Source: Oscillospiraceae bacterium (GTDB taxonomy: Bacteria > Bacillota > Clostridia > Oscillospirales > Oscillospiraceae). Taken from it: DNA of 52,753 bases. Every line of letters starts with the position of its first letter. The first letter of the stretch is position 1. The stretch spans positions 1-52,753 of the forward strand of contig JAFTMI010000023.1 of NCBI GenBank assembly GCA_017452505.1, in the 5' to 3' direction. A program made the translations under genes and the position numbers. Under the pieces are notes generated by a model. The model ran no database searches and had not been told where the DNA came from. It worked only from the letters and a program-made list of their open reading frames with translations. Shown in pieces: positions 1-52,753 of the stretch.

Positions 1-704
1 CGGACATATCCAAAGCGGTGTATGATGGGGATGGCAATGAATATAAGGAGTACTCGGTTGAGGGCCTAAATCGACTGATTTCCAAAGCGAAGAATGCAGG
101 CTTTATCGTAAGCTATAACCATCCTACCTGGTCAAAGGAGGACTCCGATATTTATACCCAGCTTAATGGGCTTTTTGCTGTGGAGATATACAACCACGGC
201 GCTTATGTAATGGGGCATGATGCCTACTGTCCCTATGTCTATGAGCAGATGCTCCGAAGCGGATCGCACCTGGGCTGCATTTCCACCGATGATACCCATA
301 AGCAGTGCGACCTGTTTGGCGGGTTTACCATGGTATATGCAGATACACTTACCCACTGTGCTGTTATCCAAGCGCTGGAAAACGGAGATTTTTATGCATC
401 CAGAGGGCCAATTATAGAGGGTCTTTGGTATGAAAACGGAATGTTCCACATAGAATGCTCCCCTGTTAAGAGAATCATTGTTTCCAATAGCGGCAGACGG
501 GACCCGTCCGTTTCTGTGAAACAGACACAGAACGGCACGATCACCTCTGCAGAATTCCCCATTCAGGATATTGATGTGTTCGTGCGGTTTACTGTGGAGG
601 ATGCATTGGGAAGAACCGCAAACACCCGCGCATACTGGAGAGATGAGTTTGAATCCTCTCCTCCTGTGGCTTCCAATATCTGCCAGAAAAAAACGAAGGA
701 ATAA
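1..704 (+). CDS. PHP-domain metal-dependent phosphoesterase, 5' partial
   Basis: The reading frame is open from the window edge (codon phase at base 3), so the true start lies upstream; the first in-frame GTG at 18 is probably internal. PHP-type metal-site motifs are visible: YNHP near residue 35 (counting from base 18) and STDDTH near residue 90, followed by a C-terminal beta-rich segment. PHP proteins hydrolyse phosphoester bonds with a trinuclear metal site, but the substrate cannot be told here. It lies 100 bp upstream of a glycerophosphodiester phosphodiesterase and a galactonate dehydratase on the same strand, which suggests a shared role in using phosphodiesters or sugar acids. The family call is firm, the substrate is unknown. 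Confidence 0.8.
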   Translation, partial: DISKAVYDGDGNEYKEYSVEGLNRLISKAKNAGFIVSYNHPTWSKEDSDIYTQLNGLFAVEIYNHGAYVMGHDAYCPYVYEQMLRSGSHLGCISTDDTHKQCDLFGGFTMVYADTLTHCAVIQALENGDFYASRGPIIEGLWYENGMFHIECSPVKRIIVSNSGRRDPSVSVKQTQNGTITSAEFPIQDIDVFVRFTVEDALGRTANTRAYWRDEFESSPPVASNICQKKTKE

Positions 705-804
705 GGAAGTAAATTCTGAATTTGTCCGGTATTGCCGGGGCATTGTGGACTTTAATGGCAAACGCGCTTACTCACAGCTATTTTTTGCGTAAAGGAGTTT
801 CGTT

Positions 805-1623
805 GTGCAGCGATTTGAAGAAAAAGTTATTCTGTGTGCGCACCGTGGGGAACGGTTGCGCAATATTGAGAATACAATGATCGCATTCCGTATGGTAGTG
901 GAAGCGGGTGCGGATATGGTAGAGACAGATGTTCGGATGACTAAAGATGGACACTTGGTTTTGATGCATGATGAATCTGTTGACCGGACTACCGATAAAA
1001 CTGGACGTATCTGTGATATGACACTGGAGGAATTTCGTTCCTGTAATGCAACTTTTCATGCGGAAGGATTCTCATTTGAGCCGCCAGCAACATTGAAGGA
1101 ACTGCTGGATTTCGCGTTAGAACACCCAAAACTGTTGCTGAATATCGAGTTTAAGGATTATCCTACACCGGGGAATGAAGAATTTGCCTATACTTGTTGT
1201 GATAAGATCGTGGATATGTTGCTGTCTTATGGTGTCCAGGATAGAACATGGATCAATTCCTTTGATGGCCGCCTTTTGGAGCATGTTTACCGCCGTTGCG
1301 GCAAGCAGTTTCACTACCATGGCTTTTATCCATGGTTCATTCTAGGACCGATGACCATTGATCCGGAAGAATTTATTGATGTTGCCTGTATGCAGCATCG
1401 ATATATCAGTGAATCCGGTGAAGTCGTGAAATACGACGAGCCACTTTGTCCAAAAGAATGGTTCGATTATTTGCATGAGAAGGGGATTACCACGTTGGTT
1501 GCGCCGAGCTTAAAGGAATATCCCAAATACGACCTGACAATATCCTGGGGCGCACAGATCGTCTGTCATGATGATCCCTACGCAATGTTGGAGCATCTTA
1601 GAAAAAATGGTTTGCATGAGTGA
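805..1623 (+). CDS. Glycerophosphodiester phosphodiesterase family protein
   Basis: This 272-aa protein is a cytoplasmic GDPD-type enzyme, which cleaves glycerophosphodiesters to glycerol 3-phosphate and an alcohol. The hallmark HRG motif (His13) is present, as are the metal ligands Glu40 and Asp42 in VETDVRMTKDG and the second catalytic His55 in LMHDESVDRTT, spaced as in the family. There is no signal peptide, so it probably acts on internalised substrate. The start is GTG at 805, chosen because AAAGGAG sits about 9 bases upstream and the conserved domain begins immediately after. It lies between the PHP protein and the dgoD homologue, 28 bp before the latter, so cotranscription is likely. 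Confidence 0.88.
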   Translation: MQRFEEKVILCAHRGERLRNIENTMIAFRMVVEAGADMVETDVRMTKDGHLVLMHDESVDRTTDKTGRICDMTLEEFRSCNATFHAEGFSFEPPATLKELLDFALEHPKLLLNIEFKDYPTPGNEEFAYTCCDKIVDMLLSYGVQDRTWINSFDGRLLEHVYRRCGKQFHYHGFYPWFILGPMTIDPEEFIDVACMQHRYISESGEVVKYDEPLCPKEWFDYLHEKGITTLVAPSLKEYPKYDLTISWGAQIVCHDDPYAMLEHLRKNGLHE

Positions 1624-1651
1624 TCCGGAACACAAATGAGGAGTGATTAAT

Positions 1652-2800
1652 ATGAAAATTACAGAAGTCAATACTTATTTCGTCCGTCCCCGGTGGGGAT
1701 TTGTGGAAATTATAACAGACGAAGGTTTGGTTGGCTGGGGCGAGGCAGTTCTGGAAGGCCACGCAAAGGCGGTTCTTGCCTGTGTGCAGGAATACAAAGA
1801 TTATTTGATCGGTTCCGATCCTGCCGACATTGAGGGCATCTGGTCCACCATCTACAGAGCGGGCTTTTACCGGGGTGGCGGTGTGCTGATGAGCGCTCTG
1901 TCCGGTATCGACCAGGCCCTGTGGGACATCAAGGGAAAGGTTTTCGGTGTACCCGTCTATCAGTTGATGGGCGGCAAGTGCCGGGATAAAATGAAGGTCT
2001 ACTCCTGGATCGGCGGAGACCGCCCCAGCGATGTGGGTGCAGCCGCCAAGGAGAAGATGGATGCAGGCTTCAAGGCCATCAAGATGAATGCCACGGAAGA
2101 ACTGCAGATGATCGACACTTACGACAAGATCGACGCGGTTTTGGCGCGGGTCGCCGCCATCCGAGAGACCTGTGGAAAGTATTTTGGGATTGCGATTGAT
2201 TTCCACGGAAGAGTCCACAAGCCTATGGCCAAGGTACTGGCAAAGAAACTGGAAGAGTTTGACCCCATGTTTATCGAAGAACCTGTGCTTTGCGAAAACA
2301 TGGAGCTGTTCCCGGAAATTGCCGCGGCCTGTAACATCCCCATTGCCACCGGTGAAAGGCTGTTCTCCCGTTATGATTTTAAGCGGCTTTTACAGATCGG
2401 CGGTGTAGACATCATTCAGCCCGACCTGAGCCATGCGGGCGGCATCACGGAAGTGAAAAAGATCGCCTCCATGGCGGAAAGCTATGATGTTGCCTTGGCA
2501 CCTCATTGTCCTTTGGGACCGATTGCCCTTGCTGCCTGCCTGAATGTGGATGCTACCTGCTATAATGCGGTCATTCAGGAGCAGAGCATCGGTATCCACT
2601 ACAATGTGGGTAAAAGCGTACTTGACTATGTTAAAAATCAGGACGACTTTAAGTTTACAGACGGCTATGTAGAATTGCCGAAGAGGGCAGGACTTGGCGT
2701 TGATGTGAACAAAGAACTGGTAGTGGAAGAGAATAAGAATCCCCACAACTGGAAAAATCCAGTTTGGCATCATGAAGACGGCTCTGTCGCGGAGTGGTAG
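1652..2800 (+). CDS. dgoD: D-galactonate dehydratase (enolase superfamily)
   Basis: The 382-aa product has the same length as E. coli DgoD and aligns along its whole length from memory. DgoD dehydrates D-galactonate to 2-dehydro-3-deoxy-D-galactonate. The metal ligands Asp183, Glu209 and Glu235 and the catalytic bases His185 (DFHGR) and His285 (APHCPLGP) fall at the expected positions, and the C-terminus ends in the typical HEDGSVAEW-like tail. Start ATG 1652 is preferred over GTG 1643 because GAGGAG lies 8 bases before it and MKIT is the family N-terminus. A KDPG-type aldolase and a KDG-type sugar kinase, which could process the product, sit far away at 34.9-36.5 kb. Confidence 0.93.
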
Positions 2801-2806
2801 CCAACC

Positions 2807-2839
2807 AGCAGATTATTCTTCAATAGTCTGCTATTTTTT
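2807..2839 (+). terminator. Rho-independent terminator after dgoD
   Basis: An 11-bp stem (2807-2817 with 2822-2832, one G-U pair) with a CTTC loop is followed by a run of T at 2834-2839. Confidence 0.85.
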
Positions 2840-2912
2840 CGCAAAGCCTCCGGGAACCCGGAGTCTGTTGCTATGCAGATAGAAAACCGACAGTCCGGCA
2901 AATATCAGAATT

Positions 2913-2954
2913 TGTCGAAAAGGCAAGGAAAATTAAAAGTCTCTTTTTTCGACA
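2913..2954. promoter_or_regulatory. Pair of inverted Spo0A-box-like sites
   Basis: TGTCGAA at 2913-2919 and its reverse complement TTCGACA at 2948-2954 face each other. The known 0A box is TGNCGAA. The 7-mer is expected several times by chance in this window, so only the pairing makes it notable. No gene start is close; the nearest downstream gene begins at 3454. Confidence 0.25.
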
Positions 2955-2963
2955 TTTCATCTA

Positions 2964-3069
2964 TGTCAAGTTAGGGACTGTGGGTGAGGTGTGTAAAACT
3001 CTGCCTTTTACCTGCAAATACGCATAAAATCTGCAGAAAAACACAAAATTCTATTGTCCCTACTTGACA
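2964..3069. repeat. Small element with terminal inverted repeats (MITE-like)
   Basis: TGTCAAGTTAGGGAC at 2964-2978 is matched by GTCCCTACTTGACA at 3056-3069 in inverted orientation, with one extra base. The 106-bp unit holds no reading frame. Clear target-site duplications are not seen. It could be a MITE, an IS end pair or a folded RNA element. Confidence 0.4.
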
Positions 3070-3100
3070 CAGAAGTGTCCGGCTCGCCCGATTATACAGG

Positions 3101-3235
3101 ACGGGGAGCGATGCGACCGCCGCCGGTGGCGGAGAAAGGGAGCTGAGCGAGTGGCAGCGGTCGATAAAATCGAGGAAATGCGTAAGCCCGAAGATTTTAT
3201 CGGGCACCGCAACAGGATAACTGGTTGGCGCATTC
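3101..3235 (+). repeat. Intergenic repeat family C, copy 1
   Basis: This segment shares GGGGAGCGATG, CTGAGCGAGTGGCAGCGGTC and ACCGCAACAGGA blocks in the same order with 32093-32214. Between the GCGGT and ACCGC blocks a variable hairpin is present (GATAAAATC pairing with GATTTTATC here; a different sequence that also pairs in copy 2). It accounts for short open frames on both strands here, which I do not call genes. Confidence 0.65.
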
Positions 3236-3309
3236 ACCCATGTGCTGGTGAATGACCCAACAACCGGATACGGTATCTTCATTGAAAATATGTTAGACGC
3301 GGCTGCCTA

Positions 3310-3432
3310 AAGCCTTCCCCTTGAGGGGAAGGTGGCAAAAAACTCTGTTTTTTGACGGATGAGGTGTAAATGCGAAAACCAAACACCTCATCAGTCACCT
3401 GCGGTGACAGCTTCTCCTCCAGGAGAAGCCTT
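3310..3432 (-). repeat. Intergenic repeat family A, copy 1
   Basis: A 123-bp unit with self-palindromic ends (CTTCTCCTCCAGGAGAAG and CTTCCCCTTGAGGGGAAG), a central GATGAGGTG...CACCTCATC stem and two inner variable hairpins (CACCTGCGGTG; CAAAAAACTC...TTTTTTG). It is inverted relative to copies at 31095, 39058 and 43629. It ends 21 bp before the start of the 60-aa gene at 3454. Confidence 0.8.
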
Positions 3433-3453
3433 TATACGAAAGGAGTAATCATT

Positions 3454-3636
3454 ATGGATTTCTATCAGGTTCCCATCGGTTTTGGCTTGGCGTTATCTTC
3501 TAACACTGCGGCTATGAACCGCTATGCCCATTTGTCCGAATCTCAAAAACAGGACATTCTGAACAAAGCCCACAATGTCCGCTCAGAAGAGGAAATGTAC
3601 GCATTGGTGGCAACCCTTGCTAACGGTACAATGTAA
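3454..3636 (+). CDS. Conserved-looking small protein, 60 aa, unknown function
   Basis: The protein starts MDFYQVPIGFGLALS and ends in a helical segment rich in Gln, Glu and Ala (SESQKQDILNKAHNVRSEEE). No transmembrane segment or known catalytic motif is visible. The start is supported by AAAGGAG 8 bases upstream of ATG 3454, and a perfect hairpin terminator follows the stop directly. I recall proteins of this general look (small, MGFGMAL-type start plus SQKQEI-type helix) in Clostridia, but no function. The upstream region is a repeat A copy, and no separate promoter is evident. Confidence 0.7.
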   Translation: MDFYQVPIGFGLALSSNTAAMNRYAHLSESQKQDILNKAHNVRSEEEMYALVATLANGTM

Positions 3637-3640
3637 TTAA

Positions 3641-3675
3641 AAGAGCAAATCTGCAATGCCCGCAGATTTGCTCTT
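3641..3675. terminator. Bidirectional terminator between convergent genes
   Basis: A perfect 14-bp stem (3641-3654 with 3662-3675) with a 7-base loop lies between the 60-aa gene and the convergent HTH gene, whose stop codon overlaps its right edge. Confidence 0.85.
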
Positions 3676-3892
3676 ACTTATTCATCTTTGGGTTATCTGT
3701 TCGCTCTAATAAATAATCAACAGAAACATTGTGAAAATCGGCAATTTTAGAAAGGGTTGTGGTGGGAATGTCAATATCGCCACGCTCGTAATTGCTGTAG
3801 ACCCGCTGACTGCACGACAGAATCTCTCCCATTTTAGCCTGCGACAGATCTTTGTCTTCTCTTAAATCCCGAATTCTGCGGTAATAGGGCAT
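3674..3892 (-). CDS. XRE-family helix-turn-helix regulator, 72 aa
   Basis: A one-domain Cro/CI-type repressor: residues 5-62 form the HTH (RIRDLREDKDLSQAKMGEIL, then SQRVYSNYERGDIDIPTTTL and LSKIADFHNVSVDYLLERTD). The start is placed at ATG 3892 (MPYYRRI), since the longer frame reaches into the promoter region and lacks a better ribosome site. The gene is divergent from the zinc-ribbon gene at 4024; the 130-bp gap contains a strong promoter overlapping a palindrome that fits an operator. It probably represses that promoter, its own, or both. DNA-binding role is firm, target is inference. Confidence 0.88.
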   Translation of the reverse strand: MPYYRRIRDLREDKDLSQAKMGEILSCSQRVYSNYERGDIDIPTTTLSKIADFHNVSVDYLLERTDNPKMNK

Positions 3893-3948
3893 AACCACAC
3901 CACCTTTTTCGTAGATGTTTATAGTATACCTTAGAAAGTTTTTCGCTA

Positions 3949-3977
3949 TTGACATTTAGCGAAAAATTCGCTAAAAT
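3949..3977 (+). promoter_or_regulatory. Promoter of the zinc-ribbon operon with embedded operator
   Basis: TTGACA at 3949-3954 and TAAAAT at 3972-3977 are spaced by 17 bp. The spacer holds a perfect palindrome at 3955-3975 with half-sites TTTAGCGAA and TTCGCTAAA around AAA; a further TTTTCGCTA half-site lies at 3940-3948. Binding here would block RNA polymerase. The adjacent divergent HTH gene is the likely binder. Confidence 0.75.
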
Positions 3978-4023
3978 CATAAAGGATATACAAGAGGAAT
4001 TTATCTGAAAAGGAGGCACATTT

Positions 4024-4368
4024 ATGTATTGTTCAAAATGCGGGGGAAATATTTCCGCAGACGCAAAATTTTGCGATCACTGTGGCGCACAGCAAGTTGC
4101 TGGCAGCCAAGCGATCGCCACGCCCTGTGGGGAAGCAGGACAGCAGGAGCAAACGCCTGTGAAGAAATCCAAGAAAAAGATCATTGGCATTGTTTTGCTT
4201 TGTTTACAGGCTGTTTCCATTTTGGGCACTGTGGCCAATGGTGAGATTGCCAACTTAACCAGCTATTTTACAGGTGGCGCAAGTGGCATTTTCGAAATGC
4301 TGGGCTTTTTCTTGCCAGCCATTGTTGGCATAGCTCTGCTGGTTTTAGATCATTTGAAGAAAAAATAA
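4024..4368 (+). CDS. Zinc-ribbon membrane protein, 114 aa
   Basis: An N-terminal zinc ribbon has four cysteines at positions 3, 6, 17 and 20 (CSKCG...CDHCG), followed by a Lys-rich linker and a hydrophobic C-terminal half with about two membrane segments (IIGIVLLCLQAVSILGTV and GFFLPAIVGIALLVLDHL). The zinc ribbon should face the cytoplasm. It is the first gene of a likely operon with the next zinc-ribbon protein (19-bp gap) and the GLUG lipoprotein, transcribed from the promoter at 3949-3977. Start is supported by AAAGGAGG upstream. Function is unknown. Confidence 0.82.
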   Translation: MYCSKCGGNISADAKFCDHCGAQQVAGSQAIATPCGEAGQQEQTPVKKSKKKIIGIVLLCLQAVSILGTVANGEIANLTSYFTGGASGIFEMLGFFLPAIVGIALLVLDHLKKK

Positions 4369-4387
4369 ATATTTAGGAGGAATCGTG

Positions 4388-5182
4388 ATGTTCTGTTCAA
4401 ATTGCGGAAATCAAATCCCGGACGACACAAAGTTCTGTAATAACTGCGGCGCACAGCAGCAAATAGTCGAGAACACGGAAGCTGCGTCGAAAACAACAGT
4501 AAATCAGCCGAAAATTGCTGATACACCAACCCAGCAACCCAAGAAGGAACCCAAAAAGAAAGCAAACACTTTCGTTGTTTTAGCTGTTGTGTTATGTGCC
4601 TTCGTTATTGGAAAGTTTGTCATTGCTCCTTCAATGGTATCTGATTCTGGAAATAATGGCGATAAAGGCAATCAAGGCAGTCAATCTCAACAAACTACTA
4701 ATAACAATAACAGCTCAACTGTAAATGCCGCCAATCCGTCATACGCGGCAGTATTTGACGATACATATATCGTACATTTCCAAGACTTCTTCAATGTGGC
4801 CTTCGATATAGAGATGAAGAATTTTGCATTAAAGCAGAATGACGGAACTATTTGTTGTGCTGACTATGGCTATAAGGATGATGTAGTTAAGCAATGGGTT
4901 GAAACAATGTATATTCCTGTTTCGGGATACACCGATACGCAGAAGACGGAATTGGAAAACACAATGAAGACCCAATTTGCAACGGTAGATGCCCTCAAAT
5001 GCTGTACCGTTGCTTATAAGATGAGTGCAAATTATTTTACCATTACCTGTACCTATTCTGGTGTGGATCAGGCAAGCAACTATGCTGAATTGTACAATGC
5101 AGGAATTTTGCAGACAAATACATTCATTTCTATGTCTGCGACAGAGACTACCTTGTTAAATCAAGGCTTTGTTAAGAAGTAA
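4388..5182 (+). CDS. Zinc-ribbon membrane-anchored protein with extracytoplasmic domain, 264 aa
   Basis: The N-terminal zinc ribbon (Cys 3, 6, 17, 20) is nearly the same as in the preceding gene. A Lys/Pro/Gln-rich linker leads to one membrane segment at about residues 58-80, a low-complexity Asn/Gln/Ser stretch, then a folded C-terminal domain of about 150 residues, probably outside the cell. The C-terminal domain faintly resembles YehR/DUF1307-type lipoprotein domains, but I cannot confirm this. ATG 4388 is preferred over GTG 4385 because it sits 7 bases after TAGGAGG. It is cotranscribed with its neighbours by spacing. Confidence 0.8.
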   Translation: MFCSNCGNQIPDDTKFCNNCGAQQQIVENTEAASKTTVNQPKIADTPTQQPKKEPKKKANTFVVLAVVLCAFVIGKFVIAPSMVSDSGNNGDKGNQGSQSQQTTNNNNSSTVNAANPSYAAVFDDTYIVHFQDFFNVAFDIEMKNFALKQNDGTICCADYGYKDDVVKQWVETMYIPVSGYTDTQKTELENTMKTQFATVDALKCCTVAYKMSANYFTITCTYSGVDQASNYAELYNAGILQTNTFISMSATETTLLNQGFVKK

Positions 5183-5191
5183 TAGGAGAAT

Positions 5192-7273
5192 ATGAAGAAT
5201 ATGAAAAAGACATTAGCAATACTTCTGGTATTGATGTTGCTCGTTTCGGCTTTGACCGGATGCGGCAACAACAAAAAACCTGCTGCGAATTCTACCAACA
5301 ACAGCGCTACGAATCCGACCGAAAATACAGCGCCGTCAAGAGAAATTGCCAAAACTGAAAAAATAGCCGCCGCTGAGAAATTTGCCGGTGGCAGCGGCAC
5401 TGAGGCTGATCCTTTCCAGATTAGCGAAGCAGGTCACCTGGTGCTTTTGCACGAAATGCTGAAAAAGGAAGAAGCGGAAACAAAGTTTGATGATACCTAT
5501 GTAAAGGGACATTACATTCTTACCGCTGACATTTCCTTGAACGACACCTCTAATTTTGCAAATTGGAGCACTACCGCGCCGAAATACGGCTGGGAGCCCA
5601 TTGGCACAGGCGTAATTTCCAACACATTTGCCGGTGTTTTAGACGGCAATGGTCATAAGATCAGCGGTATGTTTATTGATGCAGACAGCGGAAATAAGCA
5701 GGCCTATTACGGTCTGTTCACAGAAATGGGCGGAACTGTGAAAAATCTGGATGTAGAGAAGTCTTATATTTGCGTATCCGGTGGAGTTGTAGCAGTAGGT
5801 ACGATTGCAGGAAGCACAAACTACAGCAATAAATCCGTTATTGAAAATTGCCAGGTAAGTTCCGAAATCAAGCTTTATAATGATTGCCAGGCAGGCGGTA
5901 TTGTCGGCACTGCAAGCAGTAGTAAAGTGTCTAACTGCAGTTACGCAGGCGCGATTACCCAGCTTGATTCTGCTTTCAGCCATATCGGCGGCGTTAGTGG
6001 CTATGGCGGTGCTATCGCGGATTGTACTGTTGCTGCTACAGTTACCGGCAACGGCCATACAGGAGGTATTGTTGGCTTTGGCAATAATGTAGTCAACTGT
6101 GTCAACAAGGGCGCTGTCAGTGGTGATACTGCAGGTGGCATCAGCGGCAGAGTTTATGCAGCCGGTACAAATTTGGAGATCAAAAATACCCAGGAGACTA
6201 TTGAAAACTGTACCAACGAAGGTCGGGTAACAGGAGTTTCTTTGGCCGGTGGTATCGTAGGCTGGATGGGTAACGACGAATCAGATATCTCTATGTCGGT
6301 TATTGCCTGCGAGAATAAGGGCGAGATCCTTTGTGATAAAGGTGTTGCCGGTATCATTGGTAAGCTGTCTGTGGAACGAACCGGCGTGATGACGGTGAAA
6401 AACTGTATCAACCACAAGGCTGTGTCCGGAAAGGGCTTTGTAGGTGGTATCATCGGTCAGCTTTTGGGAGGTATTTTGCACCAAGAAGGCATTGTGAATA
6501 TTTCCGGATGCAAAAACCTTGGCAGGATCAGTTCTGAAGATCAGTATAGCGCCGGCATCGTTGCCTATCTTCTGATTATGAGTGACGAGGTGGATATGCA
6601 GCTGACCCTTGAAAATTGCCTGAACGAGGGCGCAATTCAAAGCACAAGCTTTGCCGGTGGCATTATAGGCTTCTCCAATGTGGGCTTCAATGCAGAGGTC
6701 AGTGCAAAAAATATGAAAATTTCCGATGCCACCAAGGTGACGCTGAAGAATTGCTCCAACAGCGGCGGTATTACTGCAATCACCAGCAATTCTATGGCTG
6801 GCGGTATTGTTGGTATATTAGGTTTGGGTTATATTCCAACAGAGATCGACAATTGCGAAAACAGCGGTGATGTAGCGATTGATTTCACCCTCACTGACCA
6901 GCAGATCGCGGAACTGCAGGACTTGGATTGGCCAGAGTTTTATCAGATCGGCGGCGGTATTGTTGGCAGAATTGGCGATGGCTTGAAGCTGACTACTGGA
7001 GAAGGCATTGAAACAAGTGCTGCTAATGTAAATACAGCGGATGGCAAAATTGTGATTTCCGGCTGCAAGAGTACGGGCGAGATCAGCGCCCCCGACTACA
7101 GCACCATTCTCAACAAATGGGAAAAGCCGCTGTATGTAAATTACCTCGGCGGTGTTGTTGGTCAGTGCAGTGCAACAGACGGTTATGCTTTCAGCGTTGA
7201 GAACTGTACATATTCCGGTGCTGAACGCGGATTGGGAGATGCAAAATATCCCGATTTTGGAACAAAAAACTAA
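5192..7273 (+). CDS. GLUG-repeat lipoprotein, 693 aa
   Basis: A secreted lipoprotein: the signal peptide ends in a lipobox (SALTGC, Cys at about residue 26), followed by a Ser/Thr/Asn-rich spacer. From about residue 65 a parallel-beta-helix-like array begins, with about 13 copies of the GLUG-type signature (AGGIVG, TGGIVG, VGGIIG, GGGIVG, LGGVVG and variants) spaced by 40-60 residues. Such repeats occur in surface adhesins and wall proteins. ATG 5192 is only 3 bases from AGGAG and ATG 5201 is 12 bases away, so the exact start is uncertain. It ends the zinc-ribbon operon; a terminator follows. Ligand is unknown. Confidence 0.85.
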   Translation: MKNMKKTLAILLVLMLLVSALTGCGNNKKPAANSTNNSATNPTENTAPSREIAKTEKIAAAEKFAGGSGTEADPFQISEAGHLVLLHEMLKKEEAETKFDDTYVKGHYILTADISLNDTSNFANWSTTAPKYGWEPIGTGVISNTFAGVLDGNGHKISGMFIDADSGNKQAYYGLFTEMGGTVKNLDVEKSYICVSGGVVAVGTIAGSTNYSNKSVIENCQVSSEIKLYNDCQAGGIVGTASSSKVSNCSYAGAITQLDSAFSHIGGVSGYGGAIADCTVAATVTGNGHTGGIVGFGNNVVNCVNKGAVSGDTAGGISGRVYAAGTNLEIKNTQETIENCTNEGRVTGVSLAGGIVGWMGNDESDISMSVIACENKGEILCDKGVAGIIGKLSVERTGVMTVKNCINHKAVSGKGFVGGIIGQLLGGILHQEGIVNISGCKNLGRISSEDQYSAGIVAYLLIMSDEVDMQLTLENCLNEGAIQSTSFAGGIIGFSNVGFNAEVSAKNMKISDATKVTLKNCSNSGGITAITSNSMAGGIVGILGLGYIPTEIDNCENSGDVAIDFTLTDQQIAELQDLDWPEFYQIGGGIVGRIGDGLKLTTGEGIETSAANVNTADGKIVISGCKSTGEISAPDYSTILNKWEKPLYVNYLGGVVGQCSATDGYAFSVENCTYSGAERGLGDAKYPDFGTKN

Positions 7274-7353
7274 GGTGATAAGCAAACCAGTGAAAATATA
7301 GGTTGTCAATCATTTTAGGACATACCGGATAAATTCATTGCTGCATAAATTGT

Positions 7354-7388
7354 ACGAGGGTTTGCGTTTTTGCAAGCCCTCGTATTTT
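7354..7388 (+). terminator. Terminator after the zinc-ribbon/GLUG operon
   Basis: A 12-bp stem (7354-7365 with 7372-7383, one G-U pair) and a T-rich tail. It lies upstream of the gene at 7423, which therefore may need its own promoter; I see no clear one. Confidence 0.75.
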
Positions 7389-7422
7389 GTATATCACAGA
7401 TTTCTTGGAAAGGAAGACTGTA

Positions 7423-8040
7423 ATGAAATTTAAGAATAAAATTGTAATTCTTGCGGTTATTGCTTTTTGTATCATTGGCTGGAAGGTGATCAACGAGGAT
7501 AGCGGGAGCGGCTCCCGTTTAGAGAAAGATTTGATAGCAACGCTCCCCGAAGATATCACTGTATGCTATTGTATCAACGACAATGGTGAAAAGGTCTTAA
7601 ATAACCTTGAAGTAAAAAAGCTGACCATTGACAGGCAATCTACAGACGGCAACTATAAGTCTGCCGACTGCACAATCGACCTTGAAGGCAATGACATAAA
7701 AATGACCGCTTATGTTAATCTCAGTTGTATTAAATACGATGATGGATCTTGGCAAGTGGAATCTTGCAGCGAGCTTTCCAAGCCAAAGGTTATCCCCAAA
7801 TATCAGCCGGATGAACCGAGCTTCATTTGGAATATTCAGCGATATGAGGAACTGTATTCGCTGGTAAAAACGAATGAATATATTGATTTGGACCACGGCG
7901 ATATAGTATATTACTATTCTGTGCTTGACGAAGGCTTTACAGGAAACGGTGTGGCTTGCAAAGCTGTATTTAAGGATGCCGGGATGGATTACTACGAAAA
8001 AGACATTTACTACTGGAGCTATTCGAATGAAGTCTACTAA
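7423..8040 (+). CDS. Membrane-anchored protein of unknown function, 205 aa
   Basis: The N-terminus is a short basic segment followed by one hydrophobic stretch (IVILAVIAFCIIGWKVI), an uncleaved anchor or signal peptide without lipobox. The rest is mixed alpha/beta, rich in Tyr, Asp and Lys, probably extracytoplasmic. No catalytic motif is recognised. ATG 7423 follows GGAAAGGAAG and puts the hydrophobic segment at the N-terminus; a longer frame to 7387 would start inside the terminator tail. The next gene overlaps it by 14 bp, so the two are translationally linked. Confidence 0.72.
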   Translation: MKFKNKIVILAVIAFCIIGWKVINEDSGSGSRLEKDLIATLPEDITVCYCINDNGEKVLNNLEVKKLTIDRQSTDGNYKSADCTIDLEGNDIKMTAYVNLSCIKYDDGSWQVESCSELSKPKVIPKYQPDEPSFIWNIQRYEELYSLVKTNEYIDLDHGDIVYYYSVLDEGFTGNGVACKAVFKDAGMDYYEKDIYYWSYSNEVY

Positions 8041-8539
8041 AAAGTCTGTACAAGTCGAAGTGCTGCCCAATGGCAAAAAAGCGTTGACCAAATCGGTGGT
8101 TGATAATGCTTTTCGGAAACAGAAAAACTCTCTATGGGCATATTTGGGCAACTTTGCCTGGGTTGGGGCAATTGTGGCGTTCTCCCATTTTTTTAATCCT
8201 GCGTGTTATTTGTGTTTGATCCCCTATCCTTTTATTTTGATAAAAGATATACGAAAAGACATAAGACGGTGTAAATTGCAGTATTATGGTATAGAACGCC
8301 CCTGTATAGATAAAAAACTTGCAGAATACGATGAATCTCCTGACGAATGGCAGCTATGGTTTTATAATAAAGAAGGCGATTGGAAAGTTGCTGTTTCTGT
8401 TGACAAAGAATTTTATGACGCAACAGAGATCGGAGAAGAATTCTATCTCGTGTTTGCTCGCGGTGAGCGTACACCTTGCCTGTGGTATAGAAAAAGCGAA
8501 TGGGAAATGGTTGCTTCTCTTGCCAACAAGCAGCTGTAA
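8027..8539 (+). CDS. Membrane protein of unknown function, 170 aa
   Basis: After about 40 polar residues there are two closely spaced hydrophobic segments (WVGAIVAFSHFFNPACYLCL and IPYPFILIKDI region), then a soluble C-terminal half with many aromatic residues. The start is ATG 8027, inside the end of the preceding gene and after TACTGGAG; the longer frame from 7925 would be fully embedded in the upstream gene. No family is recognised. Tight overlap suggests the two products work together at the membrane. A strong terminator follows. Confidence 0.7.
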   Translation: MKSTKKSVQVEVLPNGKKALTKSVVDNAFRKQKNSLWAYLGNFAWVGAIVAFSHFFNPACYLCLIPYPFILIKDIRKDIRRCKLQYYGIERPCIDKKLAEYDESPDEWQLWFYNKEGDWKVAVSVDKEFYDATEIGEEFYLVFARGERTPCLWYRKSEWEMVASLANKQL

Positions 8540-8544
8540 GCATC

Positions 8545-8581
8545 AAAAAGCAAATCCGCAAGCAGCGGATTTGCTTTTTTG
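8545..8581 (+). terminator. Terminator
   Basis: A 15-bp perfect stem (8545-8559 with 8565-8579), loop AAGCA, ending in TTTTTT. Confidence 0.9.
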
Positions 8582-8587
8582 CTGCCC

Positions 8588-8616
8588 TTGACAAAACCCG
8601 GTTTCTGTTCTAAAAT
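8588..8616 (+). promoter_or_regulatory. Promoter of the phosphodiesterase-AEC permease pair
   Basis: TTGACA at 8588-8593 and TAAAAT at 8611-8616, 17-bp spacer, directly after the upstream terminator. Confidence 0.8.
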
Positions 8617-8672
8617 TTGTTGTAATATAACGATTTTTGCATGAAGCGAATGCAAGACAAAGGAGTCTTATT

Positions 8673-9449
8673 ATGAACAGCAACAAGGTTATTCTCATCT
8701 CTGTGGACGGAATGCGTCCGGACGGCTTTCTTGCCTGCGGCAACCCGTATATCGAGAACATGATGGCATCGGCCTATTATACTTTGGACGGCAAAACTGT
8801 GCTGCCCTCTGTTACGCTTCCGTGCCATATGTCCTTGTTCCACAGCGTTACGCCCCAGCGTCACGGCATCACCACAAACCTGTATCTGCCTATGGCGCGC
8901 CCCATCAACGGCCTGTTTGAGCAGTTAAAGAACGCAGGCAAGATTAGCGCTATGTACTACGGCTGGGATCCGCTGCGGGATGTGGCAAGACCCGCCTCTT
9001 TGAAATTCGCCGAGCACATCAATGCCTATACCGAGGAAAGCTCCGATACCGCATTGACCGACAGTGCGCTGGCCCGTATTCACAAAAGCAAGCCGGATTT
9101 TGTGTTCCTGTACATGGTGGAGACCGATGAAAAGGGCGGCCACGACAGCGGCTGGATGACCGGGGAGTATCTGAGAAGAATCTCTCTTGCTGTGGATAAC
9201 ATTAAGCGGGTCATTGCAGAATGCGGCGACGAATATACCATTGTTGTAACCGCAGACCACGGCGGTCACGACCGTATCCACGGCACGGATATGCCGGAGG
9301 ATACCACCATTCCTATGTTCTACTTCGGCAAGGAATTTGAAGCCGGCAAGCGTTTTTCCGGCGGTAGCATTCTGGATATTGCGCCTACCATTGCAAAAAT
9401 AATGGGTGTAGCGCCTGCGGATGAGTGGGAAGGAGCTTCTGTGATCTGA
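8673..9449 (+). CDS. Alkaline-phosphatase-superfamily phosphodiesterase/nucleotide pyrophosphatase, 258 aa
   Basis: A soluble type I phosphodiesterase/nucleotide pyrophosphatase-like protein. The first metal motif VDGMRPDGF is at residues 10-18, the likely nucleophile threonine lies in LPSVTLPCHMS near residue 47, and the second metal cluster TADHGGHDRIHG is near residues 192-203. The length is short for the family, with only the catalytic core and no signal peptide. ATG 8673 follows AAAGGAG at 7 bases; the alternative ATG 8637 would lie too near the promoter. The AEC permease starts one base after its stop, so the pair may import and process one substrate; which one is unknown. Confidence 0.85.
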   Translation: MNSNKVILISVDGMRPDGFLACGNPYIENMMASAYYTLDGKTVLPSVTLPCHMSLFHSVTPQRHGITTNLYLPMARPINGLFEQLKNAGKISAMYYGWDPLRDVARPASLKFAEHINAYTEESSDTALTDSALARIHKSKPDFVFLYMVETDEKGGHDSGWMTGEYLRRISLAVDNIKRVIAECGDEYTIVVTADHGGHDRIHGTDMPEDTTIPMFYFGKEFEAGKRFSGGSILDIAPTIAKIMGVAPADEWEGASVI

Positions 9450-9450
9450 G

Positions 9451-10389
9451 ATGACTGTTTTTACTGCAACCTTAAACCAAACCGCATTTTTGATGCTGTT
9501 TATCTTGGCAGGCTATGTCCTGTCCAAGTGGAAATTCGTACCGGACAATGCCCAGGCGGTACTGTCCAAGCTGGAAAATTGCTTATTCATTCCGGCGCTT
9601 GTTTTGGGAACCTTTATCGATAATTTTACCACGGAGACATTAGGCTCTGCGTGGGAGCTGCTTTTGTGCAGCCTGGCGCTGGCGGTGATCGCCATTGCGC
9701 TGTCGCTGGTGTGTGTTCGCTTTTGCAGCAAGGATAAATACGAGCAAAATATCTATACATACGGCCTGTGCTTTTCCAATTTCGGATTTATGGGAAATGC
9801 GGTGGTAAGCGCCCTGTTCCCGGAGGTCTTTTTGGAATATTTGATCTTCACCCTGCCCCTGTGGACACTGATCTATCTGTGGGGCGTGCCGGTCCTGCTG
9901 ATGGGCAGCTCGGAAAAGCAGACCCTCAGGCAGCGGGCAAAAAGCTTCCTGAACCCAATGTTTGTGTGTATGCTCTTGGGTATGCTGATCGGTCTTATCA
10001 ACATTCCGATCCCCAAGTTTGTCAGCTCCGCGGTTTCCACAGCAGGCAGCTGTATGTCCCCGGTGGCGATGCTGCTGACCGGTATGACCATTGCCAAGTT
10101 CAACCTGCGGGAAGTACTGCGGATCAAAGGCGTTTACCTGGTGACCGCTCTGCGGCTGATCGTATTCCCGTTGCTGTTCCTTGGAGCGATGCTGGTGATT
10201 CCTATGGGAGAAACCTTCGCCACCTGCGCGATCTGCTCTTTGGCTATGCCCCTGGGTCTGAATACGATCATCATTCCCAGCGCTCTGGGAAAGGACACAA
10301 AGGTAGCATCCGGTATGGCGCTGGTTTCCCACATTCTCTCCTGCCTGACCATCCCGGTGGTTTTTATGCTTTTTCAATATATAGCATAA
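9451..10389 (+). CDS. AEC (auxin efflux carrier) family transporter, 312 aa
   Basis: A polytopic membrane protein with about ten hydrophobic segments in two halves, as usual for AEC carriers, and AEC-like features such as GFMGNAV in the first half and the Gly/Pro-containing segment AMPLGLNTIIIPSALG in the second. Length is normal for the family. Bacterial AEC carriers move organic acids such as malate or other anions. The gene begins one base after the phosphodiesterase stop, implying coupled translation; no separate ribosome site is needed. The substrate is not predictable from the sequence. Confidence 0.88.
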   Translation: MTVFTATLNQTAFLMLFILAGYVLSKWKFVPDNAQAVLSKLENCLFIPALVLGTFIDNFTTETLGSAWELLLCSLALAVIAIALSLVCVRFCSKDKYEQNIYTYGLCFSNFGFMGNAVVSALFPEVFLEYLIFTLPLWTLIYLWGVPVLLMGSSEKQTLRQRAKSFLNPMFVCMLLGMLIGLINIPIPKFVSSAVSTAGSCMSPVAMLLTGMTIAKFNLREVLRIKGVYLVTALRLIVFPLLFLGAMLVIPMGETFATCAICSLAMPLGLNTIIIPSALGKDTKVASGMALVSHILSCLTIPVVFMLFQYIA

Positions 10390-10403
10390 TCCCAATCATA
10401 TGA

Positions 10404-10450
10404 AAAATATCTCCCCGGAGCAGACCTGCTCCGGGGAGATATTTTGTTTA
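10404..10450. terminator. Bidirectional terminator between convergent genes
   Basis: A long stem (10404-10423 with 10426-10445) with T-rich flanks on both strands separates the AEC gene from the convergent Fe-S gene. Confidence 0.85.
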
Positions 10451-10452
10451 CA

Positions 10453-12771
10453 TCAGCCGCGCAGGGGACAGTTTACAATGCATTTTTCGCCGGTAACAGG
10501 ACGGAATTTCAGCACAGGGTCCATCTGACGGAGGGCATCAGCCAGATTCTCCTCGGTGACCTTATCCGGGCAGGGAACATCGGTATAGTTGCCGGTGTAC
10601 ATATTGCCCTCTTCGGTGACCAGAGAGAACTTGGTTGCCCAGTCGCAGCGGTTGGCATCTACGGGCAGATAGGTAACCTTTTTGCCGTTCAGCGTCAGCT
10701 CTGTCAGAGAGTCCTTTTGCAGTGCACAGGTGGGGCAGGCAGTCAGACACTGTTCACAGCCGTGGCACGCGGCGGCAAGGCCCGCCTTGACTTCGTCAGC
10801 TTCCAAATCGGCGTTGGTAACGATAGCGACAAAACGCTGATGGATGCCGTATTCCTCGGTGCAGACAGAGCCGTTGAGCGCTAACTGACCGATACCGGCA
10901 GCAACAGCTTCCAACGCGTTGCAGGAAGCACCGTTGAATTGACCTCTTGGGCTGCCAACGGTAGAGCCTGCGCCGGTGAGATTGTGGGAATAAACTGCCT
11001 CATAGCCCATAGCATTCAGTGCCCGGCAGACAGAGAATGCCAGGTGGCCGGTCAGACGGTTGACCTCGTACTGGGTAAAGACATAGGGACCAACGGCCTC
11101 GGCGGGAGGCTGGCCGACACGCTCTGCCGGGGTTTCGGGATAGTGCATACCCATCACGATGACACTTTTGGCATCCGACAAAAGATCGGTTGCGCTCTGA
11201 ATGTTGCGCTTGTGTTCTGTGACAACCGGGTCAAAGGGCATCATACGGGGGTTTTTGTCCATAACAGAGAAAATCTTCTCGTCCTTGCGAATGGCACGCA
11301 GCTGGTCTGCCAGGCTGTCGATGGTTGCAGCGGAAGCCACACCAAACAGGTCAGCACCCTTCTCCTTGGCAATAGCGTGCAGCTGCTTTTTGAGGTTGGG
11401 CATAGCATCGGTTTGCATCAGCTGGGTAACCGCCATATCCTTTACGGGCGCACTGGTCAGGATCAGCGCGGTACGCACAAAGGTGTTTTCTGTGTTGGCA
11501 ACACCGCACAGTGCACGGAAAGGCGCTTCGTCCATGGTAGTCTTGGGCAGTGCGGTATAGCCCAGGGTCTCCAGCTCCCGGCACATATCCAGCTCGGTGA
11601 AGTCGGCGTTGAACTGGGCGATGCGGGCATAGCTGTCCAGCACATCGGCGCGGTTTTTGTGGTTGCTGTCGTGATCTTCAATGTACGCCATAGAGCCTTC
11701 GTGGTCGATGGCAGAGCCGGCAGGGATCTGGTAACGGGAGGTCAGCAGGATAGCACCCACACCGTCAGGAAGCGCTTCTTTGATGCTGATATTGGCTTTC
11801 GCCAAAGTTTCTGCGCTGATAAAATGGACACTGTCTAAGTCCCAGGTGCGGGCATGGACCAGCAGCTTGTCATAGACCTGGGGATGCACAGGCAGATCGG
11901 AGGGGGTAACATGGCGCTTCCGGCGGGCGGTCTTTTTGCAGTAGTCCTTATCCCAGTTGCGCAGGTGCTTGGGCAAACACACCTTCAGACACACACCGAA
12001 CTCACCGCCCCGGGTACCGTACTTTGCCACATGATCCAACAGCACCTGCTCATCCACCTTTTCGGGGATAGGTAGATCCAGATCCAGGTCAAAGTGCTCA
12101 CCCCAGGCGCAGCGCCACAGGTTTTTATTGCAGAACACATGATGCTTGCCCTCAACGACCACATCCTTGGTGCCGTTTACTTCTTTCTTGTAGGCGTTGG
12201 TGGGGCAGTTGCGGACGCATTCGCCGCACATATCACACAGCTTTTTGCCGCTGTACAAAGGCGTGGGGGTTAGTTCTGCCTCGGTGATGATGGAGATAAA
12301 GCGGTTGCGGGCGCCGTACTCCGGGGTAATGCACAAGCCGTTCCAGCCCAGCTCACCCAAGCCGGCGCATACGCCGGCATAAATGTGGCTCATATCCGGC
12401 GCAAAGGTGGCATCCATATCCTTGTAGCCCCGGTAGCGCCAAATATTGGAACTGGCAATGGGGACGGTCTTGTAGCCCAAATCGTCCAGCATACGGCCGA
12501 TTTTGAAGGACAGCACATCCAGCTTGTCGTTCATAATATACTGTATGCGGTAGGGACCGAGGTTTTGGGGATGCACTTCTCCATCCAGCTCAATGGCGGC
12601 ATCGGGATGGTGTACGGCACAAACTACCACGGACTTAGCCGTAGGCAGAATGCCCTTGGGGCTCATTTTGATGGGGGCATTTTCAAAGCGTTCAATGTTG
12701 GCAATGCCAACGAGATCCGCGCCCAAACGGTAGGCAAGCTCTTTAACGGCTAAGGTTAAGTTGTTGTCCAT
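10453..12771 (-). CDS. Tandem QueG-like double Fe-S cluster protein, 772 aa
   Basis: This is a fusion of two modules that resemble the epoxyqueuosine reductase (QueG)/reductive-dehalogenase-like fold. Module one (1-270) has the ferredoxin motif CDMCGECVRNCP (Cys179, 182, 185, 189) and extra cysteines at 214, 221, 261 and 265. The last module (about 450-772) has CHGCEQCLTACP (Cys669, 672, 675, 679) and a final pair at 764 and 768. The stretch 300-430 looks like a third, degenerate module without cysteines. It probably carries out a ferredoxin-linked reduction, perhaps with a corrinoid, in the cytoplasm; the substrate is unknown. AAAGGAG precedes ATG 12771. It is divergent from an AraC regulator. 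Confidence 0.75.
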   Translation of the reverse strand: MDNNLTLAVKELAYRLGADLVGIANIERFENAPIKMSPKGILPTAKSVVVCAVHHPDAAIELDGEVHPQNLGPYRIQYIMNDKLDVLSFKIGRMLDDLGYKTVPIASSNIWRYRGYKDMDATFAPDMSHIYAGVCAGLGELGWNGLCITPEYGARNRFISIITEAELTPTPLYSGKKLCDMCGECVRNCPTNAYKKEVNGTKDVVVEGKHHVFCNKNLWRCAWGEHFDLDLDLPIPEKVDEQVLLDHVAKYGTRGGEFGVCLKVCLPKHLRNWDKDYCKKTARRKRHVTPSDLPVHPQVYDKLLVHARTWDLDSVHFISAETLAKANISIKEALPDGVGAILLTSRYQIPAGSAIDHEGSMAYIEDHDSNHKNRADVLDSYARIAQFNADFTELDMCRELETLGYTALPKTTMDEAPFRALCGVANTENTFVRTALILTSAPVKDMAVTQLMQTDAMPNLKKQLHAIAKEKGADLFGVASAATIDSLADQLRAIRKDEKIFSVMDKNPRMMPFDPVVTEHKRNIQSATDLLSDAKSVIVMGMHYPETPAERVGQPPAEAVGPYVFTQYEVNRLTGHLAFSVCRALNAMGYEAVYSHNLTGAGSTVGSPRGQFNGASCNALEAVAAGIGQLALNGSVCTEEYGIHQRFVAIVTNADLEADEVKAGLAAACHGCEQCLTACPTCALQKDSLTELTLNGKKVTYLPVDANRCDWATKFSLVTEEGNMYTGNYTDVPCPDKVTEENLADALRQMDPVLKFRPVTGEKCIVNCPLRG

Positions 12772-12802
12772 TGTGTTTCTCCTTTTGGATTGATATATTA
12801 CG

Positions 12803-12831
12803 ATTATAGCGAACGCGAAACAGAAAAAACA
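12803..12831 (-). promoter_or_regulatory. Possible promoter of the tandem Fe-S gene
   Basis: TATAAT on the minus strand (12808-12803) with a poor -35 (TGTTTT) 17 bp upstream. Confidence 0.35.
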
Positions 12832-12872
12832 GGGACAAAATAATTCTGTTTTCGTAAAAAAGTGCGGGCAAG

Positions 12873-12901
12873 TTGACAGTAAATCCGGGGAATGTTACAA
12901 T
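12873..12901 (+). promoter_or_regulatory. Promoter of the AraC-family gene
   Basis: TTGACA at 12873-12878, TACAAT at 12896-12901, spacer 17 bp. Confidence 0.8.
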
Positions 12902-12919
12902 AAAAACGGGTGAGAACAG

Positions 12920-13744
12920 ATGAAAATGAACGCTTTGGCATATGCCGCCATTGACCAGCTGTCACTGGTCAATCTGCGTATTGAGCCTTGCCGGGTCAAT
13001 GCATCGCACGAATATATTATGCGCCCGGCGCCTGTGGAGCGGTTTGTCTATATTCTTGAGGGGAAAGTGAATTTTTCTTTTCAATTAGGTGCGCTTGCCG
13101 CCGGTGCGTTGGATATGGTGTATTTGCCCCGGGATATTGCTTACCGCTCCCGGTGGATGGAGGATGCCCGGTTTATGGTGGTGGATCTGTCCCTGCGGGA
13201 CAGCGCAGGACAGGATATCCGGTTTGGAGATGACCCCTGTGTGCTGTTTCACGATACCCACCGGGTTTATGACGGGCTTCTCACAGACCTTGCCCACAAG
13301 GCTGATGCCAAAGGCCCCTTTGATTGGCTGGAGCGGCTGTCCTTGTGCTTCAAGCTTCTTTGCGATATGGCCAGAGATACCAACAAAAAAGAATTGGATG
13401 AAGATCGCAGCCTGATCAAGGAAGGCGTGGATTATCTGGAGCGAAATTTAAGCTGTGATTGCTCTGTGGACAGCTTGGCAAGCCTGTGTAATCTTTCTCC
13501 TTCCGCTTTTCGCCGCATATTCCAGAAAAGCAAGGGTATGTCACCGGTAAAATACCGAAACCGGTTGCGGATCCGGAAAGCAACAGAGCTCCTCCGTTCC
13601 GGCGCGTATACCGTCGGGGAGGTGGCGGAGCAGGTAGGTGTTGCTGATGTCAAATACTTTGGAAAGCTCTTTAAGCAGTATACGGGAATGAATCCCAGCG
13701 AACTAAAAAAGGGCGGTATACAGGATCCGTTTCCGGAAAAGTGA
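12920..13744 (+). CDS. AraC-family transcriptional regulator, 274 aa
   Basis: The N-terminal half (about 20-110) is cupin-like, with VERFVYILEGKVNFSFQLG, and probably senses a small molecule. The C-terminal half (about 170-270) has both AraC helix-turn-helices: VDSLASLCNLSPSAFRRIF followed by YTVGEVAEQVGVADVKYFGK and the family end motif FKQYTGMNPSELKK. Its divergent neighbour is the tandem Fe-S protein, which is the most likely target. ATG 12920 or ATG 12926 may be the start, since the upstream ribosome site is weak. A terminator follows. Confidence 0.9.
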   Translation: MKMNALAYAAIDQLSLVNLRIEPCRVNASHEYIMRPAPVERFVYILEGKVNFSFQLGALAAGALDMVYLPRDIAYRSRWMEDARFMVVDLSLRDSAGQDIRFGDDPCVLFHDTHRVYDGLLTDLAHKADAKGPFDWLERLSLCFKLLCDMARDTNKKELDEDRSLIKEGVDYLERNLSCDCSVDSLASLCNLSPSAFRRIFQKSKGMSPVKYRNRLRIRKATELLRSGAYTVGEVAEQVGVADVKYFGKLFKQYTGMNPSELKKGGIQDPFPEK

Positions 13745-13750
13745 AAACAA

Positions 13751-13790
13751 GCGGGCAGTTGTTGACTGCCCGCGTTGGCTTGCTTTTTTG
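13751..13790 (+). terminator. Terminator after the AraC gene
   Basis: A 9-bp perfect stem (13751-13759 with 13765-13773) followed, after a short gap, by TTTTTT at 13784-13789. Confidence 0.65.
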
Positions 13791-13807
13791 GGGGATTGTG
13801 GTATGAT
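13780..13807 (+). promoter_or_regulatory. Possible promoter of the yeiH-like gene
   Basis: TTGCTT at 13780-13785 and TATGAT at 13802-13807, 16-bp spacer; it overlaps the tail of the upstream terminator. Confidence 0.5.
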
Positions 13808-13834
13808 TGACAAAAAAACAACAGGAGGCTATTT

Positions 13835-14857
13835 ATGAATACGAAGACCAAAGAACGGGGGCTGTTTTTGCTGGGCGTTGCCATCTGCTTTGCTGTGGCG
13901 GGCCTGTCCGTTCTGTTAGAAAATATCATTCCCGGAGGGCTGTTGGGCGCGTCCATCATTGCCTTGTTTATGGGTACGATCATCAATAGCTTTTTCCACC
14001 CGGCATGGCTGAAGCCGGCGCTGAAATTCACCTCCAAGCGCATTTTGAAACTGGCTATCATTCTGCTGGGCGCATCGCTGTCTGTTAAGATTATTGTGGA
14101 CGTGGGCAAGATGACCTTTTTCGTGATGCTGTTCACCTTTGCCATGTGCTTTGGCGGCGGCTATTTTGTCCGCAAGCTTTTTGGTCTTAACTGGAAGCTG
14201 GGCAATCTGATCTCTGCCGGTACGGGCATTTGCGGTGGCTCTGCCATTGCGGCCATCGCCCCTGTTATCGATGCAGAGGATAAGGATATCGCCTTTGCCA
14301 TGTCCTCCACCTTCCTTTTTGATATGGTGATGATCGCCCTGTACCCGCTGATGGGCAAGGCCCTGGGTATGGAGGATCTGGCTTACGGCATTTGGGCCGG
14401 TACTTCCGTCAACGATACCGCCAGCGTGGTGGCCTCCGGCTATGCCTTTTCGGAAGCCGCCGGCGATATTGCCACCATGGTCAAGCTCACCCGCACCATT
14501 GCCATCATTCCCACGGTGCTGGTATTTGCGTACATAGGCATCCGGATCAAGCGGAAGGAACTGCAAAAAGCCGAGGGCAAAAAGGTGAACATTGTGAAGA
14601 TCGTTCCCTGGTTTATCTGCGGCTTTTTAGCCCTGGCGATCCTTAACAGCACTGTGACTATTCCCGCCGATGTTGCTTCCGCTGTCAAGCACACCAGCAA
14701 ATTCCTGATGGTGACGGCTTTGGCGGCCATCGGCCTCAATACCAGCCTGCTGGACTTCAAAAAAGCAGGTCTTAGACCTATGTTCTACGGCATTACCATT
14801 GATACCCTTGTGACCCTCACCGCCCTTGGCGTGATTTGGTGCATGGGACTGATGTAA
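13835..14857 (+). CDS. YeiH-family putative sulfate/anion exporter, 340 aa
   Basis: A polytopic membrane protein of the UPF0324/YeiH family (PF03601), about 9-11 segments. Family signatures visible are ILKLAIILLGASLS near residue 70, GTGICGGSAIAAIAPVI near 130-146 and GTSVNDTASVVASGYAFS near 190-206. Members are annotated as putative sulfate exporters linked to sulfonate (taurine) metabolism, but this is weakly established. AACAGGAGG precedes ATG 13835. No sulfonate genes are nearby, so no substrate is assigned. Confidence 0.88.
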   Translation: MNTKTKERGLFLLGVAICFAVAGLSVLLENIIPGGLLGASIIALFMGTIINSFFHPAWLKPALKFTSKRILKLAIILLGASLSVKIIVDVGKMTFFVMLFTFAMCFGGGYFVRKLFGLNWKLGNLISAGTGICGGSAIAAIAPVIDAEDKDIAFAMSSTFLFDMVMIALYPLMGKALGMEDLAYGIWAGTSVNDTASVVASGYAFSEAAGDIATMVKLTRTIAIIPTVLVFAYIGIRIKRKELQKAEGKKVNIVKIVPWFICGFLALAILNSTVTIPADVASAVKHTSKFLMVTALAAIGLNTSLLDFKKAGLRPMFYGITIDTLVTLTALGVIWCMGLM

Positions 14858-14860
14858 GAG

Positions 14861-14896
14861 AAAACCCACGGCATTAAGCCGTGGGTTTTGTTTTTT
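14861..14896. terminator. Terminator between convergent yeiH-like and HIT genes
   Basis: A 12-bp perfect stem (14861-14872 with 14878-14889), loop ATTAA, then GTTTTTT. Confidence 0.9.
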
Positions 14897-15314
14897 ACAG
14901 AGCAGCCTTGATCTTGGCGATCATTGCCTCGTATTCACTATCGGTCAGATAGGTCTTCTTGGGGTTCATGGCAAAGGGCGTGCCCCACTCGAAATTATCC
15001 TTATATTTGGGAACCAGGTGGAAGTGAAGGTGGCAGCCGCCGTCGCCGTATGCGCCATAGTTGACCTTGTCAGGGTTAAATACCTTGTGAATGGCCTTGG
15101 CAGCCCTAGCAATGTCCTCCATAAACAGCGCCCGCTCTTCGGCAGAGATGTCAACCAGCTCGCTGACATGATCCTTGTAGGCCACGATCACACGGCCGGG
15201 ATGGCTCTGCTCCTTGAACAGGATCAGCTGGCTCACCTGCAGGTCGCAGATCTTGATGCCGAAGCCGGCCAGAATTTCACCGCCCATGCAGTAACCGCAG
15301 TTTTGATCTTTCAT
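14895..15314 (-). CDS. HIT-family nucleotide-binding hydrolase, 139 aa
   Basis: A histidine-triad protein: the triad HLHFHLV places His at 95, 97 and 99, with the typical upstream HPGRVIVAYKDHVSEL segment. HIT proteins cleave nucleoside phosphoramidates or dinucleotides in the cytoplasm. The N-terminus has CGYC at residues 6-9, which may hold zinc with later residues, as in some HIT members. AAGGAGG lies before ATG 15314, and a promoter is seen at 15345-15373. The length is normal for the family. Substrate is not known. Confidence 0.92.
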   Translation of the reverse strand: MKDQNCGYCMGGEILAGFGIKICDLQVSQLILFKEQSHPGRVIVAYKDHVSELVDISAEERALFMEDIARAAKAIHKVFNPDKVNYGAYGDGGCHLHFHLVPKYKDNFEWGTPFAMNPKKTYLTDSEYEAMIAKIKAAL

Positions 15315-15344
15315 AAAATTGCCTCCTTAAAAATATATAGATAT

Positions 15345-15373
15345 ACTATACTTCCCAATAGGGAAATTTGCAA
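15345..15373 (-). promoter_or_regulatory. Promoter of the HIT gene
   Basis: On the minus strand TTGCAA (15373-15368) and TATAGT (15350-15345) are 17 bp apart; the spacer holds a small TTCCC/GGGAA hairpin. Confidence 0.65.
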
Positions 15374-15386
15374 TTGTTTTTCTTTC

Positions 15387-15415
15387 GTAAGGGAGGGATA
15401 TTATCCCTCCCCTAC
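15387..15415. repeat. Intergenic repeat family B, copy 1 (single hairpin)
   Basis: A near-perfect palindrome opening GTAAGGGAGGGATA and closing TATCCCTCCCCTAC. Longer copies are at 17693, 34652 and 49124. Confidence 0.7.
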
Positions 15416-15447
15416 AAAAAAGGTGCTGTCCGGTAGGACAGCACCTT
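15416..15447 (-). terminator. Terminator after the glycosidase-like gene
   Basis: A 12-bp perfect stem (15420-15431 with 15436-15447), loop GGTA; on the minus strand it is followed by TTTTTT. Confidence 0.88.
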
Positions 15448-15452
15448 GTGTT

Positions 15453-17570
15453 TTACACTTCAGCCAGCAAGGGCAGCAGCTCTTCGTTGATGGTCTTTTC
15501 GGCCATAGCGATCTTCCACTCCAGCTGCATCTTGCAGCAGCTGTAGCCGTATTCCTTCTCGAAGCCCAGACGGGAGTTGGCCTCCACCAGAGGAATGGTG
15601 TTCTTGGCGTTCTCGATCTCGGCCTGGATGATCTCCAGCAGCTCCAGCACCACAGGGCGCTTGTCTTCTACGGGGATCAAAGGCTTTTCGGCCTTCTTGG
15701 CATCCACCATACCCTTACGGCCGCCAACCCAGGTGGGAACAGCATCCACATAAATACCCAGCTGACCCTTCAGATAGTGCCAGCGCTTCACGCGGTGAAT
15801 GGTGAGGGCGTTGTTGCGGATGTAGGTAGCCACCTGCAGAATGTGCATAGCGTCCTGCTTCTTGGCGCCTTCCATCTTGGCGATGACACCTTCCAAGATG
15901 GTCACACCGGCAGTGAACAGACGAGCCATCTTAAGGTACTCCTCGGTTTCGTACTGCAGCTTTTCGGTGCGGTCTAAGTTGTAGGTGTAAACGGGGAAGC
16001 CTTCGCCGTTGACATTACCGTTGGTCACGGGGCAGCGGGGGATCAGCTCCCAGTACTTAAAGAACAGAGGATAGGAAGGGCCCACACGGGCAGGGCCGTA
16101 CTGGTCTTCGTTGGTGGAAACGCAGTGGCTCATACCCTCGGAGAACAGCTCATAAGCCTTGAGAACAGCCTCTAAGTTCTCCTTGCCGAAGTCACGGATG
16201 ATCAGCTTGTTTAGCAGTTCGTGCAGGTCGGGCTTAGGCTCCATAAAGGCATACTTGGCCATTTCCGGCAGGAAAGAGGGCCAGTAGCCGTAGCTGTGGG
16301 ATTCCCGCATGCCGTCCATACGGAGGGTTTCCTCGGTGTTCACCACGGACTCCCAACGCTGGATCCAGCGCTGAGGAGCGGGCAGATAGGGCACGCCGCC
16401 GATGTCCCAGGTGTTGCCGCCAGTGTTGGACATGCAGTACATCCGGATGCCACGCTCCCGGGCGATCTTGGACTCGGTGGTGTAGTACTTACCGGGGCCG
16501 ATCTGCCACAGGGTATAGTCGGTGGTGATCTCCTGGATGTTGGGAGCAATATCGATCTCCTCGAACATCTCGAAGGTAGCCATCATAGTAATATCGGTGG
16601 GAACATTGCGCAGCAGCTCTTCCCGGAGCTCCTGCTTCTCATAGCCCCAATTGTAGGTCCAGAAAACAATCTCGGCATCAGCCTTGTGGGAGCGGATCAC
16701 GTCACGGAGCAGGGAAATGAACTGAGGATAGTCGCGGCAGGGGAACCAGCCGGGGCTGCTCTTGGGATCTTCCTTGGATTCCCGCCAGCTCTTGCCGGTG
16801 GTGCGCTCGTCCTTGGAGGGGAATTCGCAGCTTTCGCCCACGAACAGGAAGCCCTTGACACCGGGGCAGAGCTCCATCAGCCGACCGTACATAGCATCGT
16901 AATGCTCGAATGCGCCGGGCTCGTCGGGGTGCATCGTGTTCTTAAAGCTGGGGTAGGCGTATACATCCAGGCCGTACTTGGCGGCAGCGGCAACGGTATC
17001 GTTGACGCGCTTGGCATCCTCGGGATTTTCCGCAGCCTTGCGCATACCCAGGTCCACAGCGGTGTAGCCGGCGTGGGCGATGGCGCACAGGTGGCCCTCG
17101 GGGTAGCACTCCGTGCCCATACCAGTGTTGATGTCACGCATGGAAAAACGCATCTTTAGCCGCGTCTCGCCGGGCTCGATGATGGGAGCCTCGTTCATAT
17201 TCAGCTTGTCCTCCAAAGCATAGCAGCCCTGGGCGGTGTAGCGGGGGTCAGCGCCATTGATCACAATGCCCTCGGTGACCTTGATGGTGAAGGTGCGCTC
17301 GGGGAGGGCCTTGTCCTCGGCTACGAAAATGGTCTTTGCGGCGGGAGCATCGGCGGTTGCTAACGCCAGCTCCACATTCATAGAAACCTTGAAATAATCC
17401 TGCAGGTCGGCTACCACGGTGGAAATGACGATACCGGGCTCAGCCTTGCAGGTGATTTTCCAATCAGAAGTGATCTTGACACCGGCGAGGGTGTTCAGCG
17501 CCTCGGGGTTTACCCGGTTGGGCTTATGTACCTGCTGTACTTTTTTCTCAAAATCCATATACTGTTCCAT
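15453..17570 (-). CDS. Putative glycoside hydrolase with GH20-like N-terminal domain, 705 aa
   Basis: A cytoplasmic protein without signal peptide. Residues about 25-135 resemble the alpha/beta domain that precedes GH20/GH67-type barrels (segment GADPRYTAQGCYALEDKL matches the usual GAYALLE-type end). Residues about 140-430 look like a TIM barrel that starts with strand LKMRFSMRDIN, with acidic residues in FLFVGESCEFPS and EIVFWTYNWGYE that could be catalytic. The C-terminal 270 residues are mostly helical. CGGAGG precedes ATG 17570. It is monocistronic, between a promoter and a terminator. The fold class is a reasonable guess; substrate and catalytic residues are not assigned. Confidence 0.6.
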   Translation of the reverse strand: MEQYMDFEKKVQQVHKPNRVNPEALNTLAGVKITSDWKITCKAEPGIVISTVVADLQDYFKVSMNVELALATADAPAAKTIFVAEDKALPERTFTIKVTEGIVINGADPRYTAQGCYALEDKLNMNEAPIIEPGETRLKMRFSMRDINTGMGTECYPEGHLCAIAHAGYTAVDLGMRKAAENPEDAKRVNDTVAAAAKYGLDVYAYPSFKNTMHPDEPGAFEHYDAMYGRLMELCPGVKGFLFVGESCEFPSKDERTTGKSWRESKEDPKSSPGWFPCRDYPQFISLLRDVIRSHKADAEIVFWTYNWGYEKQELREELLRNVPTDITMMATFEMFEEIDIAPNIQEITTDYTLWQIGPGKYYTTESKIARERGIRMYCMSNTGGNTWDIGGVPYLPAPQRWIQRWESVVNTEETLRMDGMRESHSYGYWPSFLPEMAKYAFMEPKPDLHELLNKLIIRDFGKENLEAVLKAYELFSEGMSHCVSTNEDQYGPARVGPSYPLFFKYWELIPRCPVTNGNVNGEGFPVYTYNLDRTEKLQYETEEYLKMARLFTAGVTILEGVIAKMEGAKKQDAMHILQVATYIRNNALTIHRVKRWHYLKGQLGIYVDAVPTWVGGRKGMVDAKKAEKPLIPVEDKRPVVLELLEIIQAEIENAKNTIPLVEANSRLGFEKEYGYSCCKMQLEWKIAMAEKTINEELLPLLAEV

Positions 17571-17632
17571 TGTAAACGCCTCCGTTTATATTTTGAACAT
17601 TGTATTTTTTGGGCCTTTCGGCCATCAGGCTA

Positions 17633-17661
17633 AGTCTACCATACTATCCCATTTTTCGCAA
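17633..17661 (-). promoter_or_regulatory. Promoter of the glycosidase-like gene
   Basis: TTGCGA (17661-17656) and TAGACT (17638-17633) on the minus strand, spacer 17 bp. A GGCCGAAAGGCC hairpin lies in the 5' UTR. Confidence 0.55.
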
Positions 17662-17692
17662 GTATAAAGAAGGGAAAATATTTCTTCCGTTC

Positions 17693-17744
17693 GTAGGGGC
17701 GGGATAATATCCCGCCCGCGGGAGGCATACAGAGCCTGCCCTAC
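17693..17744. repeat. Intergenic repeat family B, copy 2 (double hairpin)
   Basis: Two hairpins in a row: one with arms GGGCGGGATA and TATCCCGCCC, the other with arms GGGAGGC and GCCTGCCC. The unit opens with GTAGGGG and closes with CCCTAC. Confidence 0.75.
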
Positions 17745-17821
17745 AAAGGTTTATGAAATGTTTCTTTTCTTTTGGGGGAATTTGGTGTATAATGGGGAAA
17801 ACACCCAAAGGAGGCAGATTT

Positions 17822-18253
17822 ATGCATAAAAAGACCACCAATGTGATCCACAAGATCCTTCACTTTTTTGAGGGTGCCATTGCCATTTTGACGCTGATCG
17901 TCCTGGTGGGTATGCTGGTTATGGAGGTCTACCGGATGTTTACGGTGGACGGCTACTTCGACTCCATCAATACCTACCTGCATAATATTCTGACCTTGGT
18001 CGTGGGCCTGGAGTTTGTGCGTATGCTGCTGGATATGACCCCCGCCAACACTTTGGAGGTGCTGATCGTGGCTATCGCCCGGCAGGTCATCCTCAGCCAC
18101 GGAAGTCCCTGGAGCAATGTGGCAAGCGTTTTGTGTATCGCCGGCCTGTTTGCCATCCGCCGTTTCCTGATCCCCAAGGGCGAGATGACCATGGAGCTGT
18201 CCGAAATGGGCGAGGAAGAAGTCTTCGAGGAAGTCGAAAGAATCTCTTTTTGA
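17822..18253 (+). CDS. PsiE-like small membrane protein, 143 aa
   Basis: Four hydrophobic segments are visible (about 16-37, 50-68, 76-92 and 100-118), followed by an acidic C-tail (EMGEEEVFEEVERISF). The pattern TLVVGLEFVRMLLDM followed by a second amphipathic helix fits the phosphate-starvation-inducible PsiE family, whose function is unknown. ATG 17822 follows AAAGGAGG by 7 bases; a TATAAT at 17788-17793 is suitable as -10 but with a poor -35. The gene is followed at once by a terminator-like hairpin that overlaps the tRNA promoter. Confidence 0.6.
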   Translation: MHKKTTNVIHKILHFFEGAIAILTLIVLVGMLVMEVYRMFTVDGYFDSINTYLHNILTLVVGLEFVRMLLDMTPANTLEVLIVAIARQVILSHGSPWSNVASVLCIAGLFAIRRFLIPKGEMTMELSEMGEEEVFEEVERISF

Positions 18254-18265
18254 GAAAAAACTTGG

Positions 18266-18294
18266 AAAAGGGGTTGACAAACCCCCTTTTCTTC
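18266..18294 (+). terminator. Terminator overlapping the tRNA promoter
   Basis: AAAAGGGG at 18266-18273 pairs with CCCC-C-TTTT at 18282-18290 with one bulge; the -35 hexamer of the tRNA promoter forms its loop. Confidence 0.5.
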
Positions 18295-18302
18295 GATATA
18301 AT
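18274..18302 (+). promoter_or_regulatory. Consensus promoter of tRNA-Val
   Basis: TTGACA at 18274-18279 and TATAAT at 18297-18302 with a 17-bp spacer match the sigma-70 consensus at every position, 14 bp before the tRNA. Confidence 0.92.
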
Positions 18303-18315
18303 GAGCCGTGCCTTT

Positions 18316-18392
18316 GGACGATTAGCTCAGCTGGCTAGAGCATCCGCTTGACGTGCGGAAGGTCATAGGTTCGAGTCCTATATCGTCCACCA
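18316..18392 (+). tRNA. tRNA-Val (GAC anticodon)
   Basis: A complete 77-nt cloverleaf: acceptor arm GGACGAT pairing with ATCGTCC, D-arm GCTCAGCTGGCTAGAGC, anticodon arm TCCGC/GCGGA with loop TTGACGT (anticodon GAC at positions 34-36), T-arm ATAGG-TTCGAGT-CCTAT, and encoded CCA at the 3' end. Position 37 is G, where valine tRNAs commonly have A. Confidence 0.93.
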
Positions 18393-18434
18393 AAAAGAAA
18401 AAGTCCACCCCAAAGGGTGGGCTTTTTCTTTTTC
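18393..18434 (+). terminator. Terminator after tRNA-Val
   Basis: A-rich left arm and T-rich right arm around an AGTCCACCC/GGGTGGGCT stem with loop CAAA. Confidence 0.85.
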
Positions 18435-18453
18435 GGTATGGTATTAGAGATAG

Positions 18454-18554
18454 GACTCGAACCCATAGCAGTGCAACAGTCCAGTGGACTGTTGCTGCCA
18501 CCAGTGCAAACACTGGTGGCTACAATGATTGTCGAGTCCTATATCGTCCACCAA
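18454..18554. repeat. tRNA-Val-derived segment: inverted T-arm plus a 23-bp copy of the tRNA 3' end
   Basis: Bases 18532-18554 repeat the last 23 bases of the tRNA region (18371-18393) exactly, including CCA. At 18454-18468 an inverted copy of the T-arm (ATAGGACTCGAACC) occurs. Between them lie two hairpins (CAACAGTCC...GGACTGTTG and CCACCAGTG...CACTGGTGG). This looks like an attachment-site scar or a rearranged duplicate. No integrase gene is present. A further terminator hairpin follows. Confidence 0.7.
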
Positions 18555-18555
18555 G

Positions 18556-18600
18556 AAAACCCATAGAACCGCAACGGTTCTATGGGTTTCTTCTTTTTCA
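18556..18600 (+). terminator. Terminator hairpin following the tRNA 3'-end copy
   Basis: A 15-bp stem built from AAACCCATAGAACCG and its complement around CAA, followed by TTCTTCTTTTTC. It duplicates the tRNA-then-terminator layout seen at 18316-18434, but with a different hairpin sequence. Confidence 0.75.
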
Positions 18601-18656
18601 ATTTTCGTCAAATCATATGTTGTACGACAAAGGACACTTTTGTTTTAACAGCAATG

Positions 18657-18690
18657 CTCCCCGGTACGGCAAAGTACCGGGGAGCGCATA
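18657..18690. terminator. Hairpin downstream of the minus-strand lipoprotein gene
   Basis: CTCCCCGGTAC pairs with GTACCGGGGAG around GGCAAA; it lies beyond the 3' end of the gene that stops at 18723. T-tracts are weak on both strands. The rest of 18600-18722 shows nothing else. Confidence 0.45.
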
Positions 18691-18722
18691 GTATTTAATG
18701 AATACAGTACAAAGCCCCGGTA

Positions 18723-19169
18723 CTAGGATAAATTTCCGTAGATATAATCCAGTACATAGGACAGATCGTTATCCGATTCGGAGTATTCGTCACCAACTTC
18801 AACCCATTTTGCAGCAACAGTACACGGTTGCGGATCATCCGCCATTTGTGTGTATTCATAAGTTACAGTAAAGCCAATCGATATATTCACTTCGTACTCC
18901 TCGCTGTAACCACGAAGTGTTGCTTCATAGACTGAGCCTCCGTCAAAAGCGACCGGCTCTTCACTGCGACTCCATTCCAGTTCTGTAAGAGAGCTGCTTG
19001 CTGCTTTCTCGATTGTTTGTGTTCCAAAATCCTTAAACTGGGCATTTTTTACATCGCTGATAACATCAAATTTGGCTTTTTCTGCTGTACAAGCTACAGC
19101 AAGTGCGGACAATATAAATATAAGGCCGATCAACAGAATTTTGCTTATTGTGTTCTTTTTTGTTCGCAT
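18723..19169 (-). CDS. Small lipoprotein, 148 aa, unknown function
   Basis: A signal peptide with basic start (MRTKKNT), hydrophobic core and lipobox LAVAC (Cys27) marks export and lipid anchoring. The mature part (about 120 residues) has repeated short beta-strand-like segments and no known motif. GGGAG precedes ATG 19169. It is the second gene after the 119-aa gene (32-bp gap) and shares its promoter at 19597-19625. Function is unknown. Confidence 0.75.
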   Translation of the reverse strand: MRTKKNTISKILLIGLIFILSALAVACTAEKAKFDVISDVKNAQFKDFGTQTIEKAASSSLTELEWSRSEEPVAFDGGSVYEATLRGYSEEYEVNISIGFTVTYEYTQMADDPQPCTVAAKWVEVGDEYSESDNDLSYVLDYIYGNLS

Positions 19170-19201
19170 AAAAACACTCCCATAATTTACAAATTACAAT
19201 T

Positions 19202-19561
19202 TTAGAGCTTGGACAAAATGGTTTCCTGCAGCAAACGGAGATTGTGCTTGCCTTTAGGAATGAAGAACTCTTCCTTTGTAGTGGTATCGCACAATGTGAT
19301 TTGACTGAGTGTATGCAACAGGGGATTAAAATTCATAGTAATATAAACACTGCTGGAAACGGATGGATAATGCCTCACGTAATTGCCACGGCCAACAGCA
19401 AGTACCCATGTTTTTTTAATCCCTTTTTTCAGTTTGCCAAGTTCTTTCTCTGTACAGTTTGCGACGAGCTTTGTTTCAATTAAATTGACCATTTCGTCAA
19501 CGGAAACATCAATGTTATTCCATTGAAGTGCTTTATTAATTGTCCTATTCAAAATGCCCAT
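19202..19561 (-). CDS. Unknown protein, 119 aa
   Basis: A soluble protein without signal peptide. The first half is helical (VDEMVNLIETKLVANCTEKELGKLKKGIKKTW) and the second half looks beta-rich with NYVRHYPSVSSSVYITM, ending in a helix. A PH-like fold is imaginable but not supported. GAAGGAG precedes ATG 19561. It is first in a two-gene unit with the lipoprotein and is divergent from an XRE regulator, which may control it. Confidence 0.7.
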   Translation of the reverse strand: MGILNRTINKALQWNNIDVSVDEMVNLIETKLVANCTEKELGKLKKGIKKTWVLAVGRGNYVRHYPSVSSSVYITMNFNPLLHTLSQITLCDTTTKEEFFIPKGKHNLRLLQETILSKL

Positions 19562-19596
19562 GGTTATACCACTCCTTCTTTTTATTTGACATAACG

Positions 19597-19625
19597 ATTA
19601 TATCGACAATTCGACATAAAGTCAA
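19597..19625 (-). promoter_or_regulatory. Promoter of the 119-aa gene/lipoprotein unit
   Basis: Minus-strand TTGACT (19625-19620) and TATAAT (19602-19597), 17-bp spacer. The spacer contains two direct TGTCGA repeats, a possible binding site for the divergent XRE regulator. Confidence 0.82.
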
Positions 19626-19708
19626 GTAAAAAGATCGTCTAATACAATCTATCGATAAACCGTTATAATGCATAAAATAAACCTATCAAATGATAGGAGG
19701 GAGATATT

Positions 19709-20035
19709 GTGCAGGAGAAAGGAATCATTATGCGAATAGATCAGCTTTGCAAGGCGAGGTCGTGGACATATTACAAGCTTGCGAAAGAAAGCGGGATCGC
19801 ATATTCTACACTATTTACAATGATACAAAAAGCAAATGTGCCTTCCATTCCCACGTTGATGAAGCTTTGCAAAGGTTTTGGCATTACAATCGGGGATTTT
19901 TTTGATGAAAATGCAGAGACGGTTATGCTTACTGAAGAACAGAAAAATCACTTACTACAATGGAACAGCCTGTCTGATGAAAACAAAGCCATCATCGAGA
20001 AATATATGCAATTTCTTCTTTCACAGCAAATGTAA
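19709..20035 (+). CDS. XRE-family helix-turn-helix regulator, 108 aa
   Basis: An HTH occupies about residues 8-66 (SWTYYKLAKESGIAYSTLF, then SIPTLMKLCKGFGITIGDFF), followed by a helical tail resembling the usual LTEEQKNHLLQWNSLSDENK extension of Clostridia XRE proteins. Two starts are possible: GTG 19709, 7 bases after AGGAGGG, and ATG 19730, 6 bases after AAAGGA. I use the former for its stronger ribosome site; the latter matches the usual N-terminus of the family. It probably regulates the divergent two-gene unit. Confidence 0.88.
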   Translation: MQEKGIIMRIDQLCKARSWTYYKLAKESGIAYSTLFTMIQKANVPSIPTLMKLCKGFGITIGDFFDENAETVMLTEEQKNHLLQWNSLSDENKAIIEKYMQFLLSQQM

Positions 20036-20050
20036 TGTCCTGGAGATGTT

Positions 20051-20088
20051 CCGTCTTTCGAACTTTTTATCGAAAGACGGAAAAATTT
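20051..20088. terminator. Hairpin after the XRE gene
   Basis: An 11-bp perfect stem (20051-20061 with 20070-20080) followed by AAAAATTTT; T-tract is short. Confidence 0.55.
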
Positions 20089-20169
20089 TACTAAAACAAC
20101 GGTGTCCCTAACCTTTCGATAGTTACCCCCCTATATAAGGCTATGTTTATCTAATAGTGGAAGACAGAG

Positions 20170-20328
20170 ATGCGGTTTTTGCGCAGATTACGGGGCAATA
20201 CAACCGCTGTTCAAGAGCCTGCCAGTTATGTTGCGACGATATTGAAAAATACAAAAAAACTGTTGGATGATGGTGCCATTACACAAGAAGAATATGCCGC
20301 CAAGAAAAAGCAACTGTTAGGTTTATAA
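20170..20328 (+). CDS. SHOCT-domain microprotein, 52 aa
   Basis: Translating from ATG 20170 gives a short basic start followed by a typical SHOCT (short C-terminal) domain ending KLLDDGAITQEEYAAKKKQL plus LGL. An in-frame stop at 20155-20157 shows that the frame does not extend further upstream. The ribosome site (GGAAG) is weak and no strong promoter is seen. It is either a stand-alone SHOCT protein or the surviving end of a decayed larger gene. A strong terminator follows, which argues for a real transcript end. Confidence 0.55.
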   Translation: MRFLRRLRGNTTAVQEPASYVATILKNTKKLLDDGAITQEEYAAKKKQLLGL

Positions 20329-20330
20329 TA

Positions 20331-20363
20331 CAAGAAAACCCTCCCTGCGGGAGGGTTTTCTTT
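20331..20363 (+). terminator. Terminator after the SHOCT gene
   Basis: AAGAAAACCCTCCC pairs with GGGAGGGTTTTCTT around TGC, T-rich end. Confidence 0.85.
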
Positions 20364-20419
20364 TGAAAAGATTGCAATTTTTTGGGAATTATGATATAAA
20401 AAGGGAAAAGGAGGATTGT

Positions 20420-20770
20420 ATGATGATTACCTTTATTGTCCTGTTTTTGCCGGCGGTTTTGTCCGTGTGGCTTTGGGAAGTCTTCAGCAAGACCCGGCTT
20501 TGCAAGCGGAACTGGGTGTATCTGCTGAGCCTGAATATCCTGCTTATCAATTTCGGCTGCTTTGCCGTGAAGAAATGGATCTTGTACACCGGCAACCATA
20601 CCTTGGCCACTTTGATGGCGGATATGACCCCCTCTGTTGCGGTGAACTATCTGATCATGGCCATTCCTGCCGCTGTGGCGCTGGCTTTGGTTGAAAAGAT
20701 CGTGTACAGCAAGATCCGAATTCGTGTAGAAGGTGACGACAAAAATGCCTCAGAAAAAGAAGACGCATAA
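20420..20770 (+). CDS. Small membrane protein paired with LtaS/MdoB-like transferase, 116 aa
   Basis: Three hydrophobic segments are visible (about 2-20, 31-49 and 74-95), with a charged C-terminal tail (EGDDKNASEKEDA). ATG 20420 lies 6 bases after AAAAGGAGG. The next gene, an LtaS/MdoB-like transferase, overlaps its end by 26 bp, so the two are translationally coupled and the small protein may serve as its partner or supply missing N-terminal membrane helices. No family is recognised. Confidence 0.75.
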   Translation: MMITFIVLFLPAVLSVWLWEVFSKTRLCKRNWVYLLSLNILLINFGCFAVKKWILYTGNHTLATLMADMTPSVAVNYLIMAIPAAVALALVEKIVYSKIRIRVEGDDKNASEKEDA

Positions 20771-22289
20771 GGTTCTGCGTGCCCTGGGAACTTGCTTAGG
20801 GTGTTTGCTGATCTTTGTTGGCTTTTTGACATACTATTCCGCAAACTGGTATGCCGATACCTACGGTCAGCTGGGCTTTGAAGCCATTCTTTACACCCTG
20901 CTTGCAGACCTTGGCGGTGTGGAATCCACGCTGATCTACAAATATGCCCGTTCGGCGCTGATCCCGTCACTGTTTTGGACGGCACTGCTGTGTCCTGTGC
21001 TGTTCGGTACTTGGCGGAAGAAGCTGATGATGGTATTCCCCAAGCTGAAGCTGCAGCTGTTTCCCATGCGGCCTGTGGTAGCGCTTGTGCTGACTTTGGC
21101 TATATCCGGAAGCTTTTTCTACCGGGGCGCGGAAACCGCTGAGTTTTGGGAGTATGCCGAAAACTTGGGAAAGCAATCCACACTCTACACGGACCATTAC
21201 CAGGATCCTGCCACCGCCGATATTACTTTCCCCCAGGAAAAGCGCAATCTGATCTACATTTTCCTGGAATCCATGGAAACTACATTTTTCTCCCGGGAGC
21301 AGGGCGGCTTGATGGACACTTGTGTAATTCCGGAGCTGTATGACCTGGCGGAAAACAATCTGTGTTTCTCCAATTCGGAAAATACCGTGGGCGGTATCCG
21401 CAGCGGTATGGGCGGTGTGTGGACGGTTGCGGCTATGGTGAGCCAAACCGCCGGCATCCCCTTGAAAGCGCCTCCGGATGTCGCAGACGGCAACAGCTAC
21501 GGTAATAATGGTGTGTTCCTGCCCGGCGCAACCTCTATGATGGATATTCTCCACGAAAACGGCTATTATCAGACCCTGATGGTGGGCTCCGATGCCAATT
21601 TCGGCGGCCGCTCCACTTATTTCGGCACCCATGGCGTGGATAAGATCTACGATCTGTTCACCGCCCGGGAAGACGGTCTGATCGCCCCGGATTATAAGGT
21701 TTGGTGGGGCTTTGAGGACAATTACCTGTTCCGCTATGCCCAGCAGGAGCTGCCAAAAATCGCAGCCAAGGACGAACCCTTTGCCTTTTATATGCTGACG
21801 GTGGACACCCACCACGAGGACGGCTATCTCTGCCCGGATTGCCCCAACACCTTCCCCAATAAATATGAGAATGTGTATGCCTGCTCCAGCAAGAAGACCG
21901 CGGCTTTTATAGAGTGGATCAAGACCCAGGATTTCTACGAGGATACCACGATTGTGGTAGTGGGCGATCATCCCACCATGGGCAATGACTATATCCGCTC
22001 CATAAAAAAGCCCGGAGACGAAAACTACCCCCGGGATGTGTACAACTGCTTTATCAACAGTGCTGCGAAGCCCACATCTGTCACAAACCGAATGGCCTTT
22101 ACCGTCGATATGTTCCCCACCACCCTGGCGGCGATGGGCTGTCAGATTGAGGGTGAGCGGTTGGGCCTGGGTACGAACCTGTTCTCAGACAGGAAGACCC
22201 TGGGCGAGGAGCTGGGCTCCAACGGCTTTAACGATGAGCTGAATAAGCCATCCAATTACTATACTTCTGAATTCTATTTTGAGAAATAA
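20745..22289 (+). CDS. LtaS/MdoB-like phosphoglycerol transferase, 514 aa
   Basis: A membrane-anchored alkaline-phosphatase/sulfatase-fold transferase. Residues about 10-125 contain three membrane segments, the rest is extracellular. FLESMETTFF gives the metal ligand Glu175; WTVAAMVSQTAGIPL puts the nucleophile threonine at 227; VGDHPTMGND near residue 410 completes the metal site. The WTVAAMVSQ-type motif resembles E. coli phosphoglycerol transferase MdoB more than LtaS, so it may decorate a glycan or a polar lipid with phosphoglycerol. ATG 20745 is preferred over GTG 20733. Number of N-terminal helices is lower than in LtaS (five), which the preceding three-helix protein may compensate. Confidence 0.85.
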   Translation: MPQKKKTHKVLRALGTCLGCLLIFVGFLTYYSANWYADTYGQLGFEAILYTLLADLGGVESTLIYKYARSALIPSLFWTALLCPVLFGTWRKKLMMVFPKLKLQLFPMRPVVALVLTLAISGSFFYRGAETAEFWEYAENLGKQSTLYTDHYQDPATADITFPQEKRNLIYIFLESMETTFFSREQGGLMDTCVIPELYDLAENNLCFSNSENTVGGIRSGMGGVWTVAAMVSQTAGIPLKAPPDVADGNSYGNNGVFLPGATSMMDILHENGYYQTLMVGSDANFGGRSTYFGTHGVDKIYDLFTAREDGLIAPDYKVWWGFEDNYLFRYAQQELPKIAAKDEPFAFYMLTVDTHHEDGYLCPDCPNTFPNKYENVYACSSKKTAAFIEWIKTQDFYEDTTIVVVGDHPTMGNDYIRSIKKPGDENYPRDVYNCFINSAAKPTSVTNRMAFTVDMFPTTLAAMGCQIEGERLGLGTNLFSDRKTLGEELGSNGFNDELNKPSNYYTSEFYFEK

Positions 22290-22323
22290 GCAAAGCGGGA
22301 CGGTTTTCGTCCCGCTTTTGCTG
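22289..22323 (+). terminator. Terminator after the transferase
   Basis: AGCAAAGCGGGAC pairs with GTCCCGCTTTTGCT around a 7-base loop. Confidence 0.8.
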
Positions 22324-22354
22324 TGGAAAATGGGGGAATTTTGCAAAATCTCCG

Positions 22355-22383
22355 TTGACAAATGGAGGGATTTTTTTCATAAT
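22355..22383 (+). promoter_or_regulatory. Promoter of the anion permease gene
   Basis: TTGACA at 22355-22360 and CATAAT at 22378-22383 with a 17-bp spacer. Confidence 0.8.
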
Positions 22384-22413
22384 AGAAGGCGGTTTTGGAA
22401 AGGAAGGAATCCT

Positions 22414-23538
22414 ATGGATAAGCTGCATTTGTTTCGGAATGTGTCGGGTGCGGTGAAAAAGAATGTGGTGATGGTGGTGGCCATGGTAGCTGCCTGCATT
22501 ACCTGCTTTTTTGTGCCGCCGGACAAGGCATATTGGGACTACTTTGATGTGAAGACACTGACATGCCTGTTTTGTGTGTTGGCAGTGGTCTGTGTGCTGA
22601 AGAATATTCATTTCTTTTATATTCTGGCAAAGAAAATCGTGCGGGTGTTCAAAAATGCCCGAATGAGCATTTTGGCTCTGGTATACATTACCTTTATCGG
22701 TTCCATGCTCATTGCCAATGATATGGCGCTGCTTACATTTTTACCGTTGGGTTTGTTTGTGCTGAATTCCACCGGCAAAAATCGGTATATGGCCTTTACT
22801 TTTATTATGCAAAACATTGCCGCCAATTTGGGCGGTATGCTGACCCCCTTTGGCAATCCGCAGAATCTGTATCTGTATACCGCGTTCCATATTCCCAATC
22901 TGGAATTTATGAAGATTATGGCGCCGCCTTTTGTGGTAGCGGTGCTGTTGATCACGGCTTGCTGCCTGATTTTTGTGAAGCCGGAGCCGTTGGTGCTGAA
23001 GGAGGAGCCGGCGGTGCTGCCTGTGGGAAGAACGGTCATTTACCTTTTGCTGTTTGCTTTGGCGATCGCTATTGTTTTCCGGGGCATTCCCTATTGGATC
23101 GGTTTGGCGGTCATTCCCACAGTGCTGATCTTTATGGATCGCAAGGCGCTGAAGATGGTGGACTATCCGCTTTTGCTGACCTTTACATTTTTCTTTATTT
23201 TCTCCGGGAATATGGCCCGGATCGACGGGGTCCGCAGACTGTTTTCCATGCTGTTGGAAAAGAGCACCCTGCTGTTCAGCGTGATCTCCTGCCAGGTCAT
23301 CAGCAATGTGCCTTCGGCCATTTTGCTGTCCCAGTTCACGGAGAATTACCGGGATCTGCTTTTGGGCGTGAACATTGGCGGCGTAGGCACGCTGATCGCC
23401 TCTTTGGCAAGTCTGATCACCTTCCGGGAATACACCCAGCACAATAAGGGCAAAACCGGTTACTATATTCTGCTGTTTTCTGCCTTTAATTTTGCATTTT
23501 TGGGGATCCTGGTGCTGTTTGAACTGTTCCTGCGCTGA
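22414..23538 (+). CDS. SLC13/ArsB-type anion permease, 374 aa
   Basis: A polytopic membrane protein of the ion transporter superfamily with about 9-10 segments. Family-type features are NDMALLTFLPLGLFVL near residue 95 and ANLGGMLTPFGNPQNLYLY near 135-153, then a second repeat half with VISNVPSAILLSQF near 300. Such carriers move citrate, other dicarboxylates, sulfate or arsenite. The gene is a single-gene unit with its own promoter; GGAAAGGAAGG precedes ATG 22414. Substrate not predicted. Confidence 0.85.
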   Translation: MDKLHLFRNVSGAVKKNVVMVVAMVAACITCFFVPPDKAYWDYFDVKTLTCLFCVLAVVCVLKNIHFFYILAKKIVRVFKNARMSILALVYITFIGSMLIANDMALLTFLPLGLFVLNSTGKNRYMAFTFIMQNIAANLGGMLTPFGNPQNLYLYTAFHIPNLEFMKIMAPPFVVAVLLITACCLIFVKPEPLVLKEEPAVLPVGRTVIYLLLFALAIAIVFRGIPYWIGLAVIPTVLIFMDRKALKMVDYPLLLTFTFFFIFSGNMARIDGVRRLFSMLLEKSTLLFSVISCQVISNVPSAILLSQFTENYRDLLLGVNIGGVGTLIASLASLITFREYTQHNKGKTGYYILLFSAFNFAFLGILVLFELFLR

Positions 23539-23546
23539 CGATTTTT

Positions 23547-23563
23547 TGTCGAATATGGTCGAA
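23547..23563. promoter_or_regulatory. Two tandem Spo0A-box-like sites before the Spo0A-like gene
   Basis: TGTCGAA at 23547-23553 and GGTCGAA at 23557-23563 are 10 bp (one helical turn) apart, about 70 bp upstream of the Spo0A-like gene. This fits autoregulation or control by the genuine Spo0A. Confidence 0.4.
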
Positions 23564-23631
23564 ACGCACCCCTTGCCTTTCTCCCGGTAATTTGTTAAGC
23601 TATATGTATGATAAGAAAGGAGGGGTTCCGG

Positions 23632-24306
23632 GTGCTGAAGCTGTTGCTGGCGGATATGTCTGAAGAATTCACAGGCGCTGTGGAGAAAGTGCTGCATAAC
23701 GAGTTCGAAATGCAGATCTGTCACGATGGCGAGACCGCATTGGAACTGCTCCATTATTTTCAGCCCGATGTGCTGATCATACATTTGCTGCTGCCCTTTA
23801 AGGATGGCTTGACTGTCCTGCAGGAAAGCGCCCACAAGCCCCGGGTGGTGATGGCGATAACCCATTATTTGCCGCCCTATGCGGAAAAACGGGCAGTGGA
23901 ACTGGGTGTGCAGTATCTTTTGTTTTCTCCCACGGTGGAAACTTTGCGGGTGCGGCTGATGGATTTGATCGCCGAGACCCAGCCCCGGGAAGAGACCCGG
24001 GTAGCGGTACATTTGCACGCATTGGGCTTCCGCACCAATTTGGACGGTTATCGGCAGCTGTGCGAGGGAATCCCCATTTATGCCCAAAGCCCGGGAATGC
24101 TGCTGTCCAAGGAGCTGTATCCCGTCATCGCAGAGAAATTTGGCCTGCCGGATTGCCGGACGGTGGAGCATTCTATCCGCAAGGCCATCACCGATGCCTG
24201 GTCAAGGCGCAATCCCATCGTATGGGAAAAGTATTTCCCCGGCACCACCGAAGCGCCTACCAATAAAGTGTTTATCAGTAAGTTAGCTGAAATGTCACGG
24301 CTGTGA
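23632..24306 (+). CDS. Spo0A-like regulator with degenerate receiver domain, 224 aa
   Basis: The C-terminal half (about 125-224) is a Spo0A-type DNA-binding domain: YPVIAEKFGLPDCRTVEHSI, RKAITDAWSRRNP and the end segment PTNKVFISKLAE. The N-terminal half has receiver-fold spacing, but the phospho-acceptor Asp is replaced by His51 (VLIIHLLLP), the acidic pair is reduced to Ala7-Asp8, and the switch Lys is Ser99. It therefore cannot be switched by the usual aspartyl phosphorylation. GTG 23632 is the start because AAAGGAGGGG lies just upstream; the longer frame from 23608 would include that site. It is probably a second Spo0A paralogue that binds 0A-type boxes. Confidence 0.85.
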   Translation: MLKLLLADMSEEFTGAVEKVLHNEFEMQICHDGETALELLHYFQPDVLIIHLLLPFKDGLTVLQESAHKPRVVMAITHYLPPYAEKRAVELGVQYLLFSPTVETLRVRLMDLIAETQPREETRVAVHLHALGFRTNLDGYRQLCEGIPIYAQSPGMLLSKELYPVIAEKFGLPDCRTVEHSIRKAITDAWSRRNPIVWEKYFPGTTEAPTNKVFISKLAEMSRL

Positions 24307-24333
24307 CGACCCGCCTCCTGGCGGGTCGTTTTT
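24306..24333 (+). terminator. Terminator after the Spo0A-like gene
   Basis: ACGACCCGCC pairs with GGCGGGTCGT around TCCT, followed by T5; it starts at the last base of the stop codon. Confidence 0.88.
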
Positions 24334-24337
24334 GCTA

Positions 24338-24366
24338 TTGCAAAAGATAGGCCCTTATGGTAAAAT
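24338..24366 (+). promoter_or_regulatory. Promoter of the GT-C-like/PHP pair
   Basis: TTGCAA at 24338-24343 and TAAAAT at 24361-24366, 17-bp spacer. Confidence 0.7.
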
Positions 24367-24400
24367 GGCAGCATAAAACTTAAGCAAAGGAAACAAACAT

Positions 24401-25912
24401 ATGTGGTACGGTTTGGCTTTGATCATTTTTCTGCTGTGTGAATTTTTGGCGGTGTATCCCGGATTCCGGAAGGTTGCTGCCGGCGTTCACGGATTGACGG
24501 TTGATTTTACCCAGCGGCGTAATATCATTATCATTTTGATCGTTGTGGCGCTTTTGCTGCTTCTGTGCCTGGAGCCTATGGGCTGGGCGCCCCTGTGGAA
24601 CGGCGAAGTGCCCGGCCACCGGAATCAGTATGAGGAATTGGCGGACGCATTCTTAAAAGGCCAGCTCTATTTCGATGTGGAGGTGGATCCTGCCCTGCTG
24701 GAGCTGGAAAACCCCTATGACCGGGAAGCCCGGATCGAGGCCGGTGTGGAAAGCCGCCAGTGGAACGATATGTGGGATCACGCCTACTATGACGGCCACT
24801 ATTATATGTACTTCGGTGTGGTGCCGGTACTGCTGCTGTTTATGCCCTATCAGGTGATCACCGGAAATCCGCTGACTACCTACCACGCCACTCAGCTTTT
24901 TACGGCGCTCTTTATTGCAGGACTTTTCCTGCTGTTTGCCTATCTTGCCAAGAAATTTTTCCCCAAGATGCCCCTTGCCATTTTCCTGCTGCTGAGCACT
25001 GCGGTGGCGGTGATGAGCGTTTGGTACTGCGTGTCCTACCCGGCCCTTTATTGCACGGCCATCAGTTCGGCGCTGTGTATGATGATTTGGAGCCTGTACT
25101 TCTTTGTCCGGGCGGTATTTGATGAGAATATTACGAAAAAGACCTTTGTTTTTGCTGCCGTAGGCAGCCTGCTGGGCGCATTGGCCTTTGGCTGCCGTCC
25201 CACCATCGCATTGGGCAATCTGATGGTAATTCCTCTGTTTATCACCTTTGTTCGGAGCCGCAAGCTCACAGGCAAGCAGTGGGGCTATACTGCCCTGTGC
25301 ATCCTGCCCTATGCAGCAGTGGCTGCAGGCCTTATGTGGTACAACAATGCCCGCTTTGATAACCCCTTCGAGTTCGGTCAGTCCTATCAGATGACTGTGG
25401 CAGACCAATCTCAGTACGGCAATGTGTTTGCCAATTTGGACTGGAAGCGTTTGGGCGAGAATTTGGGGGATGCCCTGTTCCGCTCCGATTGCGAGCCCAT
25501 AGATTACGGTATTTTCGTCACATTCCCCATTCTGTTCTTAGGGCTGGTCGGCGCATGCCGCAAGGGTAGCCGCGGCTACCTGATGAACTCCGGTTTGGGT
25601 CTGGTGATCCCCACCGCTGTGGTGACTACTTTGGTAATCATTGTGATGGGCATTTTGTGGACACCGTACTTGCTGGCCCGGTACACTATGGATTATCTGT
25701 GGCTGATGGGTGTTGCCCTGTTTGTGGGCGTGGGCGCATTGTATCAGCGGGAAAAGGTAAATCCCCGGCTGACGCTGATCGTGGGAATCCTGTCGGTCTT
25801 TGTGGTGGTGGTGTGCATAGCGCTGTTCTGCACGCCTTACGACTCCAATTTTGCCAGCGATCAGGGTTTTGACAAAGCTTGGGTGAAAGGCATTTTGAAA
25901 TGGAAAACATAA
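24401..25912 (+). CDS. Polytopic membrane protein, GT-C glycosyltransferase-like, 503 aa
   Basis: About eleven hydrophobic segments. After two N-terminal helices a roughly 90-residue extracytoplasmic loop follows (residues 60-150) with acidic and aromatic residues (YDREARIEAGVES, WDHAYYDGHYYMYFG), then a long run of helices and a late loop near 345-380. This architecture fits lipid-linked-sugar-using GT-C transferases such as mannosyltransferases, but the sequence is not matched to a named family. AAAGGA precedes ATG 24401. The PHP gene overlaps its end by 13 bp. Transfer of a sugar or phospho-sugar to an envelope component is an inference. Confidence 0.65.
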   Translation: MWYGLALIIFLLCEFLAVYPGFRKVAAGVHGLTVDFTQRRNIIIILIVVALLLLLCLEPMGWAPLWNGEVPGHRNQYEELADAFLKGQLYFDVEVDPALLELENPYDREARIEAGVESRQWNDMWDHAYYDGHYYMYFGVVPVLLLFMPYQVITGNPLTTYHATQLFTALFIAGLFLLFAYLAKKFFPKMPLAIFLLLSTAVAVMSVWYCVSYPALYCTAISSALCMMIWSLYFFVRAVFDENITKKTFVFAAVGSLLGALAFGCRPTIALGNLMVIPLFITFVRSRKLTGKQWGYTALCILPYAAVAAGLMWYNNARFDNPFEFGQSYQMTVADQSQYGNVFANLDWKRLGENLGDALFRSDCEPIDYGIFVTFPILFLGLVGACRKGSRGYLMNSGLGLVIPTAVVTTLVIIVMGILWTPYLLARYTMDYLWLMGVALFVGVGALYQREKVNPRLTLIVGILSVFVVVVCIALFCTPYDSNFASDQGFDKAWVKGILKWKT

Positions 25913-26616
25913 AAAACACCTTGGCGGAAACCTATCCTTACCGCCTGGAACTTCATGCCCACACGAACCCGGCAAGTCCCTGCGGCGATGCGCCTCCGGA
26001 GAAGCTGGTGCAGCTTTATTTAGATGCGGGATTTGACGGGGTGGTCATCACCAACCATTTTTCCCGTGCAGCCCACGGCGACCGCAGCCGGGAAGAATTT
26101 ATAAAGATACAGACAGCCGATTATGCCCGGGCCTGCCAGGCGGCAGAGGGCACGAAGCTGAAGATCTACTTGGGCGTGGAAGCCCGTTTTGATGAAAACA
26201 GCAACGACTACCTGCTCTACGGCGTGGACGAGGAGATTCTGGGTAAGCTCTATGATTATTTGGATAAGGGCCTGGCTGATTTCCGGGCGGAAGTCAAGCT
26301 GCCAAATTCTGCGTTTATCCAGGCCCATCCCTTCCGGGATGGCTGTGTTCCCGCTGATGCCAAGTTGCTCGATGGCGTGGAGGTATTCAATATGCACCCC
26401 CACCACAATTCCCGCTGCATTTTAGCAGCCCTGTATGCCGAAGAGAACGGCATTTCCCTGGCCACTGCCGGCACGGATTTTCATCACCTGAAGAAAGGGC
26501 ATATTGCCACAACGGCGCTGCGCTGCCGGGAATTGCCAAAGGATTCCTTCGGCGTGGCACAGCTGCTGAAATCCGGTGATTATATTTTGGAAATCGGCGA
26601 CAAGTTCGTGTTATAA
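25900..26616 (+). CDS. PHP-domain phosphoesterase, 238 aa
   Basis: A complete PHP protein: first metal motif LELHAHTNPASPCGD at about residues 15-29, ITNHFSR near 51, VEARFDEN near 90, AHPFRDGCVP near 140, then EVFNMHPHHN and the last site GTDFHH near 195. Such proteins are histidinol-phosphatase- or trehalose-phosphatase-like hydrolases. ATG 25900 overlaps the upstream membrane protein by 13 bp, the longer frame from 25879 having a worse ribosome site. It likely cleaves a phosphorylated product related to its coupled neighbour; specificity is unknown. Confidence 0.85.
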   Translation: MENIKNTLAETYPYRLELHAHTNPASPCGDAPPEKLVQLYLDAGFDGVVITNHFSRAAHGDRSREEFIKIQTADYARACQAAEGTKLKIYLGVEARFDENSNDYLLYGVDEEILGKLYDYLDKGLADFRAEVKLPNSAFIQAHPFRDGCVPADAKLLDGVEVFNMHPHHNSRCILAALYAEENGISLATAGTDFHHLKKGHIATTALRCRELPKDSFGVAQLLKSGDYILEIGDKFVL

Positions 26617-26649
26617 TAAAAATGCGTGCCATCGGCACGCATTTTTTAT
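26617..26649. terminator. Terminator between convergent PHP gene and microprotein gene
   Basis: AAAATGCGTGCC pairs with GGCACGCATTTT around ATC, with T-tract on the plus strand; the minus-strand microprotein stop codon lies at its right edge. Confidence 0.85.
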
Positions 26650-26750
26650 TTGTTGCGGATGCGGTTTTCCATATGCCCGGACTGAATCACCGGGGGCTTG
26701 GGGTCTTTCAGCTCCCAGGGAATGGGCGCAGACTGTTCCTTTTCTTTCAT
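26646..26750 (-). CDS. 34-aa microprotein with a strong ribosome binding site
   Basis: On the minus strand CGGAGGGATCGT precedes ATG at 26750, and the frame reads a highly charged start (MKEKEQSAPIPWELKDPKPP) to a stop at 26646, directly before a terminator hairpin. It is proline- and lysine-rich with no hydrophobic segment. The combination of Shine-Dalgarno, start, stop and terminator in about 130 bp supports a real gene. It lies just downstream of dapF on the same strand, beyond the dapF terminator. Function is unknown. Confidence 0.55.
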   Translation of the reverse strand: MKEKEQSAPIPWELKDPKPPVIQSGHMENRIRNK

Positions 26751-26786
26751 ACGATCCCTCCGGGAATAGTATGCGCAAAATAGGAC

Positions 26787-26818
26787 AAAAAAACACCCAG
26801 TTTTACCGGGTGTTTTTA
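26787..26818 (-). terminator. Terminator of the dapABF operon
   Basis: AAAACACCC pairs with GGGTGTTTTT around the loop; the minus strand continues into T7. It overlaps the dapF stop codon. Confidence 0.8.
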
Positions 26819-27580
26819 GTTTATGTATTCAGCCGGGCCTTCTAAGTATAGGGCGGTGACGGATTTGCCGTCGCCCTCTAAGGCAATTTCCAATGTGCCG
26901 CCGGGGTTTTCTACGGTTAAGCGGCCGCCGGGGAGCTTTCCCTGCAAGTAAAGAGCCACTGCCACCGAGGCAGAGCCTGTGCCGCAAGCCAGGGTGAAAT
27001 CCTCCACACCCCGCTCATAGGTCAAAATGCGAACAGAGGTGTCCGACAATTGCCGGTACAGGTTCACATTCACACCCTTGGGAAATCCCGGGAACTCCCG
27101 GATCTCTAAAAAAACCGGCCGCAAAAGCGCCTTATCCGCCCAATCCAGGCTCTTCAGCTCTGTCACCGAATGGGGGATGCCGGGATCGCCTAACTCGATA
27201 TAGGCCGCATTGGGATGGCATTTTAGATCCACCATGCCGGGGTTATTCAGCTGCACCTTGTAGCGGTTTTCACCCAAGCGCCAGCCGTACACCGGGCCTG
27301 CATCGGTTTCCACCGTCATGGCTTCCCCGGCAAGGCCCTTGTCAAAAGCGTACTTGCAAATGCATCTTGCGCCGTTGCCGCACATCTCCCCCCGGCTGCC
27401 GTCGGGATTGTAAAAATGCAGCTTAAAATCCGCTGTTTCCGATACATCCAGCGCCAATAGGCCGTCTGTTCCGAATTTTTTGCAAAGTTCTTTGGAGAGG
27501 GTCTCAAAATCAAGCTGTTGTTCCCGGGCATCCAGCACCACAAAATCGTTGCCGGCGCCGCTCATCACAAGAAGCTCCAT
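26816..27580 (-). CDS. dapF: Diaminopimelate epimerase
   Basis: The 254-aa cytoplasmic enzyme interconverts LL- and meso-diaminopimelate for lysine and peptidoglycan synthesis. The two catalytic cysteines are Cys67 in EMCGNGARC and Cys199 in LACGTGSA, spaced as in DapF. The N-terminal MSGAGNDFVVLD motif is intact. The length is slightly short compared with the usual 270-280 residues. Its start codon overlaps the dapB stop by one base (TGATG), and it is the last gene of dapA-dapB-dapF. Confidence 0.96.
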   Translation of the reverse strand: MELLVMSGAGNDFVVLDAREQQLDFETLSKELCKKFGTDGLLALDVSETADFKLHFYNPDGSRGEMCGNGARCICKYAFDKGLAGEAMTVETDAGPVYGWRLGENRYKVQLNNPGMVDLKCHPNAAYIELGDPGIPHSVTELKSLDWADKALLRPVFLEIREFPGFPKGVNVNLYRQLSDTSVRILTYERGVEDFTLACGTGSASVAVALYLQGKLPGGRLTVENPGGTLEIALEGDGKSVTALYLEGPAEYIN

Positions 27581-28302
27581 CAGTTCTCCTCCAGAAGCTG
27601 GGTCATGTTGTAAAGACCGGCGGGCTTTCCCTGAATAAATTCAGCGGCGGCCTTTGCGCCGTCGGCAAACATACCCCGGTCACAGGCCTCGTGCTTGAGG
27701 GTCAGCCGCTGGGTGTCGGTGCAAATATGCACTTCGTGGATACCCACAACGCCGCCCATACGCAGGGAGCTGATGCCGATCTCGTCGGCTGTGCGCTTGC
27801 CCTCGCCGGCCCGTCCGCAATGGGCGGTAGCCTGGGGGCGCACTTCCTTTACTGCCTCAAAAAGCATCCTGGCAGTGCCGCTGGGGGCATCTACCTTTCG
27901 GTTGTGATGGACTTCCACGATTTCAATGTCTGCGTTAGGAAAGCTCTTGGCGGCCTCCTTTGCCAACCGGCAAAGGACAGCAATGCCCAAGCTCATATTG
28001 CCTGCATAGAACACGGGGATCTCCTTGGCAGCCGCGAAAATGGCGGCTTTTTCTTCCTCAGAGTGGCCGGTGGTACCAACCACCAACGCGCAGCTATGCC
28101 TTACAGCATATTCTGCTGCCTGGGGGGCGGCGGAGTGATGGGAAAAGTCCACCACCACATCCGGCTTCACATCGCCCAGTTCTGCAAAGGTCTTGGCAAC
28201 GCCGTTTTCTCCGTCGATGCTCACCAGTCCTGCAATATCTTCAAACCGCAGCTGCAGCAGCTTACCCATAGCGCCATTGGCGCCGCAAATCACCGCTCTC
28301 AT
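27580..28302 (-). CDS. dapB: 4-hydroxy-tetrahydrodipicolinate reductase
   Basis: The 240-aa enzyme reduces hydroxy-tetrahydrodipicolinate with NAD(P)H, the second step of the diaminopimelate branch. The nucleotide-binding start is AVICGANGAMGKLL, the conserved GTTGHSEEE segment and the catalytic EVHHNRKVDAPSGTA motif are present. It sits between dapA and dapF with one-base overlaps at both ends, so the three proteins are made from one message. Confidence 0.96.
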   Translation of the reverse strand: MRAVICGANGAMGKLLQLRFEDIAGLVSIDGENGVAKTFAELGDVKPDVVVDFSHHSAAPQAAEYAVRHSCALVVGTTGHSEEEKAAIFAAAKEIPVFYAGNMSLGIAVLCRLAKEAAKSFPNADIEIVEVHHNRKVDAPSGTARMLFEAVKEVRPQATAHCGRAGEGKRTADEIGISSLRMGGVVGIHEVHICTDTQRLTLKHEACDRGMFADGAKAAAEFIQGKPAGLYNMTQLLEEN

Positions 28303-29186
28303 TACAGAACTCCTAATTTCTTCATCTCCGCCAAGAGAGCAGCCCGGTGGCCGTCCTCTAAATAGGACAGAGGCATACGCAGATATTCCTCACCGAAGCC
28401 CATAGCCGCAACCGCAGCCTTGGCGGGAATGGGATTGACCTCGCTGAACAGGCAGCGGATCAGGGGCAGCATTTCACACTGTAGCTTCGCTGCACCGGCC
28501 ATATCGCCGGTAAAGGCCTTGTTGCACATCTCCACGGCCTTTTTGGGAACCACATTGGACAGCACACTGATGCAGCCCTTGCCGCCCATGGCCAGCATAG
28601 GCACAGTCAGAGAGTCCTCACCGGAGTAGATGTCCAGCCGGTCGCCGCATTTGGAGATGGTCTCCACGGTCATATCCATATTGCCGTTGGCATCCTTCAG
28701 CGCGGCGATCATGGGGTGATGGGACAGCTCTGCCACTGTATCGGGCAGGAGGGTGCAGCCGGTACGGCTGGGAACGGAGTACATAATTACAGGCTTTTCG
28801 GAAGCATCCGCTACAGCAGTATAGTGGGCGATAAGGCCCTTTTGGGTGGCCTTGTTATAGTAGGGCGTGACCACCAAAAGCGCATCGGCGCCGTCACCGC
28901 AGGCGCTTCTGGTGAACTCCAGCACATGCTGGGTGTTGTTGGTGCCGGTGCCGGCGATCACAGGCACACGGCCATTTACCTGCTTGACGGTAAAGGCGAT
29001 GACCGCCTTCCGCTCCTCGGGGCTTAAGGTTGCGCTTTCGCCGGTGGTGCCCACTGCAACCAAAGCGTTGATACCCTGTTCGATCTGAAATTCAATGAAA
29101 CGAGCCAAAGTGTCGTAATCCACGCCGTGGGGCGTCATAGGTGTGACCATGGCGGTGGCCATGCCCTGGAAGATATTATGTTTCAT
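28302..29186 (-). CDS. dapA: 4-hydroxy-tetrahydrodipicolinate synthase
   Basis: The 294-aa TIM-barrel aldolase condenses pyruvate with aspartate semialdehyde. Schiff-base lysine is Lys164 (AALKDANGN), the catalytic tyrosine is Tyr136 in MYSVPSRTG, and GTTGESATLS carries the pyruvate-binding threonines. AAAGGAGGG precedes ATG 29186. A -10 like TAAAAT with an extended TGG sits near 29210, but the -35 is poor. First gene of dapABF. A lysine riboswitch was looked for in the roughly 70-bp upstream gap and there is no room for one. Confidence 0.97.
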   Translation of the reverse strand: MKHNIFQGMATAMVTPMTPHGVDYDTLARFIEFQIEQGINALVAVGTTGESATLSPEERKAVIAFTVKQVNGRVPVIAGTGTNNTQHVLEFTRSACGDGADALLVVTPYYNKATQKGLIAHYTAVADASEKPVIMYSVPSRTGCTLLPDTVAELSHHPMIAALKDANGNMDMTVETISKCGDRLDIYSGEDSLTVPMLAMGGKGCISVLSNVVPKKAVEMCNKAFTGDMAGAAKLQCEMLPLIRCLFSEVNPIPAKAAVAAMGFGEEYLRMPLSYLEDGHRAALLAEMKKLGVL

Positions 29187-29253
29187 AGGATTCCCTCCTT
29201 TGTAAGCTTGTTTCTATTTTACCACAGTTTTTCCCAAAAGAAAACAAAAAAAT

Positions 29254-29283
29254 TACACCGCTGCAAAATTTACAGCGGTGTAG
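29254..29283 (-). terminator. Terminator after the P-loop gene
   Basis: TACACCGCTG pairs with CAGCGGTGTA around a 9-base loop; minus-strand T7 follows. Confidence 0.85.
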
Positions 29284-29290
29284 GGGGTTC

Positions 29291-29701
29291 TTATACCAAG
29301 TATGCCTTAACAGCCTCGGATGCGCCGGCGGGATCGTCGGAAACGGTGATGGTGATGTTCATGTTGTTGGCTTCGGCGAACTTAGCGCACCAAGCGATGA
29401 ACGCCTCACCGGTAGCGCGGTCGGTACCGATGGTCTTATACAGATTGTCGATGTACACATTGGTAATATCGAAATTACCGGCATGAAGGCCACTGAGCAA
29501 GCCCTTCAGCTTGTCCAGATTGTCGATCTCATATTCCTTGGAATTTACCAGGCGGACGCGATAGTTTACGTCGTAGGTCAGCTTGCTGCCGTACTCGATG
29601 CAGACAACATCGCCCTGGGCGTTAGCCACTGCATTGTTGATGGCGTCAATCAAACGCTTGGTCTTACCGGAGCCCTTCAGGCCCATAATCACTTGAATCA
29701 T
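29291..29701 (-). CDS. Small P-loop ATP/GTP-binding protein, 136 aa
   Basis: A Walker A motif GLKGSGKT is at residues 7-14 and a Walker B-like VYIDNL near residue 83. The rest is a compact alpha/beta protein without further domains, reminiscent of a stripped-down ParA/thymidine-kinase-like core. It is likely cytoplasmic. AAGGAGG precedes ATG 29701, with its own promoter at 29743-29771 and its own terminator, hence monocistronic. I have seen no specific function for this type and assign none. Confidence 0.78.
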   Translation of the reverse strand: MIQVIMGLKGSGKTKRLIDAINNAVANAQGDVVCIEYGSKLTYDVNYRVRLVNSKEYEIDNLDKLKGLLSGLHAGNFDITNVYIDNLYKTIGTDRATGEAFIAWCAKFAEANNMNITITVSDDPAGASEAVKAYLV

Positions 29702-29742
29702 AGGGTATACCTCCTTTGCTTCCAGCTATATGCTGTATGGTA

Positions 29743-29771
29743 ATTTTACCAGTTATACGACAATTTTGCAA
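29743..29771 (-). promoter_or_regulatory. Promoter of the P-loop gene with palindromic -10 region
   Basis: Minus-strand TTGCAA (29771-29766) and TAAAAT (29748-29743), spacer 17 bp. A palindrome TGGTAATTTTACCA (29737-29750) covers the -10 and may be an operator. Confidence 0.7.
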
Positions 29772-29781
29772 GCCCTAATTG

Positions 29782-30948
29782 TTAAAAATCTGATAAAATT
29801 TCGTTCTGGGCGAAAAAGTTTTCAATTTGACCCTGTGTGGCGGCAATTCGCCCCTGGAAAGCCTCCTTTTTGCCACCGCCCCGGCCGTTTAATGCCTTTG
29901 CGGCGGCATCGCCGATGGCTTTGGCATCTTCTGTACGGCTGAGGACACAAAGGCAGTAGCCGGTTTCGTCGTTTCCGGATAAGGTCACGGCCACTTTTGC
30001 AAAGTCCGCTATGGCATCGCAAAGCTCCCGGCAGCTGTTGGGTGACAGGTCCTTTGCAAAGTGCACAGCGAAGGCTTTGCCGGCATAGCCCTGGGCAATG
30101 TGGGCAAAAAGCTGCTTTTCCAGAGCGGAAGCGCGGAATTTTTCCGCGGCTAAGGCATCATTCATACGACGGGCTGCAAGGCCGGTTTCGCCGATTTTCG
30201 CAGAGAAGGCCTGGCTTACCTGCTTGTTCTGCTCATAGGCGCTGTTCAGCATGGTGAGCGCCCGCTTGCCGCAGGCCATTTCCATGCGGACACCTTCGTG
30301 GAATTTCACGCAGGAAAACAGCTTCACAAGACCGATGGCACCGGTGGTTTTGGGATGTGTGCCGCAGCAGGCGCAGATGTCGTAGCCGGGGAATTCCACG
30401 ATTCGTACCGGCCAGGGAAGATCCTTCTTCCGCCGATAGGGAACAGTGGGAAGCTCCTCCGGGGTGGGATACCAGCATTTGATTGGCAGGTCCTGCCAAA
30501 TGGCGTTGTTGGCGGCATTTTCAATTTCCTGCAGATCTTCTGCAGGCACTGGGCCGTCAAAGTCGATGGTCACCACATCGGCGCCCATATGAAAACCCAC
30601 ATTGTGCCAGCCGTAGCGCTTATGGATAATACCGGAGACGATATGTTCGCCGGCATGCTGCTGCATCAGGTCAAACCGGCGATCCCAATTGATTTCGCCT
30701 GCCACAGTGCTGCCTACTTCCAAAGGTTTGTCGCACAGGTGGAAGATCTCCTCGCCATCTTCCCGGACTGAGAGAACTTTCGCTTCTCCCAGGATACCGG
30801 TGTCACTGGCCTGTCCGCCTCCCTCGGGGTAAAAAGCGGTGGCGTCCAAAGTGACCTCCCAGCCTTTTTTTGCCGGGGCGCAGCCGGTGACGGTGGCGGT
30901 AAAGGCTTTTAAGTGACTGTCTTCGTAATAAAGTTTCGTTCTGTTCAT
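29782..30948 (-). CDS. AlaX-type alanyl-tRNA editing protein, long form
   Basis: The 388-aa protein has the AlaRS editing domain without the synthetase core: an N-terminal barrel (AFYPEGGGQASDTG at about residues 38-51), the zinc motif HAGEH near 98-102 and CACCGTHP near 190-197, then a helical segment and a C-terminal DHHA1 domain ending in RGGGKKEAFQG. It deacylates mischarged Ser- or Gly-tRNA(Ala). GAGGAAAAAC precedes ATG 30948. Promoter at 30981-31009. It is divergent from the ParB gene with a repeat A copy between them. Confidence 0.92.
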   Translation of the reverse strand: MNRTKLYYEDSHLKAFTATVTGCAPAKKGWEVTLDATAFYPEGGGQASDTGILGEAKVLSVREDGEEIFHLCDKPLEVGSTVAGEINWDRRFDLMQQHAGEHIVSGIIHKRYGWHNVGFHMGADVVTIDFDGPVPAEDLQEIENAANNAIWQDLPIKCWYPTPEELPTVPYRRKKDLPWPVRIVEFPGYDICACCGTHPKTTGAIGLVKLFSCVKFHEGVRMEMACGKRALTMLNSAYEQNKQVSQAFSAKIGETGLAARRMNDALAAEKFRASALEKQLFAHIAQGYAGKAFAVHFAKDLSPNSCRELCDAIADFAKVAVTLSGNDETGYCLCVLSRTEDAKAIGDAAAKALNGRGGGKKEAFQGRIAATQGQIENFFAQNEILSDF

Positions 30949-30980
30949 ATGTTTTTCCTCAAATTGATGGGATTATCCCA

Positions 30981-31009
30981 ATTATAACACAGTAACTGCC
31001 ACTTTACAA
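30981..31009 (-). promoter_or_regulatory. Promoter of the AlaX-type gene
   Basis: Minus-strand TTGTAA (31009-31004) and TATAAT (30986-30981), spacer 17 bp. Confidence 0.75.
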
Positions 31010-31094
31010 CCAAAGCTTGTCGAGGGGTTTTTAGGGCTGTGTGGCTGATTTCGTGGAGTTTCTGTAGGTTTTCCTTATAAACTAAGGGTAATCT

Positions 31095-31204
31095 AAGGCT
31101 TCTCCTGGAGGAGAAGCTGTCACCGCAGGTGACTGATGAGGTGTTATGGACCACCTCATCCGACCTCGCTACGCTCGGCCACCTTCCCCTCAAGGGGAAG
31201 GCTT
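31095..31204 (+). repeat. Intergenic repeat family A, copy 2
   Basis: 110 bp. Ends CTTCTCCTGGAGGAGAAG and CTTCCCCTCAAGGGGAAG, central GATGAGGTG/CACCTCATC stem, inner hairpins CACCGCAGGTG and CCGACCTCGCTACGCTCGG. It is followed by CCGCCCCTACGA, which looks like the end of a family B repeat. Confidence 0.8.
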
Positions 31205-31239
31205 GTGCCGCCCCTACGATTTACCAAGGAGGAATACAT

Positions 31240-32025
31240 ATGCAGTGTCAAAAACTGAGAACCTATATGGAAACAGGCCGGGTGATCTTTTTGCCCGCCC
31301 GGGCCATCAAGCCCAATCCCGCCCAGCCCCGGCGGGTATTTCGGGATGCGCCCTTGGAGGAGCTGACAGAGTCCATCCGCCGGCACGGCATTTTGCAGCC
31401 CCTGTCCGTCCGCCGGGTGGGGATAAGCTATGAGCTCATCGCCGGGGAGCGGCGGCTGCGGGCAGCGATCCGAGCGGGGCTGACGGAAATTCCCTGCATC
31501 ATTATGCAGATGACCGACCAGGAATCGGCTATGACCGCATTGGTGGAAAATCTCCAGCGGCAGGATCTGGATTTTATTGAAGAGGCCCAGGGGATCGATC
31601 TGCTGCTGCAGCAATGGAATATGAGCCAGGAGCAGGTGGCAAAGGTCTTGGGCAAAAGCCAAAGCGGGGTGGCCAATAAGCTCCGGCTTTTGCGCCACAG
31701 CGGCCCGGTTTTGGAGGCTTTGCGCAATAGCGGCTTGACGGAACGCCACGCCCGGGCATTGCTCAAACTGCCCAGCGAGGACAAAAAGCTGCGGGCAATC
31801 CGGGAGATATCCCGGCAGAATATGAGTGTTGCCCGGACGGAGCAGTATATCGAATCCCTTTTGCAGCAGGGACAAGGCACTGCGGTCAAAGCCAATGTGG
31901 GGGCGTTTTTGACTTACTTAAATCAATCCCTTGCCAGGATCCAGCGCAGCGGGATCTCTGCCATTTCCGAACGCAAGGAAACGGAAGACCAAATCGTGCT
32001 GACAATTACAATACCGAAAAATTAA
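31240..32025 (+). CDS. ParB/Noc-like DNA-binding protein, 261 aa
   Basis: The N-terminal ParB/Spo0J domain (about 15-105) has the CTP-binding-type motif ELIAGERRLRAAIRAG near 65-80 and the ENLQRQDLDFIEEAQG segment, followed by the HTH MSQEQVAKVLGKSQSGVANK near 125-144. It is similar in size to Noc, the nucleoid occlusion factor, and to Spo0J; without parA beside it, Noc is the better guess. AAGGAGG lies 7 bases before ATG 31240; the frame upstream of this runs through a repeat and is discarded. It probably binds parS- or NBS-like sites and coordinates division or segregation. Confidence 0.88.
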   Translation: MQCQKLRTYMETGRVIFLPARAIKPNPAQPRRVFRDAPLEELTESIRRHGILQPLSVRRVGISYELIAGERRLRAAIRAGLTEIPCIIMQMTDQESAMTALVENLQRQDLDFIEEAQGIDLLLQQWNMSQEQVAKVLGKSQSGVANKLRLLRHSGPVLEALRNSGLTERHARALLKLPSEDKKLRAIREISRQNMSVARTEQYIESLLQQGQGTAVKANVGAFLTYLNQSLARIQRSGISAISERKETEDQIVLTITIPKN

Positions 32026-32044
32026 GATTTTCGATATTGGCGGT

Positions 32045-32080
32045 TGGTGTTACTTTCTTGTTTCGCCAAGAAAGTAACCA
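32045..32080. repeat. 12-bp-stem hairpin at the edge of repeat family C copy 2
   Basis: GTTACTTTCTTG pairs perfectly with CAAGAAAGTAAC around a short loop. It lacks a T-tract but could end the parB transcript or belong to the adjacent repeat. Confidence 0.6.
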
Positions 32081-32092
32081 AAGAATGCGATA

Positions 32093-32214
32093 TAGGGGGA
32101 GCGATGGGAGCGCCGCCAGTGGCAGATAAAGCGACCTGAGCGAGTGGCAGCGGTCAAAATTTTGTGAGCGAATAGCGAACAAGAAATTTTGGGTACCGCA
32201 ACAGGAAAAGGCTG
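32093..32214 (+). repeat. Intergenic repeat family C, copy 2
   Basis: It shares the ordered blocks of 3101-3235 (GGGGAGCGATG, CTGAGCGAGTGGCAGCGGTC, ACCGCAACAGGA). Here the inner hairpin is CAAAATTT...AAATTTTG. The rest of 32215-32338 is A/T-rich spacer with no gene that I can support. Confidence 0.65.
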
Positions 32215-32338
32215 AGCCGCAACTCCCGCTTGCGAACCGCCCCTCCCCTATATACCCCTCCGGGCGCATTTTTGAAAGTACAGTGTAAGGTTTCAGATTT
32301 GGGGTGCAGTAATAATTCTCAACTTTCAATTCTCAATT

Positions 32339-32719
32339 TTATAACACATTCCACCAGCTGAAGCGGTGGGCATCGGCAAAGGAGTGGATCCGCCGGGCCA
32401 ATTGCGCACAGCAGGCGGCAAAATGGGGCTGTTCCCCGGTGGTGGCATAAATCTCCATCTCCGCAAACAGGGCATCCACCTCGTCCATCGGCTCGTGGTC
32501 TGCGATGGCGGCAATGCCGTTCCACTTGCCTTGCCAGCGGCTGTGAGCCTGTCTTCCCAAAGCGATCCCTCCGGCAAAATCTCCGGACAAGGTCTTTTCA
32601 GCGGCTTGCTCCAAAAGTTCTTCCGTGGGCAAACAGGCATTGTCCGCTATGCCGGACAGGCCTATGCCAAAAATCAAAAACACCGCCAAAAGTCCTGCGC
32701 CCAGCCATCCTTTGCCCAT
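32339..32719 (-). CDS. DUF4363 family protein, 126 aa
   Basis: One N-terminal hydrophobic segment (GAGLLAVFLIFGIGLSGIA) anchors a helical domain with the family-type stretch KWNGIAAIADHEPMDEVDAL followed by FAEMEIYATTGE. DUF4363 genes follow DUF421 genes in many Clostridia, and this holds here: its start is the base after the DUF421 stop. Function is unknown; the pair may be linked to sporulation or envelope, but I see no direct evidence. Confidence 0.85.
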   Translation of the reverse strand: MGKGWLGAGLLAVFLIFGIGLSGIADNACLPTEELLEQAAEKTLSGDFAGGIALGRQAHSRWQGKWNGIAAIADHEPMDEVDALFAEMEIYATTGEQPHFAACCAQLARRIHSFADAHRFSWWNVL

Positions 32720-33394
32720 TTATCCTTCCTCCTTGGGGTAAAATACGATTTTATCTTCTAAGTCCACGGTGAGCAGCCAGGTTCCCTGCAGGGTGGCTTT
32801 TTTCTCCCGGAGAACCCGCTGTACCCAGGCAGCATCCTTTTTGACCAGGGCAAGATTGTCTGCCATAAGGGTGCCGTCGGAGATCACCGTGATGGGCAGG
32901 GTCTGTTTTCTGACTTCAATGCCGGCTTCCTTGGCGGAGGCCGGTTTTTCCTTTGGATAAGGGAAGACGGACAGGTTGCCGTTGGTCTCCAAAATGGCAT
33001 ACTGCACCGAGCGCAGATCCAGTATGTCTTTCTCCCGCAGGTGGCCGATCAGTTCGTCGCTGGTGATGCGGGTCTTGCGGAGATTTTTTTGGAGGATATT
33101 GCCGTTTTCCATCAAAATCACCGGCTTGCCGCACAGCAGCCGCCGCAGGCGCAGACTTTTCATAGACAGGGCAGAAAGCACCAGCTCCATACCCAGCACC
33201 GTGGCAATGGGTACCAAGCCGGAAAACAGCGGAATGCCCCCGTCCTGCATGGGAATGGAGGCAAGGTCTGCCACCAGCATAGTCACCACAAATTCCGACG
33301 GCTCCATCTGGCCCACCTGCCGCTTGCCCATCAGCCGTACCACTAAGATCAGCACCAGGTACAGGATTACCGTCCGTGTGTAATATAAAAGCAA
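32720..33394 (-). CDS. DUF421 (YetF-type) membrane protein, 224 aa
   Basis: Three N-terminal membrane segments with the family motif VRLMGKRQVGQMEPSEFVVT at about residues 19-38, then two small cytoplasmic-type domains including GKPVILMENGNILQKNLRKT and ITSDELIGHLREKD. YetF-like proteins are of unknown function, with roles suggested in spore envelopes. The start is an unusual TTG at 33394, supported by AAGGGGTGA 5 bases upstream. It is first in a two-gene unit with DUF4363, divergent from rpsF. Confidence 0.9.
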   Translation of the reverse strand: MLLYYTRTVILYLVLILVVRLMGKRQVGQMEPSEFVVTMLVADLASIPMQDGGIPLFSGLVPIATVLGMELVLSALSMKSLRLRRLLCGKPVILMENGNILQKNLRKTRITSDELIGHLREKDILDLRSVQYAILETNGNLSVFPYPKEKPASAKEAGIEVRKQTLPITVISDGTLMADNLALVKKDAAWVQRVLREKKATLQGTWLLTVDLEDKIVFYPKEEG

Positions 33395-33464
33395 AGAATC
33401 ACCCCTTACAACCCAGTTTTCCCGCTAAATTTGGGAATATTCGGAATTTTTTCGGAAAAATCCC

Positions 33465-33493
33465 TTGACTTTTTCCTTTGGGGTCGATATAAT
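33465..33493 (+). promoter_or_regulatory. Promoter of the rpsF-ssb-rpsR operon
   Basis: TTGACT at 33465-33470 and TATAAT at 33488-33493, spacer 17 bp. Confidence 0.88.
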
Positions 33494-33499
33494 ACACTG

Positions 33500-33572
33500 G
33501 TCTGCGAATGCGGACATATCCTTGCTCCCGGCGCGACCGGGGGCCAAAAGTCCAAAAGGAGGTGCAATCATT
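33500..33572 (+). promoter_or_regulatory. rpsF leader, candidate S6:S18 autoregulatory hairpin
   Basis: The roughly 73-nt 5' UTR contains an 8-bp G/C hairpin at 33524-33544 (GCTCCCGG/CCGGGGGC) upstream of AAAAGGAGG. The known rpsF leader motif binds the S6:S18 complex through a CCG-containing stem. Size and place fit; the detailed match is not verified. Confidence 0.35.
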
Positions 33573-33869
33573 ATGGCAAAGATCACTGGTAAGTACGAGG
33601 CTCTGTATATCCTGGATGCTACTCTGGGTGAAGAGGGCACCGCCGCACTTGTGAACAAGTTCAAGGCAATGGTGGAGGCGGAGGGCACTCTGCTGAGCGT
33701 TGACGAATGGGGCAAGCGCCGCTTGGCCTACCTCATCAACGACATGGCTGAAGGCTACTACGTCCTGATGACCTTCGAGTCCAAGCCCGAGTTCCCTGCG
33801 GAGCTGGAGCGTGTGATGAAGATCACCGACGGCGTTATGCGCTGCCTGACCACCGCTGTGGAGGAGTAA
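33573..33869 (+). CDS. rpsF: 30S ribosomal protein S6
   Basis: The 98-aa protein shows the S6 signature YEALYILDATL near the N-terminus, then the WGKRRLAYLIND segment and the final ITDGVMRCLTTAVEE. It binds 16S rRNA together with S18. ATG 33573 follows AAAAGGAGG; frames further upstream run through the promoter. Gene order rpsF-ssb-rpsR is the standard one in Firmicutes; the ssb gene starts 4 bp after its stop. Confidence 0.97.
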   Translation: MAKITGKYEALYILDATLGEEGTAALVNKFKAMVEAEGTLLSVDEWGKRRLAYLINDMAEGYYVLMTFESKPEFPAELERVMKITDGVMRCLTTAVEE

Positions 33870-33873
33870 TGCT

Positions 33874-34323
33874 ATGCTCAACCACATTGTAATTATGGGT
33901 CGTCTGACCCGTGACCCCGAGCTTCGCCGCACCGGCACCGGTGTTGCTGTCGCCAGCTTTACTGTGGCTGTTGACCGTGACTTCGGCAAGAACGAGAACG
34001 GCGAAAAGGAAACCGACTTCATCGACTGTGTCGCTTGGCGTCAGACCGGAGAATTCGTCTCCAAGTATTTCACCAAGGGCCGTATGGCAGTGGTTTCCGG
34101 CCGGCTGCAGATCCGCAGCTGGACTGACAAGGATGGCAACAAGCGCCGCACCGCTGAGGTGGTTGCGGACAACGTCTACTTTGGCGACAGCAAGCGTGAC
34201 GGTGATAATGCCGGCTCTTACGCTGCTCCTGCTGCTCCCAGCTTCGGCGGCTACTCTGCCCCCGCAGCACCTGCATCCGATTTTGCGATGCTGTCTGACG
34301 ATGACGCTCAGCTGCCCTTCTAA
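33874..34323 (+). CDS. ssb: Single-stranded DNA-binding protein
   Basis: The 149-aa protein has the OB-fold at residues 1-105 (MLNHIVIMGRLTRDPELRRT, VASFTVAVDRDF, FIDCVAWRQTGEFVSKYF), a Gly/Ala/Pro-rich linker and the acidic tip DDDAQLPF, used for partner binding. It coats single-stranded DNA in replication, repair and recombination. It lies between rpsF and rpsR. Confidence 0.97.
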   Translation: MLNHIVIMGRLTRDPELRRTGTGVAVASFTVAVDRDFGKNENGEKETDFIDCVAWRQTGEFVSKYFTKGRMAVVSGRLQIRSWTDKDGNKRRTAEVVADNVYFGDSKRDGDNAGSYAAPAAPSFGGYSAPAAPASDFAMLSDDDAQLPF

Positions 34324-34366
34324 AAATTGAACTTTTCACAAATGCTTACAAAGGAGGTTTTTCCAA

Positions 34367-34603
34367 ATGGCTAACGAACAGCGTGTTCATCCCCGTAAGC
34401 GCAGAAAGGTTTGCGCTTTCTGTGTCGATAAGGTAACTGCTATTGATTACAAGGATACTGCTAAGCTGCGCCGCTACATGTCCGAGCGCGGCAAGATCCT
34501 GCCCCGCCGTACTACCGGCACTTGCGCAGCCCATCAGCGCGCCCTGACCACCGCTATCAAGCGTGCCCGTCAGATCGCTCTGCTGCCCTACGTGGCTGAC
34601 TAA
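34367..34603 (+). CDS. rpsR: 30S ribosomal protein S18
   Basis: A 78-aa basic protein with the S18 core: [40 protein letters not shown] and [20 protein letters not shown]. The CAFC pair with Cys51-like TGTCA suggests a zinc-type S18. AAAGGAGG precedes ATG 34367. Last gene of the operon, followed by a terminator. Confidence 0.97.
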
Positions 34604-34617
34604 TCAAAAAGCTAACA

Positions 34618-34650
34618 CCCCGCATCCAATCGGATGCGGGGAATTTATTT
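34618..34650 (+). terminator. Terminator of the rpsF operon
   Basis: CCCCGCATCC pairs with GGATGCGGGG around AATC, followed by AATTTATTTT. Confidence 0.85.
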
Positions 34651-34651
34651 T

Positions 34652-34732
34652 GTAGGGGAGGGATATTATCCCTCCCGCAAAAAATGAAGCGCTTTGTGGC
34701 GATTTCGGGAGGCATACTATGCCTCCCCTACA
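34652..34732. repeat. Intergenic repeat family B, copy 3
   Basis: Two hairpins, GGGAGGGATA/TATCCCTCCC and GGGAGGCATA/TATGCCTCCC, separated by about 30 bp; the unit opens with GTAGGGG and closes with CCCCTACA. Confidence 0.78.
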
Positions 34733-34833
34733 ACGGGCGATCTAACATTTCTCATATGGAAGAGGCGGGCTGGCTTTTCTTTGCACTTTTTGGGTATTTG
34801 TTGCATTTTTCGGTCATTTACACCTTCTCAAAC

Positions 34834-34862
34834 TTGACACTACAGAGGCTTTGTCGTACAAT
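34834..34862 (+). promoter_or_regulatory. Promoter of eda-kdgK
   Basis: TTGACA at 34834-34839 and TACAAT at 34857-34862, spacer 17 bp. Between the repeat and this promoter (34733-34833) nothing else is seen. Confidence 0.8.
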
Positions 34863-34896
34863 TTTATCTATAGAATACTATACAAGGAGAAACATT

Positions 34897-35451
34897 ATGG
34901 AAAAACTTATCCCTGTTGTTGTGATCAAGGAATTGTCCGAAACGGACAAGATCCTCACCGCTTTGAAAAATAACGGCATTAACTGCGCGGAGATCACTTT
35001 CCGCACCGCCTGCGCCAAGGAGGCCATTGCCTACGCCTGCAAGCACTATCCCGAAATGTCCGTCGGCGCCGGTACGGTTATCAATGCTGAACAGTGCCAG
35101 GCTGCACTGGAAGCCGGCGCACAGTTTATCGTATCTCCCGGCCTGAGCGTGGCAGTTGCCAAGATCTGCGCAGAAAAGAATATTCCTTACTATCCCGGCT
35201 GCGTGACCCCCACCGAGATCATGCAGGCATTGGAGCTGGGCATCACCACTGTCAAGTTCTTCCCCGCCAATGTGTACGGCGGTCTGCAGGCCCTCAAGGC
35301 CCTGTCCGCGCCCTTCCCCCAGGTGAAGTTCATTCCCACCGGCGGTGTGGACAGAAGCAATATCGACGAATTTTTGGCCTTCGACAAGGTGGCAGCCATC
35401 GGCGGCAGCTTCTTTGTGAAGGAATCTCTGGCTAAAATGGAGGAAAAGTAA
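34897..35451 (+). CDS. eda: KDPG/KHG-type aldolase
   Basis: A 184-aa class I aldolase of the Eda/DgoA family, which splits 2-dehydro-3-deoxy-6-phospho-gluconate or -galactonate to pyruvate and glyceraldehyde 3-phosphate. The motifs are AEITFRTACA (catalytic Glu), GAGTVINAEQC, and the Schiff-base lysine in TTVKFFPANVYGG; the phosphate site PTGGVDRSNIDEF is intact. It is short by about 25 residues compared with E. coli Eda, mainly at the ends. AAGGAG precedes ATG 34897. The kinase gene starts 1 bp after its stop, so the pair makes up the last two steps of the route. Confidence 0.93.
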   Translation: MEKLIPVVVIKELSETDKILTALKNNGINCAEITFRTACAKEAIAYACKHYPEMSVGAGTVINAEQCQAALEAGAQFIVSPGLSVAVAKICAEKNIPYYPGCVTPTEIMQALELGITTVKFFPANVYGGLQALKALSAPFPQVKFIPTGGVDRSNIDEFLAFDKVAAIGGSFFVKESLAKMEEK

Positions 35452-35452
35452 A

Positions 35453-36475
35453 ATGGCAAAAGTTGTTACCTTTGGCGAGCTGATGCTCCGCTTAGCCCCC
35501 AACGGCTACTACCGGTTTTTCCAGAACGATCAGATGCAGGCCACCTTTGGCGGCGGCGAAGCCAATGTGGCGGTGAGCCTTGCCAATTACGGTCTGGACA
35601 GCGTTTATGTGACCAAGCTGCCCAAGCATGCCATCGGCCAGGGCGCTGTGGACAGCCTGCGCTATTTCGGCGTGGACACCTCCAAGATCGTCCGTGGCGG
35701 CGACCGGGTGGGTATCTACTTCCTGGAGAAGGGCGCATCTCAGAGAGGCTCTGTTTGCATTTATGACCGGGCAGGTTCTGCCATCGCGTTGGCTGAGCCC
35801 ACCGATTTCGATTGGGATGCCATCTTCGAGGGCGCGGATTGGTTCCATTTCACCGGCATTACCCCCGCGCTGGGCGGCAAGCTGGTGGAGATCTGCAAGG
35901 ATGCCTGTAAGGCTGCCAAGGCCCGGGGCGTGAAGATCTCCTGCGACTTAAACTATCGGGGCAAGCTGTGGACCCGTGACCAGGCAAGAGCCGCTATGAC
36001 GGAGCTGTGCCAGTATGTGGATGTGTGCATCTCCAATGAGGAGGATGCCAAGGATGTGTTCGGCATCGAGGCCGAGGGCACCGACATTTACGGCGGCAAG
36101 CTGAACCACGAGGGCTACAAGAGTGTTGCCAAGCAGCTGGCTGACAAGTTCGGTTTTGAGAAGGTGGCAATCACCCTGCGGACCTCCATCTCCGCCAGCG
36201 ACAACGACTGGGCCGGTATGCTCTACGACGGAAAGGACTACTGCTTCTCCAAGTCCTACCACCTGCACATCGTGGACCGCGTGGGCGGCGGTGACAGCTT
36301 CGGCGGCGGTCTGATCTATGCGCTGCTTTCCGGCAAGACCTCCCAGCAGGCCATTGAGTTTGCTGTGGCGGCATCTGCTCTGAAGCACTCTGTGGAAGGC
36401 GACTACAACCGAGTAAGCGTTTCCGAGGTGGAAAAGCTGGCCGGCGGCGACGGCAGTGGCCGTGTGCAGAGATAA
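35453..36475 (+). CDS. kdgK: PfkB-family 2-dehydro-3-deoxygluconokinase
   Basis: The 340-aa sugar kinase has the PfkB signatures: FGGGEANVAVSLANYG near residue 33 and the catalytic-base motif DRVGGGDSFGGGLIYALL near residue 277. It phosphorylates 2-dehydro-3-deoxygluconate (or the galacto epimer) for the aldolase encoded directly upstream. Length is normal. The combination with eda supports the KDG kinase call. Substrate could come from hexuronates or from DgoD at 1.7 kb; no hexuronate isomerase is in this window. Confidence 0.9.
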   Translation: MAKVVTFGELMLRLAPNGYYRFFQNDQMQATFGGGEANVAVSLANYGLDSVYVTKLPKHAIGQGAVDSLRYFGVDTSKIVRGGDRVGIYFLEKGASQRGSVCIYDRAGSAIALAEPTDFDWDAIFEGADWFHFTGITPALGGKLVEICKDACKAAKARGVKISCDLNYRGKLWTRDQARAAMTELCQYVDVCISNEEDAKDVFGIEAEGTDIYGGKLNHEGYKSVAKQLADKFGFEKVAITLRTSISASDNDWAGMLYDGKDYCFSKSYHLHIVDRVGGGDSFGGGLIYALLSGKTSQQAIEFAVAASALKHSVEGDYNRVSVSEVEKLAGGDGSGRVQR

Positions 36476-36483
36476 AGAATAAG

Positions 36484-36515
36484 ATAAAACCCCTCCTGAT
36501 GGGAGGGGTTTTGTT
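36484..36515 (+). terminator. Terminator after kdgK
   Basis: AAAACCCCTCC pairs with GGAGGGGTTTT around TGAT or similar loop. Confidence 0.85.
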
Positions 36516-36576
36516 TTGATTTTTACATAAATTCCGGAATTTGGTGGGTTTTACAGAAAGGTTTTGTTGAAAAAGG

Positions 36577-36606
36577 TTGACAATGTGGGTTTGTTTTTTG
36601 TATAAT
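36577..36606 (+). promoter_or_regulatory. Promoter of the anchored Thr-rich protein
   Basis: TTGACA at 36577-36582 and TATAAT at 36601-36606, spacer 18 bp. Confidence 0.8.
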
Positions 36607-36668
36607 TGTCCATACATCAAAAAAATGACATTAAAAATGTTCGCGCGGAAACCAAAAGGAGCGTTTTT

Positions 36669-38207
36669 ATGAAAAGAATAATTGCAATTATGCTTTGCCT
36701 GGCGTGTTTGTTGGCATTGCCTGTGGCGGCTGCCCCCACAGATCCTATGGCGGTGAAATTCCAAAAGTTTTTGGATAGATGCGATAGCCTTTATGACGGC
36801 GATGTGATAAAGCTTGTGCTTACCGATGCCATGAAGGCCTTTGTGCCCCGGGAAGATCTGGAAGCTATCAATGTATCTGCTGCAGATTTTGAAACAGAGC
36901 TGGAAAAGCAGATCGTTTTGACGGAAGAGGTCCGGAATGATATTCGCAGCACCGAGAGAGGTTTATACAACCCGGAAAAAAATGAATATGCTGTGAAATA
37001 TCCCGGCGGTGTTACCGAGATTTCTAATAAGAGACATTACAGAGGCTATGTAAAAACCGGTGAGAATACCTATGCGGTGTATTACCAAAATGCAGTACGG
37101 GAAATTTTGGATGAAAGTGCGGAAATCATCAGCCAATACAAAAATCCCATTACCGGCGAAGTGAAATATAACGGCAAGGTTTATATCCAGGATTCCGATA
37201 TATATTACTGTATCAAAAATTGGGAAGATGGCGGCAAGAAGTACAATGTTGAAGTGACTGACGGCAAGATGCGCTATATTTCCAGCGAAGACTATGATGC
37301 AGCCCAGCTGCCCACGGCCTTTGACGATGTATCCGTAACCTACGATCTACCCAAGGACGATACGGTTTATTTGGATAATGTGGCTTATTTCCCCGACCAA
37401 ACTGTTGTCAAGGTGGAAAGGATTACCGGTGTTGTTGAGGAAATCGCCCAGGCGATGGCAACGGTTTCCACCCGGTATGCACCCTATTCCTTTACCGCGA
37501 CCCTGAACGGGAATCCCGTTCAGCCCGGCAGCAAGATGAAAGTGCATTTTGTTGTGCCGGAGAATTTTGGCGCCGACACTGTGGTGATGCATTTGGATGC
37601 CGAGGGTAAGCTGACCGAGTTGGCATCTATGGTGAAGAATATTGAGGGCACATCTTATTTGGTGACAGAGCTGGAACATTTCAGCATTTACCTTTTGGTG
37701 GACAAGGATGCAAAGCCTGTTGAGGAAACCACACCGACAACTGCGCCCACCACAGAGCCCACTACTGCACCGACCGAGGCGGCAACCCAAGTTACAACAG
37801 CGCCTACAAAGGCGACAGCGGCGGCCACCAATGCTACAACTGAGGCAACCAAGGCGACAGCTGCGACCGAAGTTACTGCGCCTGCTACCAAGCCCACAAG
37901 CGTAACCGTAGTCAGACCTACAGTACCGGCTACCAGCGCAACAGCTGCCGACCCCACGGAGCTTGACCCCACCGAGGAAACCACTGTGGCGCCCACTGAG
38001 GAAGTTGCGCCCACCGATGAAGCGACCATAGCGCCCACGGAAGATACCAAACCTGCAAAATCCAATAAGACTGGCGGCATCATTGCTGCTGTGGTTGTTG
38101 TGATTGTGCTTGCAGGTGGCGGATTTGCTGCCTGGTGGTTCTACTTCAGAAAAAAGAACGAACAGGTAGAAACAGAAGAAGAAACAGAAGAAAAAGCAGA
38201 TGAATAA
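36669..38207 (+). CDS. Exported, C-terminally membrane-anchored protein with Thr/Pro/Ala-rich stalk, 512 aa
   Basis: A signal peptide (1-21, cleavage after AAA) leads to an extracellular part of about 330 residues without recognised domain; it holds strand-rich segments such as YAPYSFTATLNGNPVQPG and an LVTELEHFSIYLLVDKD motif like that in Listeria/Clostridium surface domains. Residues about 350-462 are a low-complexity Thr/Ala/Pro/Glu stalk (repeats of TTAPT and ATEATKA), and a single membrane helix lies at about 468-493, followed by a charged tail. There is no LPXTG motif. AAAAGGAG precedes ATG 36669. It is probably an abundant surface protein; ligand not known. Confidence 0.82.
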   Translation: MKRIIAIMLCLACLLALPVAAAPTDPMAVKFQKFLDRCDSLYDGDVIKLVLTDAMKAFVPREDLEAINVSAADFETELEKQIVLTEEVRNDIRSTERGLYNPEKNEYAVKYPGGVTEISNKRHYRGYVKTGENTYAVYYQNAVREILDESAEIISQYKNPITGEVKYNGKVYIQDSDIYYCIKNWEDGGKKYNVEVTDGKMRYISSEDYDAAQLPTAFDDVSVTYDLPKDDTVYLDNVAYFPDQTVVKVERITGVVEEIAQAMATVSTRYAPYSFTATLNGNPVQPGSKMKVHFVVPENFGADTVVMHLDAEGKLTELASMVKNIEGTSYLVTELEHFSIYLLVDKDAKPVEETTPTTAPTTEPTTAPTEAATQVTTAPTKATAAATNATTEATKATAATEVTAPATKPTSVTVVRPTVPATSATAADPTELDPTEETTVAPTEEVAPTDEATIAPTEDTKPAKSNKTGGIIAAVVVVIVLAGGGFAAWWFYFRKKNEQVETEEETEEKADE

Positions 38208-38210
38208 GAT

Positions 38211-38241
38211 AAAGACCCGGGATCATTGATCCCGGGTCTTT
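38211..38241. terminator. Terminator between convergent genes
   Basis: AAAGACCCGGGATCA pairs perfectly with TGATCCCGGGTCTTT, then TTG; it lies between the surface protein and the convergent amidohydrolase. Confidence 0.88.
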
Positions 38242-38243
38242 TG

Positions 38244-39029
38244 TTATAGTTTCAAAATATATTCTGCGGTTTTGTGGGCGATTTGCTCGAACTGGTCGTT
38301 GGTTAGCTTCAGCTTTAAGAAACGCTCCATTTCCGTTGCGGGATCCCACATGGGGAAGTCGCTGCCGTAGACGAATCGCTCCGCGCCGTAGCGGTGAATA
38401 TAGCTTTCAGCCACACCCTCGGCCATAAACATCAAAGAGCTGGACACATCAAAGAAGCAATCCGTGTCCTTGAGGTAGTCATAAGCCTGCTCGTAAAGCT
38501 CATAGGCACCAAAATGAGCAGCGATCACCTGCAGATTGGGGAACAGCTCCATTACCCGGCGCAAACGCTTGGGGTGGGAATAGTCAAACCGGTGGTCGCC
38601 CATATGGAGGATCACAGGCAGCTTTCCCTGCACCTGTTCATATACGGGGAAGAGCCGTTCGTCGTCAATGGCGAACACCTGGGAATCCGGGTGCATCTTT
38701 AAGCCTTTGAGACCTTTTTCCATAATGAAGTCCACTTCGCCGGTGATGTTCTCCATTGCTGCGTGGACAGTACCAAAGCCGATGAAACGAGGCTCTGCTG
38801 CCACCTGGGACAGGATAAACTCATTGATATGCCGGGTGCGGTCCGGGCGCATGGCCACGGGCAGAATCACAAACCGGTGGGTGCCGGCCATATCGCCCCG
38901 CGCCAAAAGGGTCGTAGCTGTGCCGTCCATGGCTTTTTCGCCAAAGCCGTAGAATACCCGGATGCTGTCGGCTGCCTTGGGGGCAATGGCATCGGGGTAA
39001 ATATGGGTATGAAAATCAATAAAATCCAA
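38244..39029 (-). CDS. Amidohydrolase-family metal-dependent hydrolase, 261 aa
   Basis: A TIM-barrel hydrolase: the HxH metal motif DFHTHIYPD is at the very start, LKGLKMHPDSQ near residue 115, LHMGDHRFDYSHPKRL near 145, VIAAHFGAYELY near 172, and the final metal Asp in VYGSDFPMWDP near 217. The start is a TTG at 39029, 7 bases after AAGGA; the open frame continues to 39113 but that part is repeat A copy 3 and is not plausible protein. The family hydrolyses amide or ester bonds or decarboxylates; specific substrate unknown. Similar uncharacterised proteins are common in Clostridia. Confidence 0.83.
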   Translation of the reverse strand: MDFIDFHTHIYPDAIAPKAADSIRVFYGFGEKAMDGTATTLLARGDMAGTHRFVILPVAMRPDRTRHINEFILSQVAAEPRFIGFGTVHAAMENITGEVDFIMEKGLKGLKMHPDSQVFAIDDERLFPVYEQVQGKLPVILHMGDHRFDYSHPKRLRRVMELFPNLQVIAAHFGAYELYEQAYDYLKDTDCFFDVSSSLMFMAEGVAESYIHRYGAERFVYGSDFPMWDPATEMERFLKLKLTNDQFEQIAHKTAEYILKL

Positions 39030-39057
39030 AGTAATTTCCTTCTTGCGTATCGTTTCA

Positions 39058-39189
39058 AAGGCTTCCCCTGGAGGGGAAGCTGTCTGCGAAGCAGACTGAT
39101 GAGGTGTAGCCACGAAGTGGCGTTGTCTATCTCACCTCATCCGACAAAAATCAAAGAATTTTGTCACCTTCTCCTCAAGGAGAAGGCTT
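39058..39189 (+). repeat. Intergenic repeat family A, copy 3
   Basis: 132 bp. Ends CTTCCCCTGGAGGGGAAG and CTTCTCCTCAAGGAGAAG; central GATGAGGTG/CACCTCATC stem with a longer apical part (GCCACGAAGTGGC); inner hairpins CTGCGAAGCAG and GACAAAA...TTTTGTC. The amidohydrolase gene is initiated from its left border. Confidence 0.82.
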
Positions 39190-39194
39190 TTTAT

Positions 39195-39235
39195 AAGTAT
39201 TGGGTGTGTTTTGAAACACACCCAATACTTTTTGA
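39195..39235. terminator. Terminator hairpin at the end of the leucine dehydrogenase gene
   Basis: A 17-bp perfect stem (39195-39211 with 39214-39230), loop TG. The T-tract is better on the plus strand; on the minus strand the tail reads TTATAAAAAG. Confidence 0.65.
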
Positions 39236-39237
39236 AA

Positions 39238-40269
39238 TTATTTGTAGATCAGAGACTCGGCGTAGCGGGTAGCAATGATGCCCTCGGGCTCGCCGGTGGT
39301 CTTGGACTCGGACAGAATGTGCTCGATGGTGTTGTAGATGTTGTCTACCTTAGCCAGGACAGCATCCTTGTTGTAAGGACCGTCCACCTCAGCAGCTGCG
39401 TTGATAACACCGCCGCCGTTGATGACGAAGTCGGGAGCGTAGAAGATGCCGCGAGCCTTCAGAGCCTCGCCGGATGCATCGTCCAGGATCTGGTTGTTAG
39501 CGCCACCGGCAACAGCCTTACATTTCAGCTGAGGAATGGTGGTGGGGTTCAGGATAGCACCCATAGCGTTGGGGGAGAAGATGTCGCACTCCTGTGCGTA
39601 GATCTCGTCGGTGGAGACGATGGTAGCGCCGAACTCTTCCTTAGCCTTCTCAGCCATAGCCTTGTTGGAACGGTTGGCGATGATCAGCTTAGCGCCGCTG
39701 TTGTGCAGATGACGGCACAGATCGTAGCCGACCTTGCCCAGGCCCTGCACAGCAATGGTCAGGCCTTCCAGGTCGTCACGGCCCAGAGCAACCTTAGCGG
39801 TAGCGCGGATACCCTGCCATACGCCGCGGGCGGTGAAGGGAGAGGGGTCGCCGGAGTTCATGGGCAGACCGCAGATATGCTTGGTCTTGCGCATCATGAT
39901 CAGAGCGTCGTCGCAATCGGTGTTTACGTCCTCAGCGGTGATGTAGTCGCCGCCCAGGTTGTTAACAGCCTCGCCGAAGGCCTCGAACATAGCCTCGGTC
40001 TTCATGGAGGGGTCAGCGATGATAACGCCCTTACCGCCGCCGTGGGGCAGGCCGGCAACTGCGTTCTTGTGGGACATACCGCGGCTGAGGCGCAGAACAT
40101 CAAACAGAGCATCATCGTAGGATGCGTAGGGGAACAGACGGCAGCCGCCGATGGCGGGGCCCAGGTTGGTGTTGTGGACAGCGATGATAGCCTTCAGGCC
40201 AGCCTTCTCGTTGTTCACGAACAGGACTTTTTCATGACGGTATTTGCTCATTTCGGTCATTGCATTCAT
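39238..40269 (-). CDS. Leucine dehydrogenase (Glu/Leu/Phe/Val dehydrogenase family)
   Basis: The 343-aa NAD-dependent enzyme interconverts branched-chain amino acids with their 2-oxo acids and ammonia. The catalytic lysines are Lys68 (RGMSHKNAVAG) and Lys80 (LPHGGGKGVII), with the NAD motif GLGKVG at 176-181. NLGPAIGGCRLFPYASY at the N-terminus is typical of leucine rather than glutamate dehydrogenases, and length (usual 345-365) fits. It lies 48 bp after the VOR gamma-subunit gene on the same strand. In this context it links branched-chain 2-oxo acids made or used by VOR to leucine, valine and isoleucine. Direction is discussed in the findings. Confidence 0.92.
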   Translation of the reverse strand: MNAMTEMSKYRHEKVLFVNNEKAGLKAIIAVHNTNLGPAIGGCRLFPYASYDDALFDVLRLSRGMSHKNAVAGLPHGGGKGVIIADPSMKTEAMFEAFGEAVNNLGGDYITAEDVNTDCDDALIMMRKTKHICGLPMNSGDPSPFTARGVWQGIRATAKVALGRDDLEGLTIAVQGLGKVGYDLCRHLHNSGAKLIIANRSNKAMAEKAKEEFGATIVSTDEIYAQECDIFSPNAMGAILNPTTIPQLKCKAVAGGANNQILDDASGEALKARGIFYAPDFVINGGGVINAAAEVDGPYNKDAVLAKVDNIYNTIEHILSESKTTGEPEGIIATRYAESLIYK

Positions 40270-40317
40270 AAATAGTTTCCTCCTTAATATTTCGGACTGC
40301 TTACGCAGTTCAATTTT

Positions 40318-40854
40318 TTACTTATATTCCTTGCCCAGGGTCAGAGCCTTCTTGTTCAGCTCCACCAGAGCGGCCTTCTTGGGGGGTACCAGCTTTTCAA
40401 CCACGGTATCGGTGCCTTCAAAGGAAAGCTCGGGGTTGTTCTGCAGCAGGTGACCCACAATGATCATGTTGGCCAGGGTGGCGATGCCGTTGTCCTTTGC
40501 CATCTGGGTGGCGGGGATGTAGAACACTTCCACATCGGTGCGCGCAACCTTCTCATCGATCAGCGCGGAATCCACATAGATCTGGCCGCCGGGAACGACA
40601 GTATCCACATACTTCTGTAAGGAAGGCAGGTTCATAGCGATCAGCACATCGGGAGCAGTAATGATGGGGCTGCCCACGGGGGTGTCGGACAGGATCACAT
40701 TACAGTTGGCGGTGCCGCCGCGCATCTCGGGGCCGTAAGAGGGCAACCAGGAAACCTGCTGCTCTTCCAGCAGACCCTTGTAGGCCAGGAACTTACCGGC
40801 AAACAGAATACCCTGTCCGCCAAAGCCGGCAATGAGGATTTGTGTAGTTTTCAT
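40318..40854 (-). CDS. 2-oxoacid:ferredoxin oxidoreductase, gamma subunit (VOR-type)
   Basis: A 178-aa subunit of the ketoisovalerate/2-oxoacid ferredoxin oxidoreductase. The start IAGFGGQGILFAGKFLA, LPSYGPEMRGGTANCNVI and the PVGSPIITAPDVLIAMN segment are hallmarks. ATG 40854 is used rather than the frame start further upstream, since GAGGAAAAG lies just before and the beta gene stop overlaps immediately. The complex reversibly converts branched 2-oxo acids and CoA to acyl-CoA, CO2 and reduced ferredoxin. Confidence 0.93.
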   Translation of the reverse strand: MKTTQILIAGFGGQGILFAGKFLAYKGLLEEQQVSWLPSYGPEMRGGTANCNVILSDTPVGSPIITAPDVLIAMNLPSLQKYVDTVVPGGQIYVDSALIDEKVARTDVEVFYIPATQMAKDNGIATLANMIIVGHLLQNNPELSFEGTDTVVEKLVPPKKAALVELNKKALTLGKEYK

Positions 40855-40855
40855 A

Positions 40856-41611
40856 TCACTTTTCCTCCTTGGCAGCAGATCTGTCCTTGTAAACACCGAT
40901 GGGGTAATAGGGAAGCATATCGCTTTCCACCCACTCCAGTGCCTTCTGAGGTGTCATACCCCAGTTGGTGGGACAGGCGGAGACCACCTCAACCAGGGAG
41001 AAGCCCTTGCCGGCGATCTGATTTTCAAAGGCCTTCTTGATGGCCTTCTTGGCGTTCTTGACGTTCTTCACGTTGTTCACAGCTACCCGGGTGATGTACT
41101 CGGGGCCTTCCAGGGTGGAGAGCATCTCGCAGACCTTGATGGGCCAGCCGCAGTGGTTCACATCACGGCCATAAGGAGAAGTCTGAGTCACCTGGCCGGG
41201 GAGGCTGGTGGGAGCCATCTGACCGCCGGTCATGCCGTAAATGGCATTGTTGACGAAGATGACGGTGATGTTTTCGTTACGGGCTGCGCTATGGACGGTC
41301 TCAGCCATACCGATGGAGGCCAGGTCGCCGTCGCCCTGGTAGGTGAACACGATGTTCTCGGGGCGGGCGCGCTTGATGCCGGTAGCGGTGGCAGGGGCGC
41401 GGCCGTGGGCAGCTTCGATCATATCGCAGGTGAAGTAGTCATAGGCCATAACAGCGCAGCCAACAGGCGCAACACCGATGGTCTTACCTTCAATGCCCAG
41501 CTCGTCGATTACTTCGGCAACCAAACGGTGGATAATGCCGTGGGGGCAGCCGGGGCAGTAGTGCAGAGGGATATCTGCCAAAGACTTGGGTTTTTCGAAT
41601 ACAACTGCCAT
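40856..41611 (-). CDS. 2-oxoacid:ferredoxin oxidoreductase, thiamine-diphosphate (beta) subunit
   Basis: A 251-aa TPP-binding subunit: the CPGCPHG motif near residue 20, [15 protein letters not shown], the TPP/Mg motif [10 protein letters not shown] and [17 protein letters not shown] are as in VOR/KOR beta subunits. ATG 41611 is preferred over GTG 41620 because AAAGGAG lies 10 bases upstream. Its stop (40856) and the gamma start (40854) are adjacent, which implies translational coupling. Confidence 0.94.
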
Positions 41612-41613
41612 TT

Positions 41614-42675
41614 TTAGCACTCTCCTTTCTGTGCCTTGCGGATAGCCTCCAGCACCTCATCGGGGCTGGGGATCATACCGCCGCAGCGATTGCACAGGGA
41701 AACAGGACGCTTGCACTGGGTGTACAGCTTCACATCCTCGATCATCTGACCCATGCTCAGCTCCACGCAGATAAAGCTCTTGACTTTTTCAGCGGCAGCC
41801 AGCAGCGCCTTCTTGGGGAAGGGCCACAGGGTGATGGGACGGATCAGACCCACCTTGATACCTTCAGCGCGGGCAGCAGCCACAGCATTCTTGGCAACAC
41901 GGGAAGCGATACCGAAGGCAACCACGCAGTACTCGGCATCTTCCATCATGTACTCTTCCCACATGGGCTCGTTCTCTTCAACGATCTTATAACGCTCGTA
42001 ACGCTCGAAATTCTTCACTTCCAGCTCGTCGGGCTTCAGGTACAGGGAGTTGACCACATTGTGTTCTCTCTCGCAATTGGTACCGGTGAGGGCCCAGGGC
42101 TTTTCGTAGCTTTCAATCTCGGCATCCTCAAAGGAGATGGGCTCCATCATCTGACCGATGGTGCCGTCTGCCAGGATCATAGAAGTCATTAAGTACTTGT
42201 CAGCCAGGTTAAAGCCCTTGATGGTAAGGGAAGCCATCTCCTGCACGGAAGCGGGGGCTAAGACGATCATCCGGTAGTCACCGTGACCGCCACCCTTGGT
42301 AGCCTGGAAATAGTCGGACTGGCTCGGCTGAATGCCGCCCAGGCCGGGGCCGCCGCGCTGAACATTGACGACCAATGCAGGAACGTCAGAGCCGGCGATA
42401 TAGCTGAGGCCTTCTGCCTTCAGAGAAACTCCGGGGCTGGAGGAAGAGGTCATGACCCGGACACCGGCAGCGGCTGCGCCGTAGACCATATTGATGGATG
42501 CGATCTCACTCTCTGCCTGCAGGAAAACGCCGCCAATCTTGGGCATTTTCTTTGCCATATAGGCAGCGATCTCGGTCTGGGGGGTGATGGGGTAGCCAAA
42601 GTAGTGCCGGCAGCCTGCCCGAATGGCGGCCTCGGCAATGGCTTCGTTACCTTTCATAAGTACTCTTTCTGCCAT
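41614..42675 (-). CDS. 2-oxoacid:ferredoxin oxidoreductase, alpha subunit (VOR-type)
   Basis: A 353-aa subunit with the [18 protein letters not shown] motif near residue 28, EASIN-like [31 protein letters not shown] and [16 protein letters not shown]. The C-terminal part with [13 protein letters not shown] binds the partner subunits and CoA. Fused ferredoxin domain is absent; the delta ferredoxin is a separate gene upstream. The set delta-alpha-beta-gamma is the normal four-subunit VOR arrangement. Confidence 0.95.
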
Positions 42676-42687
42676 GTCACTACCTCC

Positions 42688-42894
42688 TTACTTCTCGACC
42701 GTGATGATGCAATCCGGGCACATGGTAGCGCAGAATGCGCAGCCGATGCACTTTTCGGGATTTTCCATCACAGCGGGAGAATAGCCTTTTTTGTTGATCT
42801 TGTCAGCGGCGATGGCGAGGCAGCCCTTGGGGCAGGCATCTACGCACAGGCCGCAGCCCTTGCACCAGTCGGTGCGGAAGGTTACAGTTGCCAT
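42688..42894 (-). CDS. 2-oxoacid:ferredoxin oxidoreductase, ferredoxin (delta) subunit
   Basis: A 68-aa 2[4Fe-4S] ferredoxin-like subunit with CKGCGLCVDACP (residues 11-22) and CIGCAFCATMCP (49-60), each followed by a typical C-P spacing. It carries electrons between VOR and free ferredoxin. AAGGAGG precedes ATG 42894. It lies 12 bp before the alpha gene. Confidence 0.94.
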   Translation of the reverse strand: MATVTFRTDWCKGCGLCVDACPKGCLAIAADKINKKGYSPAVMENPEKCIGCAFCATMCPDCIITVEK

Positions 42895-42912
42895 AAAGTT
42901 TCCTCCTTATCT

Positions 42913-43617
42913 CTATCCCCACAAAGGTCGGTTACCCGGCCTTTGGGAGGGTAAATCAAAATATTTCTCCTGCAGTTGCAGGGGGATCACAGGGTCAAGC
43001 TTGCCTGCAAGCTGCTTTGCAACAGAGCTTTCAGCGGTGTAGGCAAAGACAGGAAGTCCGCTGAGGGAACGCAGCTTTTCCATAAAGTCCACAGAGTCCA
43101 GAACGGTCTGTGGGGTGGTTTCCGGGCCTAAATTGGAGTTGCCCACAATGTCAGTGAAGGCAAGGCCGCAGGCGGCTTCAATCTCCCGCATCACTTCCAA
43201 AGCATTTTCGGGGGTGCGGGTGAGAGGCCGGTAGCAGTTGGCCACAAATACCATACGGTAGTTGCCCTCTTCCTTGATGGCGGGCACATACCGACCCAAG
43301 GCATATGCGCCCCGGTCATCACCGCCGATGTCCATAATGCCGTAGATATTTTTGTCCTCCACCAGCCGGTAGGCCTCGGCGGGCAATGCCGGTAAGTCCA
43401 CATTGGAGTTGGCAAACTGGGGGGAGATGAGGGTGACACCGGCCTTTTCCAATTCCTTGGCGCTGTCAGCGGTGCGGAAGTAGGGATTGACGATGTCCAA
43501 ATCGCCAATGCAGACCTGTTTACCCTCTTTTGCCAGAGCGATCGCATAGTTCACGGCAATATTGGTCTTGCCGCTGCCATAATGGCCTGCAAATAATGTG
43601 AGTCTTTTGTGTTCCAT
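42913..43617 (-). CDS. MinD/ParA-like P-loop ATPase at the head of the VOR operon, 234 aa
   Basis: The Walker A is GHYGSGKT at residues 11-18 with the ParA-like pattern IALAKEGKQVCIGDLDIVNP, then FANSNVDLPALPAEAYRL and a Walker B-like GIMDIGGDDRGAYALG. There is no membrane segment or Fe-S motif. It lies 18 bp upstream of the VOR ferredoxin and on the same strand, and no promoter is found between it and repeat A copy 4, so it is likely cotranscribed. A role in cofactor insertion or assembly of VOR is inference. Confidence 0.82.
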   Translation of the reverse strand: MEHKRLTLFAGHYGSGKTNIAVNYAIALAKEGKQVCIGDLDIVNPYFRTADSAKELEKAGVTLISPQFANSNVDLPALPAEAYRLVEDKNIYGIMDIGGDDRGAYALGRYVPAIKEEGNYRMVFVANCYRPLTRTPENALEVMREIEAACGLAFTDIVGNSNLGPETTPQTVLDSVDFMEKLRSLSGLPVFAYTAESSVAKQLAGKLDPVIPLQLQEKYFDLPSQRPGNRPLWG

Positions 43618-43628
43618 AGGGTTCCTCC

Positions 43629-43750
43629 AAAGGCTTCCCCTTGAGGGGAAGCTGTCAAAAATCTATTCGATTTTTGACTGATGAGGTGTTTTTGACTGCC
43701 ACCTCATCCGACCCGGCTTTGCCGGGCCACCTTCTCCTCAAGGAGAAGGC
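43629..43750 (+). repeat. Intergenic repeat family A, copy 4
   Basis: 122 bp. Ends CTTCCCCTTGAGGGGAAG and CTTCTCCTCAAGGAGAAG, central GATGAGGTG/CACCTCATC stem, inner hairpins TCAAAAATC...GATTTTTGA and CCCGGCTTTGCCGGG. It fills the whole gap between the ATPase start codon and the acyl-CoA synthetase stop codon, with 3 bp left before the latter. Confidence 0.85.
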
Positions 43751-43753
43751 ATT

Positions 43754-46048
43754 TTATAGTTGTTTTCTTATAATCTTGCCGCTGGTAGTCTTGGGCAGGG
43801 ATTCCTTAAATACCACGATACGGGGGTACTTATACGGTGCGGTACGCTTCTTGACGTAGTCCTGAATTTCTTTCTTCAGTTCGTCGGTGCCCTCGGTGCC
43901 TTTCACCAGCACGATGGATGCCTTGACCACCTGGCCTCTGACCTCGTCGGGGGCGGCGGAAACACCGCACTCCAGCACATAGGGCAGCTCCATAATGACA
44001 TTCTCGATCTCGAAGGGTCCGATCCGGTAGCCGGAGGACTTGATCACATCGTCAGCCCGGCCCACATACCAGAAGAAGCCGTCTTCGTCCTGCCAGGCAA
44101 GGTCGCCGGTGTGGTAGAAGCCGTCCCGCCAGGTTTCCGCGGTGACTTCTTCGTTGCCCTCGTAGGCATAAGCCAGGCCGCAGGGCAGACCGTCTTTGAT
44201 ATTGATACAAATTTCACCGGTTTCACCGGGATCTGCCTCTTCACCCTCGGCGGTGAGCAGATGTACATCGTACAGGGGAACGGGCTTACCCATAGAGCCC
44301 AGCTTGTGGCTGCAGCCGGTAAGGTTACCGATGATAAGGGTGCTTTCGGACTGGCCGAAGCCTTCCATAATATCCAAACCGGTAGCGTTCTGGAACTGGC
44401 GGTAAACCTCGGGATTCAGCGCCTCGCCGGCAGTGGATGCATGCTGGATGGTGTGCAGGTCGAAACGGGAAAGATCCTGCTTGGCAAGCATTCTGTACAT
44501 CGTGGGGGGCGCGCAGAAGGTGGTGATATCGTACTTGGCAAACATGGGCAGGATCTTCTCCGCATCAAAGCGGTCGAAGTCGTAGACGAACAGACCTGCC
44601 TCGCACAGCCACTGGCCGTAGAGCTTGCCCCAGGAGGACTTGGCCCAGCCGGTGTCGGAAATGGTCAGGTGCAGGCCGTCGGGATTGACCCGGTGCCAGT
44701 ATTTCGCAGTAATGAAGTGACCCAGGGGGTACTTGTAGTTGTGGGCAGCCAGCTTGGGATAGCCGGAGGTGCCGGAGGTGAAGAACATCAGCATAGGATC
44801 GTTGCCGCAGGGGGCATCCTCTGTGCGCGTATAATGGCTGGAGTACATGAGATATTCTTCGTTAAAGTCGTGCCAGCCTTCCTTCTTGCCGCCCACCAAG
44901 ATCTTGTGGGCAAGCTCGGGGCACTGCAAAGCGGCCTCGTCCACTGCGTTGGAAACGCCGCCGTCAGCGGTACAGAGAATGGCCTTGACCTTGCCTGCCT
45001 GGAAGCGGTAGGCGAAGTCCTTGGTCAGCAGCTGATTGGTGGCGGGAATGGCCACAGCGCCCAGCTTATGCAGACCCAGTACGGCGAACCAGTACTGATA
45101 GTGGCGCTTTAAGACCAGCATCACCCGGTCGCCCCGCTGGATACCCAGGGCCTTGAAGTAGTTGGCGCAGCGGGCGGATTCCTTCTTGAAGTCCTGGAAG
45201 GTGAAGGTGCGCTCGGTGCCGTCTTCTGCAATGTGGAGCATTGCCCGGCGGTCGGGCTTTTGGGTGCCAAGGGCATCCACCACATCAAAGGCAAAGTTGA
45301 ATTTGTCCTGGTTCTTAAAGGCGATGCCGGTGATCCGGCCTTCTGCATCCTCGGTGGGGATGATGAAGTTCCGGTAAATGCGCTTTTCGTCCTGGGCATC
45401 CACGATACCGCCCTTGGTAGCGGTGGCGGTGGCGGCTGCCTGCTCACCCTCACGGGCGGCGGAGTTACTTAAGACGATGGCATAGAAACGGCAATCTGCG
45501 CCGTCCACGGCGATCATACCGTGGGGAACGGAGGAGTCATAGTAAATACAATCGCCGGGATTTAAGATCTCGGTCTTGCTGCCAATCTGGATCTTCATGC
45601 GGCCGCTGATGACGATATCGCACTCCTGGCCCTCGTGGGTCACAAGCTCGATGTCCTCATACTCAGCGCCGGGCCGGTAGGTAAGGTCCATATACAGGGG
45701 CAGGGCAATACGGTTGCGGAAGCCGGAGGCCAGGTTATAACCCACCATATTGTGGGCTTCCTCGATCCGCTGACCCTCACCCTTACGGGTCAGAGCATAG
45801 GAGCGCAGCTTGGGGCTGTGGCCTTCCAAAAGATCGGACATATCCACGCCCAAAATCAGCACGCAGCGGTACAAAAATGCAATGCTCAGGTCGGTCTTGC
45901 CTTCCTCGCAGCGGAGATATTCAGCTGTAGCCATGCCGGTGCGCTGGGCCATCTCCTCCACGGTGATGCCGGAGATCTCACGCAGTTCCCGGATACGGGC
46001 GGCTATTTCTTTGTTTTTGTAGTCCGCGCCGGTGATATTTTCGCTCAT
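43754..46048 (-). CDS. XRE-HTH/cupin/acyl-CoA synthetase fusion, 764 aa (paralogue 1)
   Basis: Three parts are seen in order. Residues 13-68 are an XRE-type HTH (IAARIRELREISGITVEEMA, TGMATAEYLRCEEGKTDLSI). Residues about 110-195 are a cupin (HEGQECDIVISGRMKIQIGS, LNPGDCIYYDSSVPHGMIAV). Residues about 245-764 are an AMP-forming acyl-CoA synthetase of the medium/short-chain type: FFTSGTSGYPKLAAHN (P-loop), ISDTGWAKSSWGKLYGQW, the GEALNPEV and EGFGQSE motifs, YHTGDLAWQDEDGFFWYVGR and the catalytic-lysine end KTTSGKIIRKQL. It should activate a short branched or aryl acid, and may bind DNA as well. Minus-strand promoter at 46098-46127; AGAGG precedes ATG 46048. Confidence 0.93.
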   Translation of the reverse strand: MSENITGADYKNKEIAARIRELREISGITVEEMAQRTGMATAEYLRCEEGKTDLSIAFLYRCVLILGVDMSDLLEGHSPKLRSYALTRKGEGQRIEEAHNMVGYNLASGFRNRIALPLYMDLTYRPGAEYEDIELVTHEGQECDIVISGRMKIQIGSKTEILNPGDCIYYDSSVPHGMIAVDGADCRFYAIVLSNSAAREGEQAAATATATKGGIVDAQDEKRIYRNFIIPTEDAEGRITGIAFKNQDKFNFAFDVVDALGTQKPDRRAMLHIAEDGTERTFTFQDFKKESARCANYFKALGIQRGDRVMLVLKRHYQYWFAVLGLHKLGAVAIPATNQLLTKDFAYRFQAGKVKAILCTADGGVSNAVDEAALQCPELAHKILVGGKKEGWHDFNEEYLMYSSHYTRTEDAPCGNDPMLMFFTSGTSGYPKLAAHNYKYPLGHFITAKYWHRVNPDGLHLTISDTGWAKSSWGKLYGQWLCEAGLFVYDFDRFDAEKILPMFAKYDITTFCAPPTMYRMLAKQDLSRFDLHTIQHASTAGEALNPEVYRQFQNATGLDIMEGFGQSESTLIIGNLTGCSHKLGSMGKPVPLYDVHLLTAEGEEADPGETGEICINIKDGLPCGLAYAYEGNEEVTAETWRDGFYHTGDLAWQDEDGFFWYVGRADDVIKSSGYRIGPFEIENVIMELPYVLECGVSAAPDEVRGQVVKASIVLVKGTEGTDELKKEIQDYVKKRTAPYKYPRIVVFKESLPKTTSGKIIRKQL

Positions 46049-46097
46049 AAGATACCTCTTCTATCATGGGTATGTCCGGATGATTCCGGAAAATAAA

Positions 46098-46127
46098 ATC
46101 ATAACATATTTAATAGGAAGTTGTCAA
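46098..46127 (-). promoter_or_regulatory. Promoter of synthetase paralogue 1
   Basis: Minus-strand TTGACA (46127-46122) and TATGAT (46103-46098), spacer 18 bp. A TCCGGA...TCCGGA-like hairpin lies in the leader. Confidence 0.7.
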
Positions 46128-46131
46128 TAAA

Positions 46132-48399
46132 TCACAGCTTGTTACGCATAATTTTTCCGGAGATGGTCTTGGGCAATTCTGTGCGGAATTCCACGATGCG
46201 GGGATACTTGTAAGGCGCGGTGTGGGTCTTGACATAGGTCTGGATCTCTTTCTTCAGCTCCTCGGTGCCTTCTGTGCCGGGAACCAGCACAATGCAGGCC
46301 TTGACCACCTGGCCTCTGACCTCGTCGGGAGCGGCGCAGACACCGCATTCCAGAACATAGGGCAGCTCCATAATGGTGGACTCGATCTCGAAGGGTCCGA
46401 TCCGGTAGCCGGAGGACTTGATCACGTCGTCAGCACGGCCCACATACCAGTAGTAGCCGTCCTCGTCACGCCAGGCAACATCGCCGGTGTGGTACATGCC
46501 GTCGTGCCAGACTGCATCGGTAGCTTCCTGGTTGCGGTAGTAGCCCAAAAATACGCCGCAGGTGGGCTTGGGATCGGTGCGAATAACGATCTCACCGTTG
46601 ATACCGTCTGCCACGGGGTTGCCGTCGGCATCCACAATGTCAATGCCGTAGCCGGGGACGGGCTTGCCCATTGCGCCGGGTTTGATGTTGGCACCGTACA
46701 GGTTTGCGATGCCCAGGGTCATTTCGGTCTGACCGAAGCCCTCATGGATCCGCAGGCCGGTGGACTTCTCAAACTGATAGAACACCTCGGGGTTCAGTGC
46801 CTCACCGGCGGTGGTTGCGTGATGGATGGAAGAAAGATCGTACTTGCTCAGATCCTGCTTGATGAGCATACGGTACATGGTGGGAGGTGCGCAGAAGGTG
46901 GTGATGTTGTATTTTGCGAACATGGGCAGGATCTTCTCCGCATCAAAGCGGTCAAAGTCATAAGTAAACACAGCGCCCTCGCACAGCCACTGGCCGTAGA
47001 GCTTGCCCCACAGAGCCTTGCCCCAGCCGGTTTCGGAGATGGTGAAGTGCAGGCCGTCCCGCTCGCACAGATGCCAGTACTTGGCGGTAACATAGTGACC
47101 CAAGGCATACTTGTAGGAATGGGTGGCCATCTTGGGATAGCCGGTGGTGCCGGAGGTGAAGAGCATCAGCATGGGGTCTGAGCCACAAGGCGCATCCTCA
47201 GTACGCTCATAGCGACGGCTAAACAGCTTATATTCTTCGTTATAGTTGTGCCAGCCTTCCCGGTCACCGCCAACCAAGATCTTGGTCAGATTCATACCCG
47301 CGGACTTTTCAGCCAGCTCGATCTGCTCGGCGGTGTTGCCGTCAGCAGTACAGACAACGGCGCTCACATCAGCGGCCTGGAAGCGGTAGACGAAATCATG
47401 CTCCATCAGCTGATTGGTGGCGGGGATGGCGATAGCGCCCAGCTTGTGCAGACCCAAAATGGCGAACCAGAACTGGTAGTGGCGCTTCAGCACCAGCATA
47501 ACTCTGTCGCCCCGCTTGATGCCCAGGGACTTGAAGTAGTTGGCGCTCTGGGAAGAGGCATCCTTCATATCCTTAAAGGTAAAGCGGCGTTCGGTCATAT
47601 CGTTTGCCACGTGGACCATAGCCAGCTTTTCCGGCTCTCTTCTTGCAATGGCGTCAACAGTATCGAAAGCGAAGTTGTAGGTGTCCTCGTCGGAGAAGGT
47701 CATACCCTGGAGCACGCCGTTTTCGTCTTCCACAGCGTTGACAAACTTATTGCAAAGCAGCTTCTGTTGAGAGCTGCCCTTGCGGCTCTGTCCGATGTAC
47801 AGGGGGGTGTCGGTAGCGTCGGAGGCCATGATCATAGACAGGAACACGCAGTCCTGGCCGTCAATGGCGATCATGCCGTGGGGGGTGGAGGACTTATAGA
47901 AAATAGAGTCGCCCTCTCGCAGAACTTCCTCATGGTCGCCCACCTTGATACGCATAGCGCCCTTGATCACCAGGTCAAATTCCTGACCGGTGTGGGTGGT
48001 GGTGTGGATGGGCTTATCCTGGAGGTCTGCGGAGTATTTATAGGTTACCCAGTAGGGGGTAGCCAACTTTTTGCGGAACATGGGGGCCATATCCTGGATG
48101 GTGATGCCGTCTTCGCTGGCGGTGACCAGACCGTTGCCCTTCCGGGTGACGGTATAGCCGCTGAGCTTTGCGCTGCGGCCTTCCAGCAGGACGGTGATTT
48201 CAATGCCGAAGACCTTGGCGCACTTGTGCAGGAAGGTGAAGGGCAGATCCACCGTACCGGTTTCATACTGGCGGTAAATCTCCTCAGACACCTCGGTCTG
48301 TTCAGCCATCTTCTGTGTGCTGTAGCCCAAAATCTCACGCATACCTCTGATACGCGCTGCGATATCCATAAGTTGTGTAGAGGGGGTAGTGTTGTTCAT
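46132..48399 (-). CDS. XRE-HTH/cupin/acyl-CoA synthetase fusion, 755 aa (paralogue 2)
   Basis: It has the same three-part build as the neighbour: HTH at residues 12-68 (IAARIRGMREILGYSTQKMA), cupin near 130-195 (THTGQEFDLVIKGAMRIKVG, SIFYKSSTPHGMIAIDGQD) and AMP-binding synthetase from about 235 (LFTSGTTGYPKMATHS; ISETGWGKALWGKLYGQW; YHTGDVAWRDEDGYYWYVGR; SGKIMRNKL). The two are clear tandem paralogues. GAAAGGAGATCCACT precedes ATG 48399. It is under the T-box at 48420-48680, so it is induced when the cognate tRNA is uncharged. The open frame upstream of ATG 48399 is T-box leader, not protein. Confidence 0.93.
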   Translation of the reverse strand: MNNTTPSTQLMDIAARIRGMREILGYSTQKMAEQTEVSEEIYRQYETGTVDLPFTFLHKCAKVFGIEITVLLEGRSAKLSGYTVTRKGNGLVTASEDGITIQDMAPMFRKKLATPYWVTYKYSADLQDKPIHTTTHTGQEFDLVIKGAMRIKVGDHEEVLREGDSIFYKSSTPHGMIAIDGQDCVFLSMIMASDATDTPLYIGQSRKGSSQQKLLCNKFVNAVEDENGVLQGMTFSDEDTYNFAFDTVDAIARREPEKLAMVHVANDMTERRFTFKDMKDASSQSANYFKSLGIKRGDRVMLVLKRHYQFWFAILGLHKLGAIAIPATNQLMEHDFVYRFQAADVSAVVCTADGNTAEQIELAEKSAGMNLTKILVGGDREGWHNYNEEYKLFSRRYERTEDAPCGSDPMLMLFTSGTTGYPKMATHSYKYALGHYVTAKYWHLCERDGLHFTISETGWGKALWGKLYGQWLCEGAVFTYDFDRFDAEKILPMFAKYNITTFCAPPTMYRMLIKQDLSKYDLSSIHHATTAGEALNPEVFYQFEKSTGLRIHEGFGQTEMTLGIANLYGANIKPGAMGKPVPGYGIDIVDADGNPVADGINGEIVIRTDPKPTCGVFLGYYRNQEATDAVWHDGMYHTGDVAWRDEDGYYWYVGRADDVIKSSGYRIGPFEIESTIMELPYVLECGVCAAPDEVRGQVVKACIVLVPGTEGTEELKKEIQTYVKTHTAPYKYPRIVEFRTELPKTISGKIMRNKL

Positions 48400-48419
48400 A
48401 GTGGATCTCCTTTCTAAAA

Positions 48420-48680
48420 ATAAAAAACGTCTCAAGAAAAATTCTTGAGACGAGTAAATCAAACCCGCGGTACCACTCAAATTGCAGCTTACGCTGCCGC
48501 TTCACGCTCCAACAAGCGCTATCCCTTAACGCGGGCTTACGGAAGCACCTGGCAAACGCTCGGAGCTTCAGCTCGGAAGTGATGGGTCTTGTGGCAGGAA
48601 ACTGTCGGTTCGCACCAAACACCGACTCTCTGAAAGTCCCTTTGCCGGACCGTCTTCGTCACAGCCTTTTCACTTATTGA
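48420..48680 (-). ncRNA. T-box riboswitch (minus strand) controlling synthetase paralogue 2
   Basis: The minus-strand leader has the T-box sequence TGGTACCGCG (48475-48466), the stem I elements AGAGAG and GGTGCGAACC, and a terminator CGTCTCAAGAA/TTCTTGAGACG followed by TTTTTT (48452-48421). The base stem AAGTGA/TCACTT is seen. The specifier codon cannot be placed with certainty. The leader starts about 9 bp after the promoter at 48685-48713. T-boxes bind uncharged tRNA and then allow read-through; this one drives an acyl-CoA synthetase. Confidence 0.92.
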
Positions 48681-48684
48681 CCAC

Positions 48685-48713
48685 ATTATACAATGTCCAC
48701 GGGCAAAAGTCAA
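48685..48713 (-). promoter_or_regulatory. Promoter of the minus-strand T-box transcript
   Basis: Minus-strand TTGACT (48713-48708) and TATAAT (48690-48685), spacer 17 bp. Confidence 0.88.
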
Positions 48714-48806
48714 ATGTTTTTGTGGCGGAGAATTACATAATTTTCGGCAAGCATTGGGCGCTGTTTTTGTGCAAAATCGCAAAAAACGGGTTTTCCCAAC
48801 TTTTTT

Positions 48807-48836
48807 GTTGACAAATCAGAGGATTTGTGATTATAA
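48807..48836 (+). promoter_or_regulatory. Promoter of the plus-strand T-box transcript
   Basis: TTGACA at 48807-48812 and TATAAT at 48831-48836, spacer 18 bp. The 90 bp between this and the minus-strand promoter shows nothing else. Confidence 0.85.
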
Positions 48837-48839
48837 TGG

Positions 48840-49113
48840 GGCAACCGAATAGAAAAAGACAATGACGGAAAATTTGCCCTAACGGAAAGCTCCAGAGAGC
48901 CGGCGGTTGGTGTGAGCCGGTGCGGAATGTTTTGGCGATCTGATTCCCGAGTCGGTCTTGTGAAAGCGTAAGTGAGTAATAAGATCCGGGTTCCCCCGTT
49001 ACAGGGATAGGACTTGTTGGAGTCCGATGAGTGATTTCCCGAAAGGGGAATAAGCAGGGTGGTACCGCGAATATAAATTCGTCCCTGAGGTCTTAGGATC
49101 TCAGGGCTTTTTG
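48840..49113 (+). ncRNA. T-box riboswitch (plus strand) controlling the LeuA-like/TIM-synthetase pair
   Basis: Stem I elements CCAGAGA and GGTTGGTGTGAGCC, the T-box sequence TGGTACCGCG (49060-49069) and a terminator CCCTGAGGTC...GGATCTCAGGG followed by TTTTT (49083-49113). In the putative specifier loop (48937-48943) both ATC (Ile) and CTG (Leu) can be read; CTG followed by A fits the usual pattern best. It lies upstream of the gene at 49208, with a family B repeat between. Confidence 0.93.
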
Positions 49114-49123
49114 TTTTATCAAT

Positions 49124-49178
49124 GTAGGGGCCGAAGCCCACTTCGGCCCGCGGGCGGATGTTCTCAATCCGCCCCTAC
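49124..49178. repeat. Intergenic repeat family B, copy 4
   Basis: Opens GTAGGGG, closes CCCCTAC; hairpin one GGCCGAAG/CTTCGGCC, hairpin two GGGCGGAT/ATCCGCCC. It lies between the T-box terminator and the LeuA-like gene. Confidence 0.78.
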
Positions 49179-49207
49179 GATACCAATCATAAAAGGAGTT
49201 GAACGCT

Positions 49208-50587
49208 ATGGCAAACATCAGAATTTCCGATATGACCATGAAGCAGGTACAGGAGGGCTTTTCCCTGTCCTTTAAGGAGAAGATCGAGCTTTCCAAGCTG
49301 CTGGATAAATTGGGTGTGGATGTGATCGAACTGGAGGGCATTGCCAATCCCCGGATCGATAGCCTGCGAATCAAGTCTGTGTGCAGTGCCGTAGGCTGCA
49401 CCGTGGCTGTGCCTGTCAAATTGGACAAAGAGAGCATTGATGCTACCTGGAATGCGCTGAAGGAGGCAAAAAAGCCCCGTTTGCAGGTGTGCGCTCCCGT
49501 CAGCTCCGTACAGATGGAGTACCTGTTCCATAAAAAGCCTGACGCTATGAAGGATGCCGTTGCCAAGACCGTTGCCGATTGCAAGGCATTGTGCCAGGAT
49601 GTTGAATTTGTGGCAGAGGATGCCACCCGGGCAGATTTTAATTATTTGGTCAGCGTTTTGCAGACTGCTGTGGAGGCCGGCGCTACGACCGTGACACTGT
49701 GCGATACTGCAGGCACTATGCTGCCTACGGAGTTTGCTGCGTTTATTAAGGAACTGCCTGCATTGGATGCCAAGCTCGGTGTTTCCTGCGCGGATACCTT
49801 GTCCATGGCAGATGCCTGCGTTATTGCCGCTGCTGAAAATGTACAGGAAGTAAAGGCTGCTGCTTATCCCCTCACCACCGCAAGCCTTGCCAATGTGGCC
49901 CGGGTGATCGCCGCCAAGGGTGATGCCATGGGCGTTTGTGCCAATGTAAGCGTGACCCAGCTGAGCCGGATCATCGATCAGATCGCATGGATGTGCCAGA
50001 CCGGCAAGACCGCTTCCAACGAAAACAGCGATGCCGATTCCGGCATTTACCTCACTGCCCACGACGATGCAGCCGCTGTTGCCAAGATCGTGGAATCCAT
50101 GGGCTACGACCTGTCCGAAGAGGATGTTACCAAGGTGTATGAAGCCTTTAAGGCGATTGCCGATAAGAAAGATAAGGTCAGCACCAAGGAGCTCGATGCC
50201 ATTGTGGCTTCCGCCGCTATGCAGGTGCCGGCTACCTATAAGCTGGACACTTATGTGATCACCTCCGGCAATACCATTTCCGCTACTGCCCATATTAAGC
50301 TTTTGAAAAACGGCGAGAGTGTAGAGGGTGTGTACATCGGCGATGGCTCTATCGATGCTGCATTCAAGGCAATTGAATCCATCACCGGCTGTCATTATGA
50401 GCTGGACGACTTCCAGCTCCAGGCTGTTACCGAGGGCCGGGAGGCTATGGGTCAGACCGTGGTAAAGCTCCGGGCCGGCGGCAAGGTCTATTCCGGCAGA
50501 GGTATTTCTACCGATATTGTGGGTGCCGGTATTGCTGCTTACCTCAGCGCGCTCAATAAGATCGTATACGAGGAGGAAACCGTATGA
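49208..50587 (+). CDS. LeuA-like protein lacking catalytic residues, with LeuA regulatory domain, 459 aa
   Basis: The overall fold is that of 2-isopropylmalate synthase (LeuA): EFVAEDATRADFNYL, LCDTAGTMLPTEF, the linker GYDLSEEDVTKVYEAFKAIA and a full C-terminal leucine-sensing/dimer domain (about 355-455: GDGSIDAAFKAIESITG, AVTEGREAMGQTVVKLR, GRGISTDIVGAGIAAYLSAL). However the N-terminal catalytic motif, normally DTTLRDGEQ, is DMTMKQVQE (Lys12-Gln13 in place of Arg-Asp), and the metal HxHN is Ser193-Cys-Ala195-Asp. It can hardly be a normal synthase. AAAAGGAG precedes ATG 49208. T-box regulated; it overlaps the next gene by 4 bp. Confidence 0.85.
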   Translation: MANIRISDMTMKQVQEGFSLSFKEKIELSKLLDKLGVDVIELEGIANPRIDSLRIKSVCSAVGCTVAVPVKLDKESIDATWNALKEAKKPRLQVCAPVSSVQMEYLFHKKPDAMKDAVAKTVADCKALCQDVEFVAEDATRADFNYLVSVLQTAVEAGATTVTLCDTAGTMLPTEFAAFIKELPALDAKLGVSCADTLSMADACVIAAAENVQEVKAAAYPLTTASLANVARVIAAKGDAMGVCANVSVTQLSRIIDQIAWMCQTGKTASNENSDADSGIYLTAHDDAAAVAKIVESMGYDLSEEDVTKVYEAFKAIADKKDKVSTKELDAIVASAAMQVPATYKLDTYVITSGNTISATAHIKLLKNGESVEGVYIGDGSIDAAFKAIESITGCHYELDDFQLQAVTEGREAMGQTVVKLRAGGKVYSGRGISTDIVGAGIAAYLSALNKIVYEEETV

Positions 50588-52753
50588 AACTCTCCTTTTC
50601 CACCCGTGGCTGGCCCAATTTAAGTTGGGAAGAGATGCTGGAAACAGCCCAGGATATGGGTTTTTCCGGTGTCGAGGTGTATAACCTGCCCAAATTCAAT
50701 CCGATGTTGGATAAGACCGGCCCGTTCCATAAATACCAAACTGCTGCCACCGTGCGGCAGCTGCGGGAATTAAAGCTGCAGATCCCCTGCTTTGATACCT
50801 CCTGCGACATTTCCGATCCTAATTGCAATTTGGAAGACCTGCTGGTTCTCTTTGAGGTAGCCCACAATACCCGTGTGTCCTATGTGGTTGCCTGCGCTTT
50901 GACGGAGAATGAAGACACTGTTAAGGCGAATTTGGAGAAGCTTCTGCCCAAGGCAGAGGAATTGGGCGTGACCCTGCTGCTGAAGACCAGCGGCATCTAT
51001 GCCGATACCGCCCGTCTGCGTACCATGCTGGACCAGTTTGCCAGTGATCATATGGGCGCGCTGTGGGATGTGCACCACCCCTACCGGGATTTCGGTGAAA
51101 GCGGCGATGCTACCATCAAGAACCTGGGCGCCTATGTATGCCATGTGCATTTGCGGGACTCTGACGATAACGGCACTTATCAGCTCATCGGTGAGGGCAC
51201 AATGCCCATTGCCGATGTGATGCAGGCCTTGGGCAGCGTCAACTATGACGGCTTTATCTCCCTGGAGTGGAAGCCGGAATGGCTGGAAGAGCTCCAGGAC
51301 CCCGAAATTATTTTCCCGTATTTTGTGAACTTCATGAACCGGTTTGACAATCCACGGGGCAAGAAAAAATCCCTCTACTTTAACCACGATGGCACGGGCC
51401 AGTATGTTTGGAAGAAGGATGAGCTGATCAATCTGACCTTCCCCCAGGTGCTGGACCGGGTGGCGGAGGAGTTCCCCGACCAGTACTGCTTTAAGTACAC
51501 CACTTTGGACTATACCCGTACCTATGCCCAATTCCGGGAGGATGTGGACCGGTTTGCAAGAGCGCTGGTTTCCATGGGTGTGAGAGCCGGCTCCAAGGTT
51601 GCCATTTGGGCTACCAATGTGCCTGCCTGGTACATCACCTTCTGGGCCACCACCAAGATCGGCGCGGTGCTGGTTACCGTGAACACCGCTTATAAGATCC
51701 ACGAGGCTGAGTACCTGCTCCGCCAGTCCGATACCCATACCTTGGTGATGATCGATTCCTGCCTGGACTCTAACTATGCCCAAATCATCAATGAGCTGTG
51801 TCCGGAAATCGCCAAGACCAAGGCAGGCTCTCCGCTGCACTGCAAAAAGCTGCCCTTCCTGCGGAATGTCATTACTGTTGGCTTTAAGCAGCCCGGCTGT
51901 CTGACCTTTGATGAGGCCATGGCAAGATATGAGCTGGTGAGCCGGGAACAGGTGGAGCAGATGGCTGCCGCTGTCCGCCCCGACGATGTGTGCAATATGC
52001 AGTACACCTCCGGCACCACCGGATTCCCCAAGGGTGTTATGTTAACCCACTACAATGTGGTTAATAACGGCAAATGTATCGGTGACCGGATGGGCCTTTC
52101 TACTGCTGATCGCATGATGATCCAGGTGCCTATGTTCCACTGCTTCGGTATGACCCTGTCTATGACTTCCTCCATGACCCACGGCGCAACCATGTGCCCC
52201 ATGCCCTATTTCTCCGCAACCTCTTCACTGGCTTGCATCAACCAGGAGAAGATCACTTGCTTTAACGGCGTGCCTACTATGTTCATCGCCATGTTCAACC
52301 ACCCCGACTACCGCAAGACCGATTTTTCCCATATGCGTACCGGCATTATGGCAGGCTCCGGATGTCCTCCCGAGCTGATGCGCCGGGCAGCCCAGCCGGA
52401 TGAAATGAATATGTACGGCATCGTATCCGTTTACGGTCAGACCGAATGCGCCCCCGGCAATACCATGTCTTCCTGGACCGACTCTTTGGAAGTGCGGACG
52501 GAAACGGTGGGTTATGCATTCCCCCATGTCCAGTGCAAGGTCATTGACCCGGAGACCGGCGAGGAAGTCGGCCCCGGTGTCAACGGTGAGTTCTGTGCCA
52601 AGGGCTACAACACCATGAAGGGCTACTATAAAATGCCCCAGGCCACAGCCGATACCATCGACCGTGATGGATGGCTTCATTCCGGTGACCTGGCCTGCCG
52701 TGACGAGGACGGCAATTATCGCATTACAGGACGTGTGAAGGATATGATCATCC
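50584..52753 (+). CDS. TIM-barrel/acyl-CoA synthetase fusion, 3' partial (723 aa visible)
   Basis: The first about 255 residues form a xylose-isomerase-like TIM barrel of the sugar phosphate isomerase/epimerase type: MKLSFSTRGWPNLSWEEML, GALWDVHHPYRDFGE, VCHVHLRDSDDNG, FISLEWKPEW. A short linker leads to an AMP-forming acyl-CoA synthetase from about residue 280: YTSGTTGFPKGVML near 473, TECAPGN, WLHSGDLACRDEDGNYRITG. The synthetase looks like the fatty-acid (ACSF2-like) type. The frame is open to the window end. It starts at ATG 50584, overlapping the LeuA-like stop by 4 bp (ATGA), so both are translated together under the plus-strand T-box. Confidence 0.9.
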   Translation, partial: MKLSFSTRGWPNLSWEEMLETAQDMGFSGVEVYNLPKFNPMLDKTGPFHKYQTAATVRQLRELKLQIPCFDTSCDISDPNCNLEDLLVLFEVAHNTRVSYVVACALTENEDTVKANLEKLLPKAEELGVTLLLKTSGIYADTARLRTMLDQFASDHMGALWDVHHPYRDFGESGDATIKNLGAYVCHVHLRDSDDNGTYQLIGEGTMPIADVMQALGSVNYDGFISLEWKPEWLEELQDPEIIFPYFVNFMNRFDNPRGKKKSLYFNHDGTGQYVWKKDELINLTFPQVLDRVAEEFPDQYCFKYTTLDYTRTYAQFREDVDRFARALVSMGVRAGSKVAIWATNVPAWYITFWATTKIGAVLVTVNTAYKIHEAEYLLRQSDTHTLVMIDSCLDSNYAQIINELCPEIAKTKAGSPLHCKKLPFLRNVITVGFKQPGCLTFDEAMARYELVSREQVEQMAAAVRPDDVCNMQYTSGTTGFPKGVMLTHYNVVNNGKCIGDRMGLSTADRMMIQVPMFHCFGMTLSMTSSMTHGATMCPMPYFSATSSLACINQEKITCFNGVPTMFIAMFNHPDYRKTDFSHMRTGIMAGSGCPPELMRRAAQPDEMNMYGIVSVYGQTECAPGNTMSSWTDSLEVRTETVGYAFPHVQCKVIDPETGEEVGPGVNGEFCAKGYNTMKGYYKMPQATADTIDRDGWLHSGDLACRDEDGNYRITGRVKDMII

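Follow-up and report, generated by a model that had tools for sequence, protein, structure and literature searches.

A T-box-controlled gene block predicted to build isoleucine, valine and leucine from branched short-chain acids in an Oscillospiraceae bacterium

A block of genes on contig JAFTMI010000023.1 of Oscillospiraceae bacterium (GCA_017452505.1) very probably represents a system that makes branched-chain amino acids (BCAAs) from branched short-chain acids by means of three acyl-CoA ligases, reductive carboxylation and amination, all under T-box control. The block occupies positions 39238-52753 of the analysed stretch of 52,753 nucleotides, called the window here (Table 1). Assimilation of branched acids, as put forward in the original prediction, is the best-supported reading, with Ile, Val and Leu specifier codons in the leaders of the window and its relatives, and with ilvC, ilvD and acetolactate synthase (AHAS) all without a match in the genome (MAG).

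In the proposed pathway, Syn2 would form the acyl-CoA of 2-methylbutyrate, Syn1 that of isobutyrate, and a TIM-barrel/AMP-ligase fusion (TIM-ligase) that of isovalerate. A four-subunit 2-oxoacid:ferredoxin oxidoreductase (VOR) would then carboxylate these to the 2-oxo acids of Ile, Val and Leu, which would be aminated by leucine dehydrogenase (LeuDH), or by an aminotransferase instead in many relatives. An Ile T-box would control Syn2, a Leu T-box the TIM-ligase and, at roughly half of the loci, a Val T-box Syn1. T-boxes raise expression when the cognate amino acid is short and its tRNA uncharged; with ligases behind their own T-boxes, a precursor would be fetched when the tRNA of that amino acid is uncharged. 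Activation of the acids by synthetases, as proposed originally, is supported, and the scheme is refined in that the ligases are separately T-box-coded and leucine has its own arm. This arm was absent from the earlier gene list: a plus-strand Leu T-box precedes the genes of a LeuA-like protein and the TIM-ligase. We infer the ligase substrates and the reductive direction of the VOR; the enzyme is reversible and its direction cannot be read from the sequence, which counts against the reading.

Table 1. Features of the block, in positions of the window.
Feature	Position	Strand	Evidence
Amidohydro_2 protein	38244..39113	-	Pfam
Leucine dehydrogenase (LeuDH)	39238..40269	-	nearest PDB relatives 6acf, 8hpe
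VOR gamma	40318..40896	-	domain and NCBIfam profile matches
VOR beta (TPP enzyme)	40856..41620	-	domain and NCBIfam profile matches
VOR alpha (VorB, PRK07119 family)	41614..42675	-	NF005507; PDB 1yd7
VOR delta / ferredoxin subunit, two 4Fe-4S motifs	42688..42894	-	profile matches
ParA/MinD-like P-loop NTPase	42913..43617	-	profile matches
Dispersed palindromic repeat	43634..43748	.	occupies most of Syn1-NTPase gap
Syn1, HTH-cupin-AMP-forming acyl-CoA ligase, predicted isobutyrate-CoA ligase	43754..46048	-	Pfam; ligase tree
Sigma-70-like promoter, Syn2/Syn1 interval	46098..46127	-	consensus 11/12, TG ahead of -10 hexamer
Syn2, HTH-cupin-AMP-forming acyl-CoA ligase, predicted 2-methylbutyrate-CoA ligase	46132..48399	-	Pfam; 3ETC; Ile specifiers
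Terminator-like site of Ile leader	48452-48428	-	site scan
Ile T-box leader, specifier AUC (CCC-AUC-A), 5' of Syn2 operon	48443..48671	-	Rfam RF00230, 95.7 bits
Sigma-70-like promoter 5' of Ile T-box	48685..48713	-	consensus 11/12
Sigma-70-like promoter TTGACA-18-TATAAT 5' of Leu T-box	48808..48837	+	consensus match only, 12/12
Leu T-box leader, specifier CUG (GAU-CUG-A), 5' of LeuA-like and TIM-AMP genes	48853..49089	+	Rfam RF00230, 118.4 bits
Terminator-like site of Leu leader	49083-49106	+	site scan
LeuA-like protein	49208..50587	+	Pfam; motif loss; conservation; model
TIM barrel (AP_endonuc_2) and AMP-forming acyl-CoA ligase fusion, predicted isovalerate-CoA ligase	50584..52753	+	PF01261, PF00501; truncated at contig end

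Enzymes of the minus-strand block

Pfam domains confirmed two HTH-cupin acyl-CoA synthetases upstream of the VOR genes on the same strand; both Syn2 and Syn1 have AMP-binding and AMP-binding_C domains and an N-terminal HTH-cupin part. They are 57% identical and represent diverged paralogues. The best PDB relative of Syn2 is 3ETC (E 1.1e-182; next relative 6e-100), which is MacsMa, with 2-methylbutyrate given as preferred substrate in an excerpt of PMC10455477. Both ligases score best with the NCBIfam model MbcS, at 414 and 435 bits, under the equivalog cut-off of 850. The AMP-forming ligase domain is common to MacsMa, MbcS and the window ligases, but the latter differ in the N-terminal HTH-cupin part and in being two diverged paralogues. 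In a quick tree of the ligases, in which long branches were flagged on either side, a single branch (SH-aLRT 100) separated all 74 Ile-T-box ligases from all 30 Val-T-box ligases, and Syn1 of the window, which has no T-box of its own, was placed on the Val side. Syn2 is predicted to be a 2-methylbutyrate-CoA ligase and Syn1 an isobutyrate-CoA ligase.

The claim of LeuDH and a four-subunit 2-oxoacid:ferredoxin oxidoreductase on one strand held in the domain and profile matches. VOR alpha scored 542 bits with NF005507, above the curated cut-off of 399, and its best PDB relative 1yd7 is a 2-keto acid:ferredoxin oxidoreductase alpha; beta, gamma and delta matched related 2-oxoacid oxidoreductase models, those shown all under cut-off. 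The P-loop NTPase is retained in the block and has no conserved cysteine. The closest solved relatives of LeuDH are leucine dehydrogenases (6acf with E 7e-104, and 8hpe), and its best NCBIfam model is tryptophan dehydrogenase ScyB with 366 bits, under its cut-off of 600.

For comparison, 80 related loci were fetched, many of them on short contigs. All five NTPase-Fd-VOR genes are present in 57 of these loci, the LeuA-like gene in 70 and Syn1 in 63. Behind the VOR, 57 loci have room for a further gene; a branched-chain aminotransferase was found there in 35, LeuDH in 17, both in none and neither in five. Amination by LeuDH is proposed for the window; an aminotransferase fills the slot in more relatives than LeuDH does. 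No Aminotran_4 match was found in the window's MAG, while all 12 Syn+ relatives lacking KARI and DHAD have one.

MbcS serves to make primers of branched-chain membrane fatty acids, and the ligases could have the same role, with BCAA control only balancing primer use. That MbcS is the best model of both fits such a role, and one acyl-CoA pool could serve both uses. It is nevertheless improbable, as an amination gene lies behind the VOR in 52 of the 57 loci with room, and each of the three amino acids has a T-box with its own ligase. Also, the annotated genes of the window's block include no fatty-acid synthesis gene; for the other loci, only the window's proteins and one aminotransferase served as queries against the flanks.

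The 136-bp gap (43618-43753) in front of the VOR operon, over which a transcript was suggested to be shared with Syn1, is real, and its minus strand has no promoter-like site in a consensus scan, but the next gene codes for the P-loop NTPase and not for the VOR. The promoter-like site between Syn2 and Syn1 had been overlooked. No T-box match was found between these two genes in the Rfam covariance search of the window, so Syn1 would be driven either through the Ile T-box or from its own promoter-like site; the minus-strand block is probably cotranscribed. The palindromic repeat of the gap has four copies in the window and, with at most one mismatch allowed, its core gives 28 strand-wise matches across the genome (reversed control 0). 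One copy separates LeuDH from the Amidohydro_2 gene, whose orientation differs among loci and whose membership in the operon is doubtful.

T-box leaders and specifier codons

The two divergent T-box leaders noticed originally both exceed the RF00230 gathering score of 93 bits. Their predicted folds contain a terminator or, when truncated, an antiterminator, and the two are mutually exclusive. Stem I with the specifier, the T-box sequence, terminator and antiterminator are shared with known T-box riboswitches (RF00230); different from these, the genes behind the leaders code for acyl-CoA ligases, one for each BCAA, together with a VOR operon and a LeuA that lacks catalytic motifs.

When leaders of the 80 loci were aligned within groups, an Ile specifier was found in 74/74 Syn2 leaders, a Leu specifier in 61/61 leaders of LeuA-like/TIM-ligase genes, and a Val specifier (GUC/GUA) in 32/32 leaders of Syn1 where it has its own T-box. 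Five T-boxes without a listed downstream gene were excluded from these groups, and four of 77 Syn2 genes have no T-box by the core pattern. Codon positions 1 and 2 were invariant in 167/167 leaders and the third base changed only synonymously. An unrelated amino acid had been named as grounds for rejecting the reading; only Ile, Val and Leu codons occurred, with synonymous differences between loci, and aryl acids, which Phe or Trp specifiers would indicate, are rejected because of these codons. The base after the specifier is a purine in the usual T-box. It is C in 19/74 Syn2 leaders and C or T in 30/61 Leu leaders, and this counts against the reading.

Alignment within groups replaced a motif script which resolved only 52/74 Syn2, 23/61 LeuA-like and 12/32 Syn1 leaders and gave three wrong-looking calls. 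The script was also run on 29 loci of 14 other families, with Ile best in 18/22 Syn2-type leaders (two tied with Val, two unresolved) and Val best in 7/9 Syn1-type leaders (two unresolved). Read by eye, the four tied or open Syn2-type leaders are all AUC at a fixed place beside the lower helix; of the open Syn1-type leaders, that of locus L111 is GUA and that of L118 is lost at the contig end. Among seven loci of the same family also scripted, the Syn1 leader of L095 stayed open and L099 came out as GTG. The three wrong-looking calls from the 80 loci (CGG, TGG and TCT) and the GTG of L099 could indicate that the T-boxes respond to other amino acids and that the BCAA link is a misread specifier. 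The chance of this is negligible, given that the 167 aligned leaders differ only synonymously with positions 1 and 2 fixed, that L099 has AUC at the usual place by eye, and that the leader of a threonyl-tRNA-synthetase-like gene in the same MAG reads ACC (Thr), also by eye.

The leucine arm

The LeuA-like protein has the isopropylmalate-synthase fold according to Pfam and a structure model, and keeps LeuA_dimer, the regulatory domain that binds leucine (PF08502, 104 bits), both in common with LeuA (2-isopropylmalate synthase). Unlike LeuA, it has no intact catalytic motifs: against three in-family LeuA sequences, the motifs DTTLRDGEQ, HCHND, GERAGN and NAFAHESGIHQHG are changed or deleted. The loss of R-D and HxH, which we take to be the catalytic/metal motifs of LeuA, is also visible in PDB alignments. 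Across 69 LeuA-like sequences the LeuA_dimer region is well conserved. The TIM-ligase gene is directly 3' of the LeuA-like gene in 69 of 70 loci, and in locus L013 it forms a stop-to-stop frame of 845 residues. It is predicted to be an isovalerate-CoA ligase, its T-box being the sole guide to the substrate.

The LeuA-like protein may sense leucine for this arm. Three parallel T-box-coded salvage arms could have replaced de novo synthesis, with a dead LeuA kept as leucine-sensing partner of the TIM-ligase and ancestral end-product feedback thereby restored; this wider proposal is tentative, with the balance leaning slightly against it. If true, the dead LeuA would be a metabolic enzyme turned sensor. 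In auxotrophy prediction the LeuA-like gene could be mistaken for leuA.

De novo genes, distribution and related systems

Examination of the ilv genes, suggested with the original prediction, gave no match to ilvC (KARI), ilvD (DHAD) or AHAS in the window's MAG; at 82.5% completeness and 6.1% contamination, such absences are weak and the assignment of the contig is not beyond doubt. A LeuB-like match there has 261 bits (cut-off 353), and its low score is weak evidence of absence because only 9/14 control genomes reach the cut-off. Two genomes of the same genus (99% complete) have no full-length ligases, KARI, DHAD, AHAS or Aminotran_4. Across the family, with 32 intermediate genomes excluded, KARI is present in 10/45 Syn+ and 45/73 Syn- genomes (p 3e-5) and DHAD in 13/45 and 53/73, respectively (p 4e-6; both Fisher, phylogeny ignored). 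As KARI also occurs in 10 Syn+ genomes, the cluster is not strictly a replacement. Canonical leuA above cut-off does not differ (4/45 Syn+, 9/73 Syn-) and was not used as evidence.

The same enzyme classes act in catabolism of peptide fermenters, and with a reversible VOR the cluster could run as oxidative Stickland-type breakdown, in which aminotransferase or LeuDH would deaminate Leu, Ile and Val, the VOR decarboxylate to acyl-CoA, and the ligases or an exchange release the acids. Such a direction is very improbable: T-boxes with the observed codons for uncharged Ile, Val and Leu tRNA would raise expression in starvation, AMP-forming ligases use ATP and do not yield it, and depletion of ilvC and ilvD in Syn+ genomes fits a supply route.

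According to PMC7356843, work of the 1960s reported branched-chain volatile fatty acids to be growth factors of ruminococci and to serve rumen anaerobes as precursors of amino acids, isovalerate being converted to Leu, isobutyrate to Val and 2-methylbutyrate to Ile (Allison, Robinson and co-workers, 1962-1971). These are the precursor-product pairs proposed for the window's cluster; as far as that source goes, rumen carboxylation is known as biochemistry without genes, while here a set of genes is put forward together with its regulatory logic and its distribution. In titles and abstract starts of open-licence PMC literature, and in passages of one paper, no description of T-box-controlled branched-acid ligases with a VOR was found, which is weak evidence that the gene set and per-amino-acid T-box code are new to a chemistry known since the 1960s. 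In Geobacter, a Leu T-box is reported ahead of leuA, and iorAB-paaK is tabulated with a predicted tryptophan-related regulatory element (excerpt of PMC2700814). By gene names, iorAB-paaK resembles the window's cluster in having a 2-oxoacid oxidoreductase, an acid-CoA ligase and predicted amino-acid-related control, but it concerns tryptophan and not BCAAs, and is not marked as a T-box in the table of that paper.

The cluster offers candidate genes for the branched-acid growth-factor need of rumen anaerobes and predicts an acid for each ligase. If the assimilation reading is true, many gut and rumen Clostridia build BCAAs from acids excreted by other members, which bears on auxotrophy prediction, isoacid feeding of ruminants and culturing. 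A Syn2 match could be used as a marker for the cluster in genomes of the class; among 291 sampled genomes, 100 had a strong match (E up to 1e-200), in some cases to the ligase part only.

Gene content of the island

The sequence is contig C21 of a 1.99-Mb metagenome-assembled genome (MAG) of 72 contigs, with completeness of 82.5% and contamination of 6.1%. Its nearest named relatives in a scan were Oscillospiraceae MAGs from ruminant guts. A different MAG carries locus L013 on a contig of 114 kb, and each gene there is 97–100% identical to its counterpart in the window.

Features of the window, the minus-strand block and plus-strand set each in gene order
Feature	Position	Strand	Remark
T-box leader		-
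Syn2, HTH-cupin-AMP-ligase	46132-48399	-	HTH-cupin N-terminal part 47750-48399
Syn1, HTH-cupin-AMP-ligase	43754-46048	-	HTH-cupin N-terminal part 45470-46048
P-loop NTPase, ParA/MinD-like	42913-43617	-	conserved in VOR block
Small ferredoxin		-
VOR alpha, beta, gamma		-
Leucine dehydrogenase		-
Amidohydrolase		-	past leucine dehydrogenase, repeat between the two
Second T-box leader		+
LeuA-like gene	49208-50587	+
TIM-barrel/AMP-ligase fusion	50584-52753	+	cut by contig end; xylose-isomerase-like TIM barrel 50584-51450, N-terminal to fused acyl-CoA ligase
Dispersed repeat, ~100-125 bp, paired palindromes	3314-3428; 31099-31200; 39062-39185; 43634-43748

The alpha subunit of the predicted 2-oxoacid:ferredoxin oxidoreductase (VOR) exceeded the VorB cut-off, and the remaining subunits were below cut-off with related models. 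The P-loop NTPase lacks conserved cysteines and has a stretch, DLDIVNPYFR, that hardly varies; the protein possibly serves cofactor insertion into VOR. In the 57 loci where the sequence continues for 1.5 kb or more past VOR gamma, the gene there is a relative of branched-chain-type aminotransferases in 35 and a leucine dehydrogenase in 17, never both; five loci (L035, L049, L053, L078, and L079) have neither. The nearest solved relatives of the window's dehydrogenase are leucine dehydrogenases.

T-box specifiers and ligase types

The original prediction had placed T-box leaders with ligase, VOR, and leucine dehydrogenase genes; gene annotation and Rfam scores of 118.4 and 95.7 bits, both over cut-off, confirm this. 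Both leaders are predicted to fold into a terminator, and into an antiterminator when truncated ahead of the terminator's 3' arm. At its place next to the lower helix of Stem I, the specifier is CUG (Leu) on the plus strand and AUC (Ile) on the minus strand.

In 80 loci fetched with Syn2 as query, 74 leaders lie upstream of Syn2, 61 of LeuA-like genes, and 32 of Syn1, with five more outside these groups. Within-group alignment gave AUC in 74/74 Syn2 leaders, CUG, CUC, or CUU (42, 13, and 6) in 61/61 LeuA-like leaders, and GUC or GUA (22 and 10) in 32/32 Syn1 leaders. The motif script by itself resolved fewer specifiers and made three wrong-looking calls. In all three groups the first two specifier positions are invariant and the flanking bases on either side variable. 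The base after a T-box specifier is usually a purine; here it is sometimes a non-purine. A T-box preceding a threonyl-tRNA-synthetase-like gene in the window's MAG (L009, contig C67), with specifier ACC (Thr), gene and specifier both read by eye, is a natural control on the specifier reading.

The start of Syn2 together with 450 bases or more of upstream sequence is available in 77 loci; by core pattern, a T-box precedes Syn2 in 73 of them and was not found there in L058, L059, L063, and L087. Among 63 Syn1 genes, 32 carry a T-box of their own, and the window's Syn1 has none.

In a ligase tree of 138 rows, computed by a quick method and with long branches flagged, one branch (SH-aLRT 100) parts all 74 Ile-T-box rows from all 30 Val-T-box rows. 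The window's Syn1 groups on the Val side, and the 33 rows that lack a T-box are divided between the two sides (27 and 6). The Ile/Val split by ligase type recurs outside the family, in 29 loci that represent 14 further families within the class. By script, the best call was Ile in 18 of 22 Syn2-type leaders (two Ile/Val ties, two open) and Val in seven of nine Syn1-type leaders (two open); no leader was seen in L115. Rereading the tied and open leaders at the fixed place, partly by eye, gave Ile in 4/4 Syn2-type leaders and Val in one Syn1-type leader, the other open one being lost at a contig end. Of seven same-family loci added to this sample, six had Ile in the Syn2 leader by script. A GTG call for L099 was rejected; the usual place reads AUC.

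The closest solved structure to Syn2 is 3ETC (E 1.1e-182; runner-up 6e-100), whose enzyme, MacsMa, prefers 2-methylbutyrate according to a passage of PMC10455477. This Ile precursor matches the prediction from Syn2's Ile T-box. The predicted assimilation of branched acids into branched-chain amino acids is supported by the Ile, Val, and Leu specifiers and the ligase tree, and is refined to one predicted ligase per amino acid. Fusion of HTH-cupin parts to the ligases suggests that Syn2 and Syn1 regulate themselves as trigger enzymes. Some genomes of the family have the HTH-cupin and ligase matches as separate neighbouring pieces (e.g., G007:C14). A contig-edge fragment in the window's MAG (G000:C63:4-1503) belongs to a third ligase paralogue and shares 68% identity with Syn2 across residues 256-755.

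De novo pathway and related systems

KARI (ilvC), DHAD (ilvD), and acetolactate synthase (AHAS) had no match in the window's MAG (82.5% complete), nor did Aminotran_4. The comparison began with 150 genomes of the family: 45 carry a full-length ligase match of at least 900 bits, 73 carry none, and 32 intermediate ones were left out. KARI occurs in 10/45 genomes with ligase versus 45/73 without, and DHAD in 13/45 versus 53/73, in a test that ignores shared ancestry. Among the 21 ligase genomes at least 94% complete, KARI and DHAD are both missing in 12 and both present in nine; Aminotran_4 matched in 12/12 such relatives without KARI and DHAD. In two genomes of the same genus, KARI, DHAD, AHAS, and full-length ligases are all missing, so either the cluster has a patchy distribution or its contig is imperfectly assigned to the MAG. 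LeuB was over cut-off in 0/15 genomes tested, a cut-off that only 9/14 controls passed; the window's MAG has a LeuB match of 261 bits, below threshold.

Formation of Leu from isovalerate, Val from isobutyrate, and Ile from 2-methylbutyrate in rumen fermentation is stated in a passage of PMC7356843, citing Allison and colleagues, and a section of a review (PMC10658910) has rumen Methanobrevibacter drawing on 2-methylbutyrate and isovalerate for Ile and Leu synthesis. A partial precedent for the window's arrangement appears in portions of a Geobacter genome paper (PMC2700814), with a real leuA behind a Leu T-box and iorAB-paaK tabulated with a tryptophan-related element. No description of the window's gene system was found in the open-licence papers searched. 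The chemistry is already known; the genetic and regulatory arrangement, with activities predicted from sequence, is apparently new.

Dispersed repeat

The paired palindromes of the repeat comprise the core CTTCCCCTCAAGGGGAAG and the partner CTTCTCCT...AGGAGAAG. The core has 12 matches in the window versus 0.06 expected, and 28 strand-wise matches genome-wide versus 0 for the reversed control. One copy occupies most of the gap between Syn1 and the NTPase gene.
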